From the NCBI RefSeq assembly GCF_002224645.1, contig NZ_CP022121.1, forward strand, positions 3,631,501 through 3,695,500: 64,000 nt of DNA, written 5' to 3'. The notes under the pieces were generated by a model that saw nothing but the letters and a program-made list of their open reading frames with translations, was not told the origin of the DNA and ran no database searches. Both the position numbers and the translations under genes were made by a program. This stretch comes from Dehalobacterium formicoaceticum. GTDB lineage: Bacteria > Bacillota > Dehalobacteriia > Dehalobacteriales > Dehalobacteriaceae. Below, piece by piece: positions 1-64,000 of this stretch (positions are counted from its first letter, which is position 1; each line of letters opens with the position of its first letter).

Positions 1-620
1 CCGGAATCCGGATCCCCTTCTGCGGGATCATAAACATAACCACAAACAGAACATACATATTTTTTCATACCTTTACCCTCCTTGTTATCTGTTGTTTCCG
101 TTTTACTCTTAGGTTCTTCATTCTTTTGAGCAGGTGCACCGGAAGGTGCTGATCCTCGCTTCACCTGATGATAATAAGCATAAGTCATCGGATCTTCCTG
201 GCTTAACACTTCCGCATCTACAACTTTCCCGATAAAAATCGTATGGGTTTCTACTTCCAAGCTGTTTATTACTTCACATTCTATATAACCCACCGAATTT
301 TCCAGGAGTATCGGAGCACCCGCAACACCTTTTTTGTATGAAATGGATTGATATTTATCAAACTCCCGACCGGACTTAAAGCCAAAATGTCCAATCAAAT
401 TTAAAGGAACTGTTTTTGGTAAAATCGAAACAGAAAAAACTTTGCTGGCTTTGATGAACTCATTGGTTAAATTATTCTTGTTGATGCTAATAGCCACTGT
501 GGCTGGGTCAGAGGAAATTTGGAAAACAGTATTGGCGATTTGTCCGTTCATTGCTCCATCTTTGGTGGAACCAATAACGTATAACCCATAACTTAATTTA
601 TGAAAAATCTTTGTGTCCAT
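1..620 (-). CDS. hrb: high-molecular-weight rubredoxin (flavin reductase-rubredoxin fusion), 3' end cut by window
   Basis: Seen: an open frame of 206 codons running off the window edge, starting at an ATG preceded by AAAGGAG. Residues 1 to about 165 read as an FMN-binding flavin reductase-like domain (start [20 protein letters not shown]). A charged Lys/Glu/Pro/Ala linker follows, and a rubredoxin domain begins at Met185 with the first CxxCG iron-ligand motif (CSVCG). The second CxxC lies beyond the window. Known: this architecture is the high-molecular-weight rubredoxin of acetogens and other anaerobic Clostridia, which passes electrons from NADH to A-type flavoproteins for NO or O2 removal. 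An odd feature is a strong AAGGAGG sequence eight bases before Met185, inside the linker. It could start free rubredoxin. The gene stands apart from the cobalamin operon downstream of cbiJ. Confidence 0.88.
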
Positions 621-736
621 GTTCACAAAATCTCCTTTCGTCTTTTATCATTTCATATACTATTATCTTCACCAATTTTCCATAAAATCCTGCATAGAAT
701 TGGCAAATTCCTTTAAATTTTTAATAATAATTATCA

Positions 737-1510
737 TTAATATTGTTTATGTGGCCTTAGGTTTTTGAAATATTCTCCAATTTCATCAATATTAGAAAAT
801 TTATTAGGATAAATCAGATCTGGTCTGCGGATTAGGATTACCTGCATACCCAGGCGCTCAGCAGCCCTTAACTTATTATCAGTTCCCCCCTGAATACCGC
901 TGTCCTTACAAATCAAAATCGCCGACTGGGTCTCCTGAAACATCAGAGTATTCATCTCTTCAGAAAAGGGACCCTTCATAGCGATAATATGATCCGGATT
1001 TAAGCCTAGATCTTCCAATTTTTTAATAGAATCTGATTGGGGAAGAACCCGCACCGTAAGGCGTTTTTTATCCGTGATCCGAGAAATCATCTGATCAATA
1101 TTATTGATCCCGGTGGTGATAAATATTCTGCCCGGTAAATTTTCCGCAACGGCGCCTGCTTCTGCCAAATTTGCACAAAGAATTCTTTCTTTTCGTCCCT
1201 CTTCGATCGTCGAGCGTTCGAAACGAAGATAGTTCACCCCTAAATCCTGACAAACAGCAATAGCATTGCGGGAAAGATTCTCAGCATAGGGATGGGAGGC
1301 ATCCACCACATAATCGATGGCCTGATCCAGAATAAATTTTTTTAGAGCCTCCCGATCCATCTTTCCATGAACTATTTTTCCGGGAAAGCGCTCCTGGGAG
1401 ACCTCAAAACCATATGCCGTTGCCGTGCTGATGATCACATTCGAGGTTATCCGGTAAAGAGCACATGCAATATCCAGGGCATCACCGGTTCCTCCCAGGA
1501 CTAATATCAT
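737..1510 (-). CDS. cbiJ: cobalt-precorrin-6A reductase CbiJ/CobK
   Basis: 257 residues, the normal length for the family. The N-terminus MILVLGGTGDALDIA is the glycine-rich nucleotide-binding start of CobK/CbiJ, which uses NAD(P)H to reduce the macrocycle of (cobalt-)precorrin-6A in corrin ring synthesis. The motif DASHPYAENLS in the first third and the ITTGINN region in the middle are typical. Its ATG overlaps the cbiH stop by four bases (ATGA), so it is translationally coupled and is the last gene of the long cobalamin operon. Because the pathway here is the cobalt-early one (CbiD, CbiG and CbiX are present), the CbiJ name fits best. It ends in TAA; no clear intrinsic terminator is visible in the 116 bases after it. 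Confidence 0.93.
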   Translation of the reverse strand: MILVLGGTGDALDIACALYRITSNVIISTATAYGFEVSQERFPGKIVHGKMDREALKKFILDQAIDYVVDASHPYAENLSRNAIAVCQDLGVNYLRFERSTIEEGRKERILCANLAEAGAVAENLPGRIFITTGINNIDQMISRITDKKRLTVRVLPQSDSIKKLEDLGLNPDHIIAMKGPFSEEMNTLMFQETQSAILICKDSGIQGGTDNKLRAAERLGMQVILIRRPDLIYPNKFSNIDEIGEYFKNLRPHKQY

Positions 1511-2247
1511 ATCCGATACCCTCTGGGTGTAATCATTACACCATTGGCAATATAGGTTCTGCTATTGCCGACAATGATGGTACAGAACATATCCACCACT
1601 TCCGGATCAAACTCCTTCAACGTGGTTAAGATGATCGATTGATCCTCCCGATAGGCATTGCGCACAATCCCAACCGGGGTATCCTCTGTGTGGTGTTTTT
1701 TGATCACATCCATGGCCAGTCCTAAATAGTCCGGCCGTGCCAGACTTCTCGGATTATAAATGGCCAAAGTGAAATCTCCTTCACAGGCCTTTTCCAATCG
1801 GGTAATAATCTTTTCCCAAGGAGTCATATAATCACTTAAGCTAATGGTGCAAAAATCTTCTACAATCGGTGCACCTAAAAGGGAAGAGCAAGACAAGGCC
1901 GCGGTGATGCCCGGAATCACTTCCCAGGCAATATCCTCCCGTGCCGGATGATCCTTAAGCAATTCCAAAATAAGTCCTGCCATCCCATAGGCACCGCCGT
2001 CTCCACTGCACACCACACCTACCGTATTGCCGGCAGCCGCCTTTTCCACAGCAATTTTTCCTCTTTCAATCTCTTGCCCCATGCCTTTTTTGATAATTTC
2101 TTTGCCTGCGGATAGTTCTTGCACTTGTTCGATATATACGGTATATCCTACCAAAACCTGACAGTCTTCAATGGCTTGAAAAGCCCTCGGTGTCATGTTG
2201 CCCGGATCTCCCGGTCCTAAACCAACAACAAAAATTTTCCCCTTCAT
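1507..2247 (-). CDS. cbiH: cobalt-precorrin-3B C17-methyltransferase CbiH
   Basis: 246 residues from the chosen ATG. The frame is open for 45 further codons upstream, but the extension overlaps cbiG and is not conserved-looking, while this ATG has a GGAGGT ribosome binding site and begins with the SAM-methyltransferase signature KIFVVGLGPGDPGNMTP. Known: CbiH transfers the C17 methyl group and drives ring contraction in anaerobic cobalamin synthesis. The later VCSGDGGAYGMAG and EVIPGITAALS segments match the tetrapyrrole methylase fold used for SAM and substrate binding. It follows cbiG by 19 bases and overlaps cbiJ by four bases. CobJ is the aerobic counterpart; CbiH is preferred from context. 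Confidence 0.94.
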   Translation of the reverse strand: MKGKIFVVGLGPGDPGNMTPRAFQAIEDCQVLVGYTVYIEQVQELSAGKEIIKKGMGQEIERGKIAVEKAAAGNTVGVVCSGDGGAYGMAGLILELLKDHPAREDIAWEVIPGITAALSCSSLLGAPIVEDFCTISLSDYMTPWEKIITRLEKACEGDFTLAIYNPRSLARPDYLGLAMDVIKKHHTEDTPVGIVRNAYREDQSIILTTLKEFDPEVVDMFCTIIVGNSRTYIANGVMITPRGYRI

Positions 2248-2266
2248 GATGACCTCCACAAATAAT

Positions 2267-2947
2267 TTAATTTCCGGTCCTGATATCTTCATATATGCAT
2301 AAGGTAATCCCGTTAAATGAGGTTTTTGGAGCAACAGCCCTGCCCTGATGAGAAACAAGATAGGCGGCAGGTTCGCAAACACAACCTACGCCGATAGTCT
2401 TTTTGACAAAGTCAGAACTGGAGAACTGCTCCTGGATGGGTGCAATGTCCCCTCGGTCCACAATAACCAAAGGAAGACCCTTTTTTGCCGTCCAGGCACA
2501 AATCGCCGGCTCATCTTTTTTCACATCCACAGTTGCCACAGCCTTTACCCCGGCTAATGTTATGTTCTTCTGCTCCATAAAGGTATCAATGGCCTCTCTT
2601 AGTTTTTCTTCCTCAATATTCTTCCGGCAGCCAATCCCTAATACCAAGCTGCGGGGAATTAGTTTTGCCGCAGGGATATCATCCCGGAGAAAGTCTAATG
2701 CTTTTTTGCAGCCCACATAGATTAAAGCATCGGGTTTCATTGCTTCCAGCTGAGGGATCCCCACCTGCACAATACCCGGGGCTTCAATATCATAAGGACT
2801 TTCGTTAATCATCACAACCTTTTTTCCATTGACCAAAGCGGCTGTGACCTTCTTTACCTGCTCCATATCTTCCATATGTAAATGATGTTTTTTGGCGATC
2901 ATATCCACCGAGATCAGGCCTAAATTATCAGAAGCCGTCGTGATCAC
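2267..2947 (-). CDS. cbiG: cobalt-precorrin-5A hydrolase CbiG, C-terminal part (separated by frameshift)
   Basis: 226 residues starting at a GTG that overlaps the stop of the N-terminal part by four bases (GTGA). It contains the CbiG central and C-terminal domains: the VITTASDN start region, LVLGIGCRKN typical of the C-terminal domain, and a closing IGVGCVCEPAA segment. Known: CbiG opens the delta-lactone of cobalt-precorrin-5A, releasing acetaldehyde. In most bacteria CbiG is one protein of about 340 residues. Here the two parts join perfectly (TGGQSVITTASD) if one G is added to a run of six G at 2953-2958. The break may be a real frameshift, a slippage site or a sequence error. Translation from the GTG could also make a separate subunit. 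Confidence 0.85.
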   Translation of the reverse strand: MITTASDNLGLISVDMIAKKHHLHMEDMEQVKKVTAALVNGKKVVMINESPYDIEAPGIVQVGIPQLEAMKPDALIYVGCKKALDFLRDDIPAAKLIPRSLVLGIGCRKNIEEEKLREAIDTFMEQKNITLAGVKAVATVDVKKDEPAICAWTAKKGLPLVIVDRGDIAPIQEQFSSSDFVKKTIGVGCVCEPAAYLVSHQGRAVAPKTSFNGITLCIYEDIRTGN

Positions 2948-3312
2948 ACTCTGCCCCCCGTAATGGAGGCAATCGTCTGGGCTAACTCATTGGCACCGCC
3001 CAGATGACCCGATAAGAGGCTGATGGCAAAATGCCCCTGCTCATCCACCACCACCACCGCCGGATCTGTTACTTTCGATGCCACATAGGGGGCTATGCTG
3101 CGCACGGCTATCCCACAGGACATGACCATAATAATTTCCCGATACTCTTGAAAAATATGCTGCATAAATGTTTTTAAAGATCCCTGAATAGGCCGAAAAA
3201 GATCCCCGGTGCAATATTTAGTCAGGGTAAATAGCTCTCCCCCGATAGACCGTTGGATCTTTAAAGCCGTTACCTTCCCCCCCAGTGTTACAGCAAGAAT
3301 GGCTCTGCTCAC
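2944..3312 (-). CDS. cbiG: cobalt-precorrin-5A hydrolase CbiG, N-terminal part
   Basis: 122 residues covering the N-terminal domain of CbiG, including VMSCGIAVRSIAPYVASK and the strongly conserved HFAISLLSGHLGGANELA segment. It then stops at TGA directly after ITGGRV, where full-length CbiG continues into a VITTA motif. The remaining part follows in the -1 frame. The gene starts four bases inside the end of cbiF (ATGA-type overlap), as expected for its place in the operon. By itself this part lacks the C-terminal domain, so function depends on joining, on two-subunit assembly, or on the break being an error. Confidence 0.85.
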   Translation of the reverse strand: MSRAILAVTLGGKVTALKIQRSIGGELFTLTKYCTGDLFRPIQGSLKTFMQHIFQEYREIIMVMSCGIAVRSIAPYVASKVTDPAVVVVDEQGHFAISLLSGHLGGANELAQTIASITGGRV

Positions 3313-4061
3313 TCTTTTCCGCTCCGATACATATGGGAAAAGGAAGAATCATAAAGTTTGGATAATTCATATTGAGATCCCATAAAATCCCCTACCAAAA
3401 TCTGGGCATGCCGATTGATTTTTTCATCTCCAACTTTTTCTGCAATATCTTTTAAGGTTCCTCTGATAATTTTTTCTTCCGGCCAGGTAGCCTTATAGAC
3501 CACGGCCACAGGGGTATTTTCGTTGTAACCCTCTAGCAATTCTTCTACCACCTGAGATATAGATTGAACGGACAGGAAAATAGCCATAGAGGCCCGATGT
3601 TTGGCCAGTTCGGAAATCTTGCCTCCTTCAGAAGTACCGGTACGGCCTTCTTTTCTGGTAATGATAATGGTTTGGGAAACACCGGGCAGGGTGAATTCTG
3701 CCTTCACCCGGGAAGCGGCCGCAACAAAAGAGCTTACTCCGGGAATAATTTCAAAATCAATGCCCCGCTTGTCCAGCTCATCCATCTGTTCCCGAATCGC
3801 CCCATAAATAGAAGGATCACCCGTATGGAGGCGTACCACCATTTTCCCCTGATCGATGCCTTCCTGGATAGCATCGATCACCTCCGGCAGACTCATAGAG
3901 GCACTGTTATAGATGGTAACCCCTTCTTTGCAATAATCAAGAATATTTCCGCTTACTAAAGAACCGGTATAAATGACCACATCCGCCTTTTGCAGCAGCT
4001 TCATGCCCTTGACTGTGATCAGCTCAATATCTCCCGGTCCTGCTCCGATAAAATAAACCAT
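3309..4061 (-). CDS. cbiF: cobalt-precorrin-4 C11-methyltransferase CbiF
   Basis: 250 residues, normal length. It starts MVYFIGAGPGDIELITVKG behind an AGGAAGGAG ribosome binding site. Known: CbiF (CobM in the aerobic route) methylates C11 of cobalt-precorrin-4 using SAM. The RLHTGDPSIYGAI motif is typical of this subgroup, and FEIIPGVSSFVAAASR is the conserved SAM-site loop. The start codon lies one base after the corrected end of cbiL, and the stop overlaps the cbiG start, so translation is probably coupled through cbiL-cbiF-cbiG. No abnormality is seen. Confidence 0.95.
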   Translation of the reverse strand: MVYFIGAGPGDIELITVKGMKLLQKADVVIYTGSLVSGNILDYCKEGVTIYNSASMSLPEVIDAIQEGIDQGKMVVRLHTGDPSIYGAIREQMDELDKRGIDFEIIPGVSSFVAAASRVKAEFTLPGVSQTIIITRKEGRTGTSEGGKISELAKHRASMAIFLSVQSISQVVEELLEGYNENTPVAVVYKATWPEEKIIRGTLKDIAEKVGDEKINRHAQILVGDFMGSQYELSKLYDSSFSHMYRSGKE

Positions 4062-4062
4062 G

Positions 4063-4757
4063 TTATGACTCCTTCCTGCTCAGTATGATCGACAAATATT
4101 GTTTATCTCTAGCTAAACCTGACTCAATATCATAATCCACCGTACTATCTTTAAAGCTGGATCTTTGCACCAGGACACTGCTCTCTGTCATCTGAAATTC
4201 CTTTAATATGTCCCGTACCTTATCTTTTGGTTATATACTTTCATAAAGACAGCACTTTTCGTTGCCTCTAAGGCTTTTTCCATCAAATCCTTGGAGGAAG
4301 TTGCCGGTATGATGGAGAGAATTTCATCCCCTTCCACCAAGGAGCGATTAGTTTGCGCTGCCGCAGCACTGAAGGAGGTAATCCCGGGGACGGTTTCCAC
4401 CTGAACATCCCTTGATAAATGCTTTAGGATATAATGATATGTACTGTAGGTCGAAGGATCACCTAAGGTAATAAAAGCAGTATTCAGGCCCGCCAGCACG
4501 TTCCTTTCCACCACTTCAGCAGCCATTTTCCCTGCTTGGTCGATAATCTTCTTGTCGGTGACCATGGGAAATTCCATGCTGATCAGTTTTGCTGCACTAT
4601 TGATATGATCGGCAGCAATCTCATAGGCAATGTTCTCTTTGCCGCTGCGGGATTCCGGTAAAATCAATACATCAATTTCTTTCAAGATCTTGGCAGCTTT
4701 AATGGTAAGAAGCTCCGGATCCCCCGGTCCCACCCCGATGCCGTAAAATTTTGCCAC
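4063..4757 (-). pseudogene. cbiL: cobalt-precorrin-2 C20-methyltransferase CbiL, interrupted by a -1 frameshift
   Basis: The uninterrupted frame gives 184 residues (GTG start behind AAGGAGG; MAKFYGIGVGPGDPELLTIK) and ends early with KIRYGTY and TAA. The missing C-terminus is present in the -1 frame: after VFMKVYNQK it continues as VRDILKEFQMTESSVLVQRS to KQYLSIILSRKES and TAA, one base before cbiF. Adding one A to the run of four A in AACCAAAAGATAAGG (about 4231-4240) restores NQKDKVRDILKEF and a normal length of about 231 residues. Known: CbiL performs the first committed C20 methylation of cobalt-precorrin-2. The downstream part looks fully conserved, which argues for a recent lesion, a slippage site or a sequence error rather than decay. 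Confidence 0.85.
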
Positions 4758-4824
4758 TTATTTTTTTCCTCCTTATGCGGGCTGATTCTTTCAGAACACC
4801 TGCCCATTATTTAGCTGAACGAGT

Positions 4825-5403
4825 TCACTTGACTGCGTTGATAATATAAATGGGGTTTAAGGCTTTCATCATCCAACCGGAATGCTTCTCACCCCGGGCA
4901 ATATTGACACAGATACATTCAATCTGCTGAAAATGATGCTCCTCCAATAAAGATAAAACACGACAGGCACTATCCAAAAGAATGGTATTGGCCACAATAA
5001 TGCCTGATGCTTTTAAATGCTCCCCGGCATAGGAAATCACCTCAGCCAATTTATTGCTGGCGCCCCCAATAAAGATCCGGTCAAATTCCCGATCCGGTAA
5101 ATCCTCTGGTGCCGCACCGGTGATGACCTCGACATTTTCTAAAGAAAACTTATCCACATTGGCTTTGGTCAAAGCTACCGCCTCTTCATTCATATCTATG
5201 GCAAAAACCCTGCCCTCCGGACAGAGCAGGGCGGCCTCCACAGTCACACTGCCGGTACCGCAGCCAATATCCAATAGTTGGGCCCCGGGCATCAGCTGTA
5301 GTTTCGCCAAGGTCAGCACCCTGATTTCCCTTTTCGTAATCGGTACGCTTCCCCGGACAAATTCTTCTTCCGGTATCCCCAGGGTGTTTTTATTCCATGC
5401 CAT
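4825..5403 (-). CDS. cbiT: cobalt-precorrin-6B C15-methyltransferase (decarboxylating) CbiT
   Basis: 192 residues from the ATG (MAWNKNTLGIPEEEF); a TTG three codons earlier is an alternative. It has a class I SAM-methyltransferase core: LLDIGCGTGSVTVEAA (motif I), FAIDMNEEAV and DRIFIGGASNKL. Known: CbiT methylates C15 and decarboxylates the C12 acetate, working with CbiE, which supplies the C5 methylation. The partner cbiE is directly upstream and the genes overlap by 14 bases. In aerobic organisms these two activities are fused as CobL. Here they are separate, as usual for the anaerobic route. Confidence 0.93.
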   Translation of the reverse strand: MAWNKNTLGIPEEEFVRGSVPITKREIRVLTLAKLQLMPGAQLLDIGCGTGSVTVEAALLCPEGRVFAIDMNEEAVALTKANVDKFSLENVEVITGAAPEDLPDREFDRIFIGGASNKLAEVISYAGEHLKASGIIVANTILLDSACRVLSLLEEHHFQQIECICVNIARGEKHSGWMMKALNPIYIINAVK

Positions 5404-6019
5404 CTTTTTCAATCACCACCACACATAAATTACTAAAGTGATCTTTAATGATTTCCTTCGGTTTTCCGGAAACAATCCGTTCTTCAGGATAGGAAAGGTT
5501 TTCTCCCACGGTCATCACATAATCGTTGAAACCGTGTTCCAAGAGAAAATCGGCAATTATGCCCGGATTATTGACCCGGTCTGTGAGGAGAAAAACACCA
5601 TCTTTTTCGGTTAATTTTCGGATCAGATCCGTATCCCTGCCATGCATGCTGCATAAAGCAAAGTCTTTCCAAGGCTTGGCCATCTTGGCAAAAAGATACT
5701 GGAAGGAACTGATCCCGGGAATCACTTCTAAAGCATCCTTACCCAACTTTTTGAGGAAGAAATCCAGGAGACTGAAAAATCCCGGATCTCCGGAGACGAT
5801 CACGCATATTCTGCGCTGACAGCGTTCTCTTTCAACAAAAAGGTACAAATCCTCCAAACTGGACTTAAATTCATAGGTTTCCTTTTCTAAATGACGAAAG
5901 CTATCCAGATTTCTTTTCCCTCCCACCAGAAGATCACAATTCTGAATCGCCTCTAGTGCGGCAGGGGTGACATAAGCTAAAGAACCCGGTCCAATTCCGG
6001 CAATACAAACCTTATTCAT
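5390..6019 (-). CDS. cbiE: cobalt-precorrin-7 C5-methyltransferase CbiE
   Basis: 209 residues, typical for CbiE. It starts MNKVCIAGIGPGSLAYVTPAA, the tetrapyrrole methylase GxGPGS signature, followed by VIVSGDPGFFSLLDF and VIPGISSFQYLFAKM. Known: it methylates C5 of the corrin intermediate and pairs with CbiT. It overlaps cbiD upstream by eight bases and cbiT downstream, so it sits in a tightly coupled block. No internal stops or odd residues are apparent. Confidence 0.94.
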   Translation of the reverse strand: MNKVCIAGIGPGSLAYVTPAALEAIQNCDLLVGGKRNLDSFRHLEKETYEFKSSLEDLYLFVERERCQRRICVIVSGDPGFFSLLDFFLKKLGKDALEVIPGISSFQYLFAKMAKPWKDFALCSMHGRDTDLIRKLTEKDGVFLLTDRVNNPGIIADFLLEHGFNDYVMTVGENLSYPEERIVSGKPKEIIKDHFSNLCVVVIEKDGME

Positions 6020-7118
6020 GCCTGATTTCCTCCAAAATATGATCTGCCTTACTGCTTTTTGCTAACATGCGTTTCATAGAAAACAGGATGACGCCTATTT
6101 CCACATGGCCATAAACATAACCCTCACATCTTTGGGCACATTTCTCGGCAATGACTGAATAAATCTCCTGATATCCTAATTTATCAATGATGGGGATGGC
6201 TTCTTCCGTAGTAATACAAGCCATGATTTCCTTTAGGTGGACGTTGGGCATATCTAGTAGAGCCAGATTAGCGGTGAGGATTTCCATCCTGGTATCGCTG
6301 ATCCTGCTATGGGTATAAAAAATCCCCCCTGCGGGTTTGACTAATTTCCCTAAATGACCGGCAATAATAACTTTCTTGAAACCATATTCATCACATTTCT
6401 CCAAAGCAAAACCTAAATAATTACTCATTTTAACGGCTTTTTCTTTCGGTATGGAGAAATGTTCCTGACAAAATCTTTCTCCATAGCTTCCCGGAACCAG
6501 CAGCACCTTATCCTGTCCTGCTGCTTTGCGGCAGCTAAGTTCCAAAGCAACGGTATCCTTTAGAGCATCCTCAGACATGGGTTCCACAATTCCCGTGGTT
6601 CCCAGCACCGAGATGCCCCCTTCAATACCTAATCGGGGATTGAAGGTTCTTTTGGCAATTTCCACCCCTTGGGGAATACTAATTTCCACCTCAACCCCTT
6701 GATCTTCGGGAAGCACCTCGCCCACTTCCTTCATAATCATGCTCCGGGGCACGGGATTAATTGCCGGCATCCCTGGGGGAATCAAAAGACCGGCTTTGGT
6801 GACCTTACCGACGCCCAATCCGGTTGAAAGAGTAATTCCCTGAGCAGCAGTTTTTTTTGCTTTGGCATAAACTTCAATTTTGTCTGTCACATCAGGATCA
6901 TCTCCCGCATCCTTCACGACACAGCAGCGCACCCCGTCTTCCTCCCAGCTGATATGCTTAAGTTCCAGGGTAAGAGGCCATCCTTTTGGCGTATCAATCT
7001 CAACTTCCTGAATCGCTTCGCCGGATAAGAGCATGATCACAGCTCCTTTGGCCGCTGCCGCCGCACAGGAGCCGGTAGTGTACCCGGTGCGCAGCTGTTT
7101 CCCGTTTTTATATACCAT
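6012..7118 (-). CDS. cbiD: cobalt-precorrin-5B C1-methyltransferase CbiD
   Basis: 368 residues from the chosen ATG (MVYKNGKQLRTGYTTGSCAAAAAKG); a TTG five codons upstream is possible and lies 12 bases after a GGAGG. RTGYTTGSCAAAA is the diagnostic N-terminal signature of CbiD. The central ISVLGTTGIVEPMSEDA and later AGHLGKLVKPAGGIFYTHS segments are also characteristic. Known: CbiD methylates C1 in the cobalt-early pathway and has no aerobic counterpart in sequence, so its presence marks the route as anaerobic. It starts four bases after the cbiC stop and overlaps cbiE. Confidence 0.95.
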   Translation of the reverse strand: MVYKNGKQLRTGYTTGSCAAAAAKGAVIMLLSGEAIQEVEIDTPKGWPLTLELKHISWEEDGVRCCVVKDAGDDPDVTDKIEVYAKAKKTAAQGITLSTGLGVGKVTKAGLLIPPGMPAINPVPRSMIMKEVGEVLPEDQGVEVEISIPQGVEIAKRTFNPRLGIEGGISVLGTTGIVEPMSEDALKDTVALELSCRKAAGQDKVLLVPGSYGERFCQEHFSIPKEKAVKMSNYLGFALEKCDEYGFKKVIIAGHLGKLVKPAGGIFYTHSRISDTRMEILTANLALLDMPNVHLKEIMACITTEEAIPIIDKLGYQEIYSVIAEKCAQRCEGYVYGHVEIGVILFSMKRMLAKSSKADHILEEIRHE

Positions 7119-7122
7119 CTTA

Positions 7123-7764
7123 CTATTTTCCAAGATCCTTGACTACCTCCTTCAAGACAGCATTCACTAAAGCAACCCCGATGGTGCTACCTCCCTTGCG
7201 TCCTTTTGTTATCACCGAGGGAATATCTGCTGCCCATAATGCTTCTTTTGATTCCTCTGCGCCCACAAAACCTACCGGTACACCAATCACAGCTTCCGGG
7301 GATAAAAAGTTCTGTTCCACCAATTCCAGAATGCGATAAAGGGCTGTGGGGGCATTGCCAATGACAAAGACTTTTTTACCAGGCAGCCGGGCGGCTATAT
7401 CAATGGCTGCCATGGAACGGGTAATACCCTTTTCCTGGGCTTCCTGATGTGCTTCTTCGCTGTCGACAAAACAATTAATTTCAACCCCTAATTGGTGCGC
7501 CATTTTCTTGCTGATCCCGGCTTTGATCATATTGGTATCACTGATGATCGTAGCTCCTCCTTTAAAAGCCTGGAGTAGTCTATCTTCCACCTCTTCCTTA
7601 AACTGGAGCAATCCGGCTAATTCAAAATCGGCGGTGGTATGGATGACCCGTTTAATCATATCCATTTTCAAACCGGTTCCATTCTTTTCTCCCAATTCAG
7701 CACTGATCATTTCGAAGCTTTTTCTCTCAATTGCCATGGGATCTTTGATATATTGATGATCCAT
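7123..7764 (-). CDS. cbiC: cobalt-precorrin-8 methylmutase CbiC
   Basis: 213 residues, behind an AGGAGG site. DMIKRVIHTTADFE contains the conserved active-site histidine of the CbiC/CobH family, and GVPVGFVGAEESKEAL and TKGRKGGSTIGVALVNA are family motifs near the C-terminus. Known: it moves the C11 methyl group to C12, giving cobyrinate. The stop codon is TAG followed at once by TAA. In an organism that can decode UAG as pyrrolysine, this tandem stop would limit read-through to one extra residue. The next gene, cbiD, starts within the same few bases. Confidence 0.95.
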   Translation of the reverse strand: MDHQYIKDPMAIERKSFEMISAELGEKNGTGLKMDMIKRVIHTTADFELAGLLQFKEEVEDRLLQAFKGGATIISDTNMIKAGISKKMAHQLGVEINCFVDSEEAHQEAQEKGITRSMAAIDIAARLPGKKVFVIGNAPTALYRILELVEQNFLSPEAVIGVPVGFVGAEESKEALWAADIPSVITKGRKGGSTIGVALVNAVLKEVVKDLGK

Positions 7765-7790
7765 AAAATTATCCTCCTGATTTTTTTATA

Positions 7791-9188
7791 TTAACGTAAC
7801 CCTGCATACTCCCGGCAATGCCTGACAAAATTTATAGCAAATTTCTCATTGGCGGGGAAATAAATATGCGGGTACATCCCAAAAACATTCTTATATTTAC
7901 GACCGCAATGCCACTGGGTCTTAGCACCGTTTTTTACTTTTTCTCCTTGCATGCAAAAATTATCGTCTGTTCTTAAAATCTTAGATTTATGAAATTCATG
8001 GGCTTTGATCCGCTCCCCTTTCTCAAAGAGCACCGTATCTGTCAAACCCAGCACTTCCAGATAACCAAAATTTTGAAGTCTATTAGTCATGACAGCCTCA
8101 CCGTCGAAAATACCGACAAAGGGGAAAATCTCACCTGCATCATTGGTAAAGTTTTTATTTAAGTACATATATCCGCCGCATTCCCCGTAAATGGGCATTC
8201 CTTGTTCTGCTTTTTCTTTGATATCCTGCATCAGGGCGGTGTTGGCCGCAATCTCCGGCGCAAAAACCTCCGGGTAGCCGCCCCCGATATAGATGCCGCA
8301 AGAGTCTCGGGGCAATGCTTTATCTCGGATCGGGCTAAAGAACACCAGCTCCGCTCCTAAGCGGCAGAGCATCGATAAATTCTCGTGATAATAGAAGCTA
8401 AAGGCTTGATCCCTCGCAACGGCAATTTTAAATTCTGCTTTCCTGATATCCGGAGAGGCCGGGATTTCAAATTCCCAAGGGGAAGCATCTTCCGCGACCT
8501 TCAGCAGCAGATCCAGATCAATATTTTCTTCGATTAAATCCGCCAGGACATCCACAATTTCAGGCAGATTCTCCGTTTCACTACTTTGCACCAAGCCTAA
8601 ATGTCTGCTTTTTAATTCAATATCTGTTGTTTTGGACAAAAAACCCAGCACCTGAACCCCCGCATATTTTTCTATGGCATCCTTGACAATCTGATAATGG
8701 TGGGGTGAAGATGGTTTATTGATTACGATTCCCTTGAGATTAACGGGACCAAATTCCTTTAAGCCATAGGCAATGGCGGCGGCACTGGCAGCCATGGCAT
8801 CAATGGTCATGATTAAAATCACCGGCGCCTGCAAAATTTTTGCCATCCCTGCTGTACTGCCCTCCATGGGATCCGCTCCGTAGCCGTCATAAAGGCCCAT
8901 GACCCCTTCCACAATAGACAGATCCGCTCCTTGGCTGCCTTTGGCAAAGAGCTGCCTGAGCACAGGTTCCTCCAGCATCCAACCGTCCAAATTGATACTG
9001 TTCCTTCCCGTAATCCCGGTATGAAAGGCGGGATCGATATAATCCGGCCCTACCTTAAAGGGCTGCACTTTCAAGCCTCGGCGGCAAAAAGCTGCCATCA
9101 GGCCCATGGAAAAAGTAGTTTTTCCGCTGCCGCTGGAAGGTGCCGCAATCACCAGCCGGGGAATCTTTTGCCCGATCCCTTTATCCAT
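7791..9188 (-). CDS. cbiA: cobyrinate a,c-diamide synthase CbiA
   Basis: 465 residues. The N-terminal dethiobiotin-synthetase-like ATPase domain shows a P-loop (APSSGSGKTTFSMG) and the C-terminal class I glutamine amidotransferase domain shows the nucleophile cysteine in YGECGGYMYLN. Known: it amidates the a and c acetate side chains using glutamine and ATP. The start ATG overlaps the end of cobD by eight bases, and the gene is separated from cbiC by 26 bases. The C-terminal HEFHKS and YPHIYFPAN histidine regions are consistent with the amidotransferase triad. No abnormality is seen. Confidence 0.95.
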   Translation of the reverse strand: MDKGIGQKIPRLVIAAPSSGSGKTTFSMGLMAAFCRRGLKVQPFKVGPDYIDPAFHTGITGRNSINLDGWMLEEPVLRQLFAKGSQGADLSIVEGVMGLYDGYGADPMEGSTAGMAKILQAPVILIMTIDAMAASAAAIAYGLKEFGPVNLKGIVINKPSSPHHYQIVKDAIEKYAGVQVLGFLSKTTDIELKSRHLGLVQSSETENLPEIVDVLADLIEENIDLDLLLKVAEDASPWEFEIPASPDIRKAEFKIAVARDQAFSFYYHENLSMLCRLGAELVFFSPIRDKALPRDSCGIYIGGGYPEVFAPEIAANTALMQDIKEKAEQGMPIYGECGGYMYLNKNFTNDAGEIFPFVGIFDGEAVMTNRLQNFGYLEVLGLTDTVLFEKGERIKAHEFHKSKILRTDDNFCMQGEKVKNGAKTQWHCGRKYKNVFGMYPHIYFPANEKFAINFVRHCREYAGLR

Positions 9189-10251
9189 AAACAGAACATA
9201 CCTCCCTTAAAGCGGTCAGCATCATTTCATTAGATGCCCGATCTTTTACCGCCAAACGGAAATGATAAGGGGACAAATGATGAAAACCGTCCGGTGTACG
9301 AATCAAAATGCCTTTTCCTAAAAGCAGCTCTTTTAACTTCCAGGCATCAATTTTCTCCTCATTTATTTTTACCAAATGATAATTGACCCGGGAAGGATAT
9401 ACCGTTAATTCAGGGATTTCCCGTAAGCGGTCGAAGAGAAATTGTCTTTCTTCCTGAACCCAAAGGCGGGAGGCAGCAATATATTTCTGATCCCGGTACA
9501 CAGTGCATCCCGCTATTACCGCTGCGGCATTCACATTCCAGGGTTCCAATTGTTCTTTAATCCCTTGCACCAAGGCTAAGTTACCCGTAACGCCAAAACC
9601 CAGGCGAATTCCCGGCATCCCGAAAAACTTTGTCGCGGCACGAATAACCAGGACATTTGGAAAACGCCCTAATTCACTAACCATGCTGTTTTGGGGATAG
9701 CCATCGGTAAATTCAATGAAGGCTTCGTCAATCAATAAATAAGAATCTTTTTCTTTTAATGTTCCTGCCAAAGCGCACATTTTTTCTTTGTCCACAAAAG
9801 TACCGGTGGGATTATTGGGATTACATAAGACCACCACTGATTTCCGTTGAATCAAAGATAAAACATGCTCCAGATTCAGATCTTGGTAATCTTCGTTATA
9901 AGCATTCAGATCCAGCACCGGCACACCTTTTTGCTCTGCGGCATGAGCATATTCGGAAAAAGTAGGACTTAAATTGACTAATGTATCGATATCCAGAGCC
10001 ATAATCCCCTTAAAAATAATCTCCACCGCCCCATTACCCGGGATAATCATTTCCGGCTTGTCAAAAGATAAGTATTCGGCAAATGATTCCTTTAGGGCTC
10101 GGTATTGAAGATCGGGATAACGGGTAAAATCATCCAAATGCTCCCAAAGTGCTTCCCGAAAACTTGCCGGCACACCCAGAGGATTAATATTGGAACTGAA
10201 GTCCAGCACTTCTCCTGTGCAAGAATAAACATCTCCGCCATGAAAGTTCAT
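9181..10251 (-). CDS. cobD: threonine-phosphate decarboxylase CobD
   Basis: 356 residues, fold-type I PLP enzyme. It begins MNFHGGDVYSCTGEVLDFSSNINPLG, the characteristic CobD/HisC-like start. CNPNNPTGTF binds the cofactor region and the RAATKFFGMPGIRLGFG segment carries the Schiff-base lysine. Known: CobD makes (R)-1-amino-2-propanol O-phosphate from threonine phosphate for the cobamide lower loop; the closest alternative, histidinol-phosphate aminotransferase, is less likely given the neighbours. It lies between cbiB, which uses the product, and cbiA. Confidence 0.93.
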   Translation of the reverse strand: MNFHGGDVYSCTGEVLDFSSNINPLGVPASFREALWEHLDDFTRYPDLQYRALKESFAEYLSFDKPEMIIPGNGAVEIIFKGIMALDIDTLVNLSPTFSEYAHAAEQKGVPVLDLNAYNEDYQDLNLEHVLSLIQRKSVVVLCNPNNPTGTFVDKEKMCALAGTLKEKDSYLLIDEAFIEFTDGYPQNSMVSELGRFPNVLVIRAATKFFGMPGIRLGFGVTGNLALVQGIKEQLEPWNVNAAAVIAGCTVYRDQKYIAASRLWVQEERQFLFDRLREIPELTVYPSRVNYHLVKINEEKIDAWKLKELLLGKGILIRTPDGFHHLSPYHFRLAVKDRASNEMMLTALREVCSVYG

Positions 10252-10256
10252 CTTAT

Positions 10257-11204
10257 CTACCCCTTAATCATCCAAAATATTAATGAAAAAACCACCATTG
10301 TTAAAAATGAAGCCAGATACATTAATTTTACCGTCCGTTTAATATCTTCACCTTCTACCGGTCGGATATCATCTCCAATGGTAGGCTTATAAACTGTCTT
10401 CTGAAAATAAGTATGGGTGCCCCCCAACTGAATATCCAGCGCCCCTGCCGTGGCAGCTTCCGGATAACCGCAATTGGGGCTGGTATGGTTCCTCCTGTCC
10501 CGCAGCAGGATTTTGAAACTGCCGCCCACATTAAAATTGAGAAATAAACTTGATAAACCTAAGAAAATTCCTGTGATCCGGGCCGGTATCCAATTGACCA
10601 AATCATCCAATTTAGCAGCAGTCCGCCCTAGATGAAGATATTTCTCATTTTTATAACCAATCATAGAATCCATGGTATTAATGGCTTTGTAAGCCATGGC
10701 CAGGGGAGCACCCCCTATCGCCATATAAAAAAGCGGGGCGATAATACCGTCCGCGGTGTTCTCCGCTACCGTTTCCACGGTAGCTTTAACCACTTCATCT
10801 TCCTCCAGTTCTCGGGTATCTCTGCCCACGATATAAGAAAGATTAATGCGCGCCTGGGGAAGATCCCCCTCCGCCAGAGCATGATAAACTCTCATACTTT
10901 CCACCCGAAGGGATTTGGTCGCCAAACAGGTCCACATCAAGAGAATGTTCACAAAATAAAACAGGTAAGGATGGATCTTTCCCGCTAAAAAAAGCACTCC
11001 CCAGGTTAAGGTAAAGGGAATCAGAACTGTGATCAGGGTGAGAAATGCGCCTCCTACCCTTAGAGCATGCTCCGTTTTGGCTTTTTTTCTGATCTGGTTT
11101 TCCAAAAAGGAAATTAATTTACCGATATAGATAACGGGATGGGGAAAACCCCGGGGATCTCCGATGATTAAATCCAAGAGATAGGCAGCCCATACATTAA
11201 CCAT
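10257..11204 (-). CDS. cbiB: adenosylcobinamide-phosphate synthase CbiB
   Basis: 315 residues from the chosen ATG (MVNVWAAYLLDLIIGDPRGFPHPVIYIG); the frame is open for 20 more codons upstream but that would overlap cbiP further. Polytopic membrane protein with several hydrophobic segments. The conserved blocks LLDLIIGDP, GHP-like PHPV, and VAENTADGIIAPLFY are typical. Known: CbiB attaches the aminopropanol phosphate arm to cobyric acid in the membrane. It ends in TAG with a second stop three codons later. The start overlaps the cbiP stop by eight bases, and cobD follows five bases after its stop. Confidence 0.93.
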   Translation of the reverse strand: MVNVWAAYLLDLIIGDPRGFPHPVIYIGKLISFLENQIRKKAKTEHALRVGGAFLTLITVLIPFTLTWGVLFLAGKIHPYLFYFVNILLMWTCLATKSLRVESMRVYHALAEGDLPQARINLSYIVGRDTRELEEDEVVKATVETVAENTADGIIAPLFYMAIGGAPLAMAYKAINTMDSMIGYKNEKYLHLGRTAAKLDDLVNWIPARITGIFLGLSSLFLNFNVGGSFKILLRDRRNHTSPNCGYPEAATAGALDIQLGGTHTYFQKTVYKPTIGDDIRPVEGEDIKRTVKLMYLASFLTMVVFSLIFWMIKG

Positions 11205-12705
11205 CCAATCCGGCCTCAACAATGCGATAAATCTGATCCATATCCAGGCTTTCCCGTACCACATCGGCTAACTTGTCATATTGCTCATCCTTGTATTGCC
11301 AATAATCCTGCACCTTATTGGGTAAAGGAGCTAAATTCCTGGCATTACGCACTCGGTTCAAAAATTCCCGTGTAAAGGCAGAACTGTCGAAAACCCCATG
11401 AAAATAGGTGCCAAAAACCGTTTGATCACCACTGACCGCCCCGTCATATGACTGGAGACTTCTCTCTGACGGGGAGGTCACTTGAATCAGGGGCGATGTC
11501 CCTTCCAGAAGTACGGTTTCTCCCATGTGAATTTCATACCCTTTGACATGAGCATGGAATATTTGATCTTCTCCTTCGGAAAGGACGGTGGTTTTTTCTC
11601 CTCTGAAGGACGTCACGATATCTAATAAATCTAAACCCTTAATGCCATCCAAGGAAGATTCCACATGATCCGGATCAAGAATCTCTCGACCCAGGATCTG
11701 ATAACCGCCGCAGATACCGAAGATAAAGCTGCCTTTTTCATGACTGTCTTGAATTTTTTTGGCCATGCCTGATTTCCACAGCATTTCCATATCCGCCACC
11801 GTACTCTTGGTACCGGGCAGCATGATCACATCCGGTCTGCCCAGATCATCTTCCAAACCAACAAAGCGTAAATGAACATCTTCATGGAGCTTTAAAACAT
11901 TGAAATCGGTGAAATTAGAAATATGGGGTAGTTTAATCACCGCGATATCAATTTCCCCTTGCTGGTTGCTGCGAAACTTGTCCCAGTCAGTAACACTGTC
12001 CTCATCTTCCAAATTGAGATGGAAATAGGGTACCACGCCTAAAACAGGAAGATGGATAATATCCTCCAGCATCTCCAAGCCAGGCTGCAGAATATCCAAG
12101 CTTCCCCGGAATTTATTGATAATGACCCCTTTCACCAACTTTTTTTCATCCTCATCCAATAAAAGAAGAGTTCCCGCTAGTGACGCAAAAACACCGCCCC
12201 GGTCAATATCACCGGCCAACAGCACAGGCGCCTGAGCCATTTTAGCCATGCCCATATTGACGATGTCGTCCTGTTTTAAATTGATTTCAGCCGGACTCCC
12301 GGCACCTTCAATCACCACAATGTCGCTTTCATTGGCTAAGTCATCGTAAATCTCTTGCACCATGCTTTTCAGGCGGGGTTTAAATTCATAATACTCTATA
12401 GCATCCTTGGTATCAAACACCTTGCCCCGGATCACCACCTGGGAGCGGTGATCTGAGGTAGGTTTTAACAAGATGGGGTTCATCACCGCCCGGGGTGCTT
12501 TCCCCGCCGCTTCCGCCTGCATTACCTGAGCCCGTCCCATTTCATGGCCTTCTGCTGTTATGTAAGAATTATTCGACATATTTTGCGACTTAAAAGGGTT
12601 CACCCGATATCCATCCTGGGTAAAAATCCGGCACAAGGCCGTACATAAAAGGCTCTTTCCCACTGATGAACCCGTTCCCTGGATCATAATGCTTTTCTTT
12701 TTCAT
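11197..12705 (-). CDS. cbiP: cobyric acid synthase CbiP
   Basis: 502 residues. The N-terminal P-loop ATPase region reads MIQGTGSSVGKSLLCTALCR; the SQNMSNNSYIT and GRAQVMQAEAA motifs are typical of CbiP/CobQ. The C-terminal amidotransferase domain has the nucleophile in FGICGGYQILG and a later HGVFDS histidine. Known: it amidates four carboxylates of adenosylcobyrinate a,c-diamide. Its ATG overlaps the cobC stop by four bases (ATGA). Confidence 0.96.
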   Translation of the reverse strand: MKKKSIMIQGTGSSVGKSLLCTALCRIFTQDGYRVNPFKSQNMSNNSYITAEGHEMGRAQVMQAEAAGKAPRAVMNPILLKPTSDHRSQVVIRGKVFDTKDAIEYYEFKPRLKSMVQEIYDDLANESDIVVIEGAGSPAEINLKQDDIVNMGMAKMAQAPVLLAGDIDRGGVFASLAGTLLLLDEDEKKLVKGVIINKFRGSLDILQPGLEMLEDIIHLPVLGVVPYFHLNLEDEDSVTDWDKFRSNQQGEIDIAVIKLPHISNFTDFNVLKLHEDVHLRFVGLEDDLGRPDVIMLPGTKSTVADMEMLWKSGMAKKIQDSHEKGSFIFGICGGYQILGREILDPDHVESSLDGIKGLDLLDIVTSFRGEKTTVLSEGEDQIFHAHVKGYEIHMGETVLLEGTSPLIQVTSPSERSLQSYDGAVSGDQTVFGTYFHGVFDSSAFTREFLNRVRNARNLAPLPNKVQDYWQYKDEQYDKLADVVRESLDMDQIYRIVEAGLDG

Positions 12706-13322
12706 AAGCCACGTCCTTCTTCCTCTTCGATCCTTTGGTTAATCTTCTTGACAATCCCATATCCTTGTTCGATCTCCATCAAACTATAAGCATCATGGGC
12801 AAAGGTAAAGCGCCAATAGCTTTCATAGGGCATCTGCAAAAGAAGGCACATAATAATGCGCAGACAGCCCTGGTGGGTGACCAGAAGAACATTTTGTCCT
12901 GCACTGTTTTCTAAAATTTCATTAAGAGCTTCCTTAACCCGGTGGTACATAGTCAAAAAAGATTCCCCTGCCGGAGGAGCTGCTTTTTTCCAGTCATTTA
13001 CCCAAAGCTCCCAGTTTTCCTGGTCATCCGCTTGAATGGTTTGATAATGTTTTCCTTCCCAAAAACCAAAATTTAATTCCTTAAGACGATCATCCAGGCG
13101 TACTTTCTCCCCAGATAAACCACTGACAAGCTCTGCAGTTTTCCGGGCTCTTTGCAAGGGGCTGGAAATTACCTTGTCAAAGTTAACATCCTTTAACATG
13201 GCTGCCACTTTGATGCCCTGCTCAACACCATGATCGCTTAATGCACAATCCGTCCACCCATAATAGACACCTTTAGTATTCAGCTCCGTCTCCCCGTGCC
13301 TCACCAGATAGAGAAGTGTCAT
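12702..13322 (-). CDS. cobC: alpha-ribazole phosphatase-like histidine phosphatase CobC
   Basis: 206 residues from the ATG at MTLLYLVRHGETELN; a TTG five codons upstream is the other option. LVRHGETELN is the RHG catalytic motif of the histidine phosphatase superfamily, and LLVTHQGCLRIIMCLLL contains the second catalytic histidine. Known: CobC-type phosphatases remove phosphate from alpha-ribazole phosphate or adenosylcobalamin phosphate. The assignment beyond 'histidine phosphatase' rests on position between cobU and cbiP. cobS and cobT, the other nucleotide-loop genes, are not in this window. Confidence 0.85.
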   Translation of the reverse strand: MTLLYLVRHGETELNTKGVYYGWTDCALSDHGVEQGIKVAAMLKDVNFDKVISSPLQRARKTAELVSGLSGEKVRLDDRLKELNFGFWEGKHYQTIQADDQENWELWVNDWKKAAPPAGESFLTMYHRVKEALNEILENSAGQNVLLVTHQGCLRIIMCLLLQMPYESYWRFTFAHDAYSLMEIEQGYGIVKKINQRIEEEEGRGL

Positions 13323-13381
13323 TCCTGTCAGCTCCAATCGAAAGTAAAATCAAAATCTCCTCATGATGCCAAATACTCTTT

Positions 13382-13942
13382 TTATTTTAAGCGTAAGGGC
13401 AGTCCGCATACCGACAGATAAACCTCATCGGCTTGAGACGCCAAATATTGATTTACCCGCCCGGCAATATCACGAAAAATCCGGGCCACAGGATATTCAG
13501 GTACAATACCGCTGCCTAACTCATTGGTAACCATTACCACGGTGGCAGGAGAAGCATTAATGCCCGCCATGAGATCCGCTGCTTCTTTCATGATCATCTT
13601 TTCCGCTTTTTCCGCTCCATCTACAGAAATCTCTTCCTGCTGCATTTCCGGGACATCAAAAAGCAGATTCGTGACCATAATGGTGATACAATCCAGTAAG
13701 ATCCCTTGATAACGATGACCCTGTTTTGAAATGATCTCCCCCAGGTTCTGGTATGCTTCAATCGTATCCCACTCCCCGGGCCGGGACTCCCGATGCTTTT
13801 TAACTCTTAATGCCATTTCTTCATCCGTTACCTTGGCCGTAGCCAGATAAAGCACCGATCCGGACAAATCCCGCATGAACTGTTCGGCAAACCGGCTCTT
13901 GCCGCTCCTTGCTCCCCCTGTAACTAAAATTGCTTTTCCCAT
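13382..13942 (-). CDS. cobU: adenosylcobinamide kinase/adenosylcobinamide-phosphate guanylyltransferase CobU
   Basis: 186 residues. The start is taken at MGKAILVTGGARSGKSRFAEQF, which has a GGAAG site; the frame is open much further upstream, but that stretch holds the riboswitch terminator. GGARSGKS is the P-loop, and ATAKVTDEEMALRVKKHRESRP and VTNELGSGIVPEY are CobU motifs. Known: it phosphorylates adenosylcobinamide and activates it with GTP. It is the first gene of the riboswitch-controlled operon, 41 bases beyond the terminator hairpin. Confidence 0.94.
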   Translation of the reverse strand: MGKAILVTGGARSGKSRFAEQFMRDLSGSVLYLATAKVTDEEMALRVKKHRESRPGEWDTIEAYQNLGEIISKQGHRYQGILLDCITIMVTNLLFDVPEMQQEEISVDGAEKAEKMIMKEAADLMAGINASPATVVMVTNELGSGIVPEYPVARIFRDIAGRVNQYLASQADEVYLSVCGLPLRLK

Positions 13943-13983
13943 TAGGTCTTCCTTTCGACATTGAAATAAAAAACCGCTGAAAA

Positions 13984-14008
13984 TTAAAAAACCGCACAAT
14001 CTGTGCGG
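13984..14008 (-). terminator. riboswitch-linked intrinsic terminator before cobU
   Basis: Read on the minus strand, CCGCACA-GAT-TGTGCGG forms a seven-pair stem and is followed by six U. It lies between the B12 box and the cobU start, so it is the likely expression platform that stops transcription when cobalamin is bound. Confidence 0.85.
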
Positions 14009-14061
14009 GAAATAAAAACAAAAAAATATTTCATCCTCTCTCCCGAGGCAGAAAACATTTA

Positions 14062-14224
14062 CAAGTACATGGCAGGTTTCCTGGCTCATGGATCATCTTA
14101 CTTTCCAGCCTTCTCGGTTACCCAATGGCTTCATCGGAGTTCATACCCATTTCACAGTAACGGGGGCTGCAACGGTTTAAACCGTTTTCCCTTTTAACCC
14201 ATTAACTGGGCACCAGATACTATT
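14062..14224 (-). promoter_or_regulatory. cobalamin riboswitch for the cob/cbi operon
   Basis: Minus-strand leader containing the B12 box AGCCAGGAAACCTGCC (14071-14086), close to the consensus of cobalamin riboswitches. Upstream it has the GGTGCCC and AAGGGAAAACGGT blocks, the GCAGCCCCCGTTACTGTG core, and AGTA/TACT ends that can close P1. It precedes cobU and an intrinsic terminator, so binding of cobalamin probably shuts off the whole operon to cbiJ. Confidence 0.93.
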
Positions 14225-14357
14225 ATTCTATTTTTTTGTACTTCATGCTTGCAGAAAATTTAAAATTTCTACAATTAAGTGTAACAAAATCACATAAGGG
14301 AGTCAAGCAAAAGTTACCGGTCTGTGTAGTTACCGGTCTGTAAAACCTACCCATCTT

Positions 14358-14649
14358 AGAGCTGACGCATAAAAAAGTGTATTAATCACTCGAAGCTTCA
14401 AGATCATTTTAAAAAAGAACTGCCCTAGTTTTTTGGAAATAATAAATAATCCATCAAAATCGTCCGTTCATGATGTCAAAGACGGCTTATAAGACATAGG
14501 CATAATACTGAAATTAGATTTCCTTGCCTTCTTTGCCTCGAATCATCCGACGAAGATAGCGCGGATCCCAGCATTCATCCATCTTGTATTTTTGCGTGCC
14601 ATCCACAGCTACGAGATAACGTCTGTTACTTAATAGATGTGCGTCAGCC
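14358..14649 (-). mobile_element. decayed insertion element with transposase remnant and inverted ends
   Basis: Seen: GCTGACGCA at 14361-14369 and its inverse TGCGTCAGC at 14640-14648 bound a 290-base segment. Inside, on the minus strand, 14520-14632 translates as RRYLVAVDGTQKYKMDECWD then PRYLRRMIRGKEGKEI, resembling the first catalytic-Asp region of a DDE transposase. It continues as FQYYAYVL and AVFDIMNGRF, broken by in-frame stops. Inference: remnant of an insertion sequence whose middle and C-terminus are lost. Its right end supplies the TGA stop of the neighbouring MFS gene. The bases from 14230 to 14358 also hold a near-tandem repeat of GTTACCGGTCTGT. Confidence 0.55.
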
Positions 14650-15834
14650 CTGTTTTGCAGGCTGAGAAGATTGGGTCAGGAGAAAAATGATAATATTCAA
14701 GCCAATCATGGCTGCAGCAACGGAGAACGTGACCGTAAACCCGAACTGGGCAGTTATAATCCCCATTAATGCTGAGCCTAAGGCAACACCCACATCCATG
14801 GCGGCAAACAAGGTGGCGTTCGCGGCACCGCGGCGATGGGATGGGGCTAAATCCATCACGATAAAGCTGATAATGGCAAATCCCGAAGCCGAGCCCATGC
14901 CATAAAGAAATCCCCCGAGCATGATCAAAGGAAGAGACTGGGCGTAAGCCAAAGATATAAAAGCGAACAGTTGCATGATTAATCCGGGGACAAAAACTTT
15001 CTTGACACCGAAGCGCTGCACCAGCTTTCCGGTAAAAAGTGATACAATAATGGTGGCACCGGCATAAACAGGGAAGAACATGCCGATATTTTCTATGCCG
15101 CGGGACAGGCCATATAAAGGAATAAAACTCCAGATCAGGGCAGCACAAAAAGCCATGAAAAACTGATATAGTGCGGGCTTTATGGCTGTCTTCTCAAAAA
15201 TAATTTTGATATTAAATCCCTCAGACCTTGGAGCCGAAGAACCTAAAGAGAAAGTTTGTTTATGCTCATAGTTAAGCATAATTACTAAAATTATAGCCAG
15301 TAAGCTGATGGCGAAAGAAGTTCGGAAAGTAATTACATAGCCAAATCTATTGATCACCCCTAAGGCGACCATGGGTCCAAGGGCAATGGATAAATTTAGG
15401 GCATTACTGTAAAGGCTGATGCCCTCGGCAAGTTTGCTGCGAACTGTGACATCGGTGACCACAGTCGGGCCCGCTGTTGTTATGGAACTCACGGCGATCC
15501 CCTGAAAAATAGCCAGAGTCATGATCAAGGGAATCAAATTTACAAAGGAAAAAGATAAAGCGGCTATGGACATACAAACCGTTCCCAGGACTAAAATCCG
15601 CTTTCTACTTTTCTTATCCATCACATATCCCAGATAGGGGCGAAAAAAGAGGGCGGTGATGCTGACGACAGTCATAAAGATGCCGGCTGTGGATTCATCG
15701 CCTCCGATGCTAACTGTAAAAAGGGGTATGGCAGTGGTGTTAATATACTCGGCAAAGTAACAAAAAAGTGATACGAAAAGAACAATCACATAATATTTAT
15801 TCCAAAGTTTGAGCTTCCCCTTCGTAGGTTTCAT
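14644..15834 (-). CDS. MFS transporter
   Basis: 396 residues with about 12 hydrophobic segments, typical of the major facilitator superfamily. After the second segment the loop GYVMDKKSRKRIL matches the MFS signature GxxxDrxGrR-type motif. The substrate cannot be told from sequence. The final codons before the stop (PAKQG, TGA) overlap the inverted end of a decayed insertion element, so the native C-terminus may have been a little longer. A 9-base-pair inverted repeat lies in the 155-base gap upstream (15866-15896); its role is unclear. Confidence 0.8.
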   Translation of the reverse strand: MKPTKGKLKLWNKYYVIVLFVSLFCYFAEYINTTAIPLFTVSIGGDESTAGIFMTVVSITALFFRPYLGYVMDKKSRKRILVLGTVCMSIAALSFSFVNLIPLIMTLAIFQGIAVSSITTAGPTVVTDVTVRSKLAEGISLYSNALNLSIALGPMVALGVINRFGYVITFRTSFAISLLAIILVIMLNYEHKQTFSLGSSAPRSEGFNIKIIFEKTAIKPALYQFFMAFCAALIWSFIPLYGLSRGIENIGMFFPVYAGATIIVSLFTGKLVQRFGVKKVFVPGLIMQLFAFISLAYAQSLPLIMLGGFLYGMGSASGFAIISFIVMDLAPSHRRGAANATLFAAMDVGVALGSALMGIITAQFGFTVTFSVAAAMIGLNIIIFLLTQSSQPAKQG

Positions 15835-15989
15835 TAATACTATCTCTCCCTTAAATTAACCAAATATCAGCCGGGAGGTAGAGGCCCCTGCTGATATTTA
15901 ATTTCCCTTTATATTAAACTTTCCGAAGATACCTTGAGGAAGTATCAAATGCTCCCTTGAGCCGTAATAATTACCCCCATGGTTGGCCA

Positions 15990-17180
15990 TTATCCCAAAA
16001 GTCTAATAAGGGTCATCATATATATTTCTACAAATGACAGATACTCATCAATAAGCAACTTTTCATTTGCTTGGCAACACTCTCCAATGTCATCCCCAGG
16101 CCCAAAATTAGGCATGGTCATACCTGTAGCCTTTACAATATGATGTGCATCGCAGCTGCCATTTCGTTCATATAGCTCTGCAGGTTTATCCATTACATCC
16201 TCATATGCTGCACATGCGGCTTTAACAATCTCACTATTTGGGTCTAGTTCTAAGGTAGGAAACTCGCGTTCCACTTCATAGGTATAATCAAATTCGGGAT
16301 CTTTCTCCTTGAGACCATCTAGTACACCAAGTATTTCATTATGCGCCCATTCCAAAGTTTGCCCTGGAATAATCCTAAAGTCAATAGAAAACCTACTCAT
16401 AGCAGGATGGTTGTTAGTAGCTTCCCCTGAGTGTATTGATGAAACTGAAAGGCAAGAAGATGAATTAAATGGGGGATAATAAGACCCCCTTAACCGTGCG
16501 TCAAGTTTATAAAGCTCATTTATGGCAACTACTGATTTTTTTAGGGCATCAATTGAAGGATGAGGTATACTGCAATGTCCTGGAACAGATCTATATGTGA
16601 CATAAGCACCAATCGAACCGCCTCCAGTTACTAGAACTTTCCCGCAAGTAACATCCATGCAAATACCAAAGTCACCATTTAATAAACCCTTTTCTAATAA
16701 ATATTTGACTCCATATTTACTGCCATTTTCTTCATCACTAACACAGCTTAACAAAACACTGCCTTTAGGGTCAAACCCCATCTCTTTTAAGAGCTTTACT
16801 GCCATAATCGAAGCACAGAGGCCGCCTTTCATATCTGCCGTGCCACGTCCATATATATATCCATCTACAATTTTACCTGACCAAGGGCCATATAATCCTG
16901 GATCACCTTCTACCGGCGGAAAAACATCCATATGCCCGTTAAAAACAAAGCGCCGCCCAGATGTGCTTCCAAACCATTCTGCAATTATATTTGGGCGGTC
17001 TTTTTGGGCTTCATATACCTGGGGTTCCAGGCCAATCCGTTCAATCCATTTGACAATGACCTTACCCATTGCTAGTTCATCTCCAGTAACACTGGGAGTT
17101 TGCACACACTCTACCAGGAAATCAATAAGTTCTTGTTTATTTTCTTGTACAACCTGATGCACTTTTTGAGCGTTATACAT
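15990..17180 (-). CDS. M20 family peptidase/deacylase (ArgE/DapE type)
   Basis: 396 residues of the zinc-dependent M20 family. FNGHMDVFPP holds the first metal histidine and Asp, GRGTADMKGG the bridging Asp, and SDEENGSKYG the catalytic Glu pair. A lid/dimerisation domain follows in the middle. Known family members remove acyl groups from amino acids or act as dipeptidases; the substrate here is not clear. It lies downstream of a BCCT transporter gene in the same direction with a gap of about 100 bases, which suggests a possible joint role in handling an imported quaternary or N-acyl amine, but this is inference. Confidence 0.82.
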   Translation of the reverse strand: MYNAQKVHQVVQENKQELIDFLVECVQTPSVTGDELAMGKVIVKWIERIGLEPQVYEAQKDRPNIIAEWFGSTSGRRFVFNGHMDVFPPVEGDPGLYGPWSGKIVDGYIYGRGTADMKGGLCASIMAVKLLKEMGFDPKGSVLLSCVSDEENGSKYGVKYLLEKGLLNGDFGICMDVTCGKVLVTGGGSIGAYVTYRSVPGHCSIPHPSIDALKKSVVAINELYKLDARLRGSYYPPFNSSSCLSVSSIHSGEATNNHPAMSRFSIDFRIIPGQTLEWAHNEILGVLDGLKEKDPEFDYTYEVEREFPTLELDPNSEIVKAACAAYEDVMDKPAELYERNGSCDAHHIVKATGMTMPNFGPGDDIGECCQANEKLLIDEYLSFVEIYMMTLIRLLG

Positions 17181-17284
17181 TATTATCCTCCTTGCATTAG
17201 AATCATATTATGAGTTATATCAGATCTTTATCTTAATACAAATCAATTTAGAAAATCTTTGCCGATAAAAATTAAAAACCATGA

Positions 17285-18829
17285 TCAATAACCGTCTTCT
17301 TTTGCCCATTTACCTGTTTTAATTAACATAAAGATACCAATTATCATAATTGGCCAACCAATAAGATTTACAAGAGATTGCAAAGTGCCCAATCCAGCCC
17401 CCACTGCAGTTAGGGTAAGAGGTATCACAGACAGAATCACACACCAGACCAGTCTCATAACAGGCGAAGGTTCCTCTTGTACATCAATTTTATCAATTGT
17501 GGCAGATGCAAGGGTCAAAGATGCTCCATCCATTGTTGTGGCTATGAACAGCACAAGCATAATGGCAAATGCAATTACACCAACAACCGTCCCCATCACT
17601 GTCTGTCCCAGAATACCAACAATAGCGGACTGGATTCCTTCTGAAGCTAGAGTACCGGCTACATCAAATTTACCTTCTAGCTGAAGTGACAAAGCGTTGC
17701 TTCCATTGATACCCATTAAAACAAAAAGGCCGGCAGCAACACCAAAAATGTTTCCTAAGATCATTTCTCTAAAGGTTCTGCCATAAGAAAGCTTTACAAT
17801 GACAACTGAAGTCATGGCGACAAAACCCCACGCATAGCAGATAAAGAATATGGTCCAGTCTTGTGCAAAGCCCCCTCCGAAAACAGGATCCAAATTGAAA
17901 GACATACGAATGTAATTCTGGAGCATTAATCCGATTGCATTGGCCATATTATCGAGGATGAAGATTGTAGAACCACCAAACAAAATGATAGCCAGAAATA
18001 TAAAGCCCCAGTAAACGTTGATTTCACTCAGCTTCTGCAATCCTTTTGAAATACCCAGGTAAGAACTAAAGGAAAATAATACAGCAATAAATAAAATAAC
18101 TGCTATATTAATCAAACTGCTTTCCGGGAAACCGAACACTATGGACAAAGATCTGGATATATGGGGAATACCCAGTCCCAAAGTCGTGCTCAAGCTACCT
18201 AATACAGCTATAATGAAAATCAGGTTTATAACTTTTACCAGCACCTTACTATATTTCTTATCCTCACCAATCATGATCCCGCACATATCACCTAAACGCA
18301 GGGTATTGTGCTTTCTTATGTAGTAACAATAGCAGAACGGAATAGCCAGCAACATATTCAGCGTAGCAATACTGATACCCCAGTGGAACATATTGTATGC
18401 TGTCGACATTTCAGCTGCAGCCAAGCTGAATGCCTCCATACCGAAAGGGGGGGCACTGTAGTAATATGCCCATTCAACCATGGAGAAAACGACTGATCCT
18501 GCACCCATACCCGCACTAAACAGAATTATAATATATGTCCACATCGATATGGGAGCTTTGGCATTATCCCCGCCCATCCTAATGTTGCCCCGTTTTGAGA
18601 ATGCCCAATACATGGATATTAGCAACATAACAGGTGGAAAACTCATAAACAGCCAGCCTGTCTTAGATACAAAATAATTTGATACGTTATTTAGAACAGA
18701 AGCGCTTTTCTCCGGATAGACTAAGAAAAAAACAGATGCTATTGCCACAAGTAATAAAGGGATAATAATCAATGTTTTATCGTATTTTTGTTTTTTATTA
18801 TTCGGGTTTGTGTTTAATTTCACTTCCAT
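17285..18829 (-). CDS. BCCT family transporter (betaine/carnitine/choline type)
   Basis: 514 residues with about 12 membrane segments. The segment GAGSVVFSMVEWAYYYSAPP matches the substrate-site region of BCCT carriers, and YGRTFREMILGNI is the family signature after the tryptophan-rich helix. Known: these carriers take up or exchange trimethylammonium compounds such as glycine betaine, choline or carnitine. Substrate specificity is not settled from sequence. It fits the window, which also encodes two MttB-superfamily methyltransferases that act on methylated amines. Confidence 0.88.
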   Translation of the reverse strand: MEVKLNTNPNNKKQKYDKTLIIIPLLLVAIASVFFLVYPEKSASVLNNVSNYFVSKTGWLFMSFPPVMLLISMYWAFSKRGNIRMGGDNAKAPISMWTYIIILFSAGMGAGSVVFSMVEWAYYYSAPPFGMEAFSLAAAEMSTAYNMFHWGISIATLNMLLAIPFCYCYYIRKHNTLRLGDMCGIMIGEDKKYSKVLVKVINLIFIIAVLGSLSTTLGLGIPHISRSLSIVFGFPESSLINIAVILFIAVLFSFSSYLGISKGLQKLSEINVYWGFIFLAIILFGGSTIFILDNMANAIGLMLQNYIRMSFNLDPVFGGGFAQDWTIFFICYAWGFVAMTSVVIVKLSYGRTFREMILGNIFGVAAGLFVLMGINGSNALSLQLEGKFDVAGTLASEGIQSAIVGILGQTVMGTVVGVIAFAIMLVLFIATTMDGASLTLASATIDKIDVQEEPSPVMRLVWCVILSVIPLTLTAVGAGLGTLQSLVNLIGWPIMIIGIFMLIKTGKWAKEDGY

Positions 18830-19680
18830 AAATTACACCCTCTTTATAATTTTTTTGAGATTGTAATACTATTTTCCGATAATATTTTAAGTCAAATTAC
18901 AATGTGCGAAATGAAATTCTAAAATACGAATTTGTCAATTTGTCTAAGTTTAAATTATTTAAATTTGCTCCCTCCATTAGATTTTATTATTATTTTGGTA
19001 AAGTGTAATTAAATACGCAGGAAATTTTCACCCCTTGTTTAATATGTGTTGCATCATATTTTTGAATATAACCCTTAATTAAAATTACTCAGTTCATACT
19101 ACAATTTGCTCATTCTGCAAGAGAAACATGACAATAACTTTATGCATTGACTATCAGAATAAAGAAAATCACTGAAAACAATACGATAACCATTTAATTA
19201 ATTCATGAATGAAATACACCTCCTTGTATAATGTGTTTAAGTTAATAAGGGCAACCATAAATTGTATCATCAATCATTTATGCCCCCTAATATTGGTTAT
19301 ATGTTAACATTTATGTTAGTAATAATATAATACTTTTATTGATATTACATTATAGTCCTTTGGCTATATAGACAAGGGAACAAGGTGTAGTGCGCTGAGA
19401 TTTTACTTTCAAGACGAAACCTGAATATGAATTTTTTTATCGAACAATATGTGTATGTGGTAAAATACCAAATAAGAAGGTTGAAACAGATGAGGTTCTC
19501 TCGACTAACTTGATGCCATTGAATGCTTTGAGATTTTTAGACAGGAACTGAGTATTGGTGAATTTCTTGAAAAGCAGAAGGAACTCTATATGGATTTAGG
19601 AGCCACACCACTTACATCGTTATGAATAGGCGGTAATATAGACATATTAGAATTATTGTTTATTAGTGGGAGGATTATTT
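18830..19680. other. AT-rich intergenic region with a possible decayed coding relic
   Basis: About 850 bases without an intact gene, between the divergent BCCT and LysR genes, so it should hold both promoters. No clear sigma-70 or sigma-54 box stands out. At about 19455-19625 on the plus strand two frames read like eroded protein: ICVCGKIPNKKVETDEVLST followed, after a frame change, by DAIECFEIFRQELSIGEFLE and a TGA stop. I do not recognise the family; it may be the end of a lost gene. Confidence 0.3.
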
Positions 19681-20544
19681 ATGAATTTGCTGAGTTTTCG
19701 ATATTTCAAAATATTAGCCCAATATGAAAATGTAACAAAGGCATCAAATTATTTAAGGATATCACAACCATCGTTAAGTAACATGCTTTTAAAGTTAGAA
19801 AATGAATTAGGTTACCAGCTTTTTGATAGAGTGGGAAAAAGGATCTCTATTAATGAAAATGGGAAAATATTTTTAAAATACGTTGATTCTATTTTTAAAG
19901 AATTAACTAACGCCCAAAATGAACTAGATGAATACAATAATAACTTTGGTTGGCAATTATCTCTCGCCACAAATAATTGTATTTTTACATCACTGTGGAT
20001 GACAGATTTTTTATGTAAGAATCCTAATGTTAAAGTAAAAGAGCAAATTATCAGCGGAAAGGCAATGATGGATAGTCTTATATCAGGAGAACTCGATTTC
20101 ACTATTACAAATTTTAAGATAGATAACGAATTACTAACTTCTCAATTAATTGGCATAAAGGAATACGTTATTATAGTTTCAAAAAATAATCCACTCAGTA
20201 ATTATGATGCACTTAGCTTTTACGAATTATCACAAGAACCTTTTGTTGCTACGCCTTCTGAAGCTAGAATTTTGCGGTTTATTGATGATATTTCTAATAA
20301 AGCAAATATTATCCCTAAAATTATTTTCGAAGGCGAAACAATGCTCTTATTAGATGCCGCAAAAACCTTGAATGCACTTATGGTTCATGTAAACTTTTGT
20401 TTGCCAAATCCTTGCGAATTTCATGCGATAAATCTTACTGACAGTTTTGCGAAAATGGAAATTTATTTAACATGGAATGTTAATAGATATAAGAATAATG
20501 CTTGCCGAATGTTTTTATCGCATATGGAAAATTATTTTGGGTGA
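19681..20544 (+). CDS. LysR family transcriptional regulator
   Basis: 287 residues from the ATG behind GGGAGGA; a GTG five codons upstream is inside that ribosome binding site. The N-terminus MNLLSFRYFKILAQYENVTK followed by ASNYLRISQPSLSNMLLKLE is a typical LysR winged helix-turn-helix. The rest is a periplasmic-binding-like effector domain. Codon use is AT-rich compared with the neighbouring metabolic genes. It is divergent from the BCCT transporter, so control of that gene is plausible but not shown. Confidence 0.88.
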   Translation: MNLLSFRYFKILAQYENVTKASNYLRISQPSLSNMLLKLENELGYQLFDRVGKRISINENGKIFLKYVDSIFKELTNAQNELDEYNNNFGWQLSLATNNCIFTSLWMTDFLCKNPNVKVKEQIISGKAMMDSLISGELDFTITNFKIDNELLTSQLIGIKEYVIIVSKNNPLSNYDALSFYELSQEPFVATPSEARILRFIDDISNKANIIPKIIFEGETMLLLDAAKTLNALMVHVNFCLPNPCEFHAINLTDSFAKMEIYLTWNVNRYKNNACRMFLSHMENYFG

Positions 20545-20723
20545 TACAATTAAGGTGTACCGCAAACGAATCCGTCAGAACGTCATTTCCTCCAGTAATG
20601 CTTTAATTTTCAATCGTTTTCGTTTATTTTAGTGCTAATTCTTTCTTTGTTTTGTTGTATGATTATTTTGACTCATGGTAACTCCTTTGCAGGGACTCTT
20701 CTCTCCTATGGATAAATAAAAAA

Positions 20724-20761
20724 ACAGTGTTCTCAACCATTAGTAAGCAGAGAACACTGTA
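20724..20761. terminator. bidirectional terminator between lysR-type gene and mttB homologue
   Basis: ACAGTGTTCTC and GAGAACACTGT form an 11-pair stem with a loop of about 15 bases, located between two convergent genes. An A-run on the left side gives a U-tract for minus-strand transcripts. It probably ends the operon that finishes with the MttB homologue. Confidence 0.7.
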
Positions 20762-20793
20762 ATCAAATATTAATTAAATAAGGATACCACAAA

Positions 20794-22236
20794 TTAGGCT
20801 TCCCACTTGCAATCCCCAGGTACTAAATTGGGGAAATGGGCCCGCACCCTGGCATCCAATTCCGCGGAAAATCTGGCCGGGTTTTCCTGGGCTAGAATCC
20901 TGTTGGCTTCTGCCATGGCACGATCCCGTGCATTTAGTTGACCGCTTACTAACCATTGGGACCTCATTTCCCGGTCGGCAACTTTTGGATAAAAAGCAAC
21001 ATCCCGCAGGTGTTCCATGGTGTGCATAGCCTCAATGTAAGAACCCCCCGGTCCAATTTCTTTGATCAAATCAAGACAAAGCTCTTCTTCACTAAATTGA
21101 ATGCCCTTTTTCACTTGTTTTAACATCATCGCAATTTCATTATCCATAACAGCCTTGGCAAAATCAAAGGCCATCAAGCCACCCAGCAACCCTCCCATAT
21201 TAAAGAGATCGGCGCCTGCCAGAAGGGCGGCGGTTGTATTCATGCCCGTCTCATATCCGGATTGGGCATCTGTGGTCTGAGCATTGGTCAGTCCGATGTA
21301 ACCGCCGGAAGGAACATTGTAGAATCGAGCCATCATGGTATGACCCATTTGAAGGATACCGGTTTCTATCGCGCCGGAGGCATAGGCACCGCTGCGCAAA
21401 TCTGCCACCGTACTTAATACGGCATAAATCATCGGGGCTCCAGGACGAATCATCTGAATCAGGCAAGACAAAGCGAGAAACTCAGCATTCCCCATGGTCA
21501 GTGAGCCCAGCAAACTCATGGGTGAGGTAAGTCCGGCATTAGGGACAATGGTCCCATAGACAGGAAGGCCTTTTTCCGTCAGGTAAATAATGGATTCCGT
21601 GGATTCCACATCAAAGGTGAGAGGCGAAACAACGGGACAATAATGGTGATTAATAAAAGGTCTTTCCATATAAGCGTCCTTACCGCCGGCAATGGTATAA
21701 CCTAATTCAAGAACCTGCTCCAAATCCCGAATTGTCGGGGTATTGCTGCGCACCGGTTTTTTACAGTTTTTTAGCGCAGGATAAAAACGGGAAAGACTGA
21801 TCTGATCTGCCGGTGCATCATCCGCCAAAACCGATATGGAGAAAACATCAAAGGCCGGGAGTTCATTGATAAGATGGGCAATATTCGCGATGTCGGTAGA
21901 TGTACCTCGTCTTTCTTGTCCTGTTTTCGGATCAATCACGTTAGGAGCTGAACTGGCCGTCACTACCACAGGACCATGATGCGGTAAAATGCGGTCATAT
22001 TGAGGATCCTGGGCGGTAAAGGTATAGGTGGGAACAAAAGATTGGCAGCATCCTTGCACTACTTTCGGCGGAAATTTCACTAAACCGGATTGCTCATTAA
22101 CAATGCAGCCGTGTTTTTTGAAAATATTGCGTGCTTTTTCATTGTGTACCAAAAGGCCGACATTCTCCAAAATCTCCAAAGAAGCGTCATGGATTCTTTG
22201 TAATTGTGCAGGATTAAAAAATTTTGCAAATTCCAT
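20794..22236 (-). CDS. MttB-superfamily corrinoid methyltransferase without pyrrolysine (MtgB-like)
   Basis: 480 residues from an ATG eight bases after GAGG. It aligns along its length with the Pyl-containing MttB in this window; at the pyrrolysine position the local match is GL-TNAQTTDAQSGYE against G-Pyl-TDSKVPDPQSAFE, so a leucine replaces Pyl. Known: non-Pyl members include MtgB, which demethylates glycine betaine, and related enzymes for carnitine or proline betaine, passing the methyl group to a corrinoid protein. The substrate is not settled here. It is the last gene of an operon with a kinase-like protein, a DMT transporter and a small winged-helix protein; no corrinoid protein is encoded in this operon. 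A palindromic repeat lies directly upstream of its ribosome binding site. Confidence 0.87.
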   Translation of the reverse strand: MEFAKFFNPAQLQRIHDASLEILENVGLLVHNEKARNIFKKHGCIVNEQSGLVKFPPKVVQGCCQSFVPTYTFTAQDPQYDRILPHHGPVVVTASSAPNVIDPKTGQERRGTSTDIANIAHLINELPAFDVFSISVLADDAPADQISLSRFYPALKNCKKPVRSNTPTIRDLEQVLELGYTIAGGKDAYMERPFINHHYCPVVSPLTFDVESTESIIYLTEKGLPVYGTIVPNAGLTSPMSLLGSLTMGNAEFLALSCLIQMIRPGAPMIYAVLSTVADLRSGAYASGAIETGILQMGHTMMARFYNVPSGGYIGLTNAQTTDAQSGYETGMNTTAALLAGADLFNMGGLLGGLMAFDFAKAVMDNEIAMMLKQVKKGIQFSEEELCLDLIKEIGPGGSYIEAMHTMEHLRDVAFYPKVADREMRSQWLVSGQLNARDRAMAEANRILAQENPARFSAELDARVRAHFPNLVPGDCKWEA

Positions 22237-22258
22237 TATCATAACCTCTTCCTTTATC

Positions 22259-22364
22259 AAATTCCAAGACTCCCACTTCGATAAGCGGGAGTTTCTATTT
22301 TTACTTCAGATGGGGCAAATTCCCCATCTGAAGCCTCGTTGTTCAGCTTAAGCTGAACAGGTTC
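22259..22364 (-). repeat. palindromic three-hairpin repeat, copy 1
   Basis: Read on the minus strand it holds three inverted repeats: GTTCAGCTTAAGCTGAAC, CTTCAGATGGGG/CCCCATCTGAAG and CTCCCGCTT/AAGTGGGAG, ending CTTGGAATTTGATAAAG just before the ribosome binding site of the MttB homologue. A second copy, about 85 percent identical by eye, sits at 38714-38821 in the same orientation relative to asnS. Confidence 0.8.
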
Positions 22365-22647
22365 ATTGCCATGATGCCGGCAAATATTTGAGCCTGCTTT
22401 TTCCATAATCGGTAATTTGATAATCGATGACCAATTCACCGGCGGAATCAAACTCAGCTTTAGTAGTCTCAATCATACCGACGGCCCGCAAAGAATCTAA
22501 ATGATTGGAAAGCATCTTATTATTAAACTGTCCATCAGAGCCGTATTCTTCTTTTAAATCCTTCATCAGATTTAATACCGAAAAGGGAGACTTTGATTTT
22601 GATGCATAGTGAAGAATGCGGAATTTCAACGGTAATAAGTCTGCCAT
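22363..22647 (-). CDS. small winged-helix DNA-binding protein
   Basis: 94 residues, starting MADLLPLKFRILHYASKSKS. Predicted helices around LKFRILHYASK, NNKMLSNHLDSLRAVGMIE and a closing ITDYGKSRLKYL look like a winged-helix/MarR- or PadR-like fold. I do not recognise a specific family. It sits between the DMT transporter and the MttB homologue, so it may regulate that operon. Its frame is the same as the upstream transporter gene, from which it is separated only by a TAG and four codons, with the ribosome binding site TAGGAGG overlapping that stop. Read-through of UAG would fuse the two proteins. Confidence 0.7.
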   Translation of the reverse strand: MADLLPLKFRILHYASKSKSPFSVLNLMKDLKEEYGSDGQFNNKMLSNHLDSLRAVGMIETTKAEFDSAGELVIDYQITDYGKSRLKYLPASWQ

Positions 22648-22659
22648 TATGATCGCCTC

Positions 22660-23718
22660 CTAATTTCTTAATTTTAACAGTTCTCTAGGATTAGCTACTA
22701 CCAATATCGTACCGAAAGTAATAATGACAGCACCAATGATTGCCTGGGAAGTAACAGAATAGGTATATAGCCCCATTTTAGCAAATAACAGGCCAAAAGG
22801 AATACTCCAAAGAGCATAGGTAACGTTAAAAGCCATAGCCCGTCCTACCCCGGTCATATTCAGTGCCTTGTACCAGGCTACATAAGACAGTCCACCGGAG
22901 ATCCCCGCAATGGCAACCCACATCATGGGCGTAAAAGCACCAATGGCACCGGCAAAGATCGTCCAGCCGCTTAATCCGGCCCCGGCCAGCATTCCGGCAA
23001 TAGGAAGCACAATAATGAAAAGCATCACACCAGAAAACAGTTCCCTCATTCCTAAAGCAATATCAGAGTCTACCATATCCATACCGAAGGTGGATATAAC
23101 GCCTTCAGAAGCCCAGCCGATCACAGGACATAAGGCAAAAGCAATGCCGAGATAAAAATAAGGATATGCTTCCAAACCGCCCTGGGGCGGAGTATAACCT
23201 ACAATAAAGGCTCCAACCATACAACAAGCGATCCCGAACCAAACCCGGGGAGTAATTTTTTCTTTCAGAATCAACCAACCCAAAAGAGCTCCAACAGCAG
23301 GATACATCGCTGAAATAGCTAAAGCATAAGTCGCACCGCAGAGATTCACGGCAATGATATAGCCACCCATCCCGATAGGACCTCCAAAAATAGCCGCCAG
23401 TAAAACAATTTTACCAGGTCTTGTTTTCAGACTACGAAGATATTCTGCACCCCGGCCTGTGAAAATATTATAAAGTGCCACCCAACCACCGGCAAATAAA
23501 TCATGCATTGCCGCCGTACATAAAGCACCCACAAGAATCAACCCTAAAGCGTAACTATCCAAATAAAAAGGAGCCATATAACCTGCAATGGTAATCAAAA
23601 CACCTTGAAGCCCCCAAGTTGCCCCGGAAAGAATACCCCACCCGAGACCCTTTTTGGCAAATCTCAATTGATGCGCCTCAAGAGCTTGTTGAGGAGTTAA
23701 TTTATTGCCTGCTGCCAT
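22660..23718 (-). CDS. EamA/DMT family permease
   Basis: 352 residues with about ten membrane segments arranged as two EamA-type halves; YPAVGALLGWLILKEKITPR in the first half and MTGVGRAMAFNVTYALWSIP in the second are typical of drug/metabolite transporters. Known members export or import small metabolites; the substrate is unknown. Its place between a kinase-like gene and an MttB-type methyltransferase suggests a quaternary amine or its product. It ends with TAG, followed in frame by the winged-helix gene. Confidence 0.82.
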   Translation of the reverse strand: MAAGNKLTPQQALEAHQLRFAKKGLGWGILSGATWGLQGVLITIAGYMAPFYLDSYALGLILVGALCTAAMHDLFAGGWVALYNIFTGRGAEYLRSLKTRPGKIVLLAAIFGGPIGMGGYIIAVNLCGATYALAISAMYPAVGALLGWLILKEKITPRVWFGIACCMVGAFIVGYTPPQGGLEAYPYFYLGIAFALCPVIGWASEGVISTFGMDMVDSDIALGMRELFSGVMLFIIVLPIAGMLAGAGLSGWTIFAGAIGAFTPMMWVAIAGISGGLSYVAWYKALNMTGVGRAMAFNVTYALWSIPFGLLFAKMGLYTYSVTSQAIIGAVIITFGTILVVANPRELLKLRN

Positions 23719-23763
23719 AGTCTTACCCCTTTCTTAAAAGCACTATTTTTCTTTTTTTCTTAT

Positions 23764-24981
23764 TTAAATTGAAGATGCAATTTCTGCCAGATCTGTCTGA
23801 TGTTCTTCAATCCATTTCAGCATTTTTACCTGATGGGTGAGATATGCCAAATACTCATACTCATTAAGGTTTTCCTGATCTGCATAATAACTGGAGAGAC
23901 ACCAGTTAATTAAATAAGCATTAGCTGCTTCAATCATCAAGGGGAAATATTTCTTTTCTGTTTCATTAAAAGGTTCCAGTCCCCCCAATTCCTTAAGTTT
24001 ATTTTGATAACCCTGTAAATAAATCTTACATTTGTCTAAGCGCAGATCTCCATCGGTGGATCCATCAGGAAGATCTTCCCAAGCACAACAAGAATAAACA
24101 ATGGAAAAACAGACATCAAACAAGCGCAAATCAATTTTTGCCCAGTCAAAATCAAAGATGCCCACCGCTTGTCCATCCCGGAATTTCACATTACCCGGAT
24201 GATAATCGGAATGAATGGGGTTAAAGACCATCTTGGCTACGTCTTCCTCAGGTACTCTGGTACGTTCAAGAACTGTTAAGATCTCGTCAAGATTTCTTAG
24301 ATAAAAACCATGAAACTTATCGTTTAATCCGGTTTGGGCAAATTTTTTGAAAGTATCGGGCAGGATTTTAACAAAATCCAGGATCTTTGGTTCCACTCTT
24401 TCCCGGCCTTTGGGATCATAATTACGGGATGCATTGTGGAAGGTAGCCAAAACACCGGCAAAATTGGCGAACTCTTCATCCGTCAGATAAGGATCAATCC
24501 AAGTATATTTGTCTTCTCCTTCAAGGTAGTCATAAACAGCAAAATAGCGATATTCTGTCTTTCCTTTAAATTCTTCCGGCAATTTGATAAAGGTCTTGCC
24601 ATCTTTGCTCCGAATCAAACCCGCCGCCACATCCAGACCATTAGCGATGGAAAAATCAATTAATGAATGCTCCAGCTCCATCTCTTTTTCCTGGATTCCT
24701 TTTTTGTACTTTCTGACAAAATAGTAGTACTCTTTGCCGTCCTTTTCCGTAAAGACCCCGAAACTGGTATTCACATATCCGCCAAAAATTTGATATACAT
24801 CCTTCACTTTTCCCAAGTCATAAAACTCAAAAGCATCAATAATCTGATTTCTGGCCAGTGCCAGCTCCAATTTGCTTTTAAAATCTGCAGCAACTTCCAT
24901 CAACTTTTCACTTTGGGTGTAAAGCGTAAATAATTCACTGGTGTTCAGGTTGGTTAATTGAAGCATACGGCTTGTATCCAT
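23764..24981 (-). CDS. APH/choline-kinase-like phosphotransferase
   Basis: 405 residues with a protein-kinase-like fold of the aminoglycoside phosphotransferase family. NPIHSDYHPGNVKF holds the catalytic HxDxxxxN motif and GIFDFDWAKIDLRLFDV the metal-binding DFD. An N-terminal lobe with an ATP-binding region (GGYVNTSFGVF) precedes it. Known relatives phosphorylate small alcohols such as choline, homoserine or methylthioribose. First gene of the sigma-54 operon with the DMT permease and MttB homologue, which would fit a choline-like or hydroxylated methylamine substrate. This is inference. The start ATG has only a modest upstream site. Confidence 0.78.
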   Translation of the reverse strand: MDTSRMLQLTNLNTSELFTLYTQSEKLMEVAADFKSKLELALARNQIIDAFEFYDLGKVKDVYQIFGGYVNTSFGVFTEKDGKEYYYFVRKYKKGIQEKEMELEHSLIDFSIANGLDVAAGLIRSKDGKTFIKLPEEFKGKTEYRYFAVYDYLEGEDKYTWIDPYLTDEEFANFAGVLATFHNASRNYDPKGRERVEPKILDFVKILPDTFKKFAQTGLNDKFHGFYLRNLDEILTVLERTRVPEEDVAKMVFNPIHSDYHPGNVKFRDGQAVGIFDFDWAKIDLRLFDVCFSIVYSCCAWEDLPDGSTDGDLRLDKCKIYLQGYQNKLKELGGLEPFNETEKKYFPLMIEAANAYLINWCLSSYYADQENLNEYEYLAYLTHQVKMLKWIEEHQTDLAEIASSI

Positions 24982-25121
24982 TTTTTGCCTCCTGTTCCGC
25001 TTTTCGATTAACTGCCGGATCCGTTTAATATCACCGGATCTATAACAATCTATCCTCCTTTTTAGTTCACTTTTCTTAACTTAAAAACAGTATTGTAAGA
25101 CTATTTTATTAATTAACTTAT

Positions 25122-25137
25122 AGCAAAAATCATGCCA
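25122..25137 (-). promoter_or_regulatory. sigma-54 (-24/-12) promoter for the kinase-DMT-MttB operon
   Basis: Minus-strand TGGCATGATTTTTGCT matches the -24/-12 consensus TGGCACG-N4-TTGCW with one mismatch and exact spacing. It is about 140 bases upstream of the kinase-like gene. A sigma-54 activator gene is transcribed divergently from the same region. Confidence 0.8.
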
Positions 25138-25200
25138 TAGCTATTTAAAAAAAAAACGGGTAAATAGCAAGGATTTCAACATTCATGTCATAATAACACA

Positions 25201-25278
25201 AGTCACTTTTGACTTCTTTGAGTCACCGGCTACTTAATAAAGCCTTGATAATGATCCGCTTTTGACTTTTTCAAAGCA
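25201..25278. promoter_or_regulatory. candidate activator-binding sites upstream of the -24/-12 promoter
   Basis: TGACTTCTTTGAGTCA (25210-25225) is an inverted repeat of TGACT/AGTCA. An overlapping AGTCACTTTTGACT (25201-25214) and a looser CTTTTGACTTTTTCAAAG (25259-25276) repeat the half-site. They lie 70-140 bases upstream of the promoter, the usual place for enhancer sites of sigma-54 activators. Binding is inferred. Confidence 0.5.
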
Positions 25279-25384
25279 TCATTCTTTACCTTAGACCTAA
25301 AAAAGTTTATAATATACTTATTACTAATATTTATTAGCATGATGATCTAGATTTCTATTTGGAAAAGAAACTGGAGGTAAAAGA

Positions 25385-26815
25385 ATGTCCCAACATCATA
25401 AAAACCCTATTACAGAACTGGACTACGATACACTAAAAAAAATTCTGGATAATTCTTTTGATGAAATCTATGTCACCAACGCGGAAGGCATTGTTGTCTA
25501 TGTTAATAAGGCTGTAGAAAAACATTGTGGAGTTAAGGCAGAAAATATCATCGGCAAGAGTTCCAATGAAATATCTGCCCAGAATCTTTGGGGTCCCCGG
25601 GTCAGCCCCATCGCCATCAAAAGGAAAAGAAGCTTTACTTTGGAACAAAAAACCTGTACCGGGAAAACTTTACTCAACACCGCCAATCCTATCTGGGATC
25701 AAGATGGCAATTTGGAATTGGTGATCGAAAATTCCCGGGATATTACAGAAACGGAAGGCATTAAATTTGAGCTGGAAAACAGCATGCGCATGTTAGATCA
25801 TTACAAACTGGAAATGGAAAAGCTCAGGAAAAAAGAATTGCGCCACCCCGGTTTTATTTGCAAGAGTAAAAAAATGACCGATCTCTTAGAAATAGCCCAT
25901 AGGATTGCCGCTGTTGATTCTACCGTACTATTGCTGGGGGAATCAGGAACCGGGAAAGGGATTATTGCGAAGTATATTCACAGCAAAAGCCCCCGGAAAA
26001 AAGGTCCTTTTATTCCCATTAATTGTGCATCTATACCCACTGAACTAATGGAATCTGAATTATTCGGTTATGCTAAGGGCGCCTTCACCGGGGCCAATGA
26101 AAAAGGTAAAATCGGTTTAATTGATCTTGCCGATGAGGGAACATTATTTTTGGATGAGATTGGCGAACTGCCCTTGAATATGCAAGCCAAACTATTGCAG
26201 GTACTTCAAGATAATAAGTATTTTAAGGTTGGCGGACGAGAAGTGCAAACGGCTAACTGCCGCATTATTGCGGCAACAAACCGTAATCTGAAAGAAATGG
26301 TAGAAAAGGACGCCTTTCGGGAGGACCTTTATTATCGCTTGAATATTTTTGAAATTGAAATTCCCCCTTTGAGAGAGAGGCCGGAAGAAATTATCCCCTT
26401 CGTCCATTTTTTCCTGGATAAATTTAATAATAAATACAAAGTGTCCCATACAATCTCCCAGAATGCCTTAGATGTTTTCTCTAAATATTCCTGGCCGGGT
26501 AATGTAAGGGAACTGGAAAATACCATTGAACGAATCGTGGTCGTCAACCCGGAAACAATCATCGAAGATCACCACTTACCGAAGCATTTTCATGAAGATG
26601 CAGCAGTGCCCAGTAATGCTAATACAACACCTGATAAACAAATCCCATTGGATGAAGCAATTAATGAAATGGAAAAAAATATTATTGTCAAAGCATATAA
26701 AGAATTAGGCAGTTCTTATGAAGTCGCCCGGGTATTAAGAACCAGTCAGAGTAAAGCCAGCAGATTAATTCGCAAATATTGTCAGCAAGATGATGTTGTA
26801 AATAAGAGTGTCTAA
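25385..26815 (+). CDS. PAS-domain sigma-54-dependent transcriptional activator
   Basis: 476 residues, ATG behind CTGGAGG. A PAS domain occupies about residues 12-125 (ILDNSFDEIYVTNAEGIVVY). A helical linker leads to an AAA+ domain with Walker A GESGTGKG, the sigma-54 contact loop GAFTGA and Walker B TLFLDEIGELP, followed by the WPGNVRELENTIER region. A helix-turn-helix closes the protein (GSSYEVARVLRTSQSKASRL). Known: such proteins bind upstream sites and use ATP to open sigma-54 promoters after sensing a ligand through PAS. It lies between two operons that each have a -24/-12 promoter, so it probably controls one or both. Confidence 0.93.
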   Translation: MSQHHKNPITELDYDTLKKILDNSFDEIYVTNAEGIVVYVNKAVEKHCGVKAENIIGKSSNEISAQNLWGPRVSPIAIKRKRSFTLEQKTCTGKTLLNTANPIWDQDGNLELVIENSRDITETEGIKFELENSMRMLDHYKLEMEKLRKKELRHPGFICKSKKMTDLLEIAHRIAAVDSTVLLLGESGTGKGIIAKYIHSKSPRKKGPFIPINCASIPTELMESELFGYAKGAFTGANEKGKIGLIDLADEGTLFLDEIGELPLNMQAKLLQVLQDNKYFKVGGREVQTANCRIIAATNRNLKEMVEKDAFREDLYYRLNIFEIEIPPLRERPEEIIPFVHFFLDKFNNKYKVSHTISQNALDVFSKYSWPGNVRELENTIERIVVVNPETIIEDHHLPKHFHEDAAVPSNANTTPDKQIPLDEAINEMEKNIIVKAYKELGSSYEVARVLRTSQSKASRLIRKYCQQDDVVNKSV

Positions 26816-26830
26816 AAAATACCAATATAA

Positions 26831-26875
26831 TAAAGAACCAGGATCTGACACCTATCAGATCCCGGTTCTTTATCT
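26831..26875. terminator. bidirectional terminator between the activator gene and mttB
   Basis: AAAGAACCAGGATCTGA and TCAGATCCCGGTTCTTT form a long stem with one mismatch, loop CACCTA, with U/A runs on both sides. The genes converge here, so it can end both transcripts. Confidence 0.85.
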
Positions 26876-26882
26876 TTTAAAT

Positions 26883-28397
26883 TTATTTCTTGAAAGCCTT
26901 TCTGGAAGCTTCTTTTTCTTTGGCTTTAATTTCCGTCGTCTCGGCTTCAGCTTCAGCAACAATGTCTTTCAATTGTTTTTGAATGTTCTCCGGCAGAGGA
27001 GTGGGCTTGAAATTTTCAATAATTTCAAGAGCCTTCTCATAGGACTTTTCAACAATATCCTTGCTGCCGGCTGCCGTCCAACCGTCACGATTATGGCGGT
27101 CTGCTAACGTCGGTGCAGAGAGTTTGCGGAAATTATTGAAGGTATGCTCATGGCTGATGAATTCACCGCCGGGTCCTACCGACTTGATGACTTCTAACGC
27201 CATTTCCTCATCATTCATTGGAATACCTTTTACGCATTGGAGGATCTGCTTCACCATTTCGTTCTGCATCACCAGCATTGCATAGTCGATGGTCAAACCG
27301 CCTTCAAGCAAACCCAGACCGTATATCATGTTAGCACCTGCTAACGCTGGTAACATCGCGGTCATGCAAAACTCAAAGGCAGATTGAGGATCAGGAACCT
27401 TGCTGTCAGTCTACCCACCGGCTACCCAGACCGGAACCTGATAAAATTGAGCCATTTTAGCGCAAGCAGCACTAAAAAGAGCTAATTCCGGTGTTCCTAC
27501 GCATGCTTGGGTTGTTCTAAGATCCATCATCGTGGTAGAAGTACCATAGACTAAGGTGGATCCCCGCTTCACCAATTGACCCAGGACAAACATGCTCAGC
27601 ATTTCTGCATTATGGGTTACCAAAGTGCTGGCTAAGTTCACACAGGTGGTGCCGCCGCAAAGCCCCATGGAGTTAATTTTTGCCGGTACACCCAACCGAA
27701 TGGCTTGAATTAAAGTATCAGTTGCGCCCTTAGAATGAACCAGGGGGCTAACCGGGTCTGTACTCTGGGAGAATAAAGGTCTTGCTCGGAACTTATCTTC
27801 ACCGCCGGCAACCACATAACCCATTTTTGCGACAGCACGCATATTTTCCGGGCGAATCATGCCAATATAAGCGTGCTTGGTGCAATTATTATAGAAAGAA
27901 TCCGCAATATGCACCTGAGCAACATCAGGGTCTACCTCTGAAGGCGCCAGGGCTCTTTCGAAAATGATGATTTCATCCAGGTATTCACAGACCTTGGTAA
28001 CATTATCCACGTCTGCTCTCTTCGCTTTGCGAAGTTCCTTGGTATAGGGGTCAATCATTTGCACCGCTTCCCCAAAGTTGACAAAGCCAGGTCTGTTGTG
28101 TTCATTGATCCAGTCATTTTCCGGATTTCTTCCGCATGCTCTAAAAGTCTTAGGGATGGAACGCAATGCATCTTCTACCAAATAGGCAGGAATTTTTACG
28201 ATATTCTTTTCTTTGTCGATGGTGCAGCCTGCCCCATCAAAAATTTCAATGGCTTCTTCACTTTCGACCTTACAACCGACATCCCACAATACATCCAATG
28301 TCGCCAGGTGAATCTCATAAAGTTCATCTTCAGTGAACATATTTAATCCAATTCCTTCTAAACGACGGGAACCGGCGTGGATTCCTCTCATAGTCAT
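26883..28397 (-). CDS. mttB: trimethylamine:corrinoid methyltransferase MttB with in-frame UAG (pyrrolysine)
   Basis: 504 codons. The frame is open for 328 codons, meets TAG (27411-27413), and then continues open in the same frame: WVAGG-(UAG)-TDSKVPDPQSAFEF, then TAMLPALAGANMIYGLGLLE, to a TAA. The residue before and after the UAG and the TDSKVPD segment match known Pyl-containing MttB proteins, so residue 329 is pyrrolysine. Known: MttB moves a methyl group from trimethylamine to the cobalt of MttC. The whole pyrrolysine decoding set (pylT, pylSc, pylSn, pylB, pylC) lies directly upstream on the same strand, and mttC precedes it. Automated callers would wrongly report two proteins. Confidence 0.95.
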
Positions 28398-28532
28398 AAT
28401 TATCTCTCCCAGTTTGTGATTTTTATTTCTAAAATGATGTGTTCATAATAAACCGTTGCTATGAGCGGTTAAATAATTCATGCAGAATTGATCCTGACCT
28501 AAAAGTGCTTGGGAGGCATAAACAACCAAATA

Positions 28533-29159
28533 TTAGGCCATCAATTTGCCGCAAAGATCTGTTGCGGAGGCAGCATCGGGAGCGAAACCATCAGCACCGA
28601 TTTCATCAGCAAAGTCTTGGGAAATAGGTGCGCCGCCAATGATACATTTTACTTTGAGGCCTTCTTCTTTTACTAATTCAATAGTATCCTTCATGTGTAG
28701 CATGGTGGTGGTGAGAAGAGCGGACATGGCAATAATATCTGTGTTATATTCTTTGGCACCTTCTACGAATTTTTCTGGAGAAATGTCAATACCTAAATTG
28801 ATTACTTTGAATCCGCCGCTTTCCAGCATCATGGCGACCAAGTTTTTCCCGATGTCATGCAGGTCACCTTTGACGGTTCCGATAATAACGGTACCTTTAT
28901 TGGGCATATCTGATTCAGCGATTAAAGGTTTAACAAGTTCAATACCGGAGGACATGGATTTAGCGGACATGAGAACTTCAGGAACAAACATTTCTCCGTT
29001 TTTGAAACGAGCTCCTACCACGTTCATCCCGGCGATTAAACCTTGGTTGATAATTTCAAGAGGGTCAGTACCTGCATCAATTAATGCTTGAGTTTGTTCT
29101 TTTACCTGCGCTTCTTTACCTGAAATTACACTTTGGGATAAGGATTCAAAATTTGCCAT
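28533..29159 (-). CDS. mttC: corrinoid protein MttC (methyltransferase cobalamin-binding subunit)
   Basis: 208 residues. The N-terminal helical bundle of the methyltransferase-associated corrinoid family (residues 1-85) is followed by a B12-binding Rossmann domain with the base-off motif GDLHDIGKNL carrying the cobalt-ligand histidine. Known: such proteins take methyl groups from MttB-type enzymes and give them to a methylcobamide:CoM- or tetrahydrofolate methyltransferase. Directly upstream of Pyl-mttB (gap about 135 bases), so MttC for trimethylamine is the best call; it might also serve the second MttB homologue. Confidence 0.93.
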   Translation of the reverse strand: MANFESLSQSVISGKEAQVKEQTQALIDAGTDPLEIINQGLIAGMNVVGARFKNGEMFVPEVLMSAKSMSSGIELVKPLIAESDMPNKGTVIIGTVKGDLHDIGKNLVAMMLESGGFKVINLGIDISPEKFVEGAKEYNTDIIAMSALLTTTMLHMKDTIELVKEEGLKVKCIIGGAPISQDFADEIGADGFAPDAASATDLCGKLMA

Positions 29160-29384
29160 AATTATAATCTCCTTTTATTTTTAGTTTTTTTCTAAACAGA
29201 CGTCCTTATGCCTATCTTTTTCTCTATCGGCATTTCTGCATATCTGATCCTCATTATGCCTTGAACATCCCTCCTTTAGAAAAGTCAAATACAAAATTTG
29301 ATTGCCATTATTATTTCACTACAGGTCCTGATAAAATACGTAAATTTACCGTAAAATAATGAACGAGACAAAATCTCTAATATT

Positions 29385-29729
29385 TTACAGATTCTTACCA
29401 TAATATTGGTTCAAATAGGTGGAGGAATACTTTTCCAATTTCCATTCCGGTATTTTGCACCCTTTGCAAACTCCAAAAAACAATTTGTTGCGCAACCATC
29501 TGGCGGAGCGGCTGTTTCTGGAATTTCGCACCAGAAAACGCTCATTGCAATGGGTAATGATTTCGGCTGTATCGCCGGAGATTTTCATGGATTTGATGCC
29601 ATGCAAAGTACCGCTGCGGGAAGGCCATAATTTTATTTTATCCAATAACTTGAAAAACTCGACATTTTTCCGGTAATATCTTCTTTTTTCTTTGGCTACG
29701 GTTTTTTGCGTTTTTCCTTGTTCAACCAT
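29385..29729 (-). CDS. pylSn: pyrrolysyl-tRNA synthetase N-terminal domain protein PylSn
   Basis: 114 residues, start behind AGGAGG. The basic sequence YYRKNVEFFKLLDKIKLWPS followed by RSGTLHGIKSMKISG, ITHCNERFLVRNSRNSR and FFGVCKGCKIPEWKLEKY matches the stand-alone PylSn of bacteria, which binds the unusual elbow of tRNA-Pyl. Known: in archaea this domain is fused to the catalytic part; in Desulfitobacterium-type bacteria it is separate, as here. It lies after pylC. pylD, usually found in such clusters, is not present. The 226-base gap after it (29160-29384) holds no gene. Confidence 0.94.
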   Translation of the reverse strand: MVEQGKTQKTVAKEKRRYYRKNVEFFKLLDKIKLWPSRSGTLHGIKSMKISGDTAEIITHCNERFLVRNSRNSRSARWLRNKLFFGVCKGCKIPEWKLEKYSSTYLNQYYGKNL

Positions 29730-29774
29730 AATATTTGCCTCCTGTCAATTGAAGCAATTTATTGTTTTGCTTGT

Positions 29775-30941
29775 TCATTCTTCTTCCGGACTAAGATCTA
29801 TATATGTAGTAATATCTGCTTCTTTCATAATGCGCTCGATGACCAGACATCTTTTTTGCCAAGCTTCCTCCCGGGTTTTCCCTCGATTAATTAAGGTTGC
29901 TACCCATTCTTTTTTACCGGGGCTATAATTGGTAATCCCTTCACTCCCCCCAAAAAAATCGGGGATTAGCTTCAAGGAACCAACAGCACTCATAATATGT
30001 TCACCGCAGACCTTTAGTCTTTTATCAGCTACTTGGATGTGCTCGTATACCGCTCCCTGATACTCTTGCTCTTCCATCGATATTTTCTGAAGTTTTCCCT
30101 GGGTGAAACTCTGTCCCAAAATTTCAACGAGATTGACGCCGGTGGATTGATAAACGACGGTTGGTGTCTGGCTGGGGATTCTGGCATCAATTTCTAAGAC
30201 CTTTAATTGCCCATCATGGAGAATAACTTCTACATCCATAATTCCTTGCAGATTTAGATGACGCGCCAGGGTCAGACCGATATGGTTAAATTCTTTCACC
30301 AAAGCCTGATCCAAATGTGACGGCGCCCAAACTCTTTTACAATCATACTGCTCGTCCATCTCCAATTCCGTAACCTGATATACTTGATATTCTCCCGCAA
30401 AACCGATCACTTCGATGGAATAGGAAGGCCCGGTGACAAATTCTTGCACAACCCATTGCTCAGGAAATCCAGGTTTCTCTTGAAGTTTTTTAAATTCTGC
30501 CTCGTTCTTTATCTTCATCACACCTGCGCTGCCGCTGGAAGAGGCCGGTTTTACAACCCAGGGCAAACGCCCTTCCGGATATAAGCGGGGCAGTGGTGTT
30601 CCTGTTGACAAAAAAACTTGGTTGGAAATAATCTTAGAACCGGATACCTGGTAAGCACCCTGATCATAAACAAAAGGTATCCCCAACTGGATTGCATAGC
30701 GAGATATTGTTTGCAGGGCCGCTAAATTTTCCATGGCCGGCAGAATAACATCCGACTCTTTTAAGATATTCAGACATTTATTGTCTTCTTTTATCACATC
30801 ACACTGCACAAATTCATCACATAAAGCCCGGGCCGGAATATCTTCATCTTTATCAATTAGAAGCACCTGCCAGGATGCTTTTTGAGCAAGATAACAGGCT
30901 TCCACCCCTTGTAATTTGCCACCAATAATGGCGATTCTCAT
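29775..30941 (-). CDS. pylC: 3-methylornithine--L-lysine ligase PylC
   Basis: 388 residues of the ATP-grasp superfamily. It begins MRIAIIGGKLQGVEACYLAQ, and later has VVKPASSSGSAGV (ATP lysine and glycine-rich loop), VEVILHDGQLKVLEIDARIP (metal-binding Glu/Asp). Known: PylC joins 3-methyl-D-ornithine made by PylB to the epsilon-amine of lysine. Its ATG overlaps the pylB stop by four bases, so the two are coupled. Confidence 0.94.
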   Translation of the reverse strand: MRIAIIGGKLQGVEACYLAQKASWQVLLIDKDEDIPARALCDEFVQCDVIKEDNKCLNILKESDVILPAMENLAALQTISRYAIQLGIPFVYDQGAYQVSGSKIISNQVFLSTGTPLPRLYPEGRLPWVVKPASSSGSAGVMKIKNEAEFKKLQEKPGFPEQWVVQEFVTGPSYSIEVIGFAGEYQVYQVTELEMDEQYDCKRVWAPSHLDQALVKEFNHIGLTLARHLNLQGIMDVEVILHDGQLKVLEIDARIPSQTPTVVYQSTGVNLVEILGQSFTQGKLQKISMEEQEYQGAVYEHIQVADKRLKVCGEHIMSAVGSLKLIPDFFGGSEGITNYSPGKKEWVATLINRGKTREEAWQKRCLVIERIMKEADITTYIDLSPEEE

Positions 30942-32023
30942 CGGACGGCCTCCCGGGAAAGACAGACCCAGTTATGATATTCCTGCTGGGTGGCCGGCAT
31001 CAGGTCAACTTCCTCCAAAACCCGGTTAATCGTTGGCACCGTCCGATTACCATCTTCAATATCAAGAGTATTATTAGATACCCCGGCGAGGCCGGACTTC
31101 GGTGGAATAATTGAGGTTACCACATTGGCTCCGGCTGCCAGTCGCTCTTGAAGTCCCTTAATACCGTCTACATCCAAAGATGCGGGAATTAAACGATCCG
31201 GGAAAAGCAAACGCATCACGGCAATGATTAGCATTTCATGGATGCGGGCCGGAGAATCCCAATGAGCCATGGGAGTCTCCTCTTGAGGCACAAAACTCAT
31301 CACCCGTACCTGCTCCGCCCCAAGTTTTTTCATCGCAAACATGGAATCAGCCACATCGTCTACGGTATCCCCCACTCCGGTGAGCAATCCTTCCTCAACC
31401 AGCATCCCTAATTCATGAGCCTGCTTTTTAGCCTGCCATCTGCGTTCATAATCCTGTCCTAATCTTAATTGAGCATATAATGCCCGATTGTGGGTTTCGT
31501 GATAAAGGGCATACCAATCAATGCCCGCCTCTTTTAATTTTCCCAAAAAGCCGGAAGGAACAACCCCGGGAGAAATCATTAAGGGTAGGGAACTGACCTT
31601 CTTGACCCCCCGCACCATATGAAGTAACTGATCATATCCTTCAGAGTGCTGTTTTAAAATTTCGGGATCCTCTCCCATGGTTAAATCAAGGAGATGAACA
31701 CCGGACGCTGCTAGGGAAGCTGCCGTCTCCATGATTTCCGTCTCACTTTTACGATACCTGGTCAAAGCATGATTTTCTTTGCGATACAAACAAAAGGTGC
31801 AATTATTGCGGCAGTAAGTAGAAAAATAAATAAAACCATACATAAATATTTTTTGACCAAAATACTTTTGGCGCATCATTCTGGCAGCAGCATATATCTG
31901 TTTAATCTTCTCTTCTTCCCTTTGGGAAAGGAGAAAAATAATTTCTTCTTTATTTAAAAATTTTTCCTGGTAAGCTTTATCTAAAATAAACTCTAAGTTT
32001 AAACCATGTCCATCCTCTTTCAC
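30938..32023 (-). CDS. pylB: 3-methylornithine synthase PylB (radical SAM)
   Basis: 361 residues from a GTG seven bases after GAGGG. The radical SAM motif is YCRNNCTFCLY (CX3CX2C) near residue 79. LTMGEDPEIL and YHETHNRALYAQLRLGQDYE are typical of PylB and its relatives of the biotin-synthase group. Known: PylB rearranges lysine to 3-methylornithine, the first step to pyrrolysine. Its neighbours pylC, pylSc and pylT confirm the role. Confidence 0.95.
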   Translation of the reverse strand: MKEDGHGLNLEFILDKAYQEKFLNKEEIIFLLSQREEEKIKQIYAAARMMRQKYFGQKIFMYGFIYFSTYCRNNCTFCLYRKENHALTRYRKSETEIMETAASLAASGVHLLDLTMGEDPEILKQHSEGYDQLLHMVRGVKKVSSLPLMISPGVVPSGFLGKLKEAGIDWYALYHETHNRALYAQLRLGQDYERRWQAKKQAHELGMLVEEGLLTGVGDTVDDVADSMFAMKKLGAEQVRVMSFVPQEETPMAHWDSPARIHEMLIIAVMRLLFPDRLIPASLDVDGIKGLQERLAAGANVVTSIIPPKSGLAGVSNNTLDIEDGNRTVPTINRVLEEVDLMPATQQEYHNWVCLSREAVR

Positions 32024-32069
32024 CGAATCACCCTCTTATGTGTTAGAATATTGCTGATATGCGAAATAA

Positions 32070-32903
32070 TTAAATATTCAAGCGAACCCCATCCAAATAT
32101 GTCACGCTTTTAGACATCCTTTGAATATTCTGCCCGCCTTCTCGTATCATAAGCAATCTTTCTAAACCGAAACCGATTCCGGCCCAAGGGTCATGAATGC
32201 CCCAGTTTTGATCCAAAGGATGAGGTCCATAAGCTCCGGAACCAAGCTCAATGCCGGAAACGACATCAATGGTATCGCCATAGACAACAGAGGTTTCTTT
32301 TTCTAATACATAGTCTGATATGCCGGCAGTTTTCAGAATTAATTCTGCCATTTCCTCTATCCAGGCTTCCCGTTCTTCTAAGGGCAAACCTAATACTGTT
32401 ACATTCAGCATGGTAAATTCATTTAAATGATGAGCACCTTGGGATTCTTTGCGGAAGCAAGAGCCAACCTCAAATATCTTAATTGGCTTTTCCCAGATAC
32501 GAAGCAAATCTTTCCAGAGGGTATATAAATTCGGCGCCAGCATTGGACGCAGACATTTTTTCTCATCCACCCAAAAAACCTGGCTAAACAAAGGATGACT
32601 GTCATCGATCGACATCTTGGCTAAAGATCTTTTTGGAATAATGATGGGAGTCACCACCTGAACATATCCATGGGACGTTAAGGCCTCAACAAGTTTACTC
32701 TCTAGTTGGGCCAGAGCAGGACGCCGTTCAATATTCTTCAGATTATCAAGCCGTTCTTTCCCTTTTTTTATTAATTGGCGATCCAACTCCAAGAAAACAC
32801 GATCTCTCTCGTTTTTATCTTCGAACAGCATATTTTGTTGTTCTTCATCTGCATTCAGCTCCTTGAGCCGTTGCTTCTGAATAATCGACCATGAAAAACC
32901 CAA
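32070..32903 (-). CDS. pylSc: pyrrolysyl-tRNA synthetase catalytic domain PylSc
   Basis: 277 residues from a TTG seven bases after GGAGG; the frame extends to a GTG at 32924, but neither that nor the ATG at 32918 has a ribosome binding site. It shows class II synthetase motifs: PALAQLESKLVEALTSHGYV, ECLRPMLAPNLYTLW-type segment KKCLRPMLAPNLYTLW, FEVGSCFRKESQGAHHLNEF (motif 2) and GIGFGLERLLMI (motif 3). Known: it charges tRNA-Pyl with pyrrolysine. It is the first protein gene after pylT, about 65 bases from the tRNA. Confidence 0.95.
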   Translation of the reverse strand: MGFSWSIIQKQRLKELNADEEQQNMLFEDKNERDRVFLELDRQLIKKGKERLDNLKNIERRPALAQLESKLVEALTSHGYVQVVTPIIIPKRSLAKMSIDDSHPLFSQVFWVDEKKCLRPMLAPNLYTLWKDLLRIWEKPIKIFEVGSCFRKESQGAHHLNEFTMLNVTVLGLPLEEREAWIEEMAELILKTAGISDYVLEKETSVVYGDTIDVVSGIELGSGAYGPHPLDQNWGIHDPWAGIGFGLERLLMIREGGQNIQRMSKSVTYLDGVRLNI

Positions 32904-32967
32904 TACATTCCCTCCCATAAGCACCCGTTCTTACAAAATAGGAAAGTATAAAAAAAACCATTAATTT

Positions 32968-33039
32968 TGGCGAGGAGTCCGGGAGTTTCACCCGGCTACA
33001 CGAATTTAGAGTCCGCGCGATCTATCCGATCCACCCCCC
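32968..33039 (-). tRNA. pylT: tRNA-Pyl (anticodon CUA)
   Basis: 72 bases including an encoded CCA. The seven-pair acceptor stem (GGGGGGT with ACTCCTC, two G-U) is followed by a single base before the short D stem GATC/GATC. The anticodon stem has six pairs (CGCGGA/TTCGTG) around loop CTCTAAA, giving CUA. The T arm is CCGGG-TGAAACT-CCCGG. These oddities (one-base linker, six-pair anticodon stem, short variable loop) are diagnostic of tRNA-Pyl and match the Desulfitobacterium type closely. Confidence 0.97.
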
Positions 33040-33073
33040 ATATATTATGGTTTGCTTACCTTCAATACCTATT

Positions 33074-33090
33074 TGCAATTGTTGTGCCAA
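33074..33090 (-). promoter_or_regulatory. sigma-54 (-24/-12) promoter for the pyl-mtt operon
   Basis: Minus-strand TTGGCACAACAATTGCA is an exact match to TTGGCAC-N5-TTGCA. The predicted start lies about 24 bases before the tRNA-Pyl 5' end. It would drive pylT through mttB under a sigma-54 activator. Confidence 0.87.
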
Positions 33091-33230
33091 TTATTATAAA
33101 AACGCAACGAATTAATGAAAGAATCGACGAAACTCAATTGGCATCAAGAAAAAACTATGATCGATTCCTTTTAATTTTCTCTTTCTATGGCGACACCCCT
33201 TCTTTTTTTTGTCCTTAAAAATCTTTGTTT

Positions 33231-33246
33231 AAGTCTGGAAAGACTT
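33231..33246. promoter_or_regulatory. candidate upstream activator site for the pyl promoter
   Basis: AAGTCTGGAAAGACTT is a perfect 6-4-6 inverted repeat 140 bases upstream of the -24 box. It resembles, but is not identical to, the TGACT/AGTCA repeats before the other -24/-12 promoter. Confidence 0.35.
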
Positions 33247-33330
33247 CACCCAGTCAAAATCAACTTGATTCGTCATAATTATACCACATTTTTTTATAAA
33301 TAAATCATCTTTTTAAAAAAAGAGATTTTT

Positions 33331-33371
33331 TTGGGGCATCAGATGGAATTTTGCTTGATCTGATGCCCCAG
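33331..33371. repeat. palindromic repeat, partial copy
   Basis: TGGGGCATCAGAT and ATCTGATGCCCCA form a 13-pair hairpin. On the minus strand it is followed by A, not T, so it is a poor terminator. The arms resemble the CATCAGATGG module of the other palindromic repeats in the window. It lies between the cobA/hemD stop and the pyl promoter region. Confidence 0.5.
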
Positions 33372-33397
33372 AAAACAATTCAGGACCTTTGCAACAC

Positions 33398-34936
33398 TTA
33401 TTTCACGTTAATTTCCCCCGATTCTTCTTTGAGCAGGGCTTGAACCAAGCCATCAATAGAAAATTCCTCGGCAGAAATCTGTACCTCCAAGCCTGATTCT
33501 TCGGCTGTCTTTCTCGTTACCGGTCCAATGCAGGCAATCTTCACATCTTGAAGCAAAGCCAGGTTTTCCTGCCCTAAGATCTGTATAAAGTTGCGCACTG
33601 TTGAGGAACTGGCAAAGGTAATAATATCAATTTCCTTTTGGTTCAACCATTCCAAAAGGAGATCTCGATTGCCCTCTCCGGGGACCGTCCGATACATATC
33701 TATTTTGTCAACCAAGGCACCATGGGCAGTAAGCTCTTCCGGCAAAAGTGTACGTGCAATATCCGCCGTGGGCAGCAGTACTTTTTCATCTTTTTTGATT
33801 CTTTCTTTCAAACCTTGGGCTAAAGCTTCCGCCTGATATTCATGGGGAATATAGTCGGCAATAATGCCTCTTTCTGCCAAGGCCGCTCCGGTGCCTGCGC
33901 CGATCGCACTAATCTTCACTCCACACAGACTGCGCATATCTTTTTTCATTTCTTTTAAGTGTTTAAAGAAAGTTTCAACTCCGTTGATACTGGTAAAAAC
34001 GATCCAATCATAACTTTGAATCTGAGCAAATTTCTCATCAATGAGGGAGAAATCCTCCGGTTCCAGGATTTTAATGGTCGGAAAGGAAAAAACCTCCCCC
34101 CCTAAATCCTCAATTTTTTCTGCCAGGACACTGGTTTGTTTTCTTGTTCGGGTAACCAATATCTTTTTACCGGAGAGAGGTTTCTTTTGGAACCAGTCCA
34201 GTCGGTCATGCAAACCTACTACCTCCCCGACAATAATGATGGAAGGAGGAAGCAGTTTTATATTCTGTACAATCTCTTCGATGGTGGCCAATGTACCCAC
34301 GGCTTTTTTCTGGTCCGGAGTCGTTCCTTTAGAAATCACAGCCACAGGGGTATCCGGATCTTTGCCAAATTTAATCAAATTATTACAGATACTGCTTAGG
34401 TTTGATAACCCCATTAAGAAAATCAATGTACCCTTCAGTTGCGCCAGCACCTGGTAATCAACACTGGAAACATTTTTTTCCGGTCGTTCATGTCCGGTAA
34501 TAATATGTACAGAAGAAACAAAATCACGATGGGTCACAGGAATCCCCGCATAAGCTGGCACAGATATGGCCGAGGTAATTCCCGGTACGATCTCAAAAGG
34601 AATTCCTTCCTGGCGCAATTCTTCCGCTTCTTCTCCGCCTCTGCCAAAAAGATAAGGGTCTCCCCCCTTTAATCGGACAACAGTTTTTCCTTCTTTAGCC
34701 TTTTTTACGATGAGTTTATTAATCTGATCTTGAGGAAGGGCATGACAGCTGCTGGCCTTGCCCACATAAATAAATTCGCTGCCCTCTTTGGCAAAATCTA
34801 AAAGTTTTTTATTCGCCAAACGGTCATAGATCACCACATCCGCTTTTTTTAAGCATTCGACAGCTTTCAATGTGATTAATTTATAGTCTCCCGGGCCGGC
34901 CCCTACCAAATATGCAGTATGGTATTTATTTGTCAT
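33398..34936 (-). CDS. cobA-hemD: uroporphyrinogen-III C-methyltransferase/uroporphyrinogen-III synthase fusion (CobA-HemD)
   Basis: 512 residues. Residues 1-245 are a SUMT domain: [38 protein letters not shown] and [20 protein letters not shown]. Residues about 255-505 are a uroporphyrinogen-III synthase domain. Known: HemD closes hydroxymethylbilane to uroporphyrinogen III and CobA methylates it to precorrin-2. The fusion is common in Clostridia. It is the last gene of the second cobalamin-riboswitch operon. hemC and hemB, needed between HemA and HemD, are not in this window. Confidence 0.95.
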
Positions 34937-35597
34937 TACCTGTTCCTCCTATTTCTTTGGACAATGTTTTTTCACGAATTTCTGCGATTTGCCGCAGAAC
35001 CTCCGCTGTTTTTCCGGCCTTTAACAATTCCGGAAGGGTGGAGTAGACCAAAGCTTTAAAATATGCTTTCCTTTGATCGATTTGTTCTATTTCCCGAAGT
35101 GCCCAAACTCGTTCCCGCCCCAACAATTGGAGAAATTCCTCATACTCTGCTCCATAACGCTCCTCCAATTCTTGACGAATCTTCTTGGATAATATTGGGC
35201 TTTTGCCATTGGTAGAAAAAGAGAGTACCAGATCACCCCGTTGAATCTTAGAGGGCACAATGAAATTACCGGCAGCAGGCTGGTCCGCAATATTAAAAAA
35301 TACCCCAGTATCTAATGCTTCCCGGCTGATCTCCTCACTCACCTTTTTATCATTGATGGCGACATAAACCAAATGAAAGCCTTCAAGATCCCCTTTTTGA
35401 TAAGGCCTCCTGATCAAATTAATTTCCCCTGCGTCTGCCAATTGAACCAATGGAGCCATAATTTCCGGACTGATTAAGGTGATATCTGCCCCTGTCTCTT
35501 TAAGGGTCAGAGTCTTGCGCAGCGCAACTGCCCCGCCTCCTACAACGAGGCACCTCATCTTACTTAGATCAACCATCAAAGGATAATAGTTTCCCAA
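34926..35597 (-). CDS. precorrin-2 dehydrogenase / sirohydrochlorin ferrochelatase-like (SirC/Met8)
   Basis: 223 residues. The N-terminal NAD-binding domain has CLVVGGGAVALRKTLTLKETGA, and the middle region FNIADQPAAGNFIVPSKIQRGDL with SFSTNGKSPILSKKIRQELE is typical of siroheme synthase N-terminal domains. Known: it oxidises precorrin-2 to sirohydrochlorin, the substrate for cobalt or iron insertion. The cobaltochelatase CbiX is in the same operon. Overlaps cobA/hemD by 11 bases. Confidence 0.9.
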   Translation of the reverse strand: MGNYYPLMVDLSKMRCLVVGGGAVALRKTLTLKETGADITLISPEIMAPLVQLADAGEINLIRRPYQKGDLEGFHLVYVAINDKKVSEEISREALDTGVFFNIADQPAAGNFIVPSKIQRGDLVLSFSTNGKSPILSKKIRQELEERYGAEYEEFLQLLGRERVWALREIEQIDQRKAYFKALVYSTLPELLKAGKTAEVLRQIAEIREKTLSKEIGGTGNDK

Positions 35598-35598
35598 A

Positions 35599-36843
35599 TT
35601 ACACAGACTCCTCCTTATACAGAGTCTCTAAAATCTCTGTCAGATCTTCCTTGTTTTCCAGGACAGAAAATTGTTTTAATCTGACCATGGGCGGGGAATA
35701 AATCTTTTTGACAAACCCTTTTAAAATGACGGCCATTTTAGCCTCATCTTCCGTATTTTTCAATCGGTCAATTAAATTGGGCATTTCTTTATTTAAGACA
35801 TGTTCATGATAGCTTTCAATTTGTTTAATCGCAGGAAACAATGGGATACATTGCAGCCACTGATCAAACTCATCTACCGCTTCTTCAATCAAAAAGCGCG
35901 CTTTCTCCCCGGCCTGCCGCCTTTTCTCCTGGTTTTCGGTTTGGATTTTTTCTAATGCATCCAAATCAACTAAGGTAATGCCTATTAATTCCCCTACCCT
36001 GGGGTCGATATCACGGGGCACCGCCAGATCAAGATAAATACTGCCTTTTTTATAGCCCACAATCTCTTCTCTTTTGATTACCAGGTGAGGTGCTGCTGTA
36101 GAGCTGATCACAACATCACAGATGAAAAGATAATCTTCAATTTCATCAAAAAGAATGATTTCGATGTCCGGATAAACTTCCTTTAAAGATCGAGCCGCTT
36201 CATAAGTGCGATTGGCTACCAGGATGCGGGAAAAACCCATGTCTTTCAGGTAAGTCAAGGCTAAGCGGTTCATTTTCCCCGCGCCAATTAGCAGTACATT
36301 GCGCTCTTGATAATCGGATAAAGATTTTTCCAAGTATTGAATCGCCAGATAACTGATCGAAGTGGGATTTTGGGATATTTTTGTTTCCAGGCGCACTTTT
36401 TTACCATTGGTAATGCCATCCCGAAAAAGTCTGTTTAATACCCGCCCCGACATATGTAATTCCAAAGCTCTTTGATGGGCTGATTTTACCTGTCCTAAAA
36501 TCTGATCTTCCCCTAAAACCTGAGAGTCTAAACCGGCGGTCACCTGAAAAAGATGGGTAACACAGTCCATATTTTCTTTGACATAAAAATATTGATCCAG
36601 AGTCCCCTTTTCCAACCCATGAAAAAGGCAGAAAAAATCTTTAATTTGTTCTATTGCCTGGGGCATGTCTGAATACACTCCATAAATCTCGCTGCGATTA
36701 CAGGTAGAAAGAATGACCGATTCATCCAAAATCAAACTAAGCCGGTCATAAGCTTTTTCAAATTTCTTCTTTGTAAAAGCAAGCTTCTCTCTAACTTCAA
36801 TCGGTGTATTCTTATAACTCACTCCGACAACAACAATATCCAT
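35599..36843 (-). CDS. hemA: glutamyl-tRNA reductase HemA
   Basis: 414 residues. VILSTCNRSEIYGVY includes the catalytic cysteine region of HemA, LLIGAGKMNRLALTYL is the NADPH-binding loop, and the C-terminal helical dimerisation region follows. Known: it reduces glutamyl-tRNA to glutamate-1-semialdehyde, the first step of tetrapyrrole synthesis. It follows cbiX in a cobalamin-riboswitch operon, so entry into the whole tetrapyrrole route appears to be under B12 control here. The hemL partner is not in the window. Confidence 0.96.
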   Translation of the reverse strand: MDIVVVGVSYKNTPIEVREKLAFTKKKFEKAYDRLSLILDESVILSTCNRSEIYGVYSDMPQAIEQIKDFFCLFHGLEKGTLDQYFYVKENMDCVTHLFQVTAGLDSQVLGEDQILGQVKSAHQRALELHMSGRVLNRLFRDGITNGKKVRLETKISQNPTSISYLAIQYLEKSLSDYQERNVLLIGAGKMNRLALTYLKDMGFSRILVANRTYEAARSLKEVYPDIEIILFDEIEDYLFICDVVISSTAAPHLVIKREEIVGYKKGSIYLDLAVPRDIDPRVGELIGITLVDLDALEKIQTENQEKRRQAGEKARFLIEEAVDEFDQWLQCIPLFPAIKQIESYHEHVLNKEMPNLIDRLKNTEDEAKMAVILKGFVKKIYSPPMVRLKQFSVLENKEDLTEILETLYKEESV

Positions 36844-36896
36844 TTAGTACACTCTTTTCCTCATAGTTTTTGTTAGGTAGTTTAGCAAAATAGAAA

Positions 36897-37262
36897 CTAC
36901 TTTACGGCAAGAGCCCGTTCAAAGAGAATGTCCGCCAATACCGATTCCGGACCAAGAGGTTTGGCCAATTTAAAGGTTACATCCGGATAATCGGGTGCAA
37001 TTTCATTAAGCATATGAGGAATATCTTCCTTGATATGAATCCCCTCATATAAAAAGTATGGGGCAAAAATTATTTCTTGCACGCCGGTTTCTGTTACCTG
37101 GGCAATAGCCTGGGGAATAGTAGGTTCGTTATGCTCCATAGCTGCTCCAGCCACCTGATCGAAACCACCCTTAGCTCGAACCAATTCGACAATTTGATTA
37201 AAGGCATTCACTGCATCTTGAGATCTGCTGCCGTGGCTAATAATAATTAATGCTTTATTCAT
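36897..37262 (-). CDS. cbiX: sirohydrochlorin cobaltochelatase CbiX (short form)
   Basis: 121 residues, the single-domain CbiX-S form. IIISHGSRSQDAVNAFNQ carries the metal-binding histidine and EIIFAPYFLYEGIHIKEDIP the second histidine motif. Known: it inserts cobalt into sirohydrochlorin and may act as a homodimer. It is the first gene after the riboswitch terminator. It ends in TAG, with TAA four codons later. Confidence 0.93.
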   Translation of the reverse strand: MNKALIIISHGSRSQDAVNAFNQIVELVRAKGGFDQVAGAAMEHNEPTIPQAIAQVTETGVQEIIFAPYFLYEGIHIKEDIPHMLNEIAPDYPDVTFKLAKPLGPESVLADILFERALAVK

Positions 37263-37322
37263 GATTCTTCCCCCTTTTTATCATAAGAAAACCTGGCTTG
37301 CGCTTGTACTTTCAGAAAGTAT

Positions 37323-37349
37323 AAAAAAACCCTTAGCTGTAAGCTAAGG
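37323..37349 (-). terminator. riboswitch-linked intrinsic terminator before cbiX
   Basis: Minus-strand CCTTAGCT-TAC-AGCTAAGG followed by seven U. It sits between the B12 box and cbiX and is the likely expression platform. Confidence 0.85.
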
Positions 37350-37408
37350 ATAGCACCCGCAAGCCAATCCAAAATAATCATTCTGCGCCCTTCCCCAGGC
37401 AGCATCCG

Positions 37409-37567
37409 ACTTTTAGGCAGGTCTTCTGGCTTTCGGTTCATTCTCCTCCCTACCTTCCCACAACGATCCGTGCAGTGGCATTACAGGGATTTGTCTCCGA
37501 TTACAGCAGCGGGTCCGCACCGGAATTGCACCGGTTTCCCTATTCTCCTTTTCAGGCACCTAAAAGA
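37409..37567 (-). promoter_or_regulatory. cobalamin riboswitch for cbiX-hemA-sirC-cobA/hemD
   Basis: Minus-strand B12 box AGCCAGAAGACCTGCC (37416-37431). P1 can form from CTTTTAGG (5') and CCTAAAAG (3'). The core GGGAAACCGGTGCAATTCCGG is classic, with GACCCGCTGCTGTAATCGG and TGCCACTGC. It is more canonical than the first riboswitch in this window. Confidence 0.95.
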
Positions 37568-37596
37568 TTATTAACAATAGCATATAAACAGAGTTC

Positions 37597-37710
37597 TTGG
37601 CATCAGGTGGAGTTTTTACTCCATCTGATGCTTAGAAATCGTTATCCAGGAGCTTAGCGCCGCTTATCTCCCACTTGGAGAAGTGGGAGTTTTAGCGACG
37701 GTTAGCTATC
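37597..37710 (+). repeat. palindromic repeat, copy 3
   Basis: Two inverted repeats: GCATCAGGTGGAG/CTCCATCTGATGC and CTCCCACTT-GGAG-AAGTGGGAG. It matches the second and third modules of copies 1 and 2 but lacks the GTTCAGC module. It lies between purC and the riboswitch 5' end. Confidence 0.6.
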
Positions 37711-37803
37711 GGATAAATTATATCATATATTTATTTAAATGAAATAGCAAATTGCTTTCTATATTGAAATACCTGCTTTAATTATTCCATATCATTATAA
37801 ATC

Positions 37804-38493
37804 TTAGTCCTCTTGAACCATGATTTTTGTCAATTCCAGGGGTTCAACGCGGGTATTATTGCGATAGGCACGCATATTACCACCGGATATTTCATCAATC
37901 AGGGCAATATGATGATCTTCTCCCACCCGGCCAAATTCAAATTTTATATCATATAATTCCAGCCCTTTTTTGGCCAATTCATCTTTGACAATATTACCAA
38001 TCTGTTTGGTAAGATCCTTGAGAATTTCATATTCCTCTTTTGATAAAATACCCAGCATATCTAAGGCATCCTTTGAAATCGGAGGATCGTTTCGATCATC
38101 ATCCTTAAGAGTCACTTCGACCAAAGCATCCAAGGCTTGTCCGTCCTCAGCATACATTTCATAACGGCGCAAAAAGCTGCCCACCGCCCGAAAACGACAG
38201 ATTACCTCCAAGCCTTTACCAAAAGGGGCGGCCTTTTTCACAGTCATAGTTACTTGATCTAAATCGGCATCAATGAAATGAGTCGGGATGCCCATTTGAT
38301 TTAATTTTTCAAAAAAGAATTTCGTCAGACGAAGCCCGGCTTTTCCGGCCCCTTCCATAGAAAGCCCTACAGTATTGGCTCCGGGATCAAAAACACCATT
38401 CACACCGGTTACATCATCCTTAAATTTTAAAAGATAATTTCCGTCTTCTAAAGCATAAACATCTTTGGTTTTTCCTTGATATACAAGATTCAT
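37804..38493 (-). CDS. purC: phosphoribosylaminoimidazole-succinocarboxamide synthase PurC
   Basis: 229 residues, normal length. YQGKTKDVYALEDGNYLL is the N-terminal nucleotide-binding part; VICRFRAVGSFLRRYEM, and LYDIKFEFGR with ALIDEISGGNMRAYR near the C-terminus are PurC hallmarks. Known: it joins aspartate to CAIR in purine synthesis. It is a single gene here with no other pur genes nearby, oriented opposite to asnS. Confidence 0.95.
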   Translation of the reverse strand: MNLVYQGKTKDVYALEDGNYLLKFKDDVTGVNGVFDPGANTVGLSMEGAGKAGLRLTKFFFEKLNQMGIPTHFIDADLDQVTMTVKKAAPFGKGLEVICRFRAVGSFLRRYEMYAEDGQALDALVEVTLKDDDRNDPPISKDALDMLGILSKEEYEILKDLTKQIGNIVKDELAKKGLELYDIKFEFGRVGEDHHIALIDEISGGNMRAYRNNTRVEPLELTKIMVQED

Positions 38494-38679
38494 GATCGAA
38501 GCCCCTTTTCATAATATATTGTAGTGCTTTAACCCTTGATATTTTATTTTATCCATTTTAACAAAAATTTCTTCATAAGAAAAGAAAATAATTGCAGGAG
38601 CTGATTGTTATTATGAAGAAATCAAATGACAAGTTTTTGATGTTTTTAAAGCAGCAAGGTAAATTCTCTAAAATTAGGG

Positions 38680-38685
38680 TATAAT
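38680..38685 (+). promoter_or_regulatory. possible -10 box for asnS
   Basis: TATAAT about 155 bases before asnS, upstream of the palindromic repeat. No good -35 is seen 17 bases further upstream, so this is tentative. Confidence 0.35.
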
Positions 38686-38713
38686 TCAAGTAAACGTGAG
38701 AGGATCGAAAAAG

Positions 38714-38821
38714 TGAACTCGTTCAGCTAAAGCTGAACATCGGGGCTTCAGATGGGGAATCTACCCCACCTGAAGTGAAAATAGGAGCTCCCACTTATAG
38801 AAGTGGGAGTCTTGGAATTTG
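38714..38821 (+). repeat. palindromic three-hairpin repeat, copy 2
   Basis: Same three modules and same orientation to the downstream gene as copy 1: GTTCAGCTAAAGCTGAAC, CTTCAGATGGGG/CCCCACCTGAAG and CTCCCACTT/AAGTGGGAG. It ends CTTGGAATTTGATAAAG immediately before the asnS ribosome binding site. Confidence 0.8.
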
Positions 38822-38839
38822 ATAAAGAGGAGCGGGATG

Positions 38840-40231
38840 ATGAATAAAATATCGATTAAAGACTTATATCGGGAACCGGATCTTTTTTTAAATCAAACAA
38901 TCAGTGTTGAGGGTTGGGTAAGAACCCTTAGGGTATCTAAAAACTTCGGTTTTATCGAAATAAATGACGGTACATTTTTTAACAACCTTCAAATTGTTTT
39001 TGATGAAAATTTAAATAACTTTCAGGAAGTTGCTAAATTAACCCTAAGCTCAGCCCTTCATGTGGAGGGTACCTTGGTAAAATCCTTGGGCGCCAAACAG
39101 CTCTTTGAATTAAAAGCAAGCGTCATCGAAATAATCGGACTTTCTGAGCCTGATTATCCCTTGCAGAAAAAAAGGCATTCCTTTGAATACCTGAGAACCA
39201 TTGCCCATTTACGGCCAAGAACCAATACCTTTTCTGCTGTTTTCCGTCTCCGGTCAACACTTGCCTTTGCCATCCATAAATTTTTTCAGGAAAAAGGCTT
39301 TGTCTACGTGCACACGCCCATTATTACCGGCAGCGACTGTGAGGGGGCGGGGGAAATGTTTCGAGTTTCTACTTTGGATTATGAGCAGCTGCCTAAAAAC
39401 CCCCAGGGACAGTTGGACTTTGGCGAAGACTTTTTTGGCAAGGAAACCAACTTAACTGTGAGCGGACAATTGGCGGTAGAGACCTATAGCATGGCCTTTA
39501 AAAATGTTTATACTTTCGGCCCCACCTTTCGGGCAGAGAACTCAAATACGGCCAGGCATGCGGCGGAGTTTTGGATGATCGAACCGGAAATGGCTTTTGC
39601 CGATCTCAAGGATAACATGCATCTTGCAGAGGAACTCCTGAAATATTTCATCCGGGAGATGCTGGAGAATCTCCCGGATGAAATGGCCTTCTTTAACAGT
39701 TTCATTGATAAAGCTCTGTCGGATCGTTTAGAGCAGGTCTTGAATGCTGATTTCGCTCGGATCACTTATACAGAAGCGATCCAATTATTGCAAAAATCAG
39801 GGATCAAATTTGAGTATCCGGTGGCATGGGGCCAGGATTTACATACGGAACAAGAGCGGGCCTTAACAGAGCAAATTTTCAAAAAGCCGGTTTTTGTCAC
39901 AGATTACCCCAAAGAAATTAAAGCTTTTTATATGCGGCTCAATGATGATGAGAAAACAGTGGCGGCTATGGATTTGCTGGTTCCCGGGGTAGGAGAAATT
40001 ATTGGCGGCAGCCAAAGAGAAGAACGCTTGGAGATCCTGGAAAACAGAATGTCCCAGCTGGGTTTAAATCACCAGGATTATTGGTGGTATTTGGACACCA
40101 GAAAATACGGGGGTACCCCTCATGCCGGTTTCGGCCTTGGTTTTGAAAGGGCAATCATGTACCTTACCGGCATGACCAATATCCGGGATGTGATTTCTTT
40201 CCCCCGAACCCCGAAAAATGCCGAGTTTTAG
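38840..40231 (+). CDS. asnS: asparaginyl-tRNA synthetase AsnS
   Basis: 463 residues from the second of two adjacent ATGs ([19 protein letters not shown]), seven bases after GAGGAG. The N-terminal OB-fold anticodon domain contains [19 protein letters not shown]. Class II motifs follow: [20 protein letters not shown] and the C-terminal [20 protein letters not shown]. Known: charges tRNA-Asn; the ending [15 protein letters not shown] is typical. It stops with TAG. Its leader holds the palindromic repeat, not an obvious T-box. Confidence 0.96.
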
Positions 40232-40245
40232 CCAAGTTTTAACGT

Positions 40246-40282
40246 AAGAAAAGCAGGATTTCCCCTGCTTTTCTTTTCTTTT
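40246..40282. terminator. intrinsic terminator after asnS
   Basis: AAGAAAAGCAGG and CCTGCTTTTCTT form a 12-pair stem with a T-rich tail on the plus strand; the A-rich left arm may also serve the convergent M20 gene. Confidence 0.85.
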
Positions 40283-41507
40283 AGCAATATTTTGAAATAG
40301 TTGTTAAAAAAACAAGGGTATCCTGCATGATATTTTTTATTTCTGTATATTCATTGGGTTGATGGGCTAATTCATTAATTGTGGACCAAACCACGGCGGG
40401 AATATTTTCTGCCCGGAGCATGGCCGCACATGTTCCTCCGCCAATACCTCCGCAATAAGCCTGAATGCTCCTTTCGGCCAGAGCAGCCTTAAGATTTTGC
40501 ACCACCAAAGCATCCTGAGCAGTGGGTACCGGAGCATCCACTTTCTGTAAAAATTCATAGCGGATACGTACCTTTTCACGATACTCATAGCGGGCAATGG
40601 TTTTATTAATATGATCTGCCAGCTCCGCCAGTTTGAATTTTGGCAAAACCCTCATATCCATGACAAAAACATCTTCTCCTGGAATTATATTCGGACTTTC
40701 CACATTGGAAAATTTCTGGGTCAGTTCAAAAGTGGAGTAAGGAGGATCAAAAAGTTCGTCATGATCCGCATAAAGTTCCTTTAAGGTATCTTCCAGTTCC
40801 ACAGCCAAATGGGCACCCACCGAGCCGGCATTGATCCCTAAATGGGGCATGGAGCCATGAGTTTGTTTCCCCATTACTGTAAATTTCAGCCAGGCAATGG
40901 ATTTTTCGGCAATTTCGATAAAGGTTCCGTCCGGAGATCCGGCATCGGGCACAATGGCTTCATCCTCGGCTGAGAAAACCTTCCTCCTGATCAACTCTTT
41001 CAGGCCAAAATCGCTGCCCGTTTCCTCATCAGCGGCAAAAATAAAACCGATATTGCATTTAGCCCGGATTCCTTGTTCCTGCATCACCAGACAGGTATGA
41101 AGAATGGAAATGATTCCTTGTCCGTTATCCTCCACACCCAAACCATAAATACGCCCGTCTTTTATTTCCGGTTTAAAGGGATCGGTATGCCAAGCTTTCA
41201 AATCACCAGGAGAGACGGTGTCCGTATGGGCGATAAACCATAGAGTTTTTGCCTTATTTTCCGTACCGGGAATTTTGGCAATAATATTTAACCTTTGCCC
41301 CTCCTGAACCTGATCATCAGCCACTTCGATAACTTCAAAGGAGACATGGTGCTCCTTTAATACCCCTAAAATCCATTGGCAGCGTTCATATTCACCTGTG
41401 CCGTTGTTTTGGGGATTAATGGCTGGAATGGAACTCATGGCCACCATATCAGAGACAATTTGTTCCTGCCTGCTTTCCACCAGGGTAGTCAAATCTTTTA
41501 TATTCAT
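40281..41507 (-). CDS. M20 family metallopeptidase
   Basis: 408 residues from the ATG behind GGAAGGAG; eight more upstream codons are open but include that site. Metal motifs: WFIAHTDTVSPG, GLGVEDNGQGIISIL and FAADEETGSDFGLKEL. Known relatives include succinyl-diaminopimelate desuccinylase and peptidase T-like enzymes; the exact substrate is unclear. It is not obviously related to the M20 gene at 15990 by context. It converges with asnS. Confidence 0.83.
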   Translation of the reverse strand: MNIKDLTTLVESRQEQIVSDMVAMSSIPAINPQNNGTGEYERCQWILGVLKEHHVSFEVIEVADDQVQEGQRLNIIAKIPGTENKAKTLWFIAHTDTVSPGDLKAWHTDPFKPEIKDGRIYGLGVEDNGQGIISILHTCLVMQEQGIRAKCNIGFIFAADEETGSDFGLKELIRRKVFSAEDEAIVPDAGSPDGTFIEIAEKSIAWLKFTVMGKQTHGSMPHLGINAGSVGAHLAVELEDTLKELYADHDELFDPPYSTFELTQKFSNVESPNIIPGEDVFVMDMRVLPKFKLAELADHINKTIARYEYREKVRIRYEFLQKVDAPVPTAQDALVVQNLKAALAERSIQAYCGGIGGGTCAAMLRAENIPAVVWSTINELAHQPNEYTEIKNIMQDTLVFLTTISKYC

Positions 41508-41772
41508 AGATCTCCTTCCTTTTCGTATCAATAATTCTAACTTTATAGTGATGGAATCATACTATATTTTAACATAAACCTCCATTTCAGACTATGGTTA
41601 GCATCCGGCGTCACCTTACTCCGGCTTTTGATAAGAGCATTATCATCCAAAAGGGATGTTGACGAACATATTAAGAAGTGTTACTCTAAAACATGGTGTG
41701 TCAGCCCATTAGTTCAATTCAATTTAAAGGTCATCATTTGTGCTTATACATAACATAGGAGGTTTCTGCTTC

Positions 41773-43818
41773 ATGTTTATCCTGCAGCCTGATAATTTAT
41801 TCCTTTCAAATATTTTATTCTACATAGCAGCTGCTTTTTTTTCTCTTTTATTAAGAAAAAAACATAAAATATGCAATATTCTTGCTAATCTTCTTTGTAT
41901 TGCAGGAGCATTCCTTGGTATCCTGGCTTCCTTAGGATATATGATATCTGATCATGAGATATTAAGGCTGGTTCATTTTAGCACCTCCATTCCCCTCATT
42001 GCTCTCGATCTTATTATCGATGATCTGACAAGTTTTTTTGTGCTGGGTTTATCTGTCTTGGTACTTGCTGTATCCCTCTATTCCTTAGGCTATAACACCC
42101 ACTACTACGGAAAAAGGCCTATCGGTCTTTTTAATTTTCTTTATGCTTCTTTTATTTTATCCATGTTCTTGGTTATGACTGCTGGAAATACAATTTTTTT
42201 CTTTATCGCCTGGGAAATTATGTCACTCCTCTCTTATTTTCTCGTAGTTTTTGAATCTGAGAAAGAAGAAAATCAAAAAGCAGGCACCCTCTACATTATT
42301 ATGACCCATATCGGAGCCACTTTTTTATTAATTGCCTTTATGATTATGTTCCGCTACACCGGATCCTTCGATATCTTGGGGAGTTCTGCTGTCATACCGG
42401 CAGCAGCAAAAAATATCATCTTTTTATTGCTCCTCGTTGGCTTCGGAACTAAAGCCGGGATGATTCCCCTGCATATTTGGCTGCCTTATGCCCATCCGGC
42501 GTCCTCAAGCAATGTATCAGCCTTAATGTCAGGGATCATGATTAAGACCGCCATTTATGGCCTGATCCGCTTTGTGCTTTTATACCTAAACATCCAACAT
42601 AGCTGGTGGGGCATATTAATCCTCTGCCTCGGTGTGATATCCGCTGTATTAGGGATTGCTTATGCCCTCATTGAGCATGACATCAAACGACTTCTTGCTT
42701 TTAGCAGTATCGAAAATATCGGTATTATTCTCATTGGTTTAGGGGTTAGTTTTATCGCATTTGCCCAGCATAATTTATTTGTTGCTTGTATAGGGCTTAT
42801 GGCAGCTCTTTTCCATACCTTTAACCATATGTTGTTTAAATGCGGTCTTTTTCTGGGAGCGGGCGCAATCCAATACACCACCCACACCAAAGATATTAAT
42901 AATTTAGGCGGTTTAATCAAAAACATGCCGGCAACTTCTGTTTTTATACTATGTTTTTCTCTTGCTATCTCCGCCATCGTGCCTTTTAACGGCTTTGTCA
43001 GCGAATGGCTTACGTATCAGTCCTTATTTATCAATATTGATCTGGGACATGCCGGCGTCAATATGCTGTATCTTCTCGCCGCAGCTGCTCTGGCTTTATG
43101 CGGAGCATTAGCCGCGGTGTGCTTTGTCAAGCTTTTCGGCATCTCTTTTTTAGGTCTTGCCCGCAGCACCCAAGCAGCAGAGGCGAAAGAGGTCCCCATG
43201 CCCATGCTTTTGGGGATGGGTCTTCTTGCTATGATTTGTCTGGTACTGGGCATTTTCCCTCTTTTTCTCTTAAGGATCGTGGACAAAGTAGGTTTGTCCT
43301 TCACCGGCCTCTCTGTCACTGATCATCTTCAAGGAGGATGGCTGATGGCCTACCTGCCCTTACAAGTGGAAGGTAACAGCATCACCCCATGGGCTTTTTT
43401 TCTTGCCTTATTAATCCTCATCCTTATCAGCCTGGTTATGGTAAGAATCCTGGGAGGAAAGTACCGGGAAAGAAAATATAACACTTGGGATTGTGGATTC
43501 AAGGAATTAACCCCCAGAATGCAATACAGTGCTACCGGGTTTTCCAAACCCTTAAGAATTGTTTTTAAAATTCTATATCGACCTGGTCGGGAACTGAAAA
43601 CAGGAGAAGGGACTTCACCTTATTTCCCTCTTTCCCAAAAATATCAGGTAAGTACCGAATCCATTTTTGAGAAATACTTGTATTACCCGATCATCCTGAT
43701 CATGAACAAGTTTTCCATTAAAACTAGGCTCTCCATTCAAACAGGAAGCATTCATATGTATCTTTTGTATATTTTAATCACCACCTTAGCCTTGTTATTA
43801 TATAACCAGCTTGTGTAA
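41773..43818 (+). CDS. Ehr/hydrogenase-4-like antiporter subunit (HyfB/NuoL-like)
   Basis: 681 residues from the ATG ten bases after AGGAGG; an upstream GTG/TTG extension of 11 codons covers that site. About 16 membrane segments. FGTKAGMIPLHIWLPYAHPASSSNVSALMSG-type region (residues about 235-265, with the conserved Lys) identifies the proton-antiporter-like subunit family of complex I, Mrp and group 4 hydrogenases. It is the first gene of a six-gene operon. Known: these subunits form the ion-pumping arm. The long C-terminus (RKYNTWDCGFKELTPRMQYS) is typical of HyfB-type proteins. The preceding 265 bases hold no gene. Confidence 0.88.
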   Translation: MFILQPDNLFLSNILFYIAAAFFSLLLRKKHKICNILANLLCIAGAFLGILASLGYMISDHEILRLVHFSTSIPLIALDLIIDDLTSFFVLGLSVLVLAVSLYSLGYNTHYYGKRPIGLFNFLYASFILSMFLVMTAGNTIFFFIAWEIMSLLSYFLVVFESEKEENQKAGTLYIIMTHIGATFLLIAFMIMFRYTGSFDILGSSAVIPAAAKNIIFLLLLVGFGTKAGMIPLHIWLPYAHPASSSNVSALMSGIMIKTAIYGLIRFVLLYLNIQHSWWGILILCLGVISAVLGIAYALIEHDIKRLLAFSSIENIGIILIGLGVSFIAFAQHNLFVACIGLMAALFHTFNHMLFKCGLFLGAGAIQYTTHTKDINNLGGLIKNMPATSVFILCFSLAISAIVPFNGFVSEWLTYQSLFINIDLGHAGVNMLYLLAAAALALCGALAAVCFVKLFGISFLGLARSTQAAEAKEVPMPMLLGMGLLAMICLVLGIFPLFLLRIVDKVGLSFTGLSVTDHLQGGWLMAYLPLQVEGNSITPWAFFLALLILILISLVMVRILGGKYRERKYNTWDCGFKELTPRMQYSATGFSKPLRIVFKILYRPGRELKTGEGTSPYFPLSQKYQVSTESIFEKYLYYPIILIMNKFSIKTRLSIQTGSIHMYLLYILITTLALLLYNQLV

Positions 43819-43862
43819 ACCTATGATTTTAGGTTTGATGGTAGGAAAAAGGAGCAGCAAAC

Positions 43863-44810
43863 ATGGGAAACTTTATTTATTTTACAATTCAAATTATGAT
43901 GATTGTACTTCTGGCACCTTTAGTGAATGGCATTATCAAGAAAATAAAAGCCTTAACACAAAAGAGAACAGGTGCCCCCATTCTTCAGATGTATTTTGAC
44001 CTATATAAATTACTTAAAAAAAGTGTTGTTATTTCTCAGACATCATCCTGGATATATCATGTCACGCCTTATTTAGTTTTTGCAACTGCCCTGGCAGCAG
44101 CATTGTTGGTGCCCGTTTCCACTATGGTTACCCCTACCTCCTTTCCCGGAGATGGTATTATGCTAATTTACATTTTCGTCCTGACCAGGTTTTTTATTAT
44201 GCTGGCAGGATTAGATACTGGCAGCACCTTTGGAGGAATGGGCAGCAGCAGAGAGGGGATGATCTCCTCACTGATAGAACCATCCATGCTAATTTCTCTA
44301 TTCACCATCGGGCTGATTTCTAAGTCTACCTCAATTTATCAAATGATGAGTACAGCAAAATTATTAGAGATACCCTTAGTACAACCTGTTTACCTAATGA
44401 TTTTTATTGCCCTTTTGGTAATCATCATTGCCGAAACCTCCCGGATCCCGGTAGATGATCCAGCCACACACCTTGAATTAACCATGGTGCATGAGGCCAT
44501 GATGCTGGAATACTCCGGCCGGCACTTGGCTTTGATGGAATTGGGTGCTGTGATCAAGCAGCTGGTTTTAATCACCCTATTAGCAAATGTTTTCCTCCCC
44601 CATGATCAGCTGATTCACCTGACCGGGATGGGAGCCTTGATTCTTTCTCTGCTGTTTTATATCATCAAGGTGATTTTACTGGCTGTTCTGATTGCCCTCA
44701 TTGAGGTAAATACCGTAAAATTACGTCTCTTCAGCGTGCCAAATTTGGCGGCTTTATCATTTATTTTATCCTTTTTAGGTTTTATAAATTATTTCCTGCT
44801 GGGAAGATAA
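43863..44810 (+). CDS. Ehr/hydrogenase-4-like subunit (HyfC/NuoH-like)
   Basis: 315 residues with about eight membrane helices. It matches the NuoH family that joins the membrane arm to the catalytic arm: KRTGAPILQMYFDLYKLLKK near the start and IAETSRIPVDDPATHLELTM in the fourth helix region (conserved acidic residues facing the quinone chamber). Known: HycD/HyfC-type subunit. AAAGGAG precedes its ATG. It lies between the HyfB-like and HyfE-like genes. Confidence 0.9.
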   Translation: MGNFIYFTIQIMMIVLLAPLVNGIIKKIKALTQKRTGAPILQMYFDLYKLLKKSVVISQTSSWIYHVTPYLVFATALAAALLVPVSTMVTPTSFPGDGIMLIYIFVLTRFFIMLAGLDTGSTFGGMGSSREGMISSLIEPSMLISLFTIGLISKSTSIYQMMSTAKLLEIPLVQPVYLMIFIALLVIIIAETSRIPVDDPATHLELTMVHEAMMLEYSGRHLALMELGAVIKQLVLITLLANVFLPHDQLIHLTGMGALILSLLFYIIKVILLAVLIALIEVNTVKLRLFSVPNLAALSFILSFLGFINYFLLGR

Positions 44811-44839
44811 TATCTTGTTTGACAAAGGAATGAAAAACG

Positions 44840-45496
44840 ATGACAAATTTTCTAGATACCTTATCTTTATTAGTTTTACTAACCGCCTTTATTCTCATTG
44901 CCAATAAAAGGATCAAATCTTATATTAGAACATTTCGACTGCAATCATTGTTTATTGCCATAGGGGCAGGGATAATTGGTCTGGAAAGCTTTGCTCAGGA
45001 AGGACGCTTTGATGCTTTGATCCTAAGCGTGATCATGATCATCTTAAAAGTAATCTACATCCCCAACCTCTTAGATAACACTTATGCCCATGTGGATCAC
45101 ACGGTGGAAAAGGACTTCTTCCTTAATATACCTATTTTAATTTTTATTTCCTTTCTGCTATTTTTATTTTCTTACTTCTCCTTCTCCTCCATTGAAGGCC
45201 TCCATGAAGGGAAGGTCAACCTACAGATGATCAATTTGGTTTCTGTGGTTTTAATCGGACTCTTCTTTATGATTACACGCAAAAAAGCAATTGGGCAAAT
45301 CGTGGGCTTTTTAGTTCTGGAAAATGGTCTTTTTGCTACTGCCATGTTTGTTACCCAAGGAATGCCGTTCATCGTGGATCTGGGGATTTTTATTGATCTC
45401 CTCACAGGGGTACTAATTATGGGTTTAATGGTTTTTAAGATTAATGAAAAATTTGATTCAATTGACATTAATAAAATGAAAAATTTGAGAGGATAG
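44840..45496 (+). CDS. Ehr/hydrogenase-4-like subunit HyfE (NuoK-like)
   Basis: 218 residues, six or seven membrane segments. The C-terminal half, including GFLVLENGLFATAMFVTQGM and the conserved Glu-containing helix, matches the NuoK/MrpC-like HyfE family. Known: part of the membrane arm next to antiporter subunits. It ends in TAG five bases before the next ATG. Confidence 0.85.
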   Translation: MTNFLDTLSLLVLLTAFILIANKRIKSYIRTFRLQSLFIAIGAGIIGLESFAQEGRFDALILSVIMIILKVIYIPNLLDNTYAHVDHTVEKDFFLNIPILIFISFLLFLFSYFSFSSIEGLHEGKVNLQMINLVSVVLIGLFFMITRKKAIGQIVGFLVLENGLFATAMFVTQGMPFIVDLGIFIDLLTGVLIMGLMVFKINEKFDSIDINKMKNLRG

Positions 45497-45500
45497 ACAG

Positions 45501-46973
45501 ATGGGACTTTTCTTGCTGATGATACCGTTAATCACAGTGCTTTTAGCATTGGTAATTAAAAACAGACGCTTGCTTCATGGGTTAAGTCTGTTCACCTCCG
45601 CCCTATTGTTCATGGTTGCTATCGGGCTAACAAAAAAAATCCTTCTTTGGGGTCAAATCAATGAACCTACCTGGAATGGTTTCTTTTACGTCGATGCATT
45701 AAGTATCATCGTCCTGGACATTGTGATTATCCTGGGCTTTTTGGTCAGTATTTACTCTGTAGGATACCTTGAAGAAGACGTGCGTCAAGGGAAGATTGAT
45801 GAAAAAAGAATCCGCCTATATTACATTCTCCTCTACGCTTTTATTTTTACCATGATTCTATCCCTAACAGTGAAAAATATAGGAATTATGTGGGTGGCGA
45901 TTGAGGCAACAACCCTGGCCTCTGTCTTTTTAGTGGGCTTTTATAATACCAAAAAAGCTCTGGAAGCTGCCTGGAAATATGTTATTATCTGCTCTGTAGG
46001 CATTTCTTTGGCATTTTTAGGAATCATTTTCCTTCATCTTTCCTCCTTAGGAGTACTGGGTAAGGAACAATTCCTGGATTGGACTGCATTATTCGCTCAG
46101 GCAGAGGCATTAAAAAGCCCCCTGTTAAGGTTATCCTTTCTATTTATCCTTGTGGGGTTTGGCACCAAAGCGGGGTTGGCACCAATGCACACCTGGCTGC
46201 CCGGTGCCCACAGTCAGGCGCCGTCTCCTATCAGCGCTCTTCTTTCCGGCGTGCTCTTAAACAGCGCGATGTATGGCATTATGCGCTCGGTAGCCATAGT
46301 GAATAAAAATCTCGCCGGCAGCACTTTTACCGGCAATCTTTTAATAGCTGCCGGCCTCCTATCCATCGGAATTGCTGCTGTGGTTATTATTTCGCAAAAG
46401 GAATATAAAAATCTTTTAGCCTATTCCAGCATTGAACATATGGGGATCATAGCCTTTTCATTAGGTCTTTTTACCCCGGCCTCTATTTTTGGTGCCTTGC
46501 TTCATATGATAAATCATTCTTTGACCAAATCCATGTTGTTTTTTGCTACAGGAAATATTTTGCACACTTATCATACGGGACGGATTTCAAAAATTAAGGG
46601 TATCCTGAAAAGAATGCCTGTTTCCGGTACTGCTTTTCTTCTTGGCCTGTTTGCCATTGCCGGAACTCCCCCTTTTAGTATTTTTGCCAGTGAGGTAAAC
46701 GTTATCGCTGCTGTTTTTTTAAATGGCAGATTTATCATCGGAGCAATATTTGCCTTTCTACTGGCCGTTATTTTTGCTGGGATTGTTTTTAATATGCTGC
46801 CCATGTTCTATGGCGAAAGTGCAGATGAAGAAATCCCTGTTCAAAAAAACAATCTCCTTGGCACCGGAGCAATTTTGCTTCTGCTCATTTTGATCTTGAT
46901 CACCGGTTTTTATCTGCCCAATGACCTTAAGGAACTGATTTACAGCGCGCAACGGATTATGATGGGGGAATAA
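45501..46973 (+). CDS. Ehr/hydrogenase-4-like antiporter subunit (HyfF/NuoN-like)
   Basis: 490 residues, about 14 membrane segments. FLFILVGFGTKAGLAPMHTW followed by LPGAHSQAPSPISALLSG is the antiporter-subunit signature with conserved Lys and His. Second copy of this family in the operon. Known: extra proton channel of HyfF/MrpD type. It overlaps nothing but is spaced only four bases from both neighbours. Confidence 0.9.
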   Translation: MGLFLLMIPLITVLLALVIKNRRLLHGLSLFTSALLFMVAIGLTKKILLWGQINEPTWNGFFYVDALSIIVLDIVIILGFLVSIYSVGYLEEDVRQGKIDEKRIRLYYILLYAFIFTMILSLTVKNIGIMWVAIEATTLASVFLVGFYNTKKALEAAWKYVIICSVGISLAFLGIIFLHLSSLGVLGKEQFLDWTALFAQAEALKSPLLRLSFLFILVGFGTKAGLAPMHTWLPGAHSQAPSPISALLSGVLLNSAMYGIMRSVAIVNKNLAGSTFTGNLLIAAGLLSIGIAAVVIISQKEYKNLLAYSSIEHMGIIAFSLGLFTPASIFGALLHMINHSLTKSMLFFATGNILHTYHTGRISKIKGILKRMPVSGTAFLLGLFAIAGTPPFSIFASEVNVIAAVFLNGRFIIGAIFAFLLAVIFAGIVFNMLPMFYGESADEEIPVQKNNLLGTGAILLLLILILITGFYLPNDLKELIYSAQRIMMGE

Positions 46974-46977
46974 GATT

Positions 46978-48561
46978 ATGATATACAGGAGTTTTAGCAA
47001 AATAATTTCCGCAAAGTTTGCCGAACACATTTATCACCAAAAAGTTGCCCATGCAAACGAATTTTATCTGGATGTTAATCCAAAGAAGCTTCGGGAAATA
47101 GCCACTTATATCTATCAGGAATTAACCTTTCCCCTAATTTCCATATTTGCCAATGATGAGCGGAACTTGTCCGGGAAATTCGCCCTTTATTATGTTTTTG
47201 CTGAACGCAAGCAAGGATTACTGATCATCATCAAAACATCTGTCTCACCGGAACATCCAGTCTTTACATCTATTGCCGTGGAAATCCCCGGTGCTGCCGC
47301 CTATGAAAGAGAAATCCATGATTTATTTGGTCTCTTCCCCCTGGGGCATCCTGATCCTAAAAAGTTGGTATTTCATAGCAACTGGCCGGAAGGTACCTTT
47401 CCCCTGCGCAAAGATTTTAATGGGCAGCACAGGCCTCCTTATGCCAATCATGAGTTGCGCTTTACCCAGATCATGGGGGAAGGGGTTTATGAGATTCCCG
47501 TGGGACCGGTGCACGCCGGCATCATCGAACCGGGGCATTTTCGTTTCAGCGTTGCCGGTGAGCCGATCATCAATCTGGAAGCACAGCTTTTCTTTGTACA
47601 TAAAGGCATTGAAAAAATGTGTGAAGGCCGCTCGATAGAACACTGCCTTTATGTGGCGGAACGAATCTCCGGAGATGAGACCTTCGCCAACTCCCAGGCT
47701 TATTGCCAGGCAATAGAGAAAATTGCCCATGTAACTATTCCGGAACGAGCTATGTATACCAGGGTCATTTTCGGAGAACTGGAACGTCTCACCAGCCATT
47801 TAGGAGATCTGGCGGGGATTTGCCAGGATGTAGCTTACGGTTTTGCAGCTTCCCAGTTTAATATGATGCGGGGCTGGGCTTACAACCTGGCCGACGAACT
47901 ATGTGGGATGCGGTTTTTACGCAGTGTGAACAAGTTGGGAGGCTGCCGCTTGGATTTTGTTGCCGGCAAGGAAAAAAAGATCCTGCAAGGCATGGAAAGG
48001 CTTAAAAAGGAATTAACCGATACCATTACTATTATCCAAGGGAAAAGCATGTTTATAGACCGGGTGGAGCACACGGGAATTCTGGATCACCAAATTGCTG
48101 TGGACTTGAACACCGTTGGTCCCGGAGGACGGGCTTCAGGGATCCTCTATGATGTGCGTAAATCCTTCCCTTACGAAGTATACGATAAACTCCATTTTTC
48201 CATCCCGAACCATAAAAACGGAGATGTGAACTGTCGTATGAATGTAAAAATTGAGGAATGCTTGGCTGCATTGGAGATCATTTATCAAGCTATCGAAGGT
48301 ATGCCTCAGGGAAAAATCCGGGAACCCCTAAACGAAGTGCCTCCTTATCAGTTTGCTTTCGGCCTGACAGAGTCTCCTCGGGGAGAAAATGTCCATTGGA
48401 TCATGACGGGAGAACATAACACCCTATTCCGCTATAAAATCAGAACTCCTTCCTTCTGCAATTGGCCGGCCGTATGTCATGCTGTCAAGGGCAACATCGT
48501 ACCAGATTTTCCTTTGATTAATAAAAGTTTTAATTTATCCTATGCAGGAAACGATCTGTAG
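46978..48561 (+). CDS. Ehr large subunit: NuoC-NuoD fusion lacking Ni-ligand cysteines
   Basis: 527 residues. Residues 1-165 are NuoC/HycE-N-like (EREIHDLFGLFPLGHPDPKK); the rest is the NuoD/hydrogenase large-subunit fold. In [NiFe] hydrogenases the motif near the start of this fold is RxCGxC; here the aligned sequence is ERISGDETFANS, with Ser and Glu in place of Cys. The C-terminal DPCxxC is replaced by NLSYAGND, again no Cys pair. So it cannot hold a Ni-Fe site in the normal way. Known: such proteins occur in energy-converting-hydrogenase-related (Ehr) complexes. It ends TAG, in frame with the next gene. Confidence 0.9.
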   Translation: MIYRSFSKIISAKFAEHIYHQKVAHANEFYLDVNPKKLREIATYIYQELTFPLISIFANDERNLSGKFALYYVFAERKQGLLIIIKTSVSPEHPVFTSIAVEIPGAAAYEREIHDLFGLFPLGHPDPKKLVFHSNWPEGTFPLRKDFNGQHRPPYANHELRFTQIMGEGVYEIPVGPVHAGIIEPGHFRFSVAGEPIINLEAQLFFVHKGIEKMCEGRSIEHCLYVAERISGDETFANSQAYCQAIEKIAHVTIPERAMYTRVIFGELERLTSHLGDLAGICQDVAYGFAASQFNMMRGWAYNLADELCGMRFLRSVNKLGGCRLDFVAGKEKKILQGMERLKKELTDTITIIQGKSMFIDRVEHTGILDHQIAVDLNTVGPGGRASGILYDVRKSFPYEVYDKLHFSIPNHKNGDVNCRMNVKIEECLAALEIIYQAIEGMPQGKIREPLNEVPPYQFAFGLTESPRGENVHWIMTGEHNTLFRYKIRTPSFCNWPAVCHAVKGNIVPDFPLINKSFNLSYAGNDL

Positions 48562-48576
48562 AAAGGAATACACAAA

Positions 48577-49371
48577 ATGTTTGATATGATTAAAAAAATT
48601 GTCCAATATCCTCGTATCACAAGGAAATACCCTAAAGAAGCTTTGGATCACGGTCCAATTCTGGGTAAGCCGGAAATAGATTCGGCCCAATGCACCTTCT
48701 GCGGTGCTTGCATCCTCAGCTGCCCTGCTTCCGCCATTGTGATGGTTACGGAAAAAAAAGAGATCGGAATCAATCTGGATCAGTGTATCTTCTGTACCTT
48801 ATGCAGCGAGATTTGTCCTGTAAATGCTGTTCGAATCACCCATGAGGTGGAATTAGCCGTCAAAAATCGGAATGACCTGCGCAAAACACCTGCAGTGATC
48901 GAAAAGCAAGATATACCCGGTCTATCTTATGAAATCATGGGAGAAAAAATTCAGCAGAAAGCACGCCAAACCTTTGGCCGCAGTCTGCAAATCAGAGAAG
49001 TTGACGCCGGTTCATGTAACGGCTGTGACTATGAAATTAATTCATTGAATAATCCGGTAAATGACCTGGAAAGGTTAGGCATGCATTTTGTTGCTTCCCC
49101 CCGCCATGCAGATCTATTATTGGTAACGGGAACCGCCACCAGAAATATGGAACTGGCATTGGTGAAAACGTATAATGCCGCCCCTGACCCCAAGTTGGTT
49201 GTCGCCGTAGGTGCCTGCGCCTGCAGCGGAGGAATTTTTCGTGATAGTTACGCCACGAGAAACGGAATCGATTGTATCCTGCCAGTGGATGTATACATTC
49301 CCGGTTGCCCTCCTCGACCGGAGGCTATCATGTACGGTATTCTAAAAGCCTTGGATCGAATCATTGATTGA
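48577..49371 (+). CDS. Ehr small subunit: NuoI ferredoxin-NuoB fusion
   Basis: 264 residues. The first half has two 4Fe-4S motifs, CTFCGACILSCP and CIFCTLCSEICP, as in NuoI/HyfH. The second half is NuoB/HyfI-like with SCNGCDYEIN, GACACSGG and PGCPPRPEAIMYG, giving the four cysteines of the proximal cluster. Known: this passes electrons from ferredoxin or another donor to the large subunit. In most group 4 hydrogenases these are two proteins; here they are one. Last gene of the operon. The 156 bases after it hold no gene. Confidence 0.92.
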   Translation: MFDMIKKIVQYPRITRKYPKEALDHGPILGKPEIDSAQCTFCGACILSCPASAIVMVTEKKEIGINLDQCIFCTLCSEICPVNAVRITHEVELAVKNRNDLRKTPAVIEKQDIPGLSYEIMGEKIQQKARQTFGRSLQIREVDAGSCNGCDYEINSLNNPVNDLERLGMHFVASPRHADLLLVTGTATRNMELALVKTYNAAPDPKLVVAVGACACSGGIFRDSYATRNGIDCILPVDVYIPGCPPRPEAIMYGILKALDRIID

Positions 49372-49527
49372 CCTCATTAAAAGATTTCATGTTATATTTT
49401 TAGAATTGTAAAATAATTTACATCTTTTTATTTATGTTTATTATAAAATAATTTCATGAGAGATGCCTGAATCAGGTTTATTTTCTCTTCAGATTAAGAT
49501 AAAAATAAATAGGGAGGTAATAAAACA

Positions 49528-49908
49528 ATGGCGATGTTAACAAATGAACACAAAGAGTTTATCAAAAACGTAGGACTATGCATTATTGCAAGTGCGGACA
49601 AGAACGGTGTGCCCAATGCCTCTTACAAAGGTACCCTTAGTGTTTTGGACGACGAACATTTGGTTTTTGCCGACATTTTTTCCGCTAAAACAAGAAAGAA
49701 CTTACTTGAGAATAATAAAGTATGCGTTTTAATGGGTGATCTTAAAACCATGGAAGGATATCAGTTTGTCGGGGAAGCTGAACTTTTAAATTCAGGCGAA
49801 TTATACGATGCCGTCAGCGCGAAAGTTATAGAAAAGAAATTCCCTAAACCGGTTTACGTTGTTAAAATCAAAATCAACGAAATCTTTTACGCCGGCGTTA
49901 AAAAGTAA
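49528..49908 (+). CDS. pyridoxamine 5'-phosphate oxidase-like flavin-binding protein
   Basis: 126 residues with the split-barrel flavin fold: LCIIASADKNGVPNASYKGT near the start and KTRKNLLENNKVCVLM in the middle. Known small members bind FMN or F420-like cofactors or heme; exact function is unknown. It has an AGGGAGG site, its own leader and a strong terminator, so it is probably a single-gene unit. Confidence 0.85.
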   Translation: MAMLTNEHKEFIKNVGLCIIASADKNGVPNASYKGTLSVLDDEHLVFADIFSAKTRKNLLENNKVCVLMGDLKTMEGYQFVGEAELLNSGELYDAVSAKVIEKKFPKPVYVVKIKINEIFYAGVKK

Positions 49909-49920
49909 GAATGATGCAAA

Positions 49921-49953
49921 AAAAGATGCCTCAATCAGAGGCATCTTTTTTTT
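49921..49953 (+). terminator. intrinsic terminator
   Basis: GATGCCTC-AATCA-GAGGCATC followed by nine T; the left side is A-rich. Confidence 0.92.
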
Positions 49954-50103
49954 CAAAAGGTAAGAAATTTAATGGGATGCGAAGTTCTCTTTTGTTTTTA
50001 ATAGAGGAATTCTGCCTTCAATGATAGAATTATTATGCATCATTGCGTAAACATCGCAGAAACATATTTTGTGATCATTTTAAGGTGAAGAGTTGGTGAA
50101 ATA

Positions 50104-50799
50104 ATGAAGCAGCCGATCTTATGTTTGAAAGAGATTCCCTTGTTTGAAGGGCTTAGTACCTCTGAATTTAATGAAATCTGTCCCGGTGTCATCAATAAAT
50201 CCGTCAATAAAGGACATTTTTTATTTCGGCAGGGAGATAATGATGATTCTGTTTATCTGGTAAAAATGGGGCGTTTAAAGCTCCTCCAGAATTCAGCAGA
50301 GGGCAAAGAAACCATCGTCACATTTATCGGCCCCGGGGAAGTAGTGGGGGAAACAAATCTCTTCCGAAAACAGCAGCAAATGTTTAGCGCCCTAGCGATT
50401 GAGGATGTGCGGTTGCTCGGCTTCAGGAGAGAAGATTTAGAAAAGATCATTGAAATGAATCCTCAATTTGCTGTTAAAATCATCTGCCATTTGTCACAAA
50501 AATTAAACACAGTAATGCAGCAAATAAGTGACTATAAAGGAACTTCTGTCAAAGAGAGGGTGCTAAAATTATTCCTGCGCTTGACTAATGAGTATGGAGT
50601 TCTTACCAATGATGGAGTCTTAATCCGGATGCATATTACTCAACAAGAACTAGGGGATATGATTGGCGCCTCCCGGGTCATGGTAGCTCAGGTCATGAAA
50701 GAACTGAGGGATGTAGGTATCTTAAACCAAAAGGGAAAATACTATATGATCAAAACAGATTTTTGTATGAAACATGCGATGGAGAGCGCATCAAAATGA
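50104..50799 (+). CDS. Crp/Fnr family transcriptional regulator
   Basis: 231 residues. A cyclic-nucleotide-binding-like beta-roll (GHFLFRQGDNDDSVYLVKMG) is joined by a long helix to a winged helix: HITQQELGDMIGASRVMVAQVMKEL contains the recognition helix. No Fnr-type N-terminal cysteine cluster is seen, so it is not an iron-sulfur Fnr; ligand unknown. The stop overlaps the ATG of the first radical SAM gene by four bases, making it part of that operon and its probable regulator. Confidence 0.9.
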   Translation: MKQPILCLKEIPLFEGLSTSEFNEICPGVINKSVNKGHFLFRQGDNDDSVYLVKMGRLKLLQNSAEGKETIVTFIGPGEVVGETNLFRKQQQMFSALAIEDVRLLGFRREDLEKIIEMNPQFAVKIICHLSQKLNTVMQQISDYKGTSVKERVLKLFLRLTNEYGVLTNDGVLIRMHITQQELGDMIGASRVMVAQVMKELRDVGILNQKGKYYMIKTDFCMKHAMESASK

Positions 50800-52109
50800 G
50801 AATTTTGCTGGTGCGTCCCCCGGCTGCCTCATTCATTTCTCATCTGAAATTGGTTCAAGTTGAGCCTTTGGAATTGGAAATTTTGCTTGCCGCTGTGACA
50901 AAAATGGGGCACCTGGCAGAGATTCATGATGCCATGACAAATAAGAAAAATTTTCGCTCCATCTTAAAAGAATTTAAACCTGATGTGGTAGCCATCACCG
51001 GTTATATTACCCAAAAGAGCTTTATGATCAATTATGCCAAAATCACCAAGGCTTACCATCATCAAATCCAGGTTTTGATCGGCGGCGTTCATGCAGAAAT
51101 CAACTACCGGGATTTTTTCCATCCTGCTGTGGACTTGATCGTCCATTCCGGCGGGGTTCGTCCTTTTCAAGAGGTTTTAAAGCTGATCAGCGAAAATATG
51201 TTGGAACAAATACCCCAAATCCCGGGCATCTGTTATCACCAACATGATCACGAATGGTCCTGTAATAAAAAAATTCCTCTTAACCCTGATGAAACGCCCA
51301 ACCCTGATCGAAGTTTTTTTTACCGGCATCAGCATCATTTTAATTACCTTTATTTTCGGCCCTGTGCCCTGGTAAAGACTTCTTATAGCTGTCCTCATCA
51401 TTGTAATTTCTGTTATTGCTGCTTGTTAAATCAGGGACGGTATCTGTGCCGGGATCTGAATAGTGTAATCGAGGAGATATCTTCTATTGAGTGTGAAAAC
51501 ATCTGGCTTGTTGACGATACCTTTTATCAGGATCTTCCTCGTCTGAAAGCTTTTATCCGCATGATCCGGGAAAGACAAATCAAGAAAAATTTTATTCTCT
51601 ATTATCGGGCAGATTTTGTGGCCGCTAATGAAGACCTCATCGTTCGTTTAAAAGAAATCGGTTTAAAAATGGTGATTATCGGCTTGGAGGCCTTTGACGA
51701 CCAGGCTCTGGCAGGTTATGATAAGAATACCTCTGCCGCGGTCAATGAAAAGTGTCTCGCCATCTTAAAAAAGCATGATATCGACTGCACCGGTTTATTT
51801 GTTCTGGATATTGACAGCGCAAAAGAGGACTTCGTGCAGCTCTTCCGCTATATCAAAAAACACAGCTTGAATTTATCAACCGTATCGATCCTCACTCCCT
51901 TACCCGGCACAGGACAACATGAAAAATATCAGCACCGCCTGACTGCTTATCACCCGAAACAATGGGACTTTCTTCATCTGGTAGCCAAGCCTGGTAAGAT
52001 TACTAAGGGGAGATTTTATTTTGAATTTTACCGCCTCAACCTGAAGATCTTAATCATGAACATTAAATCAGGTACTTGGAAAAAAGACTTGCGCGGTCGA
52101 TTAAACTGA
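50796..52109 (+). CDS. B12-binding-domain radical SAM protein 1
   Basis: 437 residues from the ATG that overlaps the regulator stop. Residues 1-160 form a Rossmann-like B12-binding domain (MRILLVRPPAAS; VLIGGVHAEINYRDFF) without the DxHxxG ligand motif, as usual for this class. The radical SAM motif is SCPHHCNFCYC (CX3CX2C), within the context RPCALVKTSYSC that is shared with two paralogues in the same operon. NIWLVDDTFYQD is the following conserved strand. Known class members methylate unactivated carbons or act on lipids and natural products; the substrate is unknown here. Confidence 0.85.
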   Translation: MRILLVRPPAASFISHLKLVQVEPLELEILLAAVTKMGHLAEIHDAMTNKKNFRSILKEFKPDVVAITGYITQKSFMINYAKITKAYHHQIQVLIGGVHAEINYRDFFHPAVDLIVHSGGVRPFQEVLKLISENMLEQIPQIPGICYHQHDHEWSCNKKIPLNPDETPNPDRSFFYRHQHHFNYLYFRPCALVKTSYSCPHHCNFCYCCLLNQGRYLCRDLNSVIEEISSIECENIWLVDDTFYQDLPRLKAFIRMIRERQIKKNFILYYRADFVAANEDLIVRLKEIGLKMVIIGLEAFDDQALAGYDKNTSAAVNEKCLAILKKHDIDCTGLFVLDIDSAKEDFVQLFRYIKKHSLNLSTVSILTPLPGTGQHEKYQHRLTAYHPKQWDFLHLVAKPGKITKGRFYFEFYRLNLKILIMNIKSGTWKKDLRGRLN

Positions 52110-52132
52110 ATGTCAAAATCAATAGGTGGTTT

Positions 52133-53227
52133 ATGGAACTAAAATTTGTCACGACAAAAAATGAAATCAAGCAATTTATCGGCTTGGGCAAGGAAATTTA
52201 TCAGGGAAACCCCTATTATCGGGACTCCATGTCTGAGATCCTGAAACTTTTTCTTGATCACAAAACCTGTTATTTGAAAAATGGCTCTTTCTTTCCTTTT
52301 ATCGTGCAAGATCAGCATCAAAACAAAATACTTTTGAGAGCTGCCTATATGATCAACCGGAAAATGCCGGATACACTGATGATTGCCTTCTTTGAAGCCG
52401 CAAAAGACGTCCCGGAAGCCGTCTCCATCATGCTTGAGGAAGGCAGAAAGATCGCCGCCCTTCATCAATGCACCAGCATGGTCATCGGTTTGGACGGCCA
52501 CATCAATTACGGGTTGGGGTTCCTGGCATCTCATTTTGATGTTACCCCCTGTTTCGGTTTTCCTTACAGCCCGGAATATTACCTGGACTATTTTCGTGGT
52601 TTAAAAGCATATCAGTTTACTTCTTTTTTAACTGATCTTAGTCAATTTAACCTGAAAAAGGAAGAGACGATTTTAAGACGTCTCCAAAGACATCAATATA
52701 TCTTTCGCTGTGCCGACTTTAAACAATTTGATCGGGAGCTGAAGATCTACACAGACTTGAATAACGATGCTTTCCAAGACCATTTGTGGTGGGCAGACCG
52801 GAGCTATGAAGAAGATTATGAACTTCTTTACCCTTTTCGCCGGTTTATCCGGGGAGAAAACCTGCTCATTGCCGAAAAGGCAGGTATACCCATCGGATTT
52901 ATGCTTTGGTATCCGGATTTTAATCAATTAATCCCTCCCGGCAAGGGCTTAGGCCTCCAAGCCCTGGTCAGAAATAAGCTGGGCGGAAGGCAAAAAATTG
53001 ATCGCTTGAAAATTGCAGAAATCGGCATAAAACCGGAATACCAGGGTACCGGCGCGGTATTAGGTCTCTTTGCTCTCCTTTATCAATTGGTTGGTGGAAG
53101 GTACCGCTACTGTGAGGCCGGATGGGTGGAAGAAAACAACCTCAAATCAAAAGGCCTGGGTATGCACTGGGAGCAGGTTGGGTGTCAGGAATATAAAAAA
53201 TACAAGGCTTTTCAGATGATGCTATGA
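52133..53227 (+). CDS. GNAT-like N-acyltransferase family protein
   Basis: 364 residues from the ATG behind AGGTGG; an upstream TTG adds 19 codons but overlaps the preceding gene. The C-terminal half contains a GNAT-like core (LIAEKAGIPIGFMLWYPDFN; KIAEIGIKPEYQGTGAV), including an RxxGxG-like acyl-CoA loop in modified form. The N-terminal part (NEIKQFIGLGKEIYQGNPYY) resembles uncharacterised YghO-type proteins. Function not recognised. It overlaps the next gene by four bases (ATGA). Confidence 0.6.
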   Translation: MELKFVTTKNEIKQFIGLGKEIYQGNPYYRDSMSEILKLFLDHKTCYLKNGSFFPFIVQDQHQNKILLRAAYMINRKMPDTLMIAFFEAAKDVPEAVSIMLEEGRKIAALHQCTSMVIGLDGHINYGLGFLASHFDVTPCFGFPYSPEYYLDYFRGLKAYQFTSFLTDLSQFNLKKEETILRRLQRHQYIFRCADFKQFDRELKIYTDLNNDAFQDHLWWADRSYEEDYELLYPFRRFIRGENLLIAEKAGIPIGFMLWYPDFNQLIPPGKGLGLQALVRNKLGGRQKIDRLKIAEIGIKPEYQGTGAVLGLFALLYQLVGGRYRYCEAGWVEENNLKSKGLGMHWEQVGCQEYKKYKAFQMML

Positions 53228-54213
53228 TATGGGTGGAATTTAACCGGGCTCAGGACATCCCTGGCAGCTGGGACAATCTAACCGGCGCAAATATTTTTTT
53301 AAAAAGAGCTTTTTTAGCCCACTTAGAAAAGACCAATCCCTGTCAGCAGCGTTACCGCATGCTCTTTGACGCCGGGATGCTTCAGGCACTTTATGTGGTC
53401 TACCAACTGAAACTAAATGTTTTCACTTATCGGTCCTTACCCCTGAGAATTCCTGTGCTAATTATTGGTATTCCCTGTTCTGTGGCAAAACAAGGCTTTG
53501 TCGTTCAGGAAGGATATGATCAATTCTTAGCAGATGACATTCACTCCCGGAAAGGGGCTCATCTGATCTTAAACAGTACAACATCTTTACCGGGCAAATC
53601 AGGAGCAACCCTGCCCTCCTGCCACTTAGACCTTGCCTGGAAAAGCATGGATCAATATTTGGCTGCTCTGCGCAGTCATTACCGTTATCGATTGAAGAAA
53701 GCCCGTGCTAAATGGCAGGACGTAAAAGTGGAGTTGATTAAACCGAGGCAATTTGAGCCCATCCTCTATCAGCAATACCTTGAAGTTTATCAAAGATCAC
53801 AATTTAAGCTGGAGCAATTGAGCCTGGATTTTTTTCGGAATCTGCCTCTTCCAGCCCAAGTAATCAAGGCCAGCTTCCAGGACCAGGTGCTGGGGTTTGC
53901 CCTTCTAGTCGAAAACGGTGCTGAGTTGGTTTTTCTTTTCACCGGGTTTGACCATGCACTAAACCCCTCCTTAGACATTTACCTGAATCTGTTACTGGAG
54001 GTCATCAACTATGGATTAATACATGATTTTAAAGTGATTGATTTTGGTCAAACCACAGAGGAGATCAAGGAAAAACTGGGTTGCCGTTTACAGGAGAAGC
54101 GCATGTGGCTTTTTCATTCCAACCCTTTCCTTCATAATTTAGCCAACCGGTTGCTGGGATTTTTAGAATATCAAAAGCTGGAACACCATTATCGGGTTTT
54201 TATTGAGAGATGA
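53224..54213 (+). CDS. FemAB/GNAT-like acyltransferase
   Basis: 329 residues. Residues 145-300 resemble the second GNAT fold of FemAB/BioF2-like proteins: YLAALRSHYRYRLKKARAKW at the start, QVLGFALLVENGAELVFLFT in the core, and KVIDFGQTTEEIKEKLGCRL near the end. Known members attach amino acids or acyl groups to lipids or peptidoglycan precursors. The target is unknown. It sits in the operon between another acyltransferase-like gene and a methyltransferase. Confidence 0.6.
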   Translation: MIWVEFNRAQDIPGSWDNLTGANIFLKRAFLAHLEKTNPCQQRYRMLFDAGMLQALYVVYQLKLNVFTYRSLPLRIPVLIIGIPCSVAKQGFVVQEGYDQFLADDIHSRKGAHLILNSTTSLPGKSGATLPSCHLDLAWKSMDQYLAALRSHYRYRLKKARAKWQDVKVELIKPRQFEPILYQQYLEVYQRSQFKLEQLSLDFFRNLPLPAQVIKASFQDQVLGFALLVENGAELVFLFTGFDHALNPSLDIYLNLLLEVINYGLIHDFKVIDFGQTTEEIKEKLGCRLQEKRMWLFHSNPFLHNLANRLLGFLEYQKLEHHYRVFIER

Positions 54214-54226
54214 GGTAAAAAGCATC

Positions 54227-54898
54227 ATGATCAAAGGTAAACAATCCTGGGATTTTTTGGCACGCTATTATGAGAAATTATGGGTGCAGAAACATTCATT
54301 AAAACCGACCCGACAGTTGATCAGAAGGGAAATCGCAAAATTGGCCGACTCGGACCCGCACCTTCTCAGGGGCGGAAAACTTCTTGATATGGGCTGCGGC
54401 ACCGGTCAATTACTCCAGGAACTGGCGGAAGCTTATCCCCCATCCCGATTGGAACTTACCGGCATAGATGCCTCCCCGGAGATGATCCGTCAGGCAAAGG
54501 CAAAACAGCTTTCAGGAGTAAAATTTCTCGCCGGCGATGTCCACCATCTTCCCTTTCCCGACCATACTTTCGAGATCATTACCTGCTGCCATTCCTTTCC
54601 TTACTATCACAATCAAAGCTTGGCTTTGCAGGAATTAGCCCGGATCATCAAACCAAAGGGGCATCTCCTTTTAATCCAGGCAGTTGAAAATAGTTTTTAC
54701 GATAAAATCGTGATGTCCATGGTGAAATGCACCACCGGTTCTGCAAATTATCTCTCCTCTTCCCAGATCTCAAAGGAATTGAAGGAAAATGGCTTCACTC
54801 CACTAGAAGAAGAAAGATTAAAAACAGTTTTCTATTTCCCCAGTATTGTTTACACTATCTCAACACCAGGAGCAGAACATGAAAATTCTCTTCGTTAG
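54227..54898 (+). CDS. class I SAM-dependent methyltransferase
   Basis: 223 residues from the ATG after GAGG; a TTG eight codons earlier is less likely. It has the UbiE/Methyltransf_11 core: KLLDMGCGTGQLLQELAEAY (motif I), LTGIDASPEMIRQAKA (II), VHHLPFPDHTFEIITC (III/IV). The acceptor cannot be named. The end overlaps the second radical SAM gene by 20 bases. It ends with TAG, followed by TAA five codons later. Confidence 0.82.
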   Translation: MIKGKQSWDFLARYYEKLWVQKHSLKPTRQLIRREIAKLADSDPHLLRGGKLLDMGCGTGQLLQELAEAYPPSRLELTGIDASPEMIRQAKAKQLSGVKFLAGDVHHLPFPDHTFEIITCCHSFPYYHNQSLALQELARIIKPKGHLLLIQAVENSFYDKIVMSMVKCTTGSANYLSSSQISKELKENGFTPLEEERLKTVFYFPSIVYTISTPGAEHENSLR

Positions 54899-56228
54899 AC
54901 CGAAACCTCACCCTAATACCATCGGCTTGCAAAGCATCATGATTTGTGAGCCCTTGGAATTGGAATACTTAGCTGCCGCCATCCAGGATCAGCACCAGGC
55001 AGTACTGGTAGATCTGATTTTAGAGAAAAAACCTCTCACCCATTTTATTAAATTGCATCGTCCCCAGGTGGTGGCATTAACCGCCTATATTGCCCATGTT
55101 AACGTGGTAAAAGACTATGCCCGGATCATTAAAAAAATAGATCCCCAAATTAAGGTTGTCTTGGGAGGGGTGCACGCTGATGTAGTGCCGGAGGATTTTC
55201 TGGATCCCCATATCGACATTATTTTCTCCGGCAATGGCATCAAGAACTTTGCTGCCTTAATGGATCTATGGGAAAAAGATCCTTTGGGATCACTGAAGGA
55301 AAAGATCATTAAAGGACTCGGTGTGCCTGAGATTCCGTCCCTTTTTCCTCTAAGGTCCCTTACCGTGAAATACCGCTCCCGCTATTATTATTTATATCAT
55401 AAGCCTTGCGCCTTACTTAAAACCTCCTATGGCTGCCCCTATTCCTGCAGCTTCTGTTTCTGTCGTCAAATTACCGAAGGTCAGTACCGGGAGCGGGATC
55501 TGGATCAAGTGATCGAAGAATTAAGCGAAATCTCAGAACCGGAAATCTATATTGTGGATGATAACTTTTTAGTGGATCCCCAGCGTGTCGACCGTTTTTG
55601 CACCCTATTAAAAGCACATGGCATTAAGAAAGGTTTTCTGATCTATGGCCGGGCTGATTTTATCGCCCAACATGAGGAAATCATAGCCAAGTTTGCCGCC
55701 CAGGGATTAAGGGCGGTAATTGTCGGCGTGGAATCCCCTAATCCCCGGGAATTGGAGGAATATCACAAAAACAGCAGTGTGGAAATCAATGAAAAGGCCA
55801 TTAAGATTCTCCGCAAATATGGCATCGACTGCTATGCCACGATGATTTTAGGACTGGATTGGGATGACCGTGATTTTGACCATCTCTCTCGATGGTTAAG
55901 GGAGCAAAAGCTGCGTTTTGTCAACCTGCAGCCTTTAACCCCTTTACCCGGTACCCCATTATTTGCTAAGTACCAGGATTCACTGGCAGTACCCCGGGAA
56001 AAATATGAAGAATGGGACTTAGCCAATTTGGTGGTACAACCCACCAGGCTCTCCTTGTCCAGATATTATTATCAAATCTTAAAGGTATATTTTCGGATCA
56101 GTCTCACTCCGGAAAACATCAAAGGAAATCTTAAATACGGGTTTTCCCTCAATCTTCGTATTGCTCTGGGGGTTTTAAGGATTATCCGTCAGTATTTGAA
56201 AAAAATCCTTGGGAGCAAGAAGCCATGA
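54879..56228 (+). CDS. B12-binding-domain radical SAM protein 2
   Basis: 449 residues from the ATG behind AGGAG. Same layout as radical SAM protein 1: B12-binding fold (MKILFVRPKPHPN; KVVLGGVHADVVPEDFLDP), then GCPYSCSFCFC (CX3CX2C) in the shared RPCALLKTSYGC-like context KPCALLKTSYGC, then EIYIVDDNFLVDPQRVDRF. The C-terminal helical region YYYQILKVYFRISLTPENIK is also shared. Paralogue of the two other radical SAM proteins in the operon. Substrate unknown. Confidence 0.86.
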   Translation: MKILFVRPKPHPNTIGLQSIMICEPLELEYLAAAIQDQHQAVLVDLILEKKPLTHFIKLHRPQVVALTAYIAHVNVVKDYARIIKKIDPQIKVVLGGVHADVVPEDFLDPHIDIIFSGNGIKNFAALMDLWEKDPLGSLKEKIIKGLGVPEIPSLFPLRSLTVKYRSRYYYLYHKPCALLKTSYGCPYSCSFCFCRQITEGQYRERDLDQVIEELSEISEPEIYIVDDNFLVDPQRVDRFCTLLKAHGIKKGFLIYGRADFIAQHEEIIAKFAAQGLRAVIVGVESPNPRELEEYHKNSSVEINEKAIKILRKYGIDCYATMILGLDWDDRDFDHLSRWLREQKLRFVNLQPLTPLPGTPLFAKYQDSLAVPREKYEEWDLANLVVQPTRLSLSRYYYQILKVYFRISLTPENIKGNLKYGFSLNLRIALGVLRIIRQYLKKILGSKKP

Positions 56229-57589
56229 AAATTCTCTTGGTACGGCCGGGCAGAAGAAAACAAGCCATTACCTTGGGGGAATTCATGTATGGAGAACCCC
56301 TGGGCTTGGAATCAGTTTTTGCCTTGCTTAAAGAGGAGCACGAATTAAAGGTCTTGGATTTGATGGTGGGCAAGGAGGATTTATTAACCATCTGCGTAAG
56401 CTATCGTCCCGATGTCATCGGCTTTACTTCCTTATGTATTGATGTCCCCGCTGTTCTTGATCTGGCAAAACAGGTGAAGGATCATCATCCCGATGTCATT
56501 ACCATGGTGGGAGGAACCCAAACCTTTCTAGCACCGGAAAGTTTTTTTGTGCCCCAAATTGATCATGTGGCGGAATTTACCACCAAAGAAAACTTAAAAA
56601 CACTCTGCTCTTATCTCCAAAAGAAAGCACAGGTACCTCTGATCGACGGCATCAGAAGCCAAGAAAATCATTTTGAAGGAACTGGCGTAAGGGGTATCAA
56701 CGACTATATTCAACCGGACCGTTCCTGTACCGATCAATATCGAAAATACTACAGCTACTTCGGTTATCGGCCCTGCGCTTTGCTGCAAACCTCCCGAGGC
56801 TGCAGTTCCATGTGTAACTTCTGTCAACGGTGGAAAATTGAGGGCAGTCAGGAAAAAGACGAACCCCTGACGGAGATTATCCGGGAGATTGAGAAAATCA
56901 AGGAACCTAGCATTATGATTATTGATAACAATTTTCTTTATCACCGGGAACGGTTGGAGAATTTTTGCGCTTTGCTGGAGGAGCGGGGAATCAGGAAAAA
57001 TTTCATCTGCTACGGCAGTGCCCAAAGCATCGTGCAAAATGAAACGACCATGAAAAGGCTGGCAGAAAACGGATTAAAGGCTGTGCTGGTGGGCTATGAA
57101 TCCTTTAAAGATGAAGAATTAGCCAATTATCAAAAAAAATCCACCAGGGCAATCAATATCGCAGCCGGAAAAATCCTCAAAAATTATCACATCGATTGCT
57201 GGGCCTCCTTTATCCTTCATCCGGATTGGACTACTCAGGACTTTAAAGAATTCAGGAAGTATCTTAGAATACTTCGGCCGGAAATCTCCTCCCTTACGCC
57301 CCTGACCCCTTTCCCCGGCAGTTTCTTGGCAAAAAAATACCGGGACAGAACCTTGTACCAAAAGGAGGATTATGATCAATGGAGCTATTCCCTGGTGTCC
57401 ATTGCCCCCGGTAATATGAGCCTGCGCCGGTATTATTTTGAGGTTTTACTCTCTAATTTTTATGTCAATCTTTTCATGAATAATGCTTCCTATCTGGTGA
57501 ATAAATTTGGCCTTTGCACCCTGTTGCGCTTATTAAAGGGTTCATTTAAGTTTCTCCTCAGATATCTGAGGTTCATGATCAAAGGCTAA
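56225..57589 (+). CDS. B12-binding-domain radical SAM protein 3
   Basis: 454 residues; the ATG overlaps the previous stop by four bases. B12-binding fold (MKILLVRPGRRKQAITLGEF; ITMVGGTQTFLAPESFF) and radical SAM motif GCSSMCNFCQR (CX3CX2C) after RPCALLQTSRGC. SIMIIDNNFLYHRERLENF matches the strand after the motif in its paralogues. Last gene of the operon. The copper ATPase gene converges with only nine bases between stops, and no terminator is seen there. Confidence 0.86.
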   Translation: MKILLVRPGRRKQAITLGEFMYGEPLGLESVFALLKEEHELKVLDLMVGKEDLLTICVSYRPDVIGFTSLCIDVPAVLDLAKQVKDHHPDVITMVGGTQTFLAPESFFVPQIDHVAEFTTKENLKTLCSYLQKKAQVPLIDGIRSQENHFEGTGVRGINDYIQPDRSCTDQYRKYYSYFGYRPCALLQTSRGCSSMCNFCQRWKIEGSQEKDEPLTEIIREIEKIKEPSIMIIDNNFLYHRERLENFCALLEERGIRKNFICYGSAQSIVQNETTMKRLAENGLKAVLVGYESFKDEELANYQKKSTRAINIAAGKILKNYHIDCWASFILHPDWTTQDFKEFRKYLRILRPEISSLTPLTPFPGSFLAKKYRDRTLYQKEDYDQWSYSLVSIAPGNMSLRRYYFEVLLSNFYVNLFMNNASYLVNKFGLCTLLRLLKGSFKFLLRYLRFMIKG

Positions 57590-57598
57590 TCCAAAGCA

Positions 57599-59152
57599 TT
57601 ATCTTAAAGGTTTATAGCCCTTCAATCGGAGAGCATTAGATACCACAGAGACAGAACTGAAGCTCATGGCGGCACCGGCAATCATGGGATTTAATAATGG
57701 TCCGCCAAAAATATGCAGCACACCCATGGCAATGGGAATCCCTAAGGTATTGTATCCAAAGGCCCAAAAGAGATTTTGCTTAATATTCCTGATGGTCTTT
57801 TTACTTAAATCGATGGCGGTAGGGACATCCATCAAATCACTCCTCATGAGCACAATATCAGCTGATTCCATGGCTACGTCCGTTCCTGAACCGATGGCAA
57901 TCCCAATATCCGCTTGGGCTAAGGCTGGTGCATCATTAATGCCATCCCCCACCATGGCCACCTTTTTCCCTTCTTCCTGAAGTTTTTTCACTTCCTCAGC
58001 CTTATCCTGGGGGAGCACCTCAGCCAGGATGCGATCAATACCAACTTGCTTACCAATTGCTTCCGCCGTTTTACGATTATCACCGGTAATCATGGCAACC
58101 TCGATCCCCATTTCATGGAGTTTTTCGATGGCCTTCTTGCTGTTTTCCTTCACCGTATCCGCCACAGCAATGATGCCGGCGATTTTTTCATCCATGGCAA
58201 TATACATGGGGGTTTTCCCTGCTCCAGCCAGTTCTTGGGCATGTTCCTCCAAATCACCTAAGGATATTTTTCTTTCCTCCATCAGTTTGCGGTTTCCCAA
58301 TAAAAGTTTTTTCGCCTCTATCATCACTTCTATGCCTTGCCCGGGAATAGCCTGAAAGTAATCCAGTTTCATCACAGGTACGCCTTGTGCTTCTGCTCCC
58401 TGAACAATCGCTTCTCCCAGTGGATGCTCCGACCCTTTCTCCGCAGAAGCTGCCCATTGCAACAGTTCGGTTTCTGTAATCCCCGGGATTGGGATCACAT
58501 CTGTAACCTGGGGTTTTCCTTCGGTAATCGTCCCTGTTTTGTCAAACACCACGGTCTGAATCTGATGGGCTGTTTCTAAGGCCGCTCCGCTCTTGATTAA
58601 GACTCCATATTCCGCACCCTTTCCAGTCCCTACCATGATAGCGGTAGGAGTGGCTAATCCTAAAGCACAAGGGCAGGCAATTACCAAAACAGAAATAAAG
58701 ATGGTCAAGGCGAATTCTGCCGTTTCTCCGGACAAATACCAGGCCAAGCCAGAAATTACGGCCAAAGATATCACAATGGGTACAAAGTACCCGGAAATTA
58801 CATCCGCCATTTTCGCAATGGGAGCCTTCGATCCTTGAGCATCCTCCACAAGTTTGATGATTTGTGCCAAAGCGGTATCCTTGCCCACTTTGGTGGCTCG
58901 ATAGCGGATAGTTCCGTTTTTATTGATGCTGGCGCCGATAATGCCGTCTCCCACATTCTTTTCCACGGGAATGCTTTCCCCGGTAAGCATGGATTCATCC
59001 ACGGAAGTGGTTCCAAACACTACCTCCCCATCCACAGGCATTTTTTCACCCGGTTTCACCAGGATGATATCTCCGACTTCCACCTCTTCGATAGCCATTT
59101 CGATTTCTTGATCATCTTTGATTACGATGGCCGTTTTGGGCGTAAGTCCCAT
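57599..59152 (-). CDS. copA: copper-exporting P-type ATPase CopA, C-terminal part (frameshift)
   Basis: 517 residues carrying the catalytic parts: TGES in the actuator domain, [16 protein letters not shown] with the CPC metal site, [10 protein letters not shown] with the phosphorylated Asp, [10 protein letters not shown], and [18 protein letters not shown]. Known: the P1B-type copper(I) exporter. The upstream part is in another frame; the ATG here overlaps that stop (TAATG). Adding one A to a run of five A restores [15 protein letters not shown], the normal CopA sequence. Confidence 0.9.
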
Positions 59153-60042
59153 TAATTTTTGATCGCTTCCGAGGTCTTACCTTTGGAAACGGATTCCAAA
59201 TATTTACCCAGAGTGATTAAAGTGAGAATCACTCCTGCCGACTCAAAATACAAGTCATGAGCATAGCTTGCATTTCCTAAAAAAATTTGAACGGTGGCAA
59301 AAATCCCGTAGAGTACCGCCGCAGATGTCCCGATGGCAATTAAGGAATCCATATTAGGGCTTCTTCTGAACAGGGATTTAAAACCCACGATATAGAAATG
59401 CTTTCCTGCCAAAACAACGGGGATCGTTAAGAATAATTGGGATAAAGCATAAGCAAGTGGATTCATCATCGGACTTAAAAAGTCAGGCAAAGGAAGTCCG
59501 ATCATATGACCCATAGATATATACAGCAAGGGGATGGTAAAAATTGCCGAGATCAGAAACCTGCGCCATAATAGCTTCATTTCCTCTTCTTTTTTCTCTT
59601 TATCAATATCTACGGTTGTTTCTTCATCTAAAACTTGATAGCCCGCATTTTCGATGGCCTTCTTAATCTCCGATATCCGAATTTGAGAGGGATCATAACG
59701 AAAGCTTAATTTTTCCGTCGCCAAATTAACGCCAGCCTCAGTTACCCCCGCCAGTTTCCCGGCAGCCTTTTCCACCCTTCTGGCACATGCGGCGCAGGTC
59801 ATGCCTTCTATTTTTAGGGTTTTAGGCAGAGACTCTGTCAGGGCAATAAATCCGGCCTGTTCCACCGCAGTTTGAATCTCGGCTAAGGATACTTTCCCTT
59901 CATCAAAAGTAATATTTAATTTTTCAGTAGCCAAATTAACATTGGCCTCGGTCACACCCGCTAATTTTTTCGTTGCCCTCTCTACACCTCTGGCACATGC
60001 GGCGCAGGTCATGCCTTCTATTTTCAAGGTTTTATTGGTCAT
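59152..60042 (-). CDS. copA: copper-exporting P-type ATPase CopA, N-terminal part (frameshift)
   Basis: 296 residues: two heavy-metal-associated domains, each with GMTCAACAR (residues about 9-17 and 82-90), then the first four membrane segments, ending at [16 protein letters not shown] and TAA. In other CopA proteins the chain continues directly into [10 protein letters not shown], which is found in the -1 frame. The slip site is C-AAAAA-TTAATG. The same type of lesion occurs in cbiG and cbiL. The two HMA domains share a 36-base identical DNA stretch. Located after csoR, as in many copper operons. Confidence 0.9.
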
Positions 60043-60091
60043 CTTTTCTCACTCCTTTATAGTGAAATCATACTTCATGAATTTCTCTGTT

Positions 60092-60358
60092 TTATTTACC
60101 GGAAATCCTTGATAAGATTCCCATAATCTCGTCGATTTTTTCACTGCCATTACCCTGTTCAAAAGCTTCCTTTACACAATGCATCAGATGCTGCTCCAAA
60201 ATCAAAAGATTTGCTTTTTTGAGCAGTGATTGGGCGGCCAAAATTTGATTGGAGATATCGACACAATAACGATCATCCTCAATCATTTTAATAATGGCCT
60301 CCATCTGTCCTTTGGCAGTTTGAATTGAATTCAGCGCTTGCTTTTTTTGATTATTCAC
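60092..60358 (-). CDS. csoR: CsoR-family copper-sensing repressor
   Basis: 88 residues, all-helical. RYCVDISNQILAAQ holds the first copper-ligand Cys and LEQHLMHCVKEAFEQG the His and second Cys, the C-H-C copper site of CsoR. Known: apo-CsoR blocks transcription; Cu(I) releases it. It lies upstream of copA in the same direction, gap about 50 bases. A matching operator is found just before it. Confidence 0.93.
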   Translation of the reverse strand: MNNQKKQALNSIQTAKGQMEAIIKMIEDDRYCVDISNQILAAQSLLKKANLLILEQHLMHCVKEAFEQGNGSEKIDEIMGILSRISGK

Positions 60359-60377
60359 GGCAACCTCCTCCTTCTAC

Positions 60378-60397
60378 CACCCCCCATAGGGGGGGTG
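60378..60397. promoter_or_regulatory. CsoR operator
   Basis: CACCCCCCATAGGGGGGGTG is a G/C-tract inverted repeat of the CsoR type, placed between the -10 box and csoR, so repressor binding would block the promoter. Confidence 0.82.
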
Positions 60398-60402
60398 ATT
60401 TA

Positions 60403-60431
60403 ATGATAATATATATTACTCTATATGTCAA
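60403..60431 (-). promoter_or_regulatory. sigma-70 type promoter for csoR-copA
   Basis: Minus-strand TTGACA (60426-60431), 17-base spacer, TATCAT (60403-60408). The operator starts just downstream. Confidence 0.85.
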
Positions 60432-60439
60432 GCACTCCA

Positions 60440-60469
60440 GAATAATAAAGAAACCCTCCGATGAGGGTT
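60440..60469 (-). terminator. intrinsic terminator after the selenocysteine-type flavoprotein gene
   Basis: Minus-strand AACCCTC-ATCG-GAGGGTT followed by TCTTTATTATT. It lies 20 bases after the TAA at 60489, which supports that TAA, not the upstream TGA, as the end of the gene. Confidence 0.75.
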
Positions 60470-60488
60470 CTGATAGCTCTGTTCTCAC

Positions 60489-61643
60489 TTAAAGCCAACG
60501 GTTTAACCAGTATTTTTCAAAAGCAATTTTAGCCCAATATGTACTTTTGGCCGGCTTCATTAGGGTAATAAAGGGTCCGGGTTCATGATAATAACGTACT
60601 GTGGAATAACGGGCTCGACCGAACCCGGTATTCATAATTCAGGCACCCTTCCCGGTATAGCGGAATTTTGGATTTAATCCCTGAGCTAAAAGAGCAATAT
60701 TGCGTGCCACCACCTCTCCTTGATAATGAGCAAAAATGCCGGCTTTAGGAGCATAGGCATCGATGACCGGCAGGCGAATGGCTGCAGCATCTCCAATCCC
60801 ATAAATATTGGGATACTTTGTTTCCAGGGTATGGGGATCCACTTCCATATAACCACTGCTGTCAACCAAGTCTGTGTTACGCAGCACCTTCGGTGTCCAA
60901 TGGGGTGCAACACCCAGAAGCAGGCGGGCAGGGATTCTTGTGCCATGATCCAGAACCAGTCCGTCCTTTTCCACCGCCAAAATTTTCGCTTGGGTGATCA
61001 GGTCGATATTTTTCTCATGAAGCATATTGCGGACACTTTGACCTACCCTGGGTTTGGCCAAAGGTTCCGGAGAAAAATCCGGGGTCACTAAAGTCAGCTT
61101 CACCTTGTTTCGAATTCCCCGCTGACGAAAAAACTGGTCCAGTAAAAACATCATTTCATAAGGTGCCGGAGGACATTTATAGGGTACGCTGGAGATAAAA
61201 AAGACGATTTCCCCTGCTTCAAAATGGCTTAACCTATCTTTGATGCTGATAATATCCTCAAATTGATAAGCATTGAAAGCAAATTCTTGAAATCCTGGGA
61301 CAGTTTCCGGATGATATTCAATCCCTAAGGCGAGAATTAAATAATCATATGCTAAAATTTGTTTGTTCGTAATAACCTGCTGATGATCCGGATCAATCCC
61401 TTTCACTTCCTCATGGATAAAGCCAATCTCCTTTTCTCTCAGACATGCAAGGGGGCGCACTATTTCTGACTCTCTGCGGGCTCCGATCATCAGCATGGGA
61501 AAGGAAGGGGTATAATAATGATTTTCCAATCGATCTATAACCGTGACTTCCATGCTTGATCCCATTGTTTTTTTTAATACAGTGGCAGAGACAATTCCAC
61601 CTGTTCCACCACCCAGGATTAAGGTCCTCTCCATTGATTTCAC
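60489..61643 (-). CDS. SQR-like FAD/NAD(P)-dependent oxidoreductase with in-frame UGA (probable selenocysteine)
   Basis: 384 codons. The N-terminus TLILGGGTGGIVSATVLKK is the FAD-binding fold of the sulfide:quinone oxidoreductase family; SVPYKCPPAPYEMMF holds a catalytic-Cys motif (KCxxAPYE), and YGIGDAAAIRLP the second FAD motif. After 334 codons comes TGA (60639-60641) in GKGA-(UGA)-IMNTGFGRARY. The same frame then stays open for 49 codons with typical family features, ending AKIAFEKYWLNRWL and TAA. Family members carry a redox-active Cys at this place. A SECIS-like hairpin follows the UGA. So Sec335 is the likely reading; the alternative is a truncated protein lacking its C-terminal membrane-anchor helices. 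Confidence 0.82.
60605..60632 (-). promoter_or_regulatory. bacterial SECIS-like hairpin
   Basis: Minus-strand stem AATACCGGGTTC / GAGCCCGTTATT, 11 pairs (one G-U) with one C-U mismatch, closed by a GGTC tetraloop. The loop begins 18 bases after the UGA, the same spacing and the same GGUC loop start as the SECIS of E. coli fdhF (established knowledge). Confidence 0.8.
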
Positions 61644-61685
61644 CTCAGGATTATTGTCTCCCGGAAATGAAAGCTTATGTGTTGT

Positions 61686-62936
61686 TCATGAGCCGGATTG
61701 GGATTGGACTTTTTTCCCAGACTCTATGGTTTCATCAGGGGAGAGGATAACTTCTTCTCCTTCCGTTAATCCATGAAGCACTTCTACCAGATCTCCGCTC
61801 TTGATCCCTGTTTCAATCTCCTTCAGGACAGCTTGCTGATTTTCCACAACAAAAACATAGTCTTTCCCCTGCCGGTCAAAAACTTCCTTTTCGTCGATGA
61901 GTAAGGCTTGTTTTCTTCCGGCCGTTATAATCTTAAGATCCACTTCGTATCCCGGCTTTAAGGTCTTTTCAGCAGCGCTAAAATCAACTTCCACCTTCAC
62001 TCTTTTTTGTTCAATACCCAGCTCCGATACTTTACTGAAGGCCGTGGGATAAATTTTTCGTACCTTGCCTTTCAGGTCATTGATCCCCATGTCTTCATTG
62101 GTGATCAGTACCTCTGCCCCTTCTGTCACATGCCCGATTTTATCCAATAAAATGTCGCTTTCCAGAAAAGTGTCCTCGGCACTGCCGATCTCAAAAAGCA
62201 AGGTACCCGGCTGAACAAAGCTGCCTGCTTTTATTTCCCTGGTCAAAACCAAACCATCAGCAGGGGCTTTAATAACCAAATCTGTGCTTTGCTTTTTCAG
62301 TAAATCAATCTCAGCCTGAATCTGGTTAATTTGCCCCTGCATCTCCTTTTGGACATTAACAGAGGTGCTTTTTTGGGCTTGGGCCAAATCGCTCTTGGCA
62401 GCTTCTGCATTAGCCTTAGCCTGTGCCAATAGCGTCAGGGAATTTCGATAACTATCCAAACTGAGGGCACCGCTGTCATATAGAATCTTGTTGTTTTCCG
62501 CCTGTCTTTGCGTCTCTTGATAAGAAGCCTCAGCTGAACGCAACAGGGCGGCCAGTTTATTGATCATATTTTGGTCCGCCGATTTAGTTGTTTCCTGGTA
62601 CCGTGCTTGTGCCGATTGCTGCTGAGCCTCCAGAGCCTGGATCTGCAAAAGAACTTCCCGATTGTCCATTTTGGCCAGAAGATCCCCGGTATTTACCGGA
62701 TCCCCGACTTCTTTAAAAACCTCCGTGAGAGCTCCTCCCGCCAGTGCATAAACTGCAGCCAACTCACGGGCTTGAACTACCCCGGTTTCTTCCACGTATT
62801 GATAAATATCACCCCGCGTTACCCGGCTAGTTTCTACACTGATACCCTGATCCTGGAAAAAGAACAGATATCCTGCCAGCAGCAGTCCCAAAACTGCCAA
62901 TCCCGCCCCCACAAACTTCTTCTTCATTACGCTCAT
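61686..62936 (-). CDS. HlyD/RND-type efflux periplasmic adaptor protein
   Basis: 416 residues. An N-terminal membrane anchor (VGAGLAVLGLLLAGYLFFF) is followed by a barrel-sandwich domain (VVQARELAAVYALAGGALTE), a long coiled coil of about 110 residues rich in Gln and Ala, and a closing beta-barrel (SGDLVEVLHGLTEGEEVILS). Known: such adaptors join MacB-type ABC permeases for export. The ABC permease follows upstream with a gap of 18 bases. Substrate unknown. Its stop is 42 bases from the flavoprotein start. Confidence 0.86.
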   Translation of the reverse strand: MSVMKKKFVGAGLAVLGLLLAGYLFFFQDQGISVETSRVTRGDIYQYVEETGVVQARELAAVYALAGGALTEVFKEVGDPVNTGDLLAKMDNREVLLQIQALEAQQQSAQARYQETTKSADQNMINKLAALLRSAEASYQETQRQAENNKILYDSGALSLDSYRNSLTLLAQAKANAEAAKSDLAQAQKSTSVNVQKEMQGQINQIQAEIDLLKKQSTDLVIKAPADGLVLTREIKAGSFVQPGTLLFEIGSAEDTFLESDILLDKIGHVTEGAEVLITNEDMGINDLKGKVRKIYPTAFSKVSELGIEQKRVKVEVDFSAAEKTLKPGYEVDLKIITAGRKQALLIDEKEVFDRQGKDYVFVVENQQAVLKEIETGIKSGDLVEVLHGLTEGEEVILSPDETIESGKKVQSQSGS

Positions 62937-62954
62937 TCCTTTCTCTCCGATTTT

Positions 62955-64000
62955 TTAGGAAATACGGCTTTTTAAGGCATCAATAAAGTCCAGCCGGTAA
63001 ATCTTGTTCCTGGCAGCCAATTGAGCAATGATGACAAAAACAACCGTCGCAAAGATAGTCTCAATAAATATTCTCGGCGTTAAAATCAAAGGAAGGGTCA
63101 CCATATCGGAACTAAATGAATGCACAACCCCCTGAATCATTCCTATCCCCAAAGGAATTCCCAGCAAGATCGCAAGCACCGACATGAGCAAGTTTTCCAT
63201 GCTCAGCAGTTTAAAAATATCCTTTTTATCAAAACCCATGACCCGCAAAGAGGCAAATTCTTTGCTGCGCTCTGCAATACTGATGGTAGTTCCGTTATAG
63301 ATTACCGCAAAGCCCAAAATACCACCAAACAATAAATAGAGATAGGTAGCAAGGTTCATGGTATCCAGATATTCTAAAAACAGATTTTTCATATCAGCTA
63401 CGGAACTTACAGCAGCAATATTCTTTACATCCTTTAATTTCTCTTTCGGATCATGTGAGGAAAGAATATTGACACCGGTAATCATGTTCTGATCCAATAA
63501 GGTCTCTCCCATATAATCTAACTCCATATATGCATTAGTGCCTAAATACTGTCGGATAATACCACCGACTTCTAAGTTAACATCATCTCTCCCCGGCACA
63601 AAGTTTTTTACTGTAATTTCATCTCCCACCTGCACCTGAAGTTTTTGGGCTAAGGTTTCCGTAAGGACAATCCCTTGATCAGGCAAGATCAGCGGCTGCT
63701 GATTCTGATCAAAAAAATGATAAACCTGCGAATCTCCGGGGATGCCAATGATCGTTACCGTTTCTTTAAGCCAGCCATTGGTTAATTCAAAAGGATATTC
63801 CAATTTTCCTTCAATTGCATCAGCCTGAATCAGCTGATCCAACTCACGAACAGCCCGATGATGCAGAGGATGAGTAAATTCAACGGCATAATCCATTTTT
63901 TGAAACACCTGATATTGCAGGTGGAAAATCTCCGGCATGATCTGCGCCAGATACATAGGCACAGTATTAATGGCATAGGACAAGGCAAGTCCCAGCATTA
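62955..64000 (-). CDS. ABC transporter permease (FtsX/MacB type), 5' end outside window
   Basis: At least 347 residues, cut by the window edge. It contains a periplasmic MacB-like region (FFDQNQQPLILPDQGIVLTE with GDEITVKNF) and the C-terminal FtsX domain with three membrane segments, including SIAERSKEFASLRVMGFDKK, a typical FtsX motif. The real start is probably further upstream. It forms an operon with the adaptor protein; the ATPase gene is not in the window. Confidence 0.85.
   Translation of the reverse strand, partial: MLGLALSYAINTVPMYLAQIMPEIFHLQYQVFQKMDYAVEFTHPLHHRAVRELDQLIQADAIEGKLEYPFELTNGWLKETVTIIGIPGDSQVYHFFDQNQQPLILPDQGIVLTETLAQKLQVQVGDEITVKNFVPGRDDVNLEVGGIIRQYLGTNAYMELDYMGETLLDQNMITGVNILSSHDPKEKLKDVKNIAAVSSVADMKNLFLEYLDTMNLATYLYLLFGGILGFAVIYNGTTISIAERSKEFASLRVMGFDKKDIFKLLSMENLLMSVLAILLGIPLGIGMIQGVVHSFSSDMVTLPLILTPRIFIETIFATVVFVIIAQLAARNKIYRLDFIDALKSRIS

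Follow-up and report, generated by a model that had tools for sequence, protein, structure and literature searches.

The strictly anaerobic, dichloromethane-eating bacterium Dehalobacterium formicoaceticum almost certainly inserts selenium at the active site of a relative of human sulfide:quinone oxidoreductase (SQOR). The gene was found on the reverse strand at 60489..61643 of the window, which is the whole 64,000-nucleotide stretch analysed here (positions 3,631,501 to 3,695,500 of NZ_CP022121.1, in a genome of a single contig of 3,766,545 bp). We hold with good confidence the overall reading that an in-frame UGA is decoded as selenocysteine (Sec), that the product is a flavoprotein of the sulfide:quinone oxidoreductase (SQR) fold, and that its lineage gained Sec independently. 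The evidence was read from sequence and consists of a recoding signature, the selenium machinery, the identity of one alignment column, a conserved active-site pair and the fold.

The open reading frame spans 384 codons from a GTG at 61643. It reaches a TGA at codon 335 (60639..60641, reverse strand), continues in the same frame for 49 sense codons (60492..60638, reverse strand) with full-length homology to SQR C-termini, and ends at a TAA (60491-60489). An intrinsic terminator (60451..60470, reverse strand) with 8 pairs, a loop of 4 and a T-rich tail follows the TAA, and this hairpin folds at -11.5 kcal/mol (z -2.6). Every element of the original prediction at this level, namely the UGA, the 49 codons, the TAA and the terminator, was thus present in the sequence. 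Because the listed GTG overlaps the ribosome-binding site GAGGTGA, translation more likely begins at the ATG at 61634, which yields 381 aa and makes the selenocysteine Sec332.

To place this UGA among homologues, we searched about 600 genomes, comprising relatives and members of the same phylum, together with GTDB contigs, and recovered relatives from 72% identity downward. Nine genomes, spread over at least five GTDB families, had TGA exactly at the codon-335 column: the host, G001, G003 (6,441,270 bp), G087 (also L064), G169, G218, G242, G339 and L062. Sharing of this column by nine genomes is far beyond chance. TGC or TGT occupied it in Desulfosporosinus, Tepidanaerobacter, L049, L051 and the majority of the distant relatives, and the Cys-encoding L049 is congeneric with L047 and L048, which carry TGA. 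Among close orthologues the alternative residue was Cys and never Trp. Plasmid records held only relatives below 60% identity, the best at about 31%.

Had a former Cys codon turned into TGA by nonsense mutation or through an assembly error, leaving a truncated pseudogene, one substitution from TGC or TGT would have been enough, and at least one suspicious indel in the host assembly does break copA at an A-run 1.5 kb away. Such an accident is nevertheless extremely improbable, as nine separately assembled genomes share the TGA, the hairpin codons described below are frozen, and dN/dS in the tail does not exceed 0.28 in any usable pair, a rough figure with dS near saturation. The C-terminal tail is evolving under purifying selection, judging from these pairs. 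The pseudogene and sequencing-error readings were both rejected on the common TGA column and the conserved tail, and there is very little doubt that this is a real selenoprotein gene.

The UGA is followed by a SECIS-like hairpin at 60604..60633 (reverse strand), with an upper stem at 60627-60610 of 7 bp (CGGGUUC/GAGCCCG), a lower stem of 5 bp and the loop GGUC at 60620-60617. The loop lies at +19 to +22 after the UGA, which leaves 18 nt between them, and the element folds as had been claimed. Its minimum free energy is -15.7 kcal/mol, and none of 200 dinucleotide shuffles of a 45-nt stretch folded equally well (z -3.2). Published rules for bacterial SECIS elements ask for a loop of 3-9 nt, a stem of 4-16 bp, a G within loop positions 1-2, a distance of 16-37 nt from the UGA and a minimum free energy of at most -7.5 (PMC13188914). 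All of these hold here, with a loop of 4 (GGUC), an upper stem of 7, a spacing of 18 and -15.7 kcal/mol. Rfam gave no match at the locus, which is uninformative because its SECIS_1 model also matched none of 14 control genomes. At residues fully conserved among the nine distinct TGA genes, synonymous codon identity was 0.76 in the hairpin versus 0.36 in the other conserved columns, and a degeneracy-matched permutation reached this difference in 0 of 100,000 trials (p<1e-5).

The machinery for Sec insertion is complete in the host, where selA, selB, selC (tRNA-Sec) and selD, the four genes whose presence was to be checked, were all found. SelA, SelB and SelD scored 603, 390 and 376 bits against their profiles, and the tRNA-SeC gene has the anticodon tca. 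SelB was above cut-off in all nine TGA genomes, and tRNA-Sec was above the Rfam cut-off in each except G169, an incomplete metagenome-assembled genome (94% complete). As a separate observation, the host selD gene (C1:806763-807683, L074) carries an in-frame TGA of its own, and host SelD is probably itself a selenoprotein.

The hairpin also appeared in genes that encode Cys. Cys genes of Desulfosporosinus and L049 matched 5-6 of the 7 hairpin codons; those of Tepidanaerobacter matched 1-2 of 7, so that the hairpin is lost there, and Tepidanaerobacter had no SelB above cut-off and, where tested, no tRNA-Sec above cut-off. In L066, SelB is present, the column holds Cys and the hairpin is lost as well. 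Cys-encoding orthologues with an intact SECIS-like hairpin were found in L020, L049, L057, L058, L060 and L061, and these hairpins are apparent fossil SECIS elements left after a Sec-to-Cys change. The simplest reading of this pattern would be repeated Sec-to-Cys change with later decay of the SECIS, the direction being our interpretation. One study describes such changes as uncommon in bacteria, with most documented cases in FdhA and SelD (PMC13188914). Separately, L058 (D. fructosivorans) contains at about 11800-12950 ORFs with repeated SLPVWERGLK / VAPGMGAWIE peptides that resemble a translated CRISPR array.

The same comparisons bear on whether another tRNA (Trp, Cys or a near-cognate one) reads the UGA, or whether it is a true stop that yields a functional 334-aa enzyme with a low level of the tail. 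Selenoprotein genes usually show a degree of termination at the UGA, so a truncated product could be made in low selenium. Either alternative is very improbable, since close orthologues have Cys and never Trp, the full Sec machinery is present, and the hairpin is kept alongside TGA but has decayed in genomes lacking SelB. We therefore retain decoding as Sec, and the proposal that Sec replaces a catalytic cysteine gained support from the nine-genome column, the Cys orthologues, the sel genes and the SECIS rules together.

The protein matched Pfam Pyr_redox_2 with 72 bits and FCSD_central just above cut-off. Among sequences with solved structures, human SQOR was the closest, followed by other SQRs and FCSD. 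Residue 335 aligns with the cysteine of human YTSCPL, Cys379 in the numbering of the human enzyme (PMC11039317), and Cys157 aligns with Cys201. An AlphaFold model (AF2) had a pLDDT of 94.8 and a pTM of 0.92 and was confident in the C-terminal tail too, and its best PDB matches in Foldseek were the human, Aquifex and Acidithiobacillus SQRs (TM 0.86-0.90), with type II NADH dehydrogenases and CoA-persulfide reductase as further structural neighbours. An SQR-type FAD fold and two active-site cysteine positions on either side of the FAD, one of them Sec, place the protein in the SQR/FCSD superfamily. The SQR fold with cysteine/Sec chemistry is well supported by these comparisons.

The partner cysteine that had been noted in a KCxxAPYE motif is there, as Cys157 (codon 61173..61175, reverse strand) of KCPPAPYE at residues 156-163. 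Its column is at least 90% conserved (alignment A1), and all close orthologues retain it, whether they have TGA or Cys at the other position. The codon-335 column likewise holds Sec or Cys in close relatives, as expected, with the exception of a sister subfamily of four relatives (L024, L052, L053 and L065) in which both cysteines are gone together, TG replacing KC and Gly-Ala or Gly-Val replacing the C-terminal Cys. Since both active-site cysteines are lost, the predicted enzymes of this subfamily must use a different chemistry, and the paired loss fits a redox pair.

We propose that a SelB-GTP-Sec-tRNA(Sec) complex would recognise the hairpin with its GGUC loop 18 nt downstream of the UGA, so that codon 335 would be translated as Sec and the product would be an FAD flavoprotein of 381-384 aa, folded like sulfide:quinone oxidoreductase. 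Next to the flavin, Sec335 and Cys157 would act as a redox pair, joined either in a selenenyl-sulfide or through a bridging sulfur (Se-S-S). In human SQOR, HS- attacks a Cys379-S-S-S-Cys201 trisulfide, Cys379 carries the sulfane sulfur to the acceptor and Cys201 forms a charge-transfer complex with FAD (PMC11039317). By analogy, HS- could open the Sec335/Cys157 bridge. Sec335, which stands where SQOR has Cys379, would take up the sulfane sulfur and deliver it to an acceptor, and Cys157, in the place of Cys201, would transfer two electrons to FAD. We infer both the sulfur chemistry and its direction from this homology.

The electron acceptor is a different matter. The two menaquinone pathways were traced by their markers MenD and MqnA/MqnD, none of which turned up in the host, G001, G003, G087, G169, G339 or the genome of L062. 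These markers are thus absent from the host and six of the eight other TGA genomes, and neither route to menaquinone appears to be available in seven of the nine; of these seven, four are incomplete or have no stated completeness. G218, G242 and G289 carry MenD, and the Desulfosporosinus genomes carry MqnA/D. A quinone step is doubtful because the markers of both pathways are absent from the host, and its electron partner is probably not menaquinone. The proposal of a sulfur/quinone or NAD(P)H oxidoreductase stood as to the SQR fold and the cysteine/Sec pair, and its quinone half became doubtful. In the host the enzyme may act on polysulfide or persulfide, be coupled to NAD(P)H, or run the reaction backwards, and we know of no description of sulfide oxidation by this bacterium.

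The selenoprotein could be real and yet not be an SQR, acting in hosts that lack menaquinone as a polysulfide/persulfide or selenide-handling reductase or as an NAD(P)H-linked enzyme. We give this somewhat less than an even chance. It draws on the lack of MenD and MqnA/MqnD from three complete genomes (G000, G003 and G339), on the type II NADH dehydrogenases and CoA-persulfide reductase among the structural neighbours, and on the position of the gene directly 3' of iscR-iscS-iscU in G001; it has to accommodate an intact SQR cysteine pair and closest folds that are SQRs. A rather speculative extension is that, without menaquinone, the Sec-Cys pair might serve not sulfide respiration but the reduction of sulfane sulfur (or selenium), or its delivery, for instance to cysteine desulfurase/IscU or SelD systems. 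If this were true, sulfur handling would have drawn in a selenium active site on two occasions, each with a SECIS element that evolved on its own.

Gene-context analysis gave at most a weak hint towards sulfur metabolism. Genes for cysK, a Cys/Met metabolism enzyme and iscU lie about 6-8 kb upstream of the selenoprotein gene, and only in G001 does the gene come immediately after iscR-iscS-iscU. The adjacent upstream gene (61686..62936, reverse strand, 42 bp away) encodes a HlyD/MacA-like membrane fusion protein, part of a MacB/FtsX ABC transporter, and co-transcription with it is possible. We looked among the relatives for a conserved neighbourhood from which function could be read as an operon; the neighbours differ, and the HlyD-like gene is not kept. 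Downstream lie csoR and then a broken copA. The latter (57599-60042, reverse strand), which encodes a Cu+ P-type ATPase carrying two HMA domains, breaks into two ORFs near 59152 at an A-run (ATCAAAAATTAATGGG). A single-base indel is the probable cause, whether introduced in assembly or present in the cell as a genuine frameshift. Elsewhere in the window, the forward strand carries at 41740-49371 a gene run that, from ORF sequences only, resembles a group 4 (Hyf/Ech-like) membrane-bound hydrogenase, and at 50763-57589 several consecutive cobalamin-binding radical-SAM-like proteins with methyltransferase and acyltransferase-like ORFs.

We compared the protein with NCBIfam NF049943 ("type III sulfide quinone reductase, selenoprotein subtype"). 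The source of this model is a deep-Sep prediction of a Desulfosediminicola NAD(P)/FAD-dependent oxidoreductase (PMC12013277), and the type has been listed with the Sec motif HxxU (PMC13188914). Several NF049943 members with TGA at HATU occur in the phylum sampled around the genome of L067. Membership of the D. formicoaceticum protein was rejected, as it scored 248 bits against a curated cut-off of 525; three other TGA members that were tested scored 228-262. In the tree, the two Sec groups form separate clades among Cys relatives. An AU test rejected a joint clade of both (p=4e-6) and also a single Sec clade inside the family of the D. formicoaceticum protein (p=7e-8), with p-values that are somewhat optimistic, the groups having been chosen after seeing the tree. 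The second rejection implies that Sec and Cys were interchanged several times within the family.

Descent of both groups from a common Sec ancestor would account for the identical column and the identical loop letters GGUC. We consider it unlikely, since the SECIS loop sits at +18 here versus +25 there and each clade is surrounded by relatives with Cys; in addition, the AU test (p=4e-6) rejects one joint clade, though not a very old Sec ancestor followed by many losses. Sec gained independently of the NF049943 subtype is the best supported reading. The original prediction of a new selenoprotein thus stands for a new, apparently independent Firmicute lineage, as judged by score, clade and SECIS, and has to yield in that a Sec-containing type III SQR had been predicted before (NF049943). 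We found no characterised Sec-containing SQR in the literature; the DCMF copy may have been curated earlier, in a study that lists Sec/Pyl genes (PMC6778437).

Sec would have replaced the cysteine that carries the persulfide in the SQR family twice, in clades far apart whose SECIS elements sit at different positions, and this makes a clean example of convergence from Cys to Sec. In the present clade Sec and Cys have been exchanged several times, with hairpins persisting in Desulfosporosinus Cys genes. Standard gene calling stops such ORFs at the UGA, and the curated NF049943 cut-off would not rescue them. The role of selenium is directly testable through the trisulfide chemistry of human SQOR.

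Comparisons with known systems place the protein as follows. The E. coli fdhF SECIS also has a GGUC loop, equally far from its UGA; the stem sequence here differs and lacks a clear bulged U in the upper stem. The TIGR03385 selenoprotein (FAD-dependent oxidoreductase / CoA-disulfide reductase) is likewise a two-dinucleotide-fold FAD oxidoreductase with Sec, but it has another Sec motif, UGxP (PMC13188914), and the present protein matches that model with 38 bits versus 579. Human mitochondrial SQOR (6oi5, 6oi6, 8dhk) is the best match among solved structures in both structure and sequence, and its Cys201/Cys379 align with Cys157/Sec335; at about 24% identity it differs in having Cys in place of Sec and in working with coenzyme Q in mitochondria. 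NF049943 shares the fold and family, Sec in the identical alignment column (HATU versus GKGAU here) and a GGUC SECIS loop. It differs in its HxxU motif, against a KxxU-type motif (GKGxU) here, and in its hairpin GAGAAGG-GGUC-CCUUCUC with the loop at +25 in place of +18. Its Cys members are about 33% identical to the D. formicoaceticum protein, whose clade is distant from NF049943 and lies within the host's own phylum.
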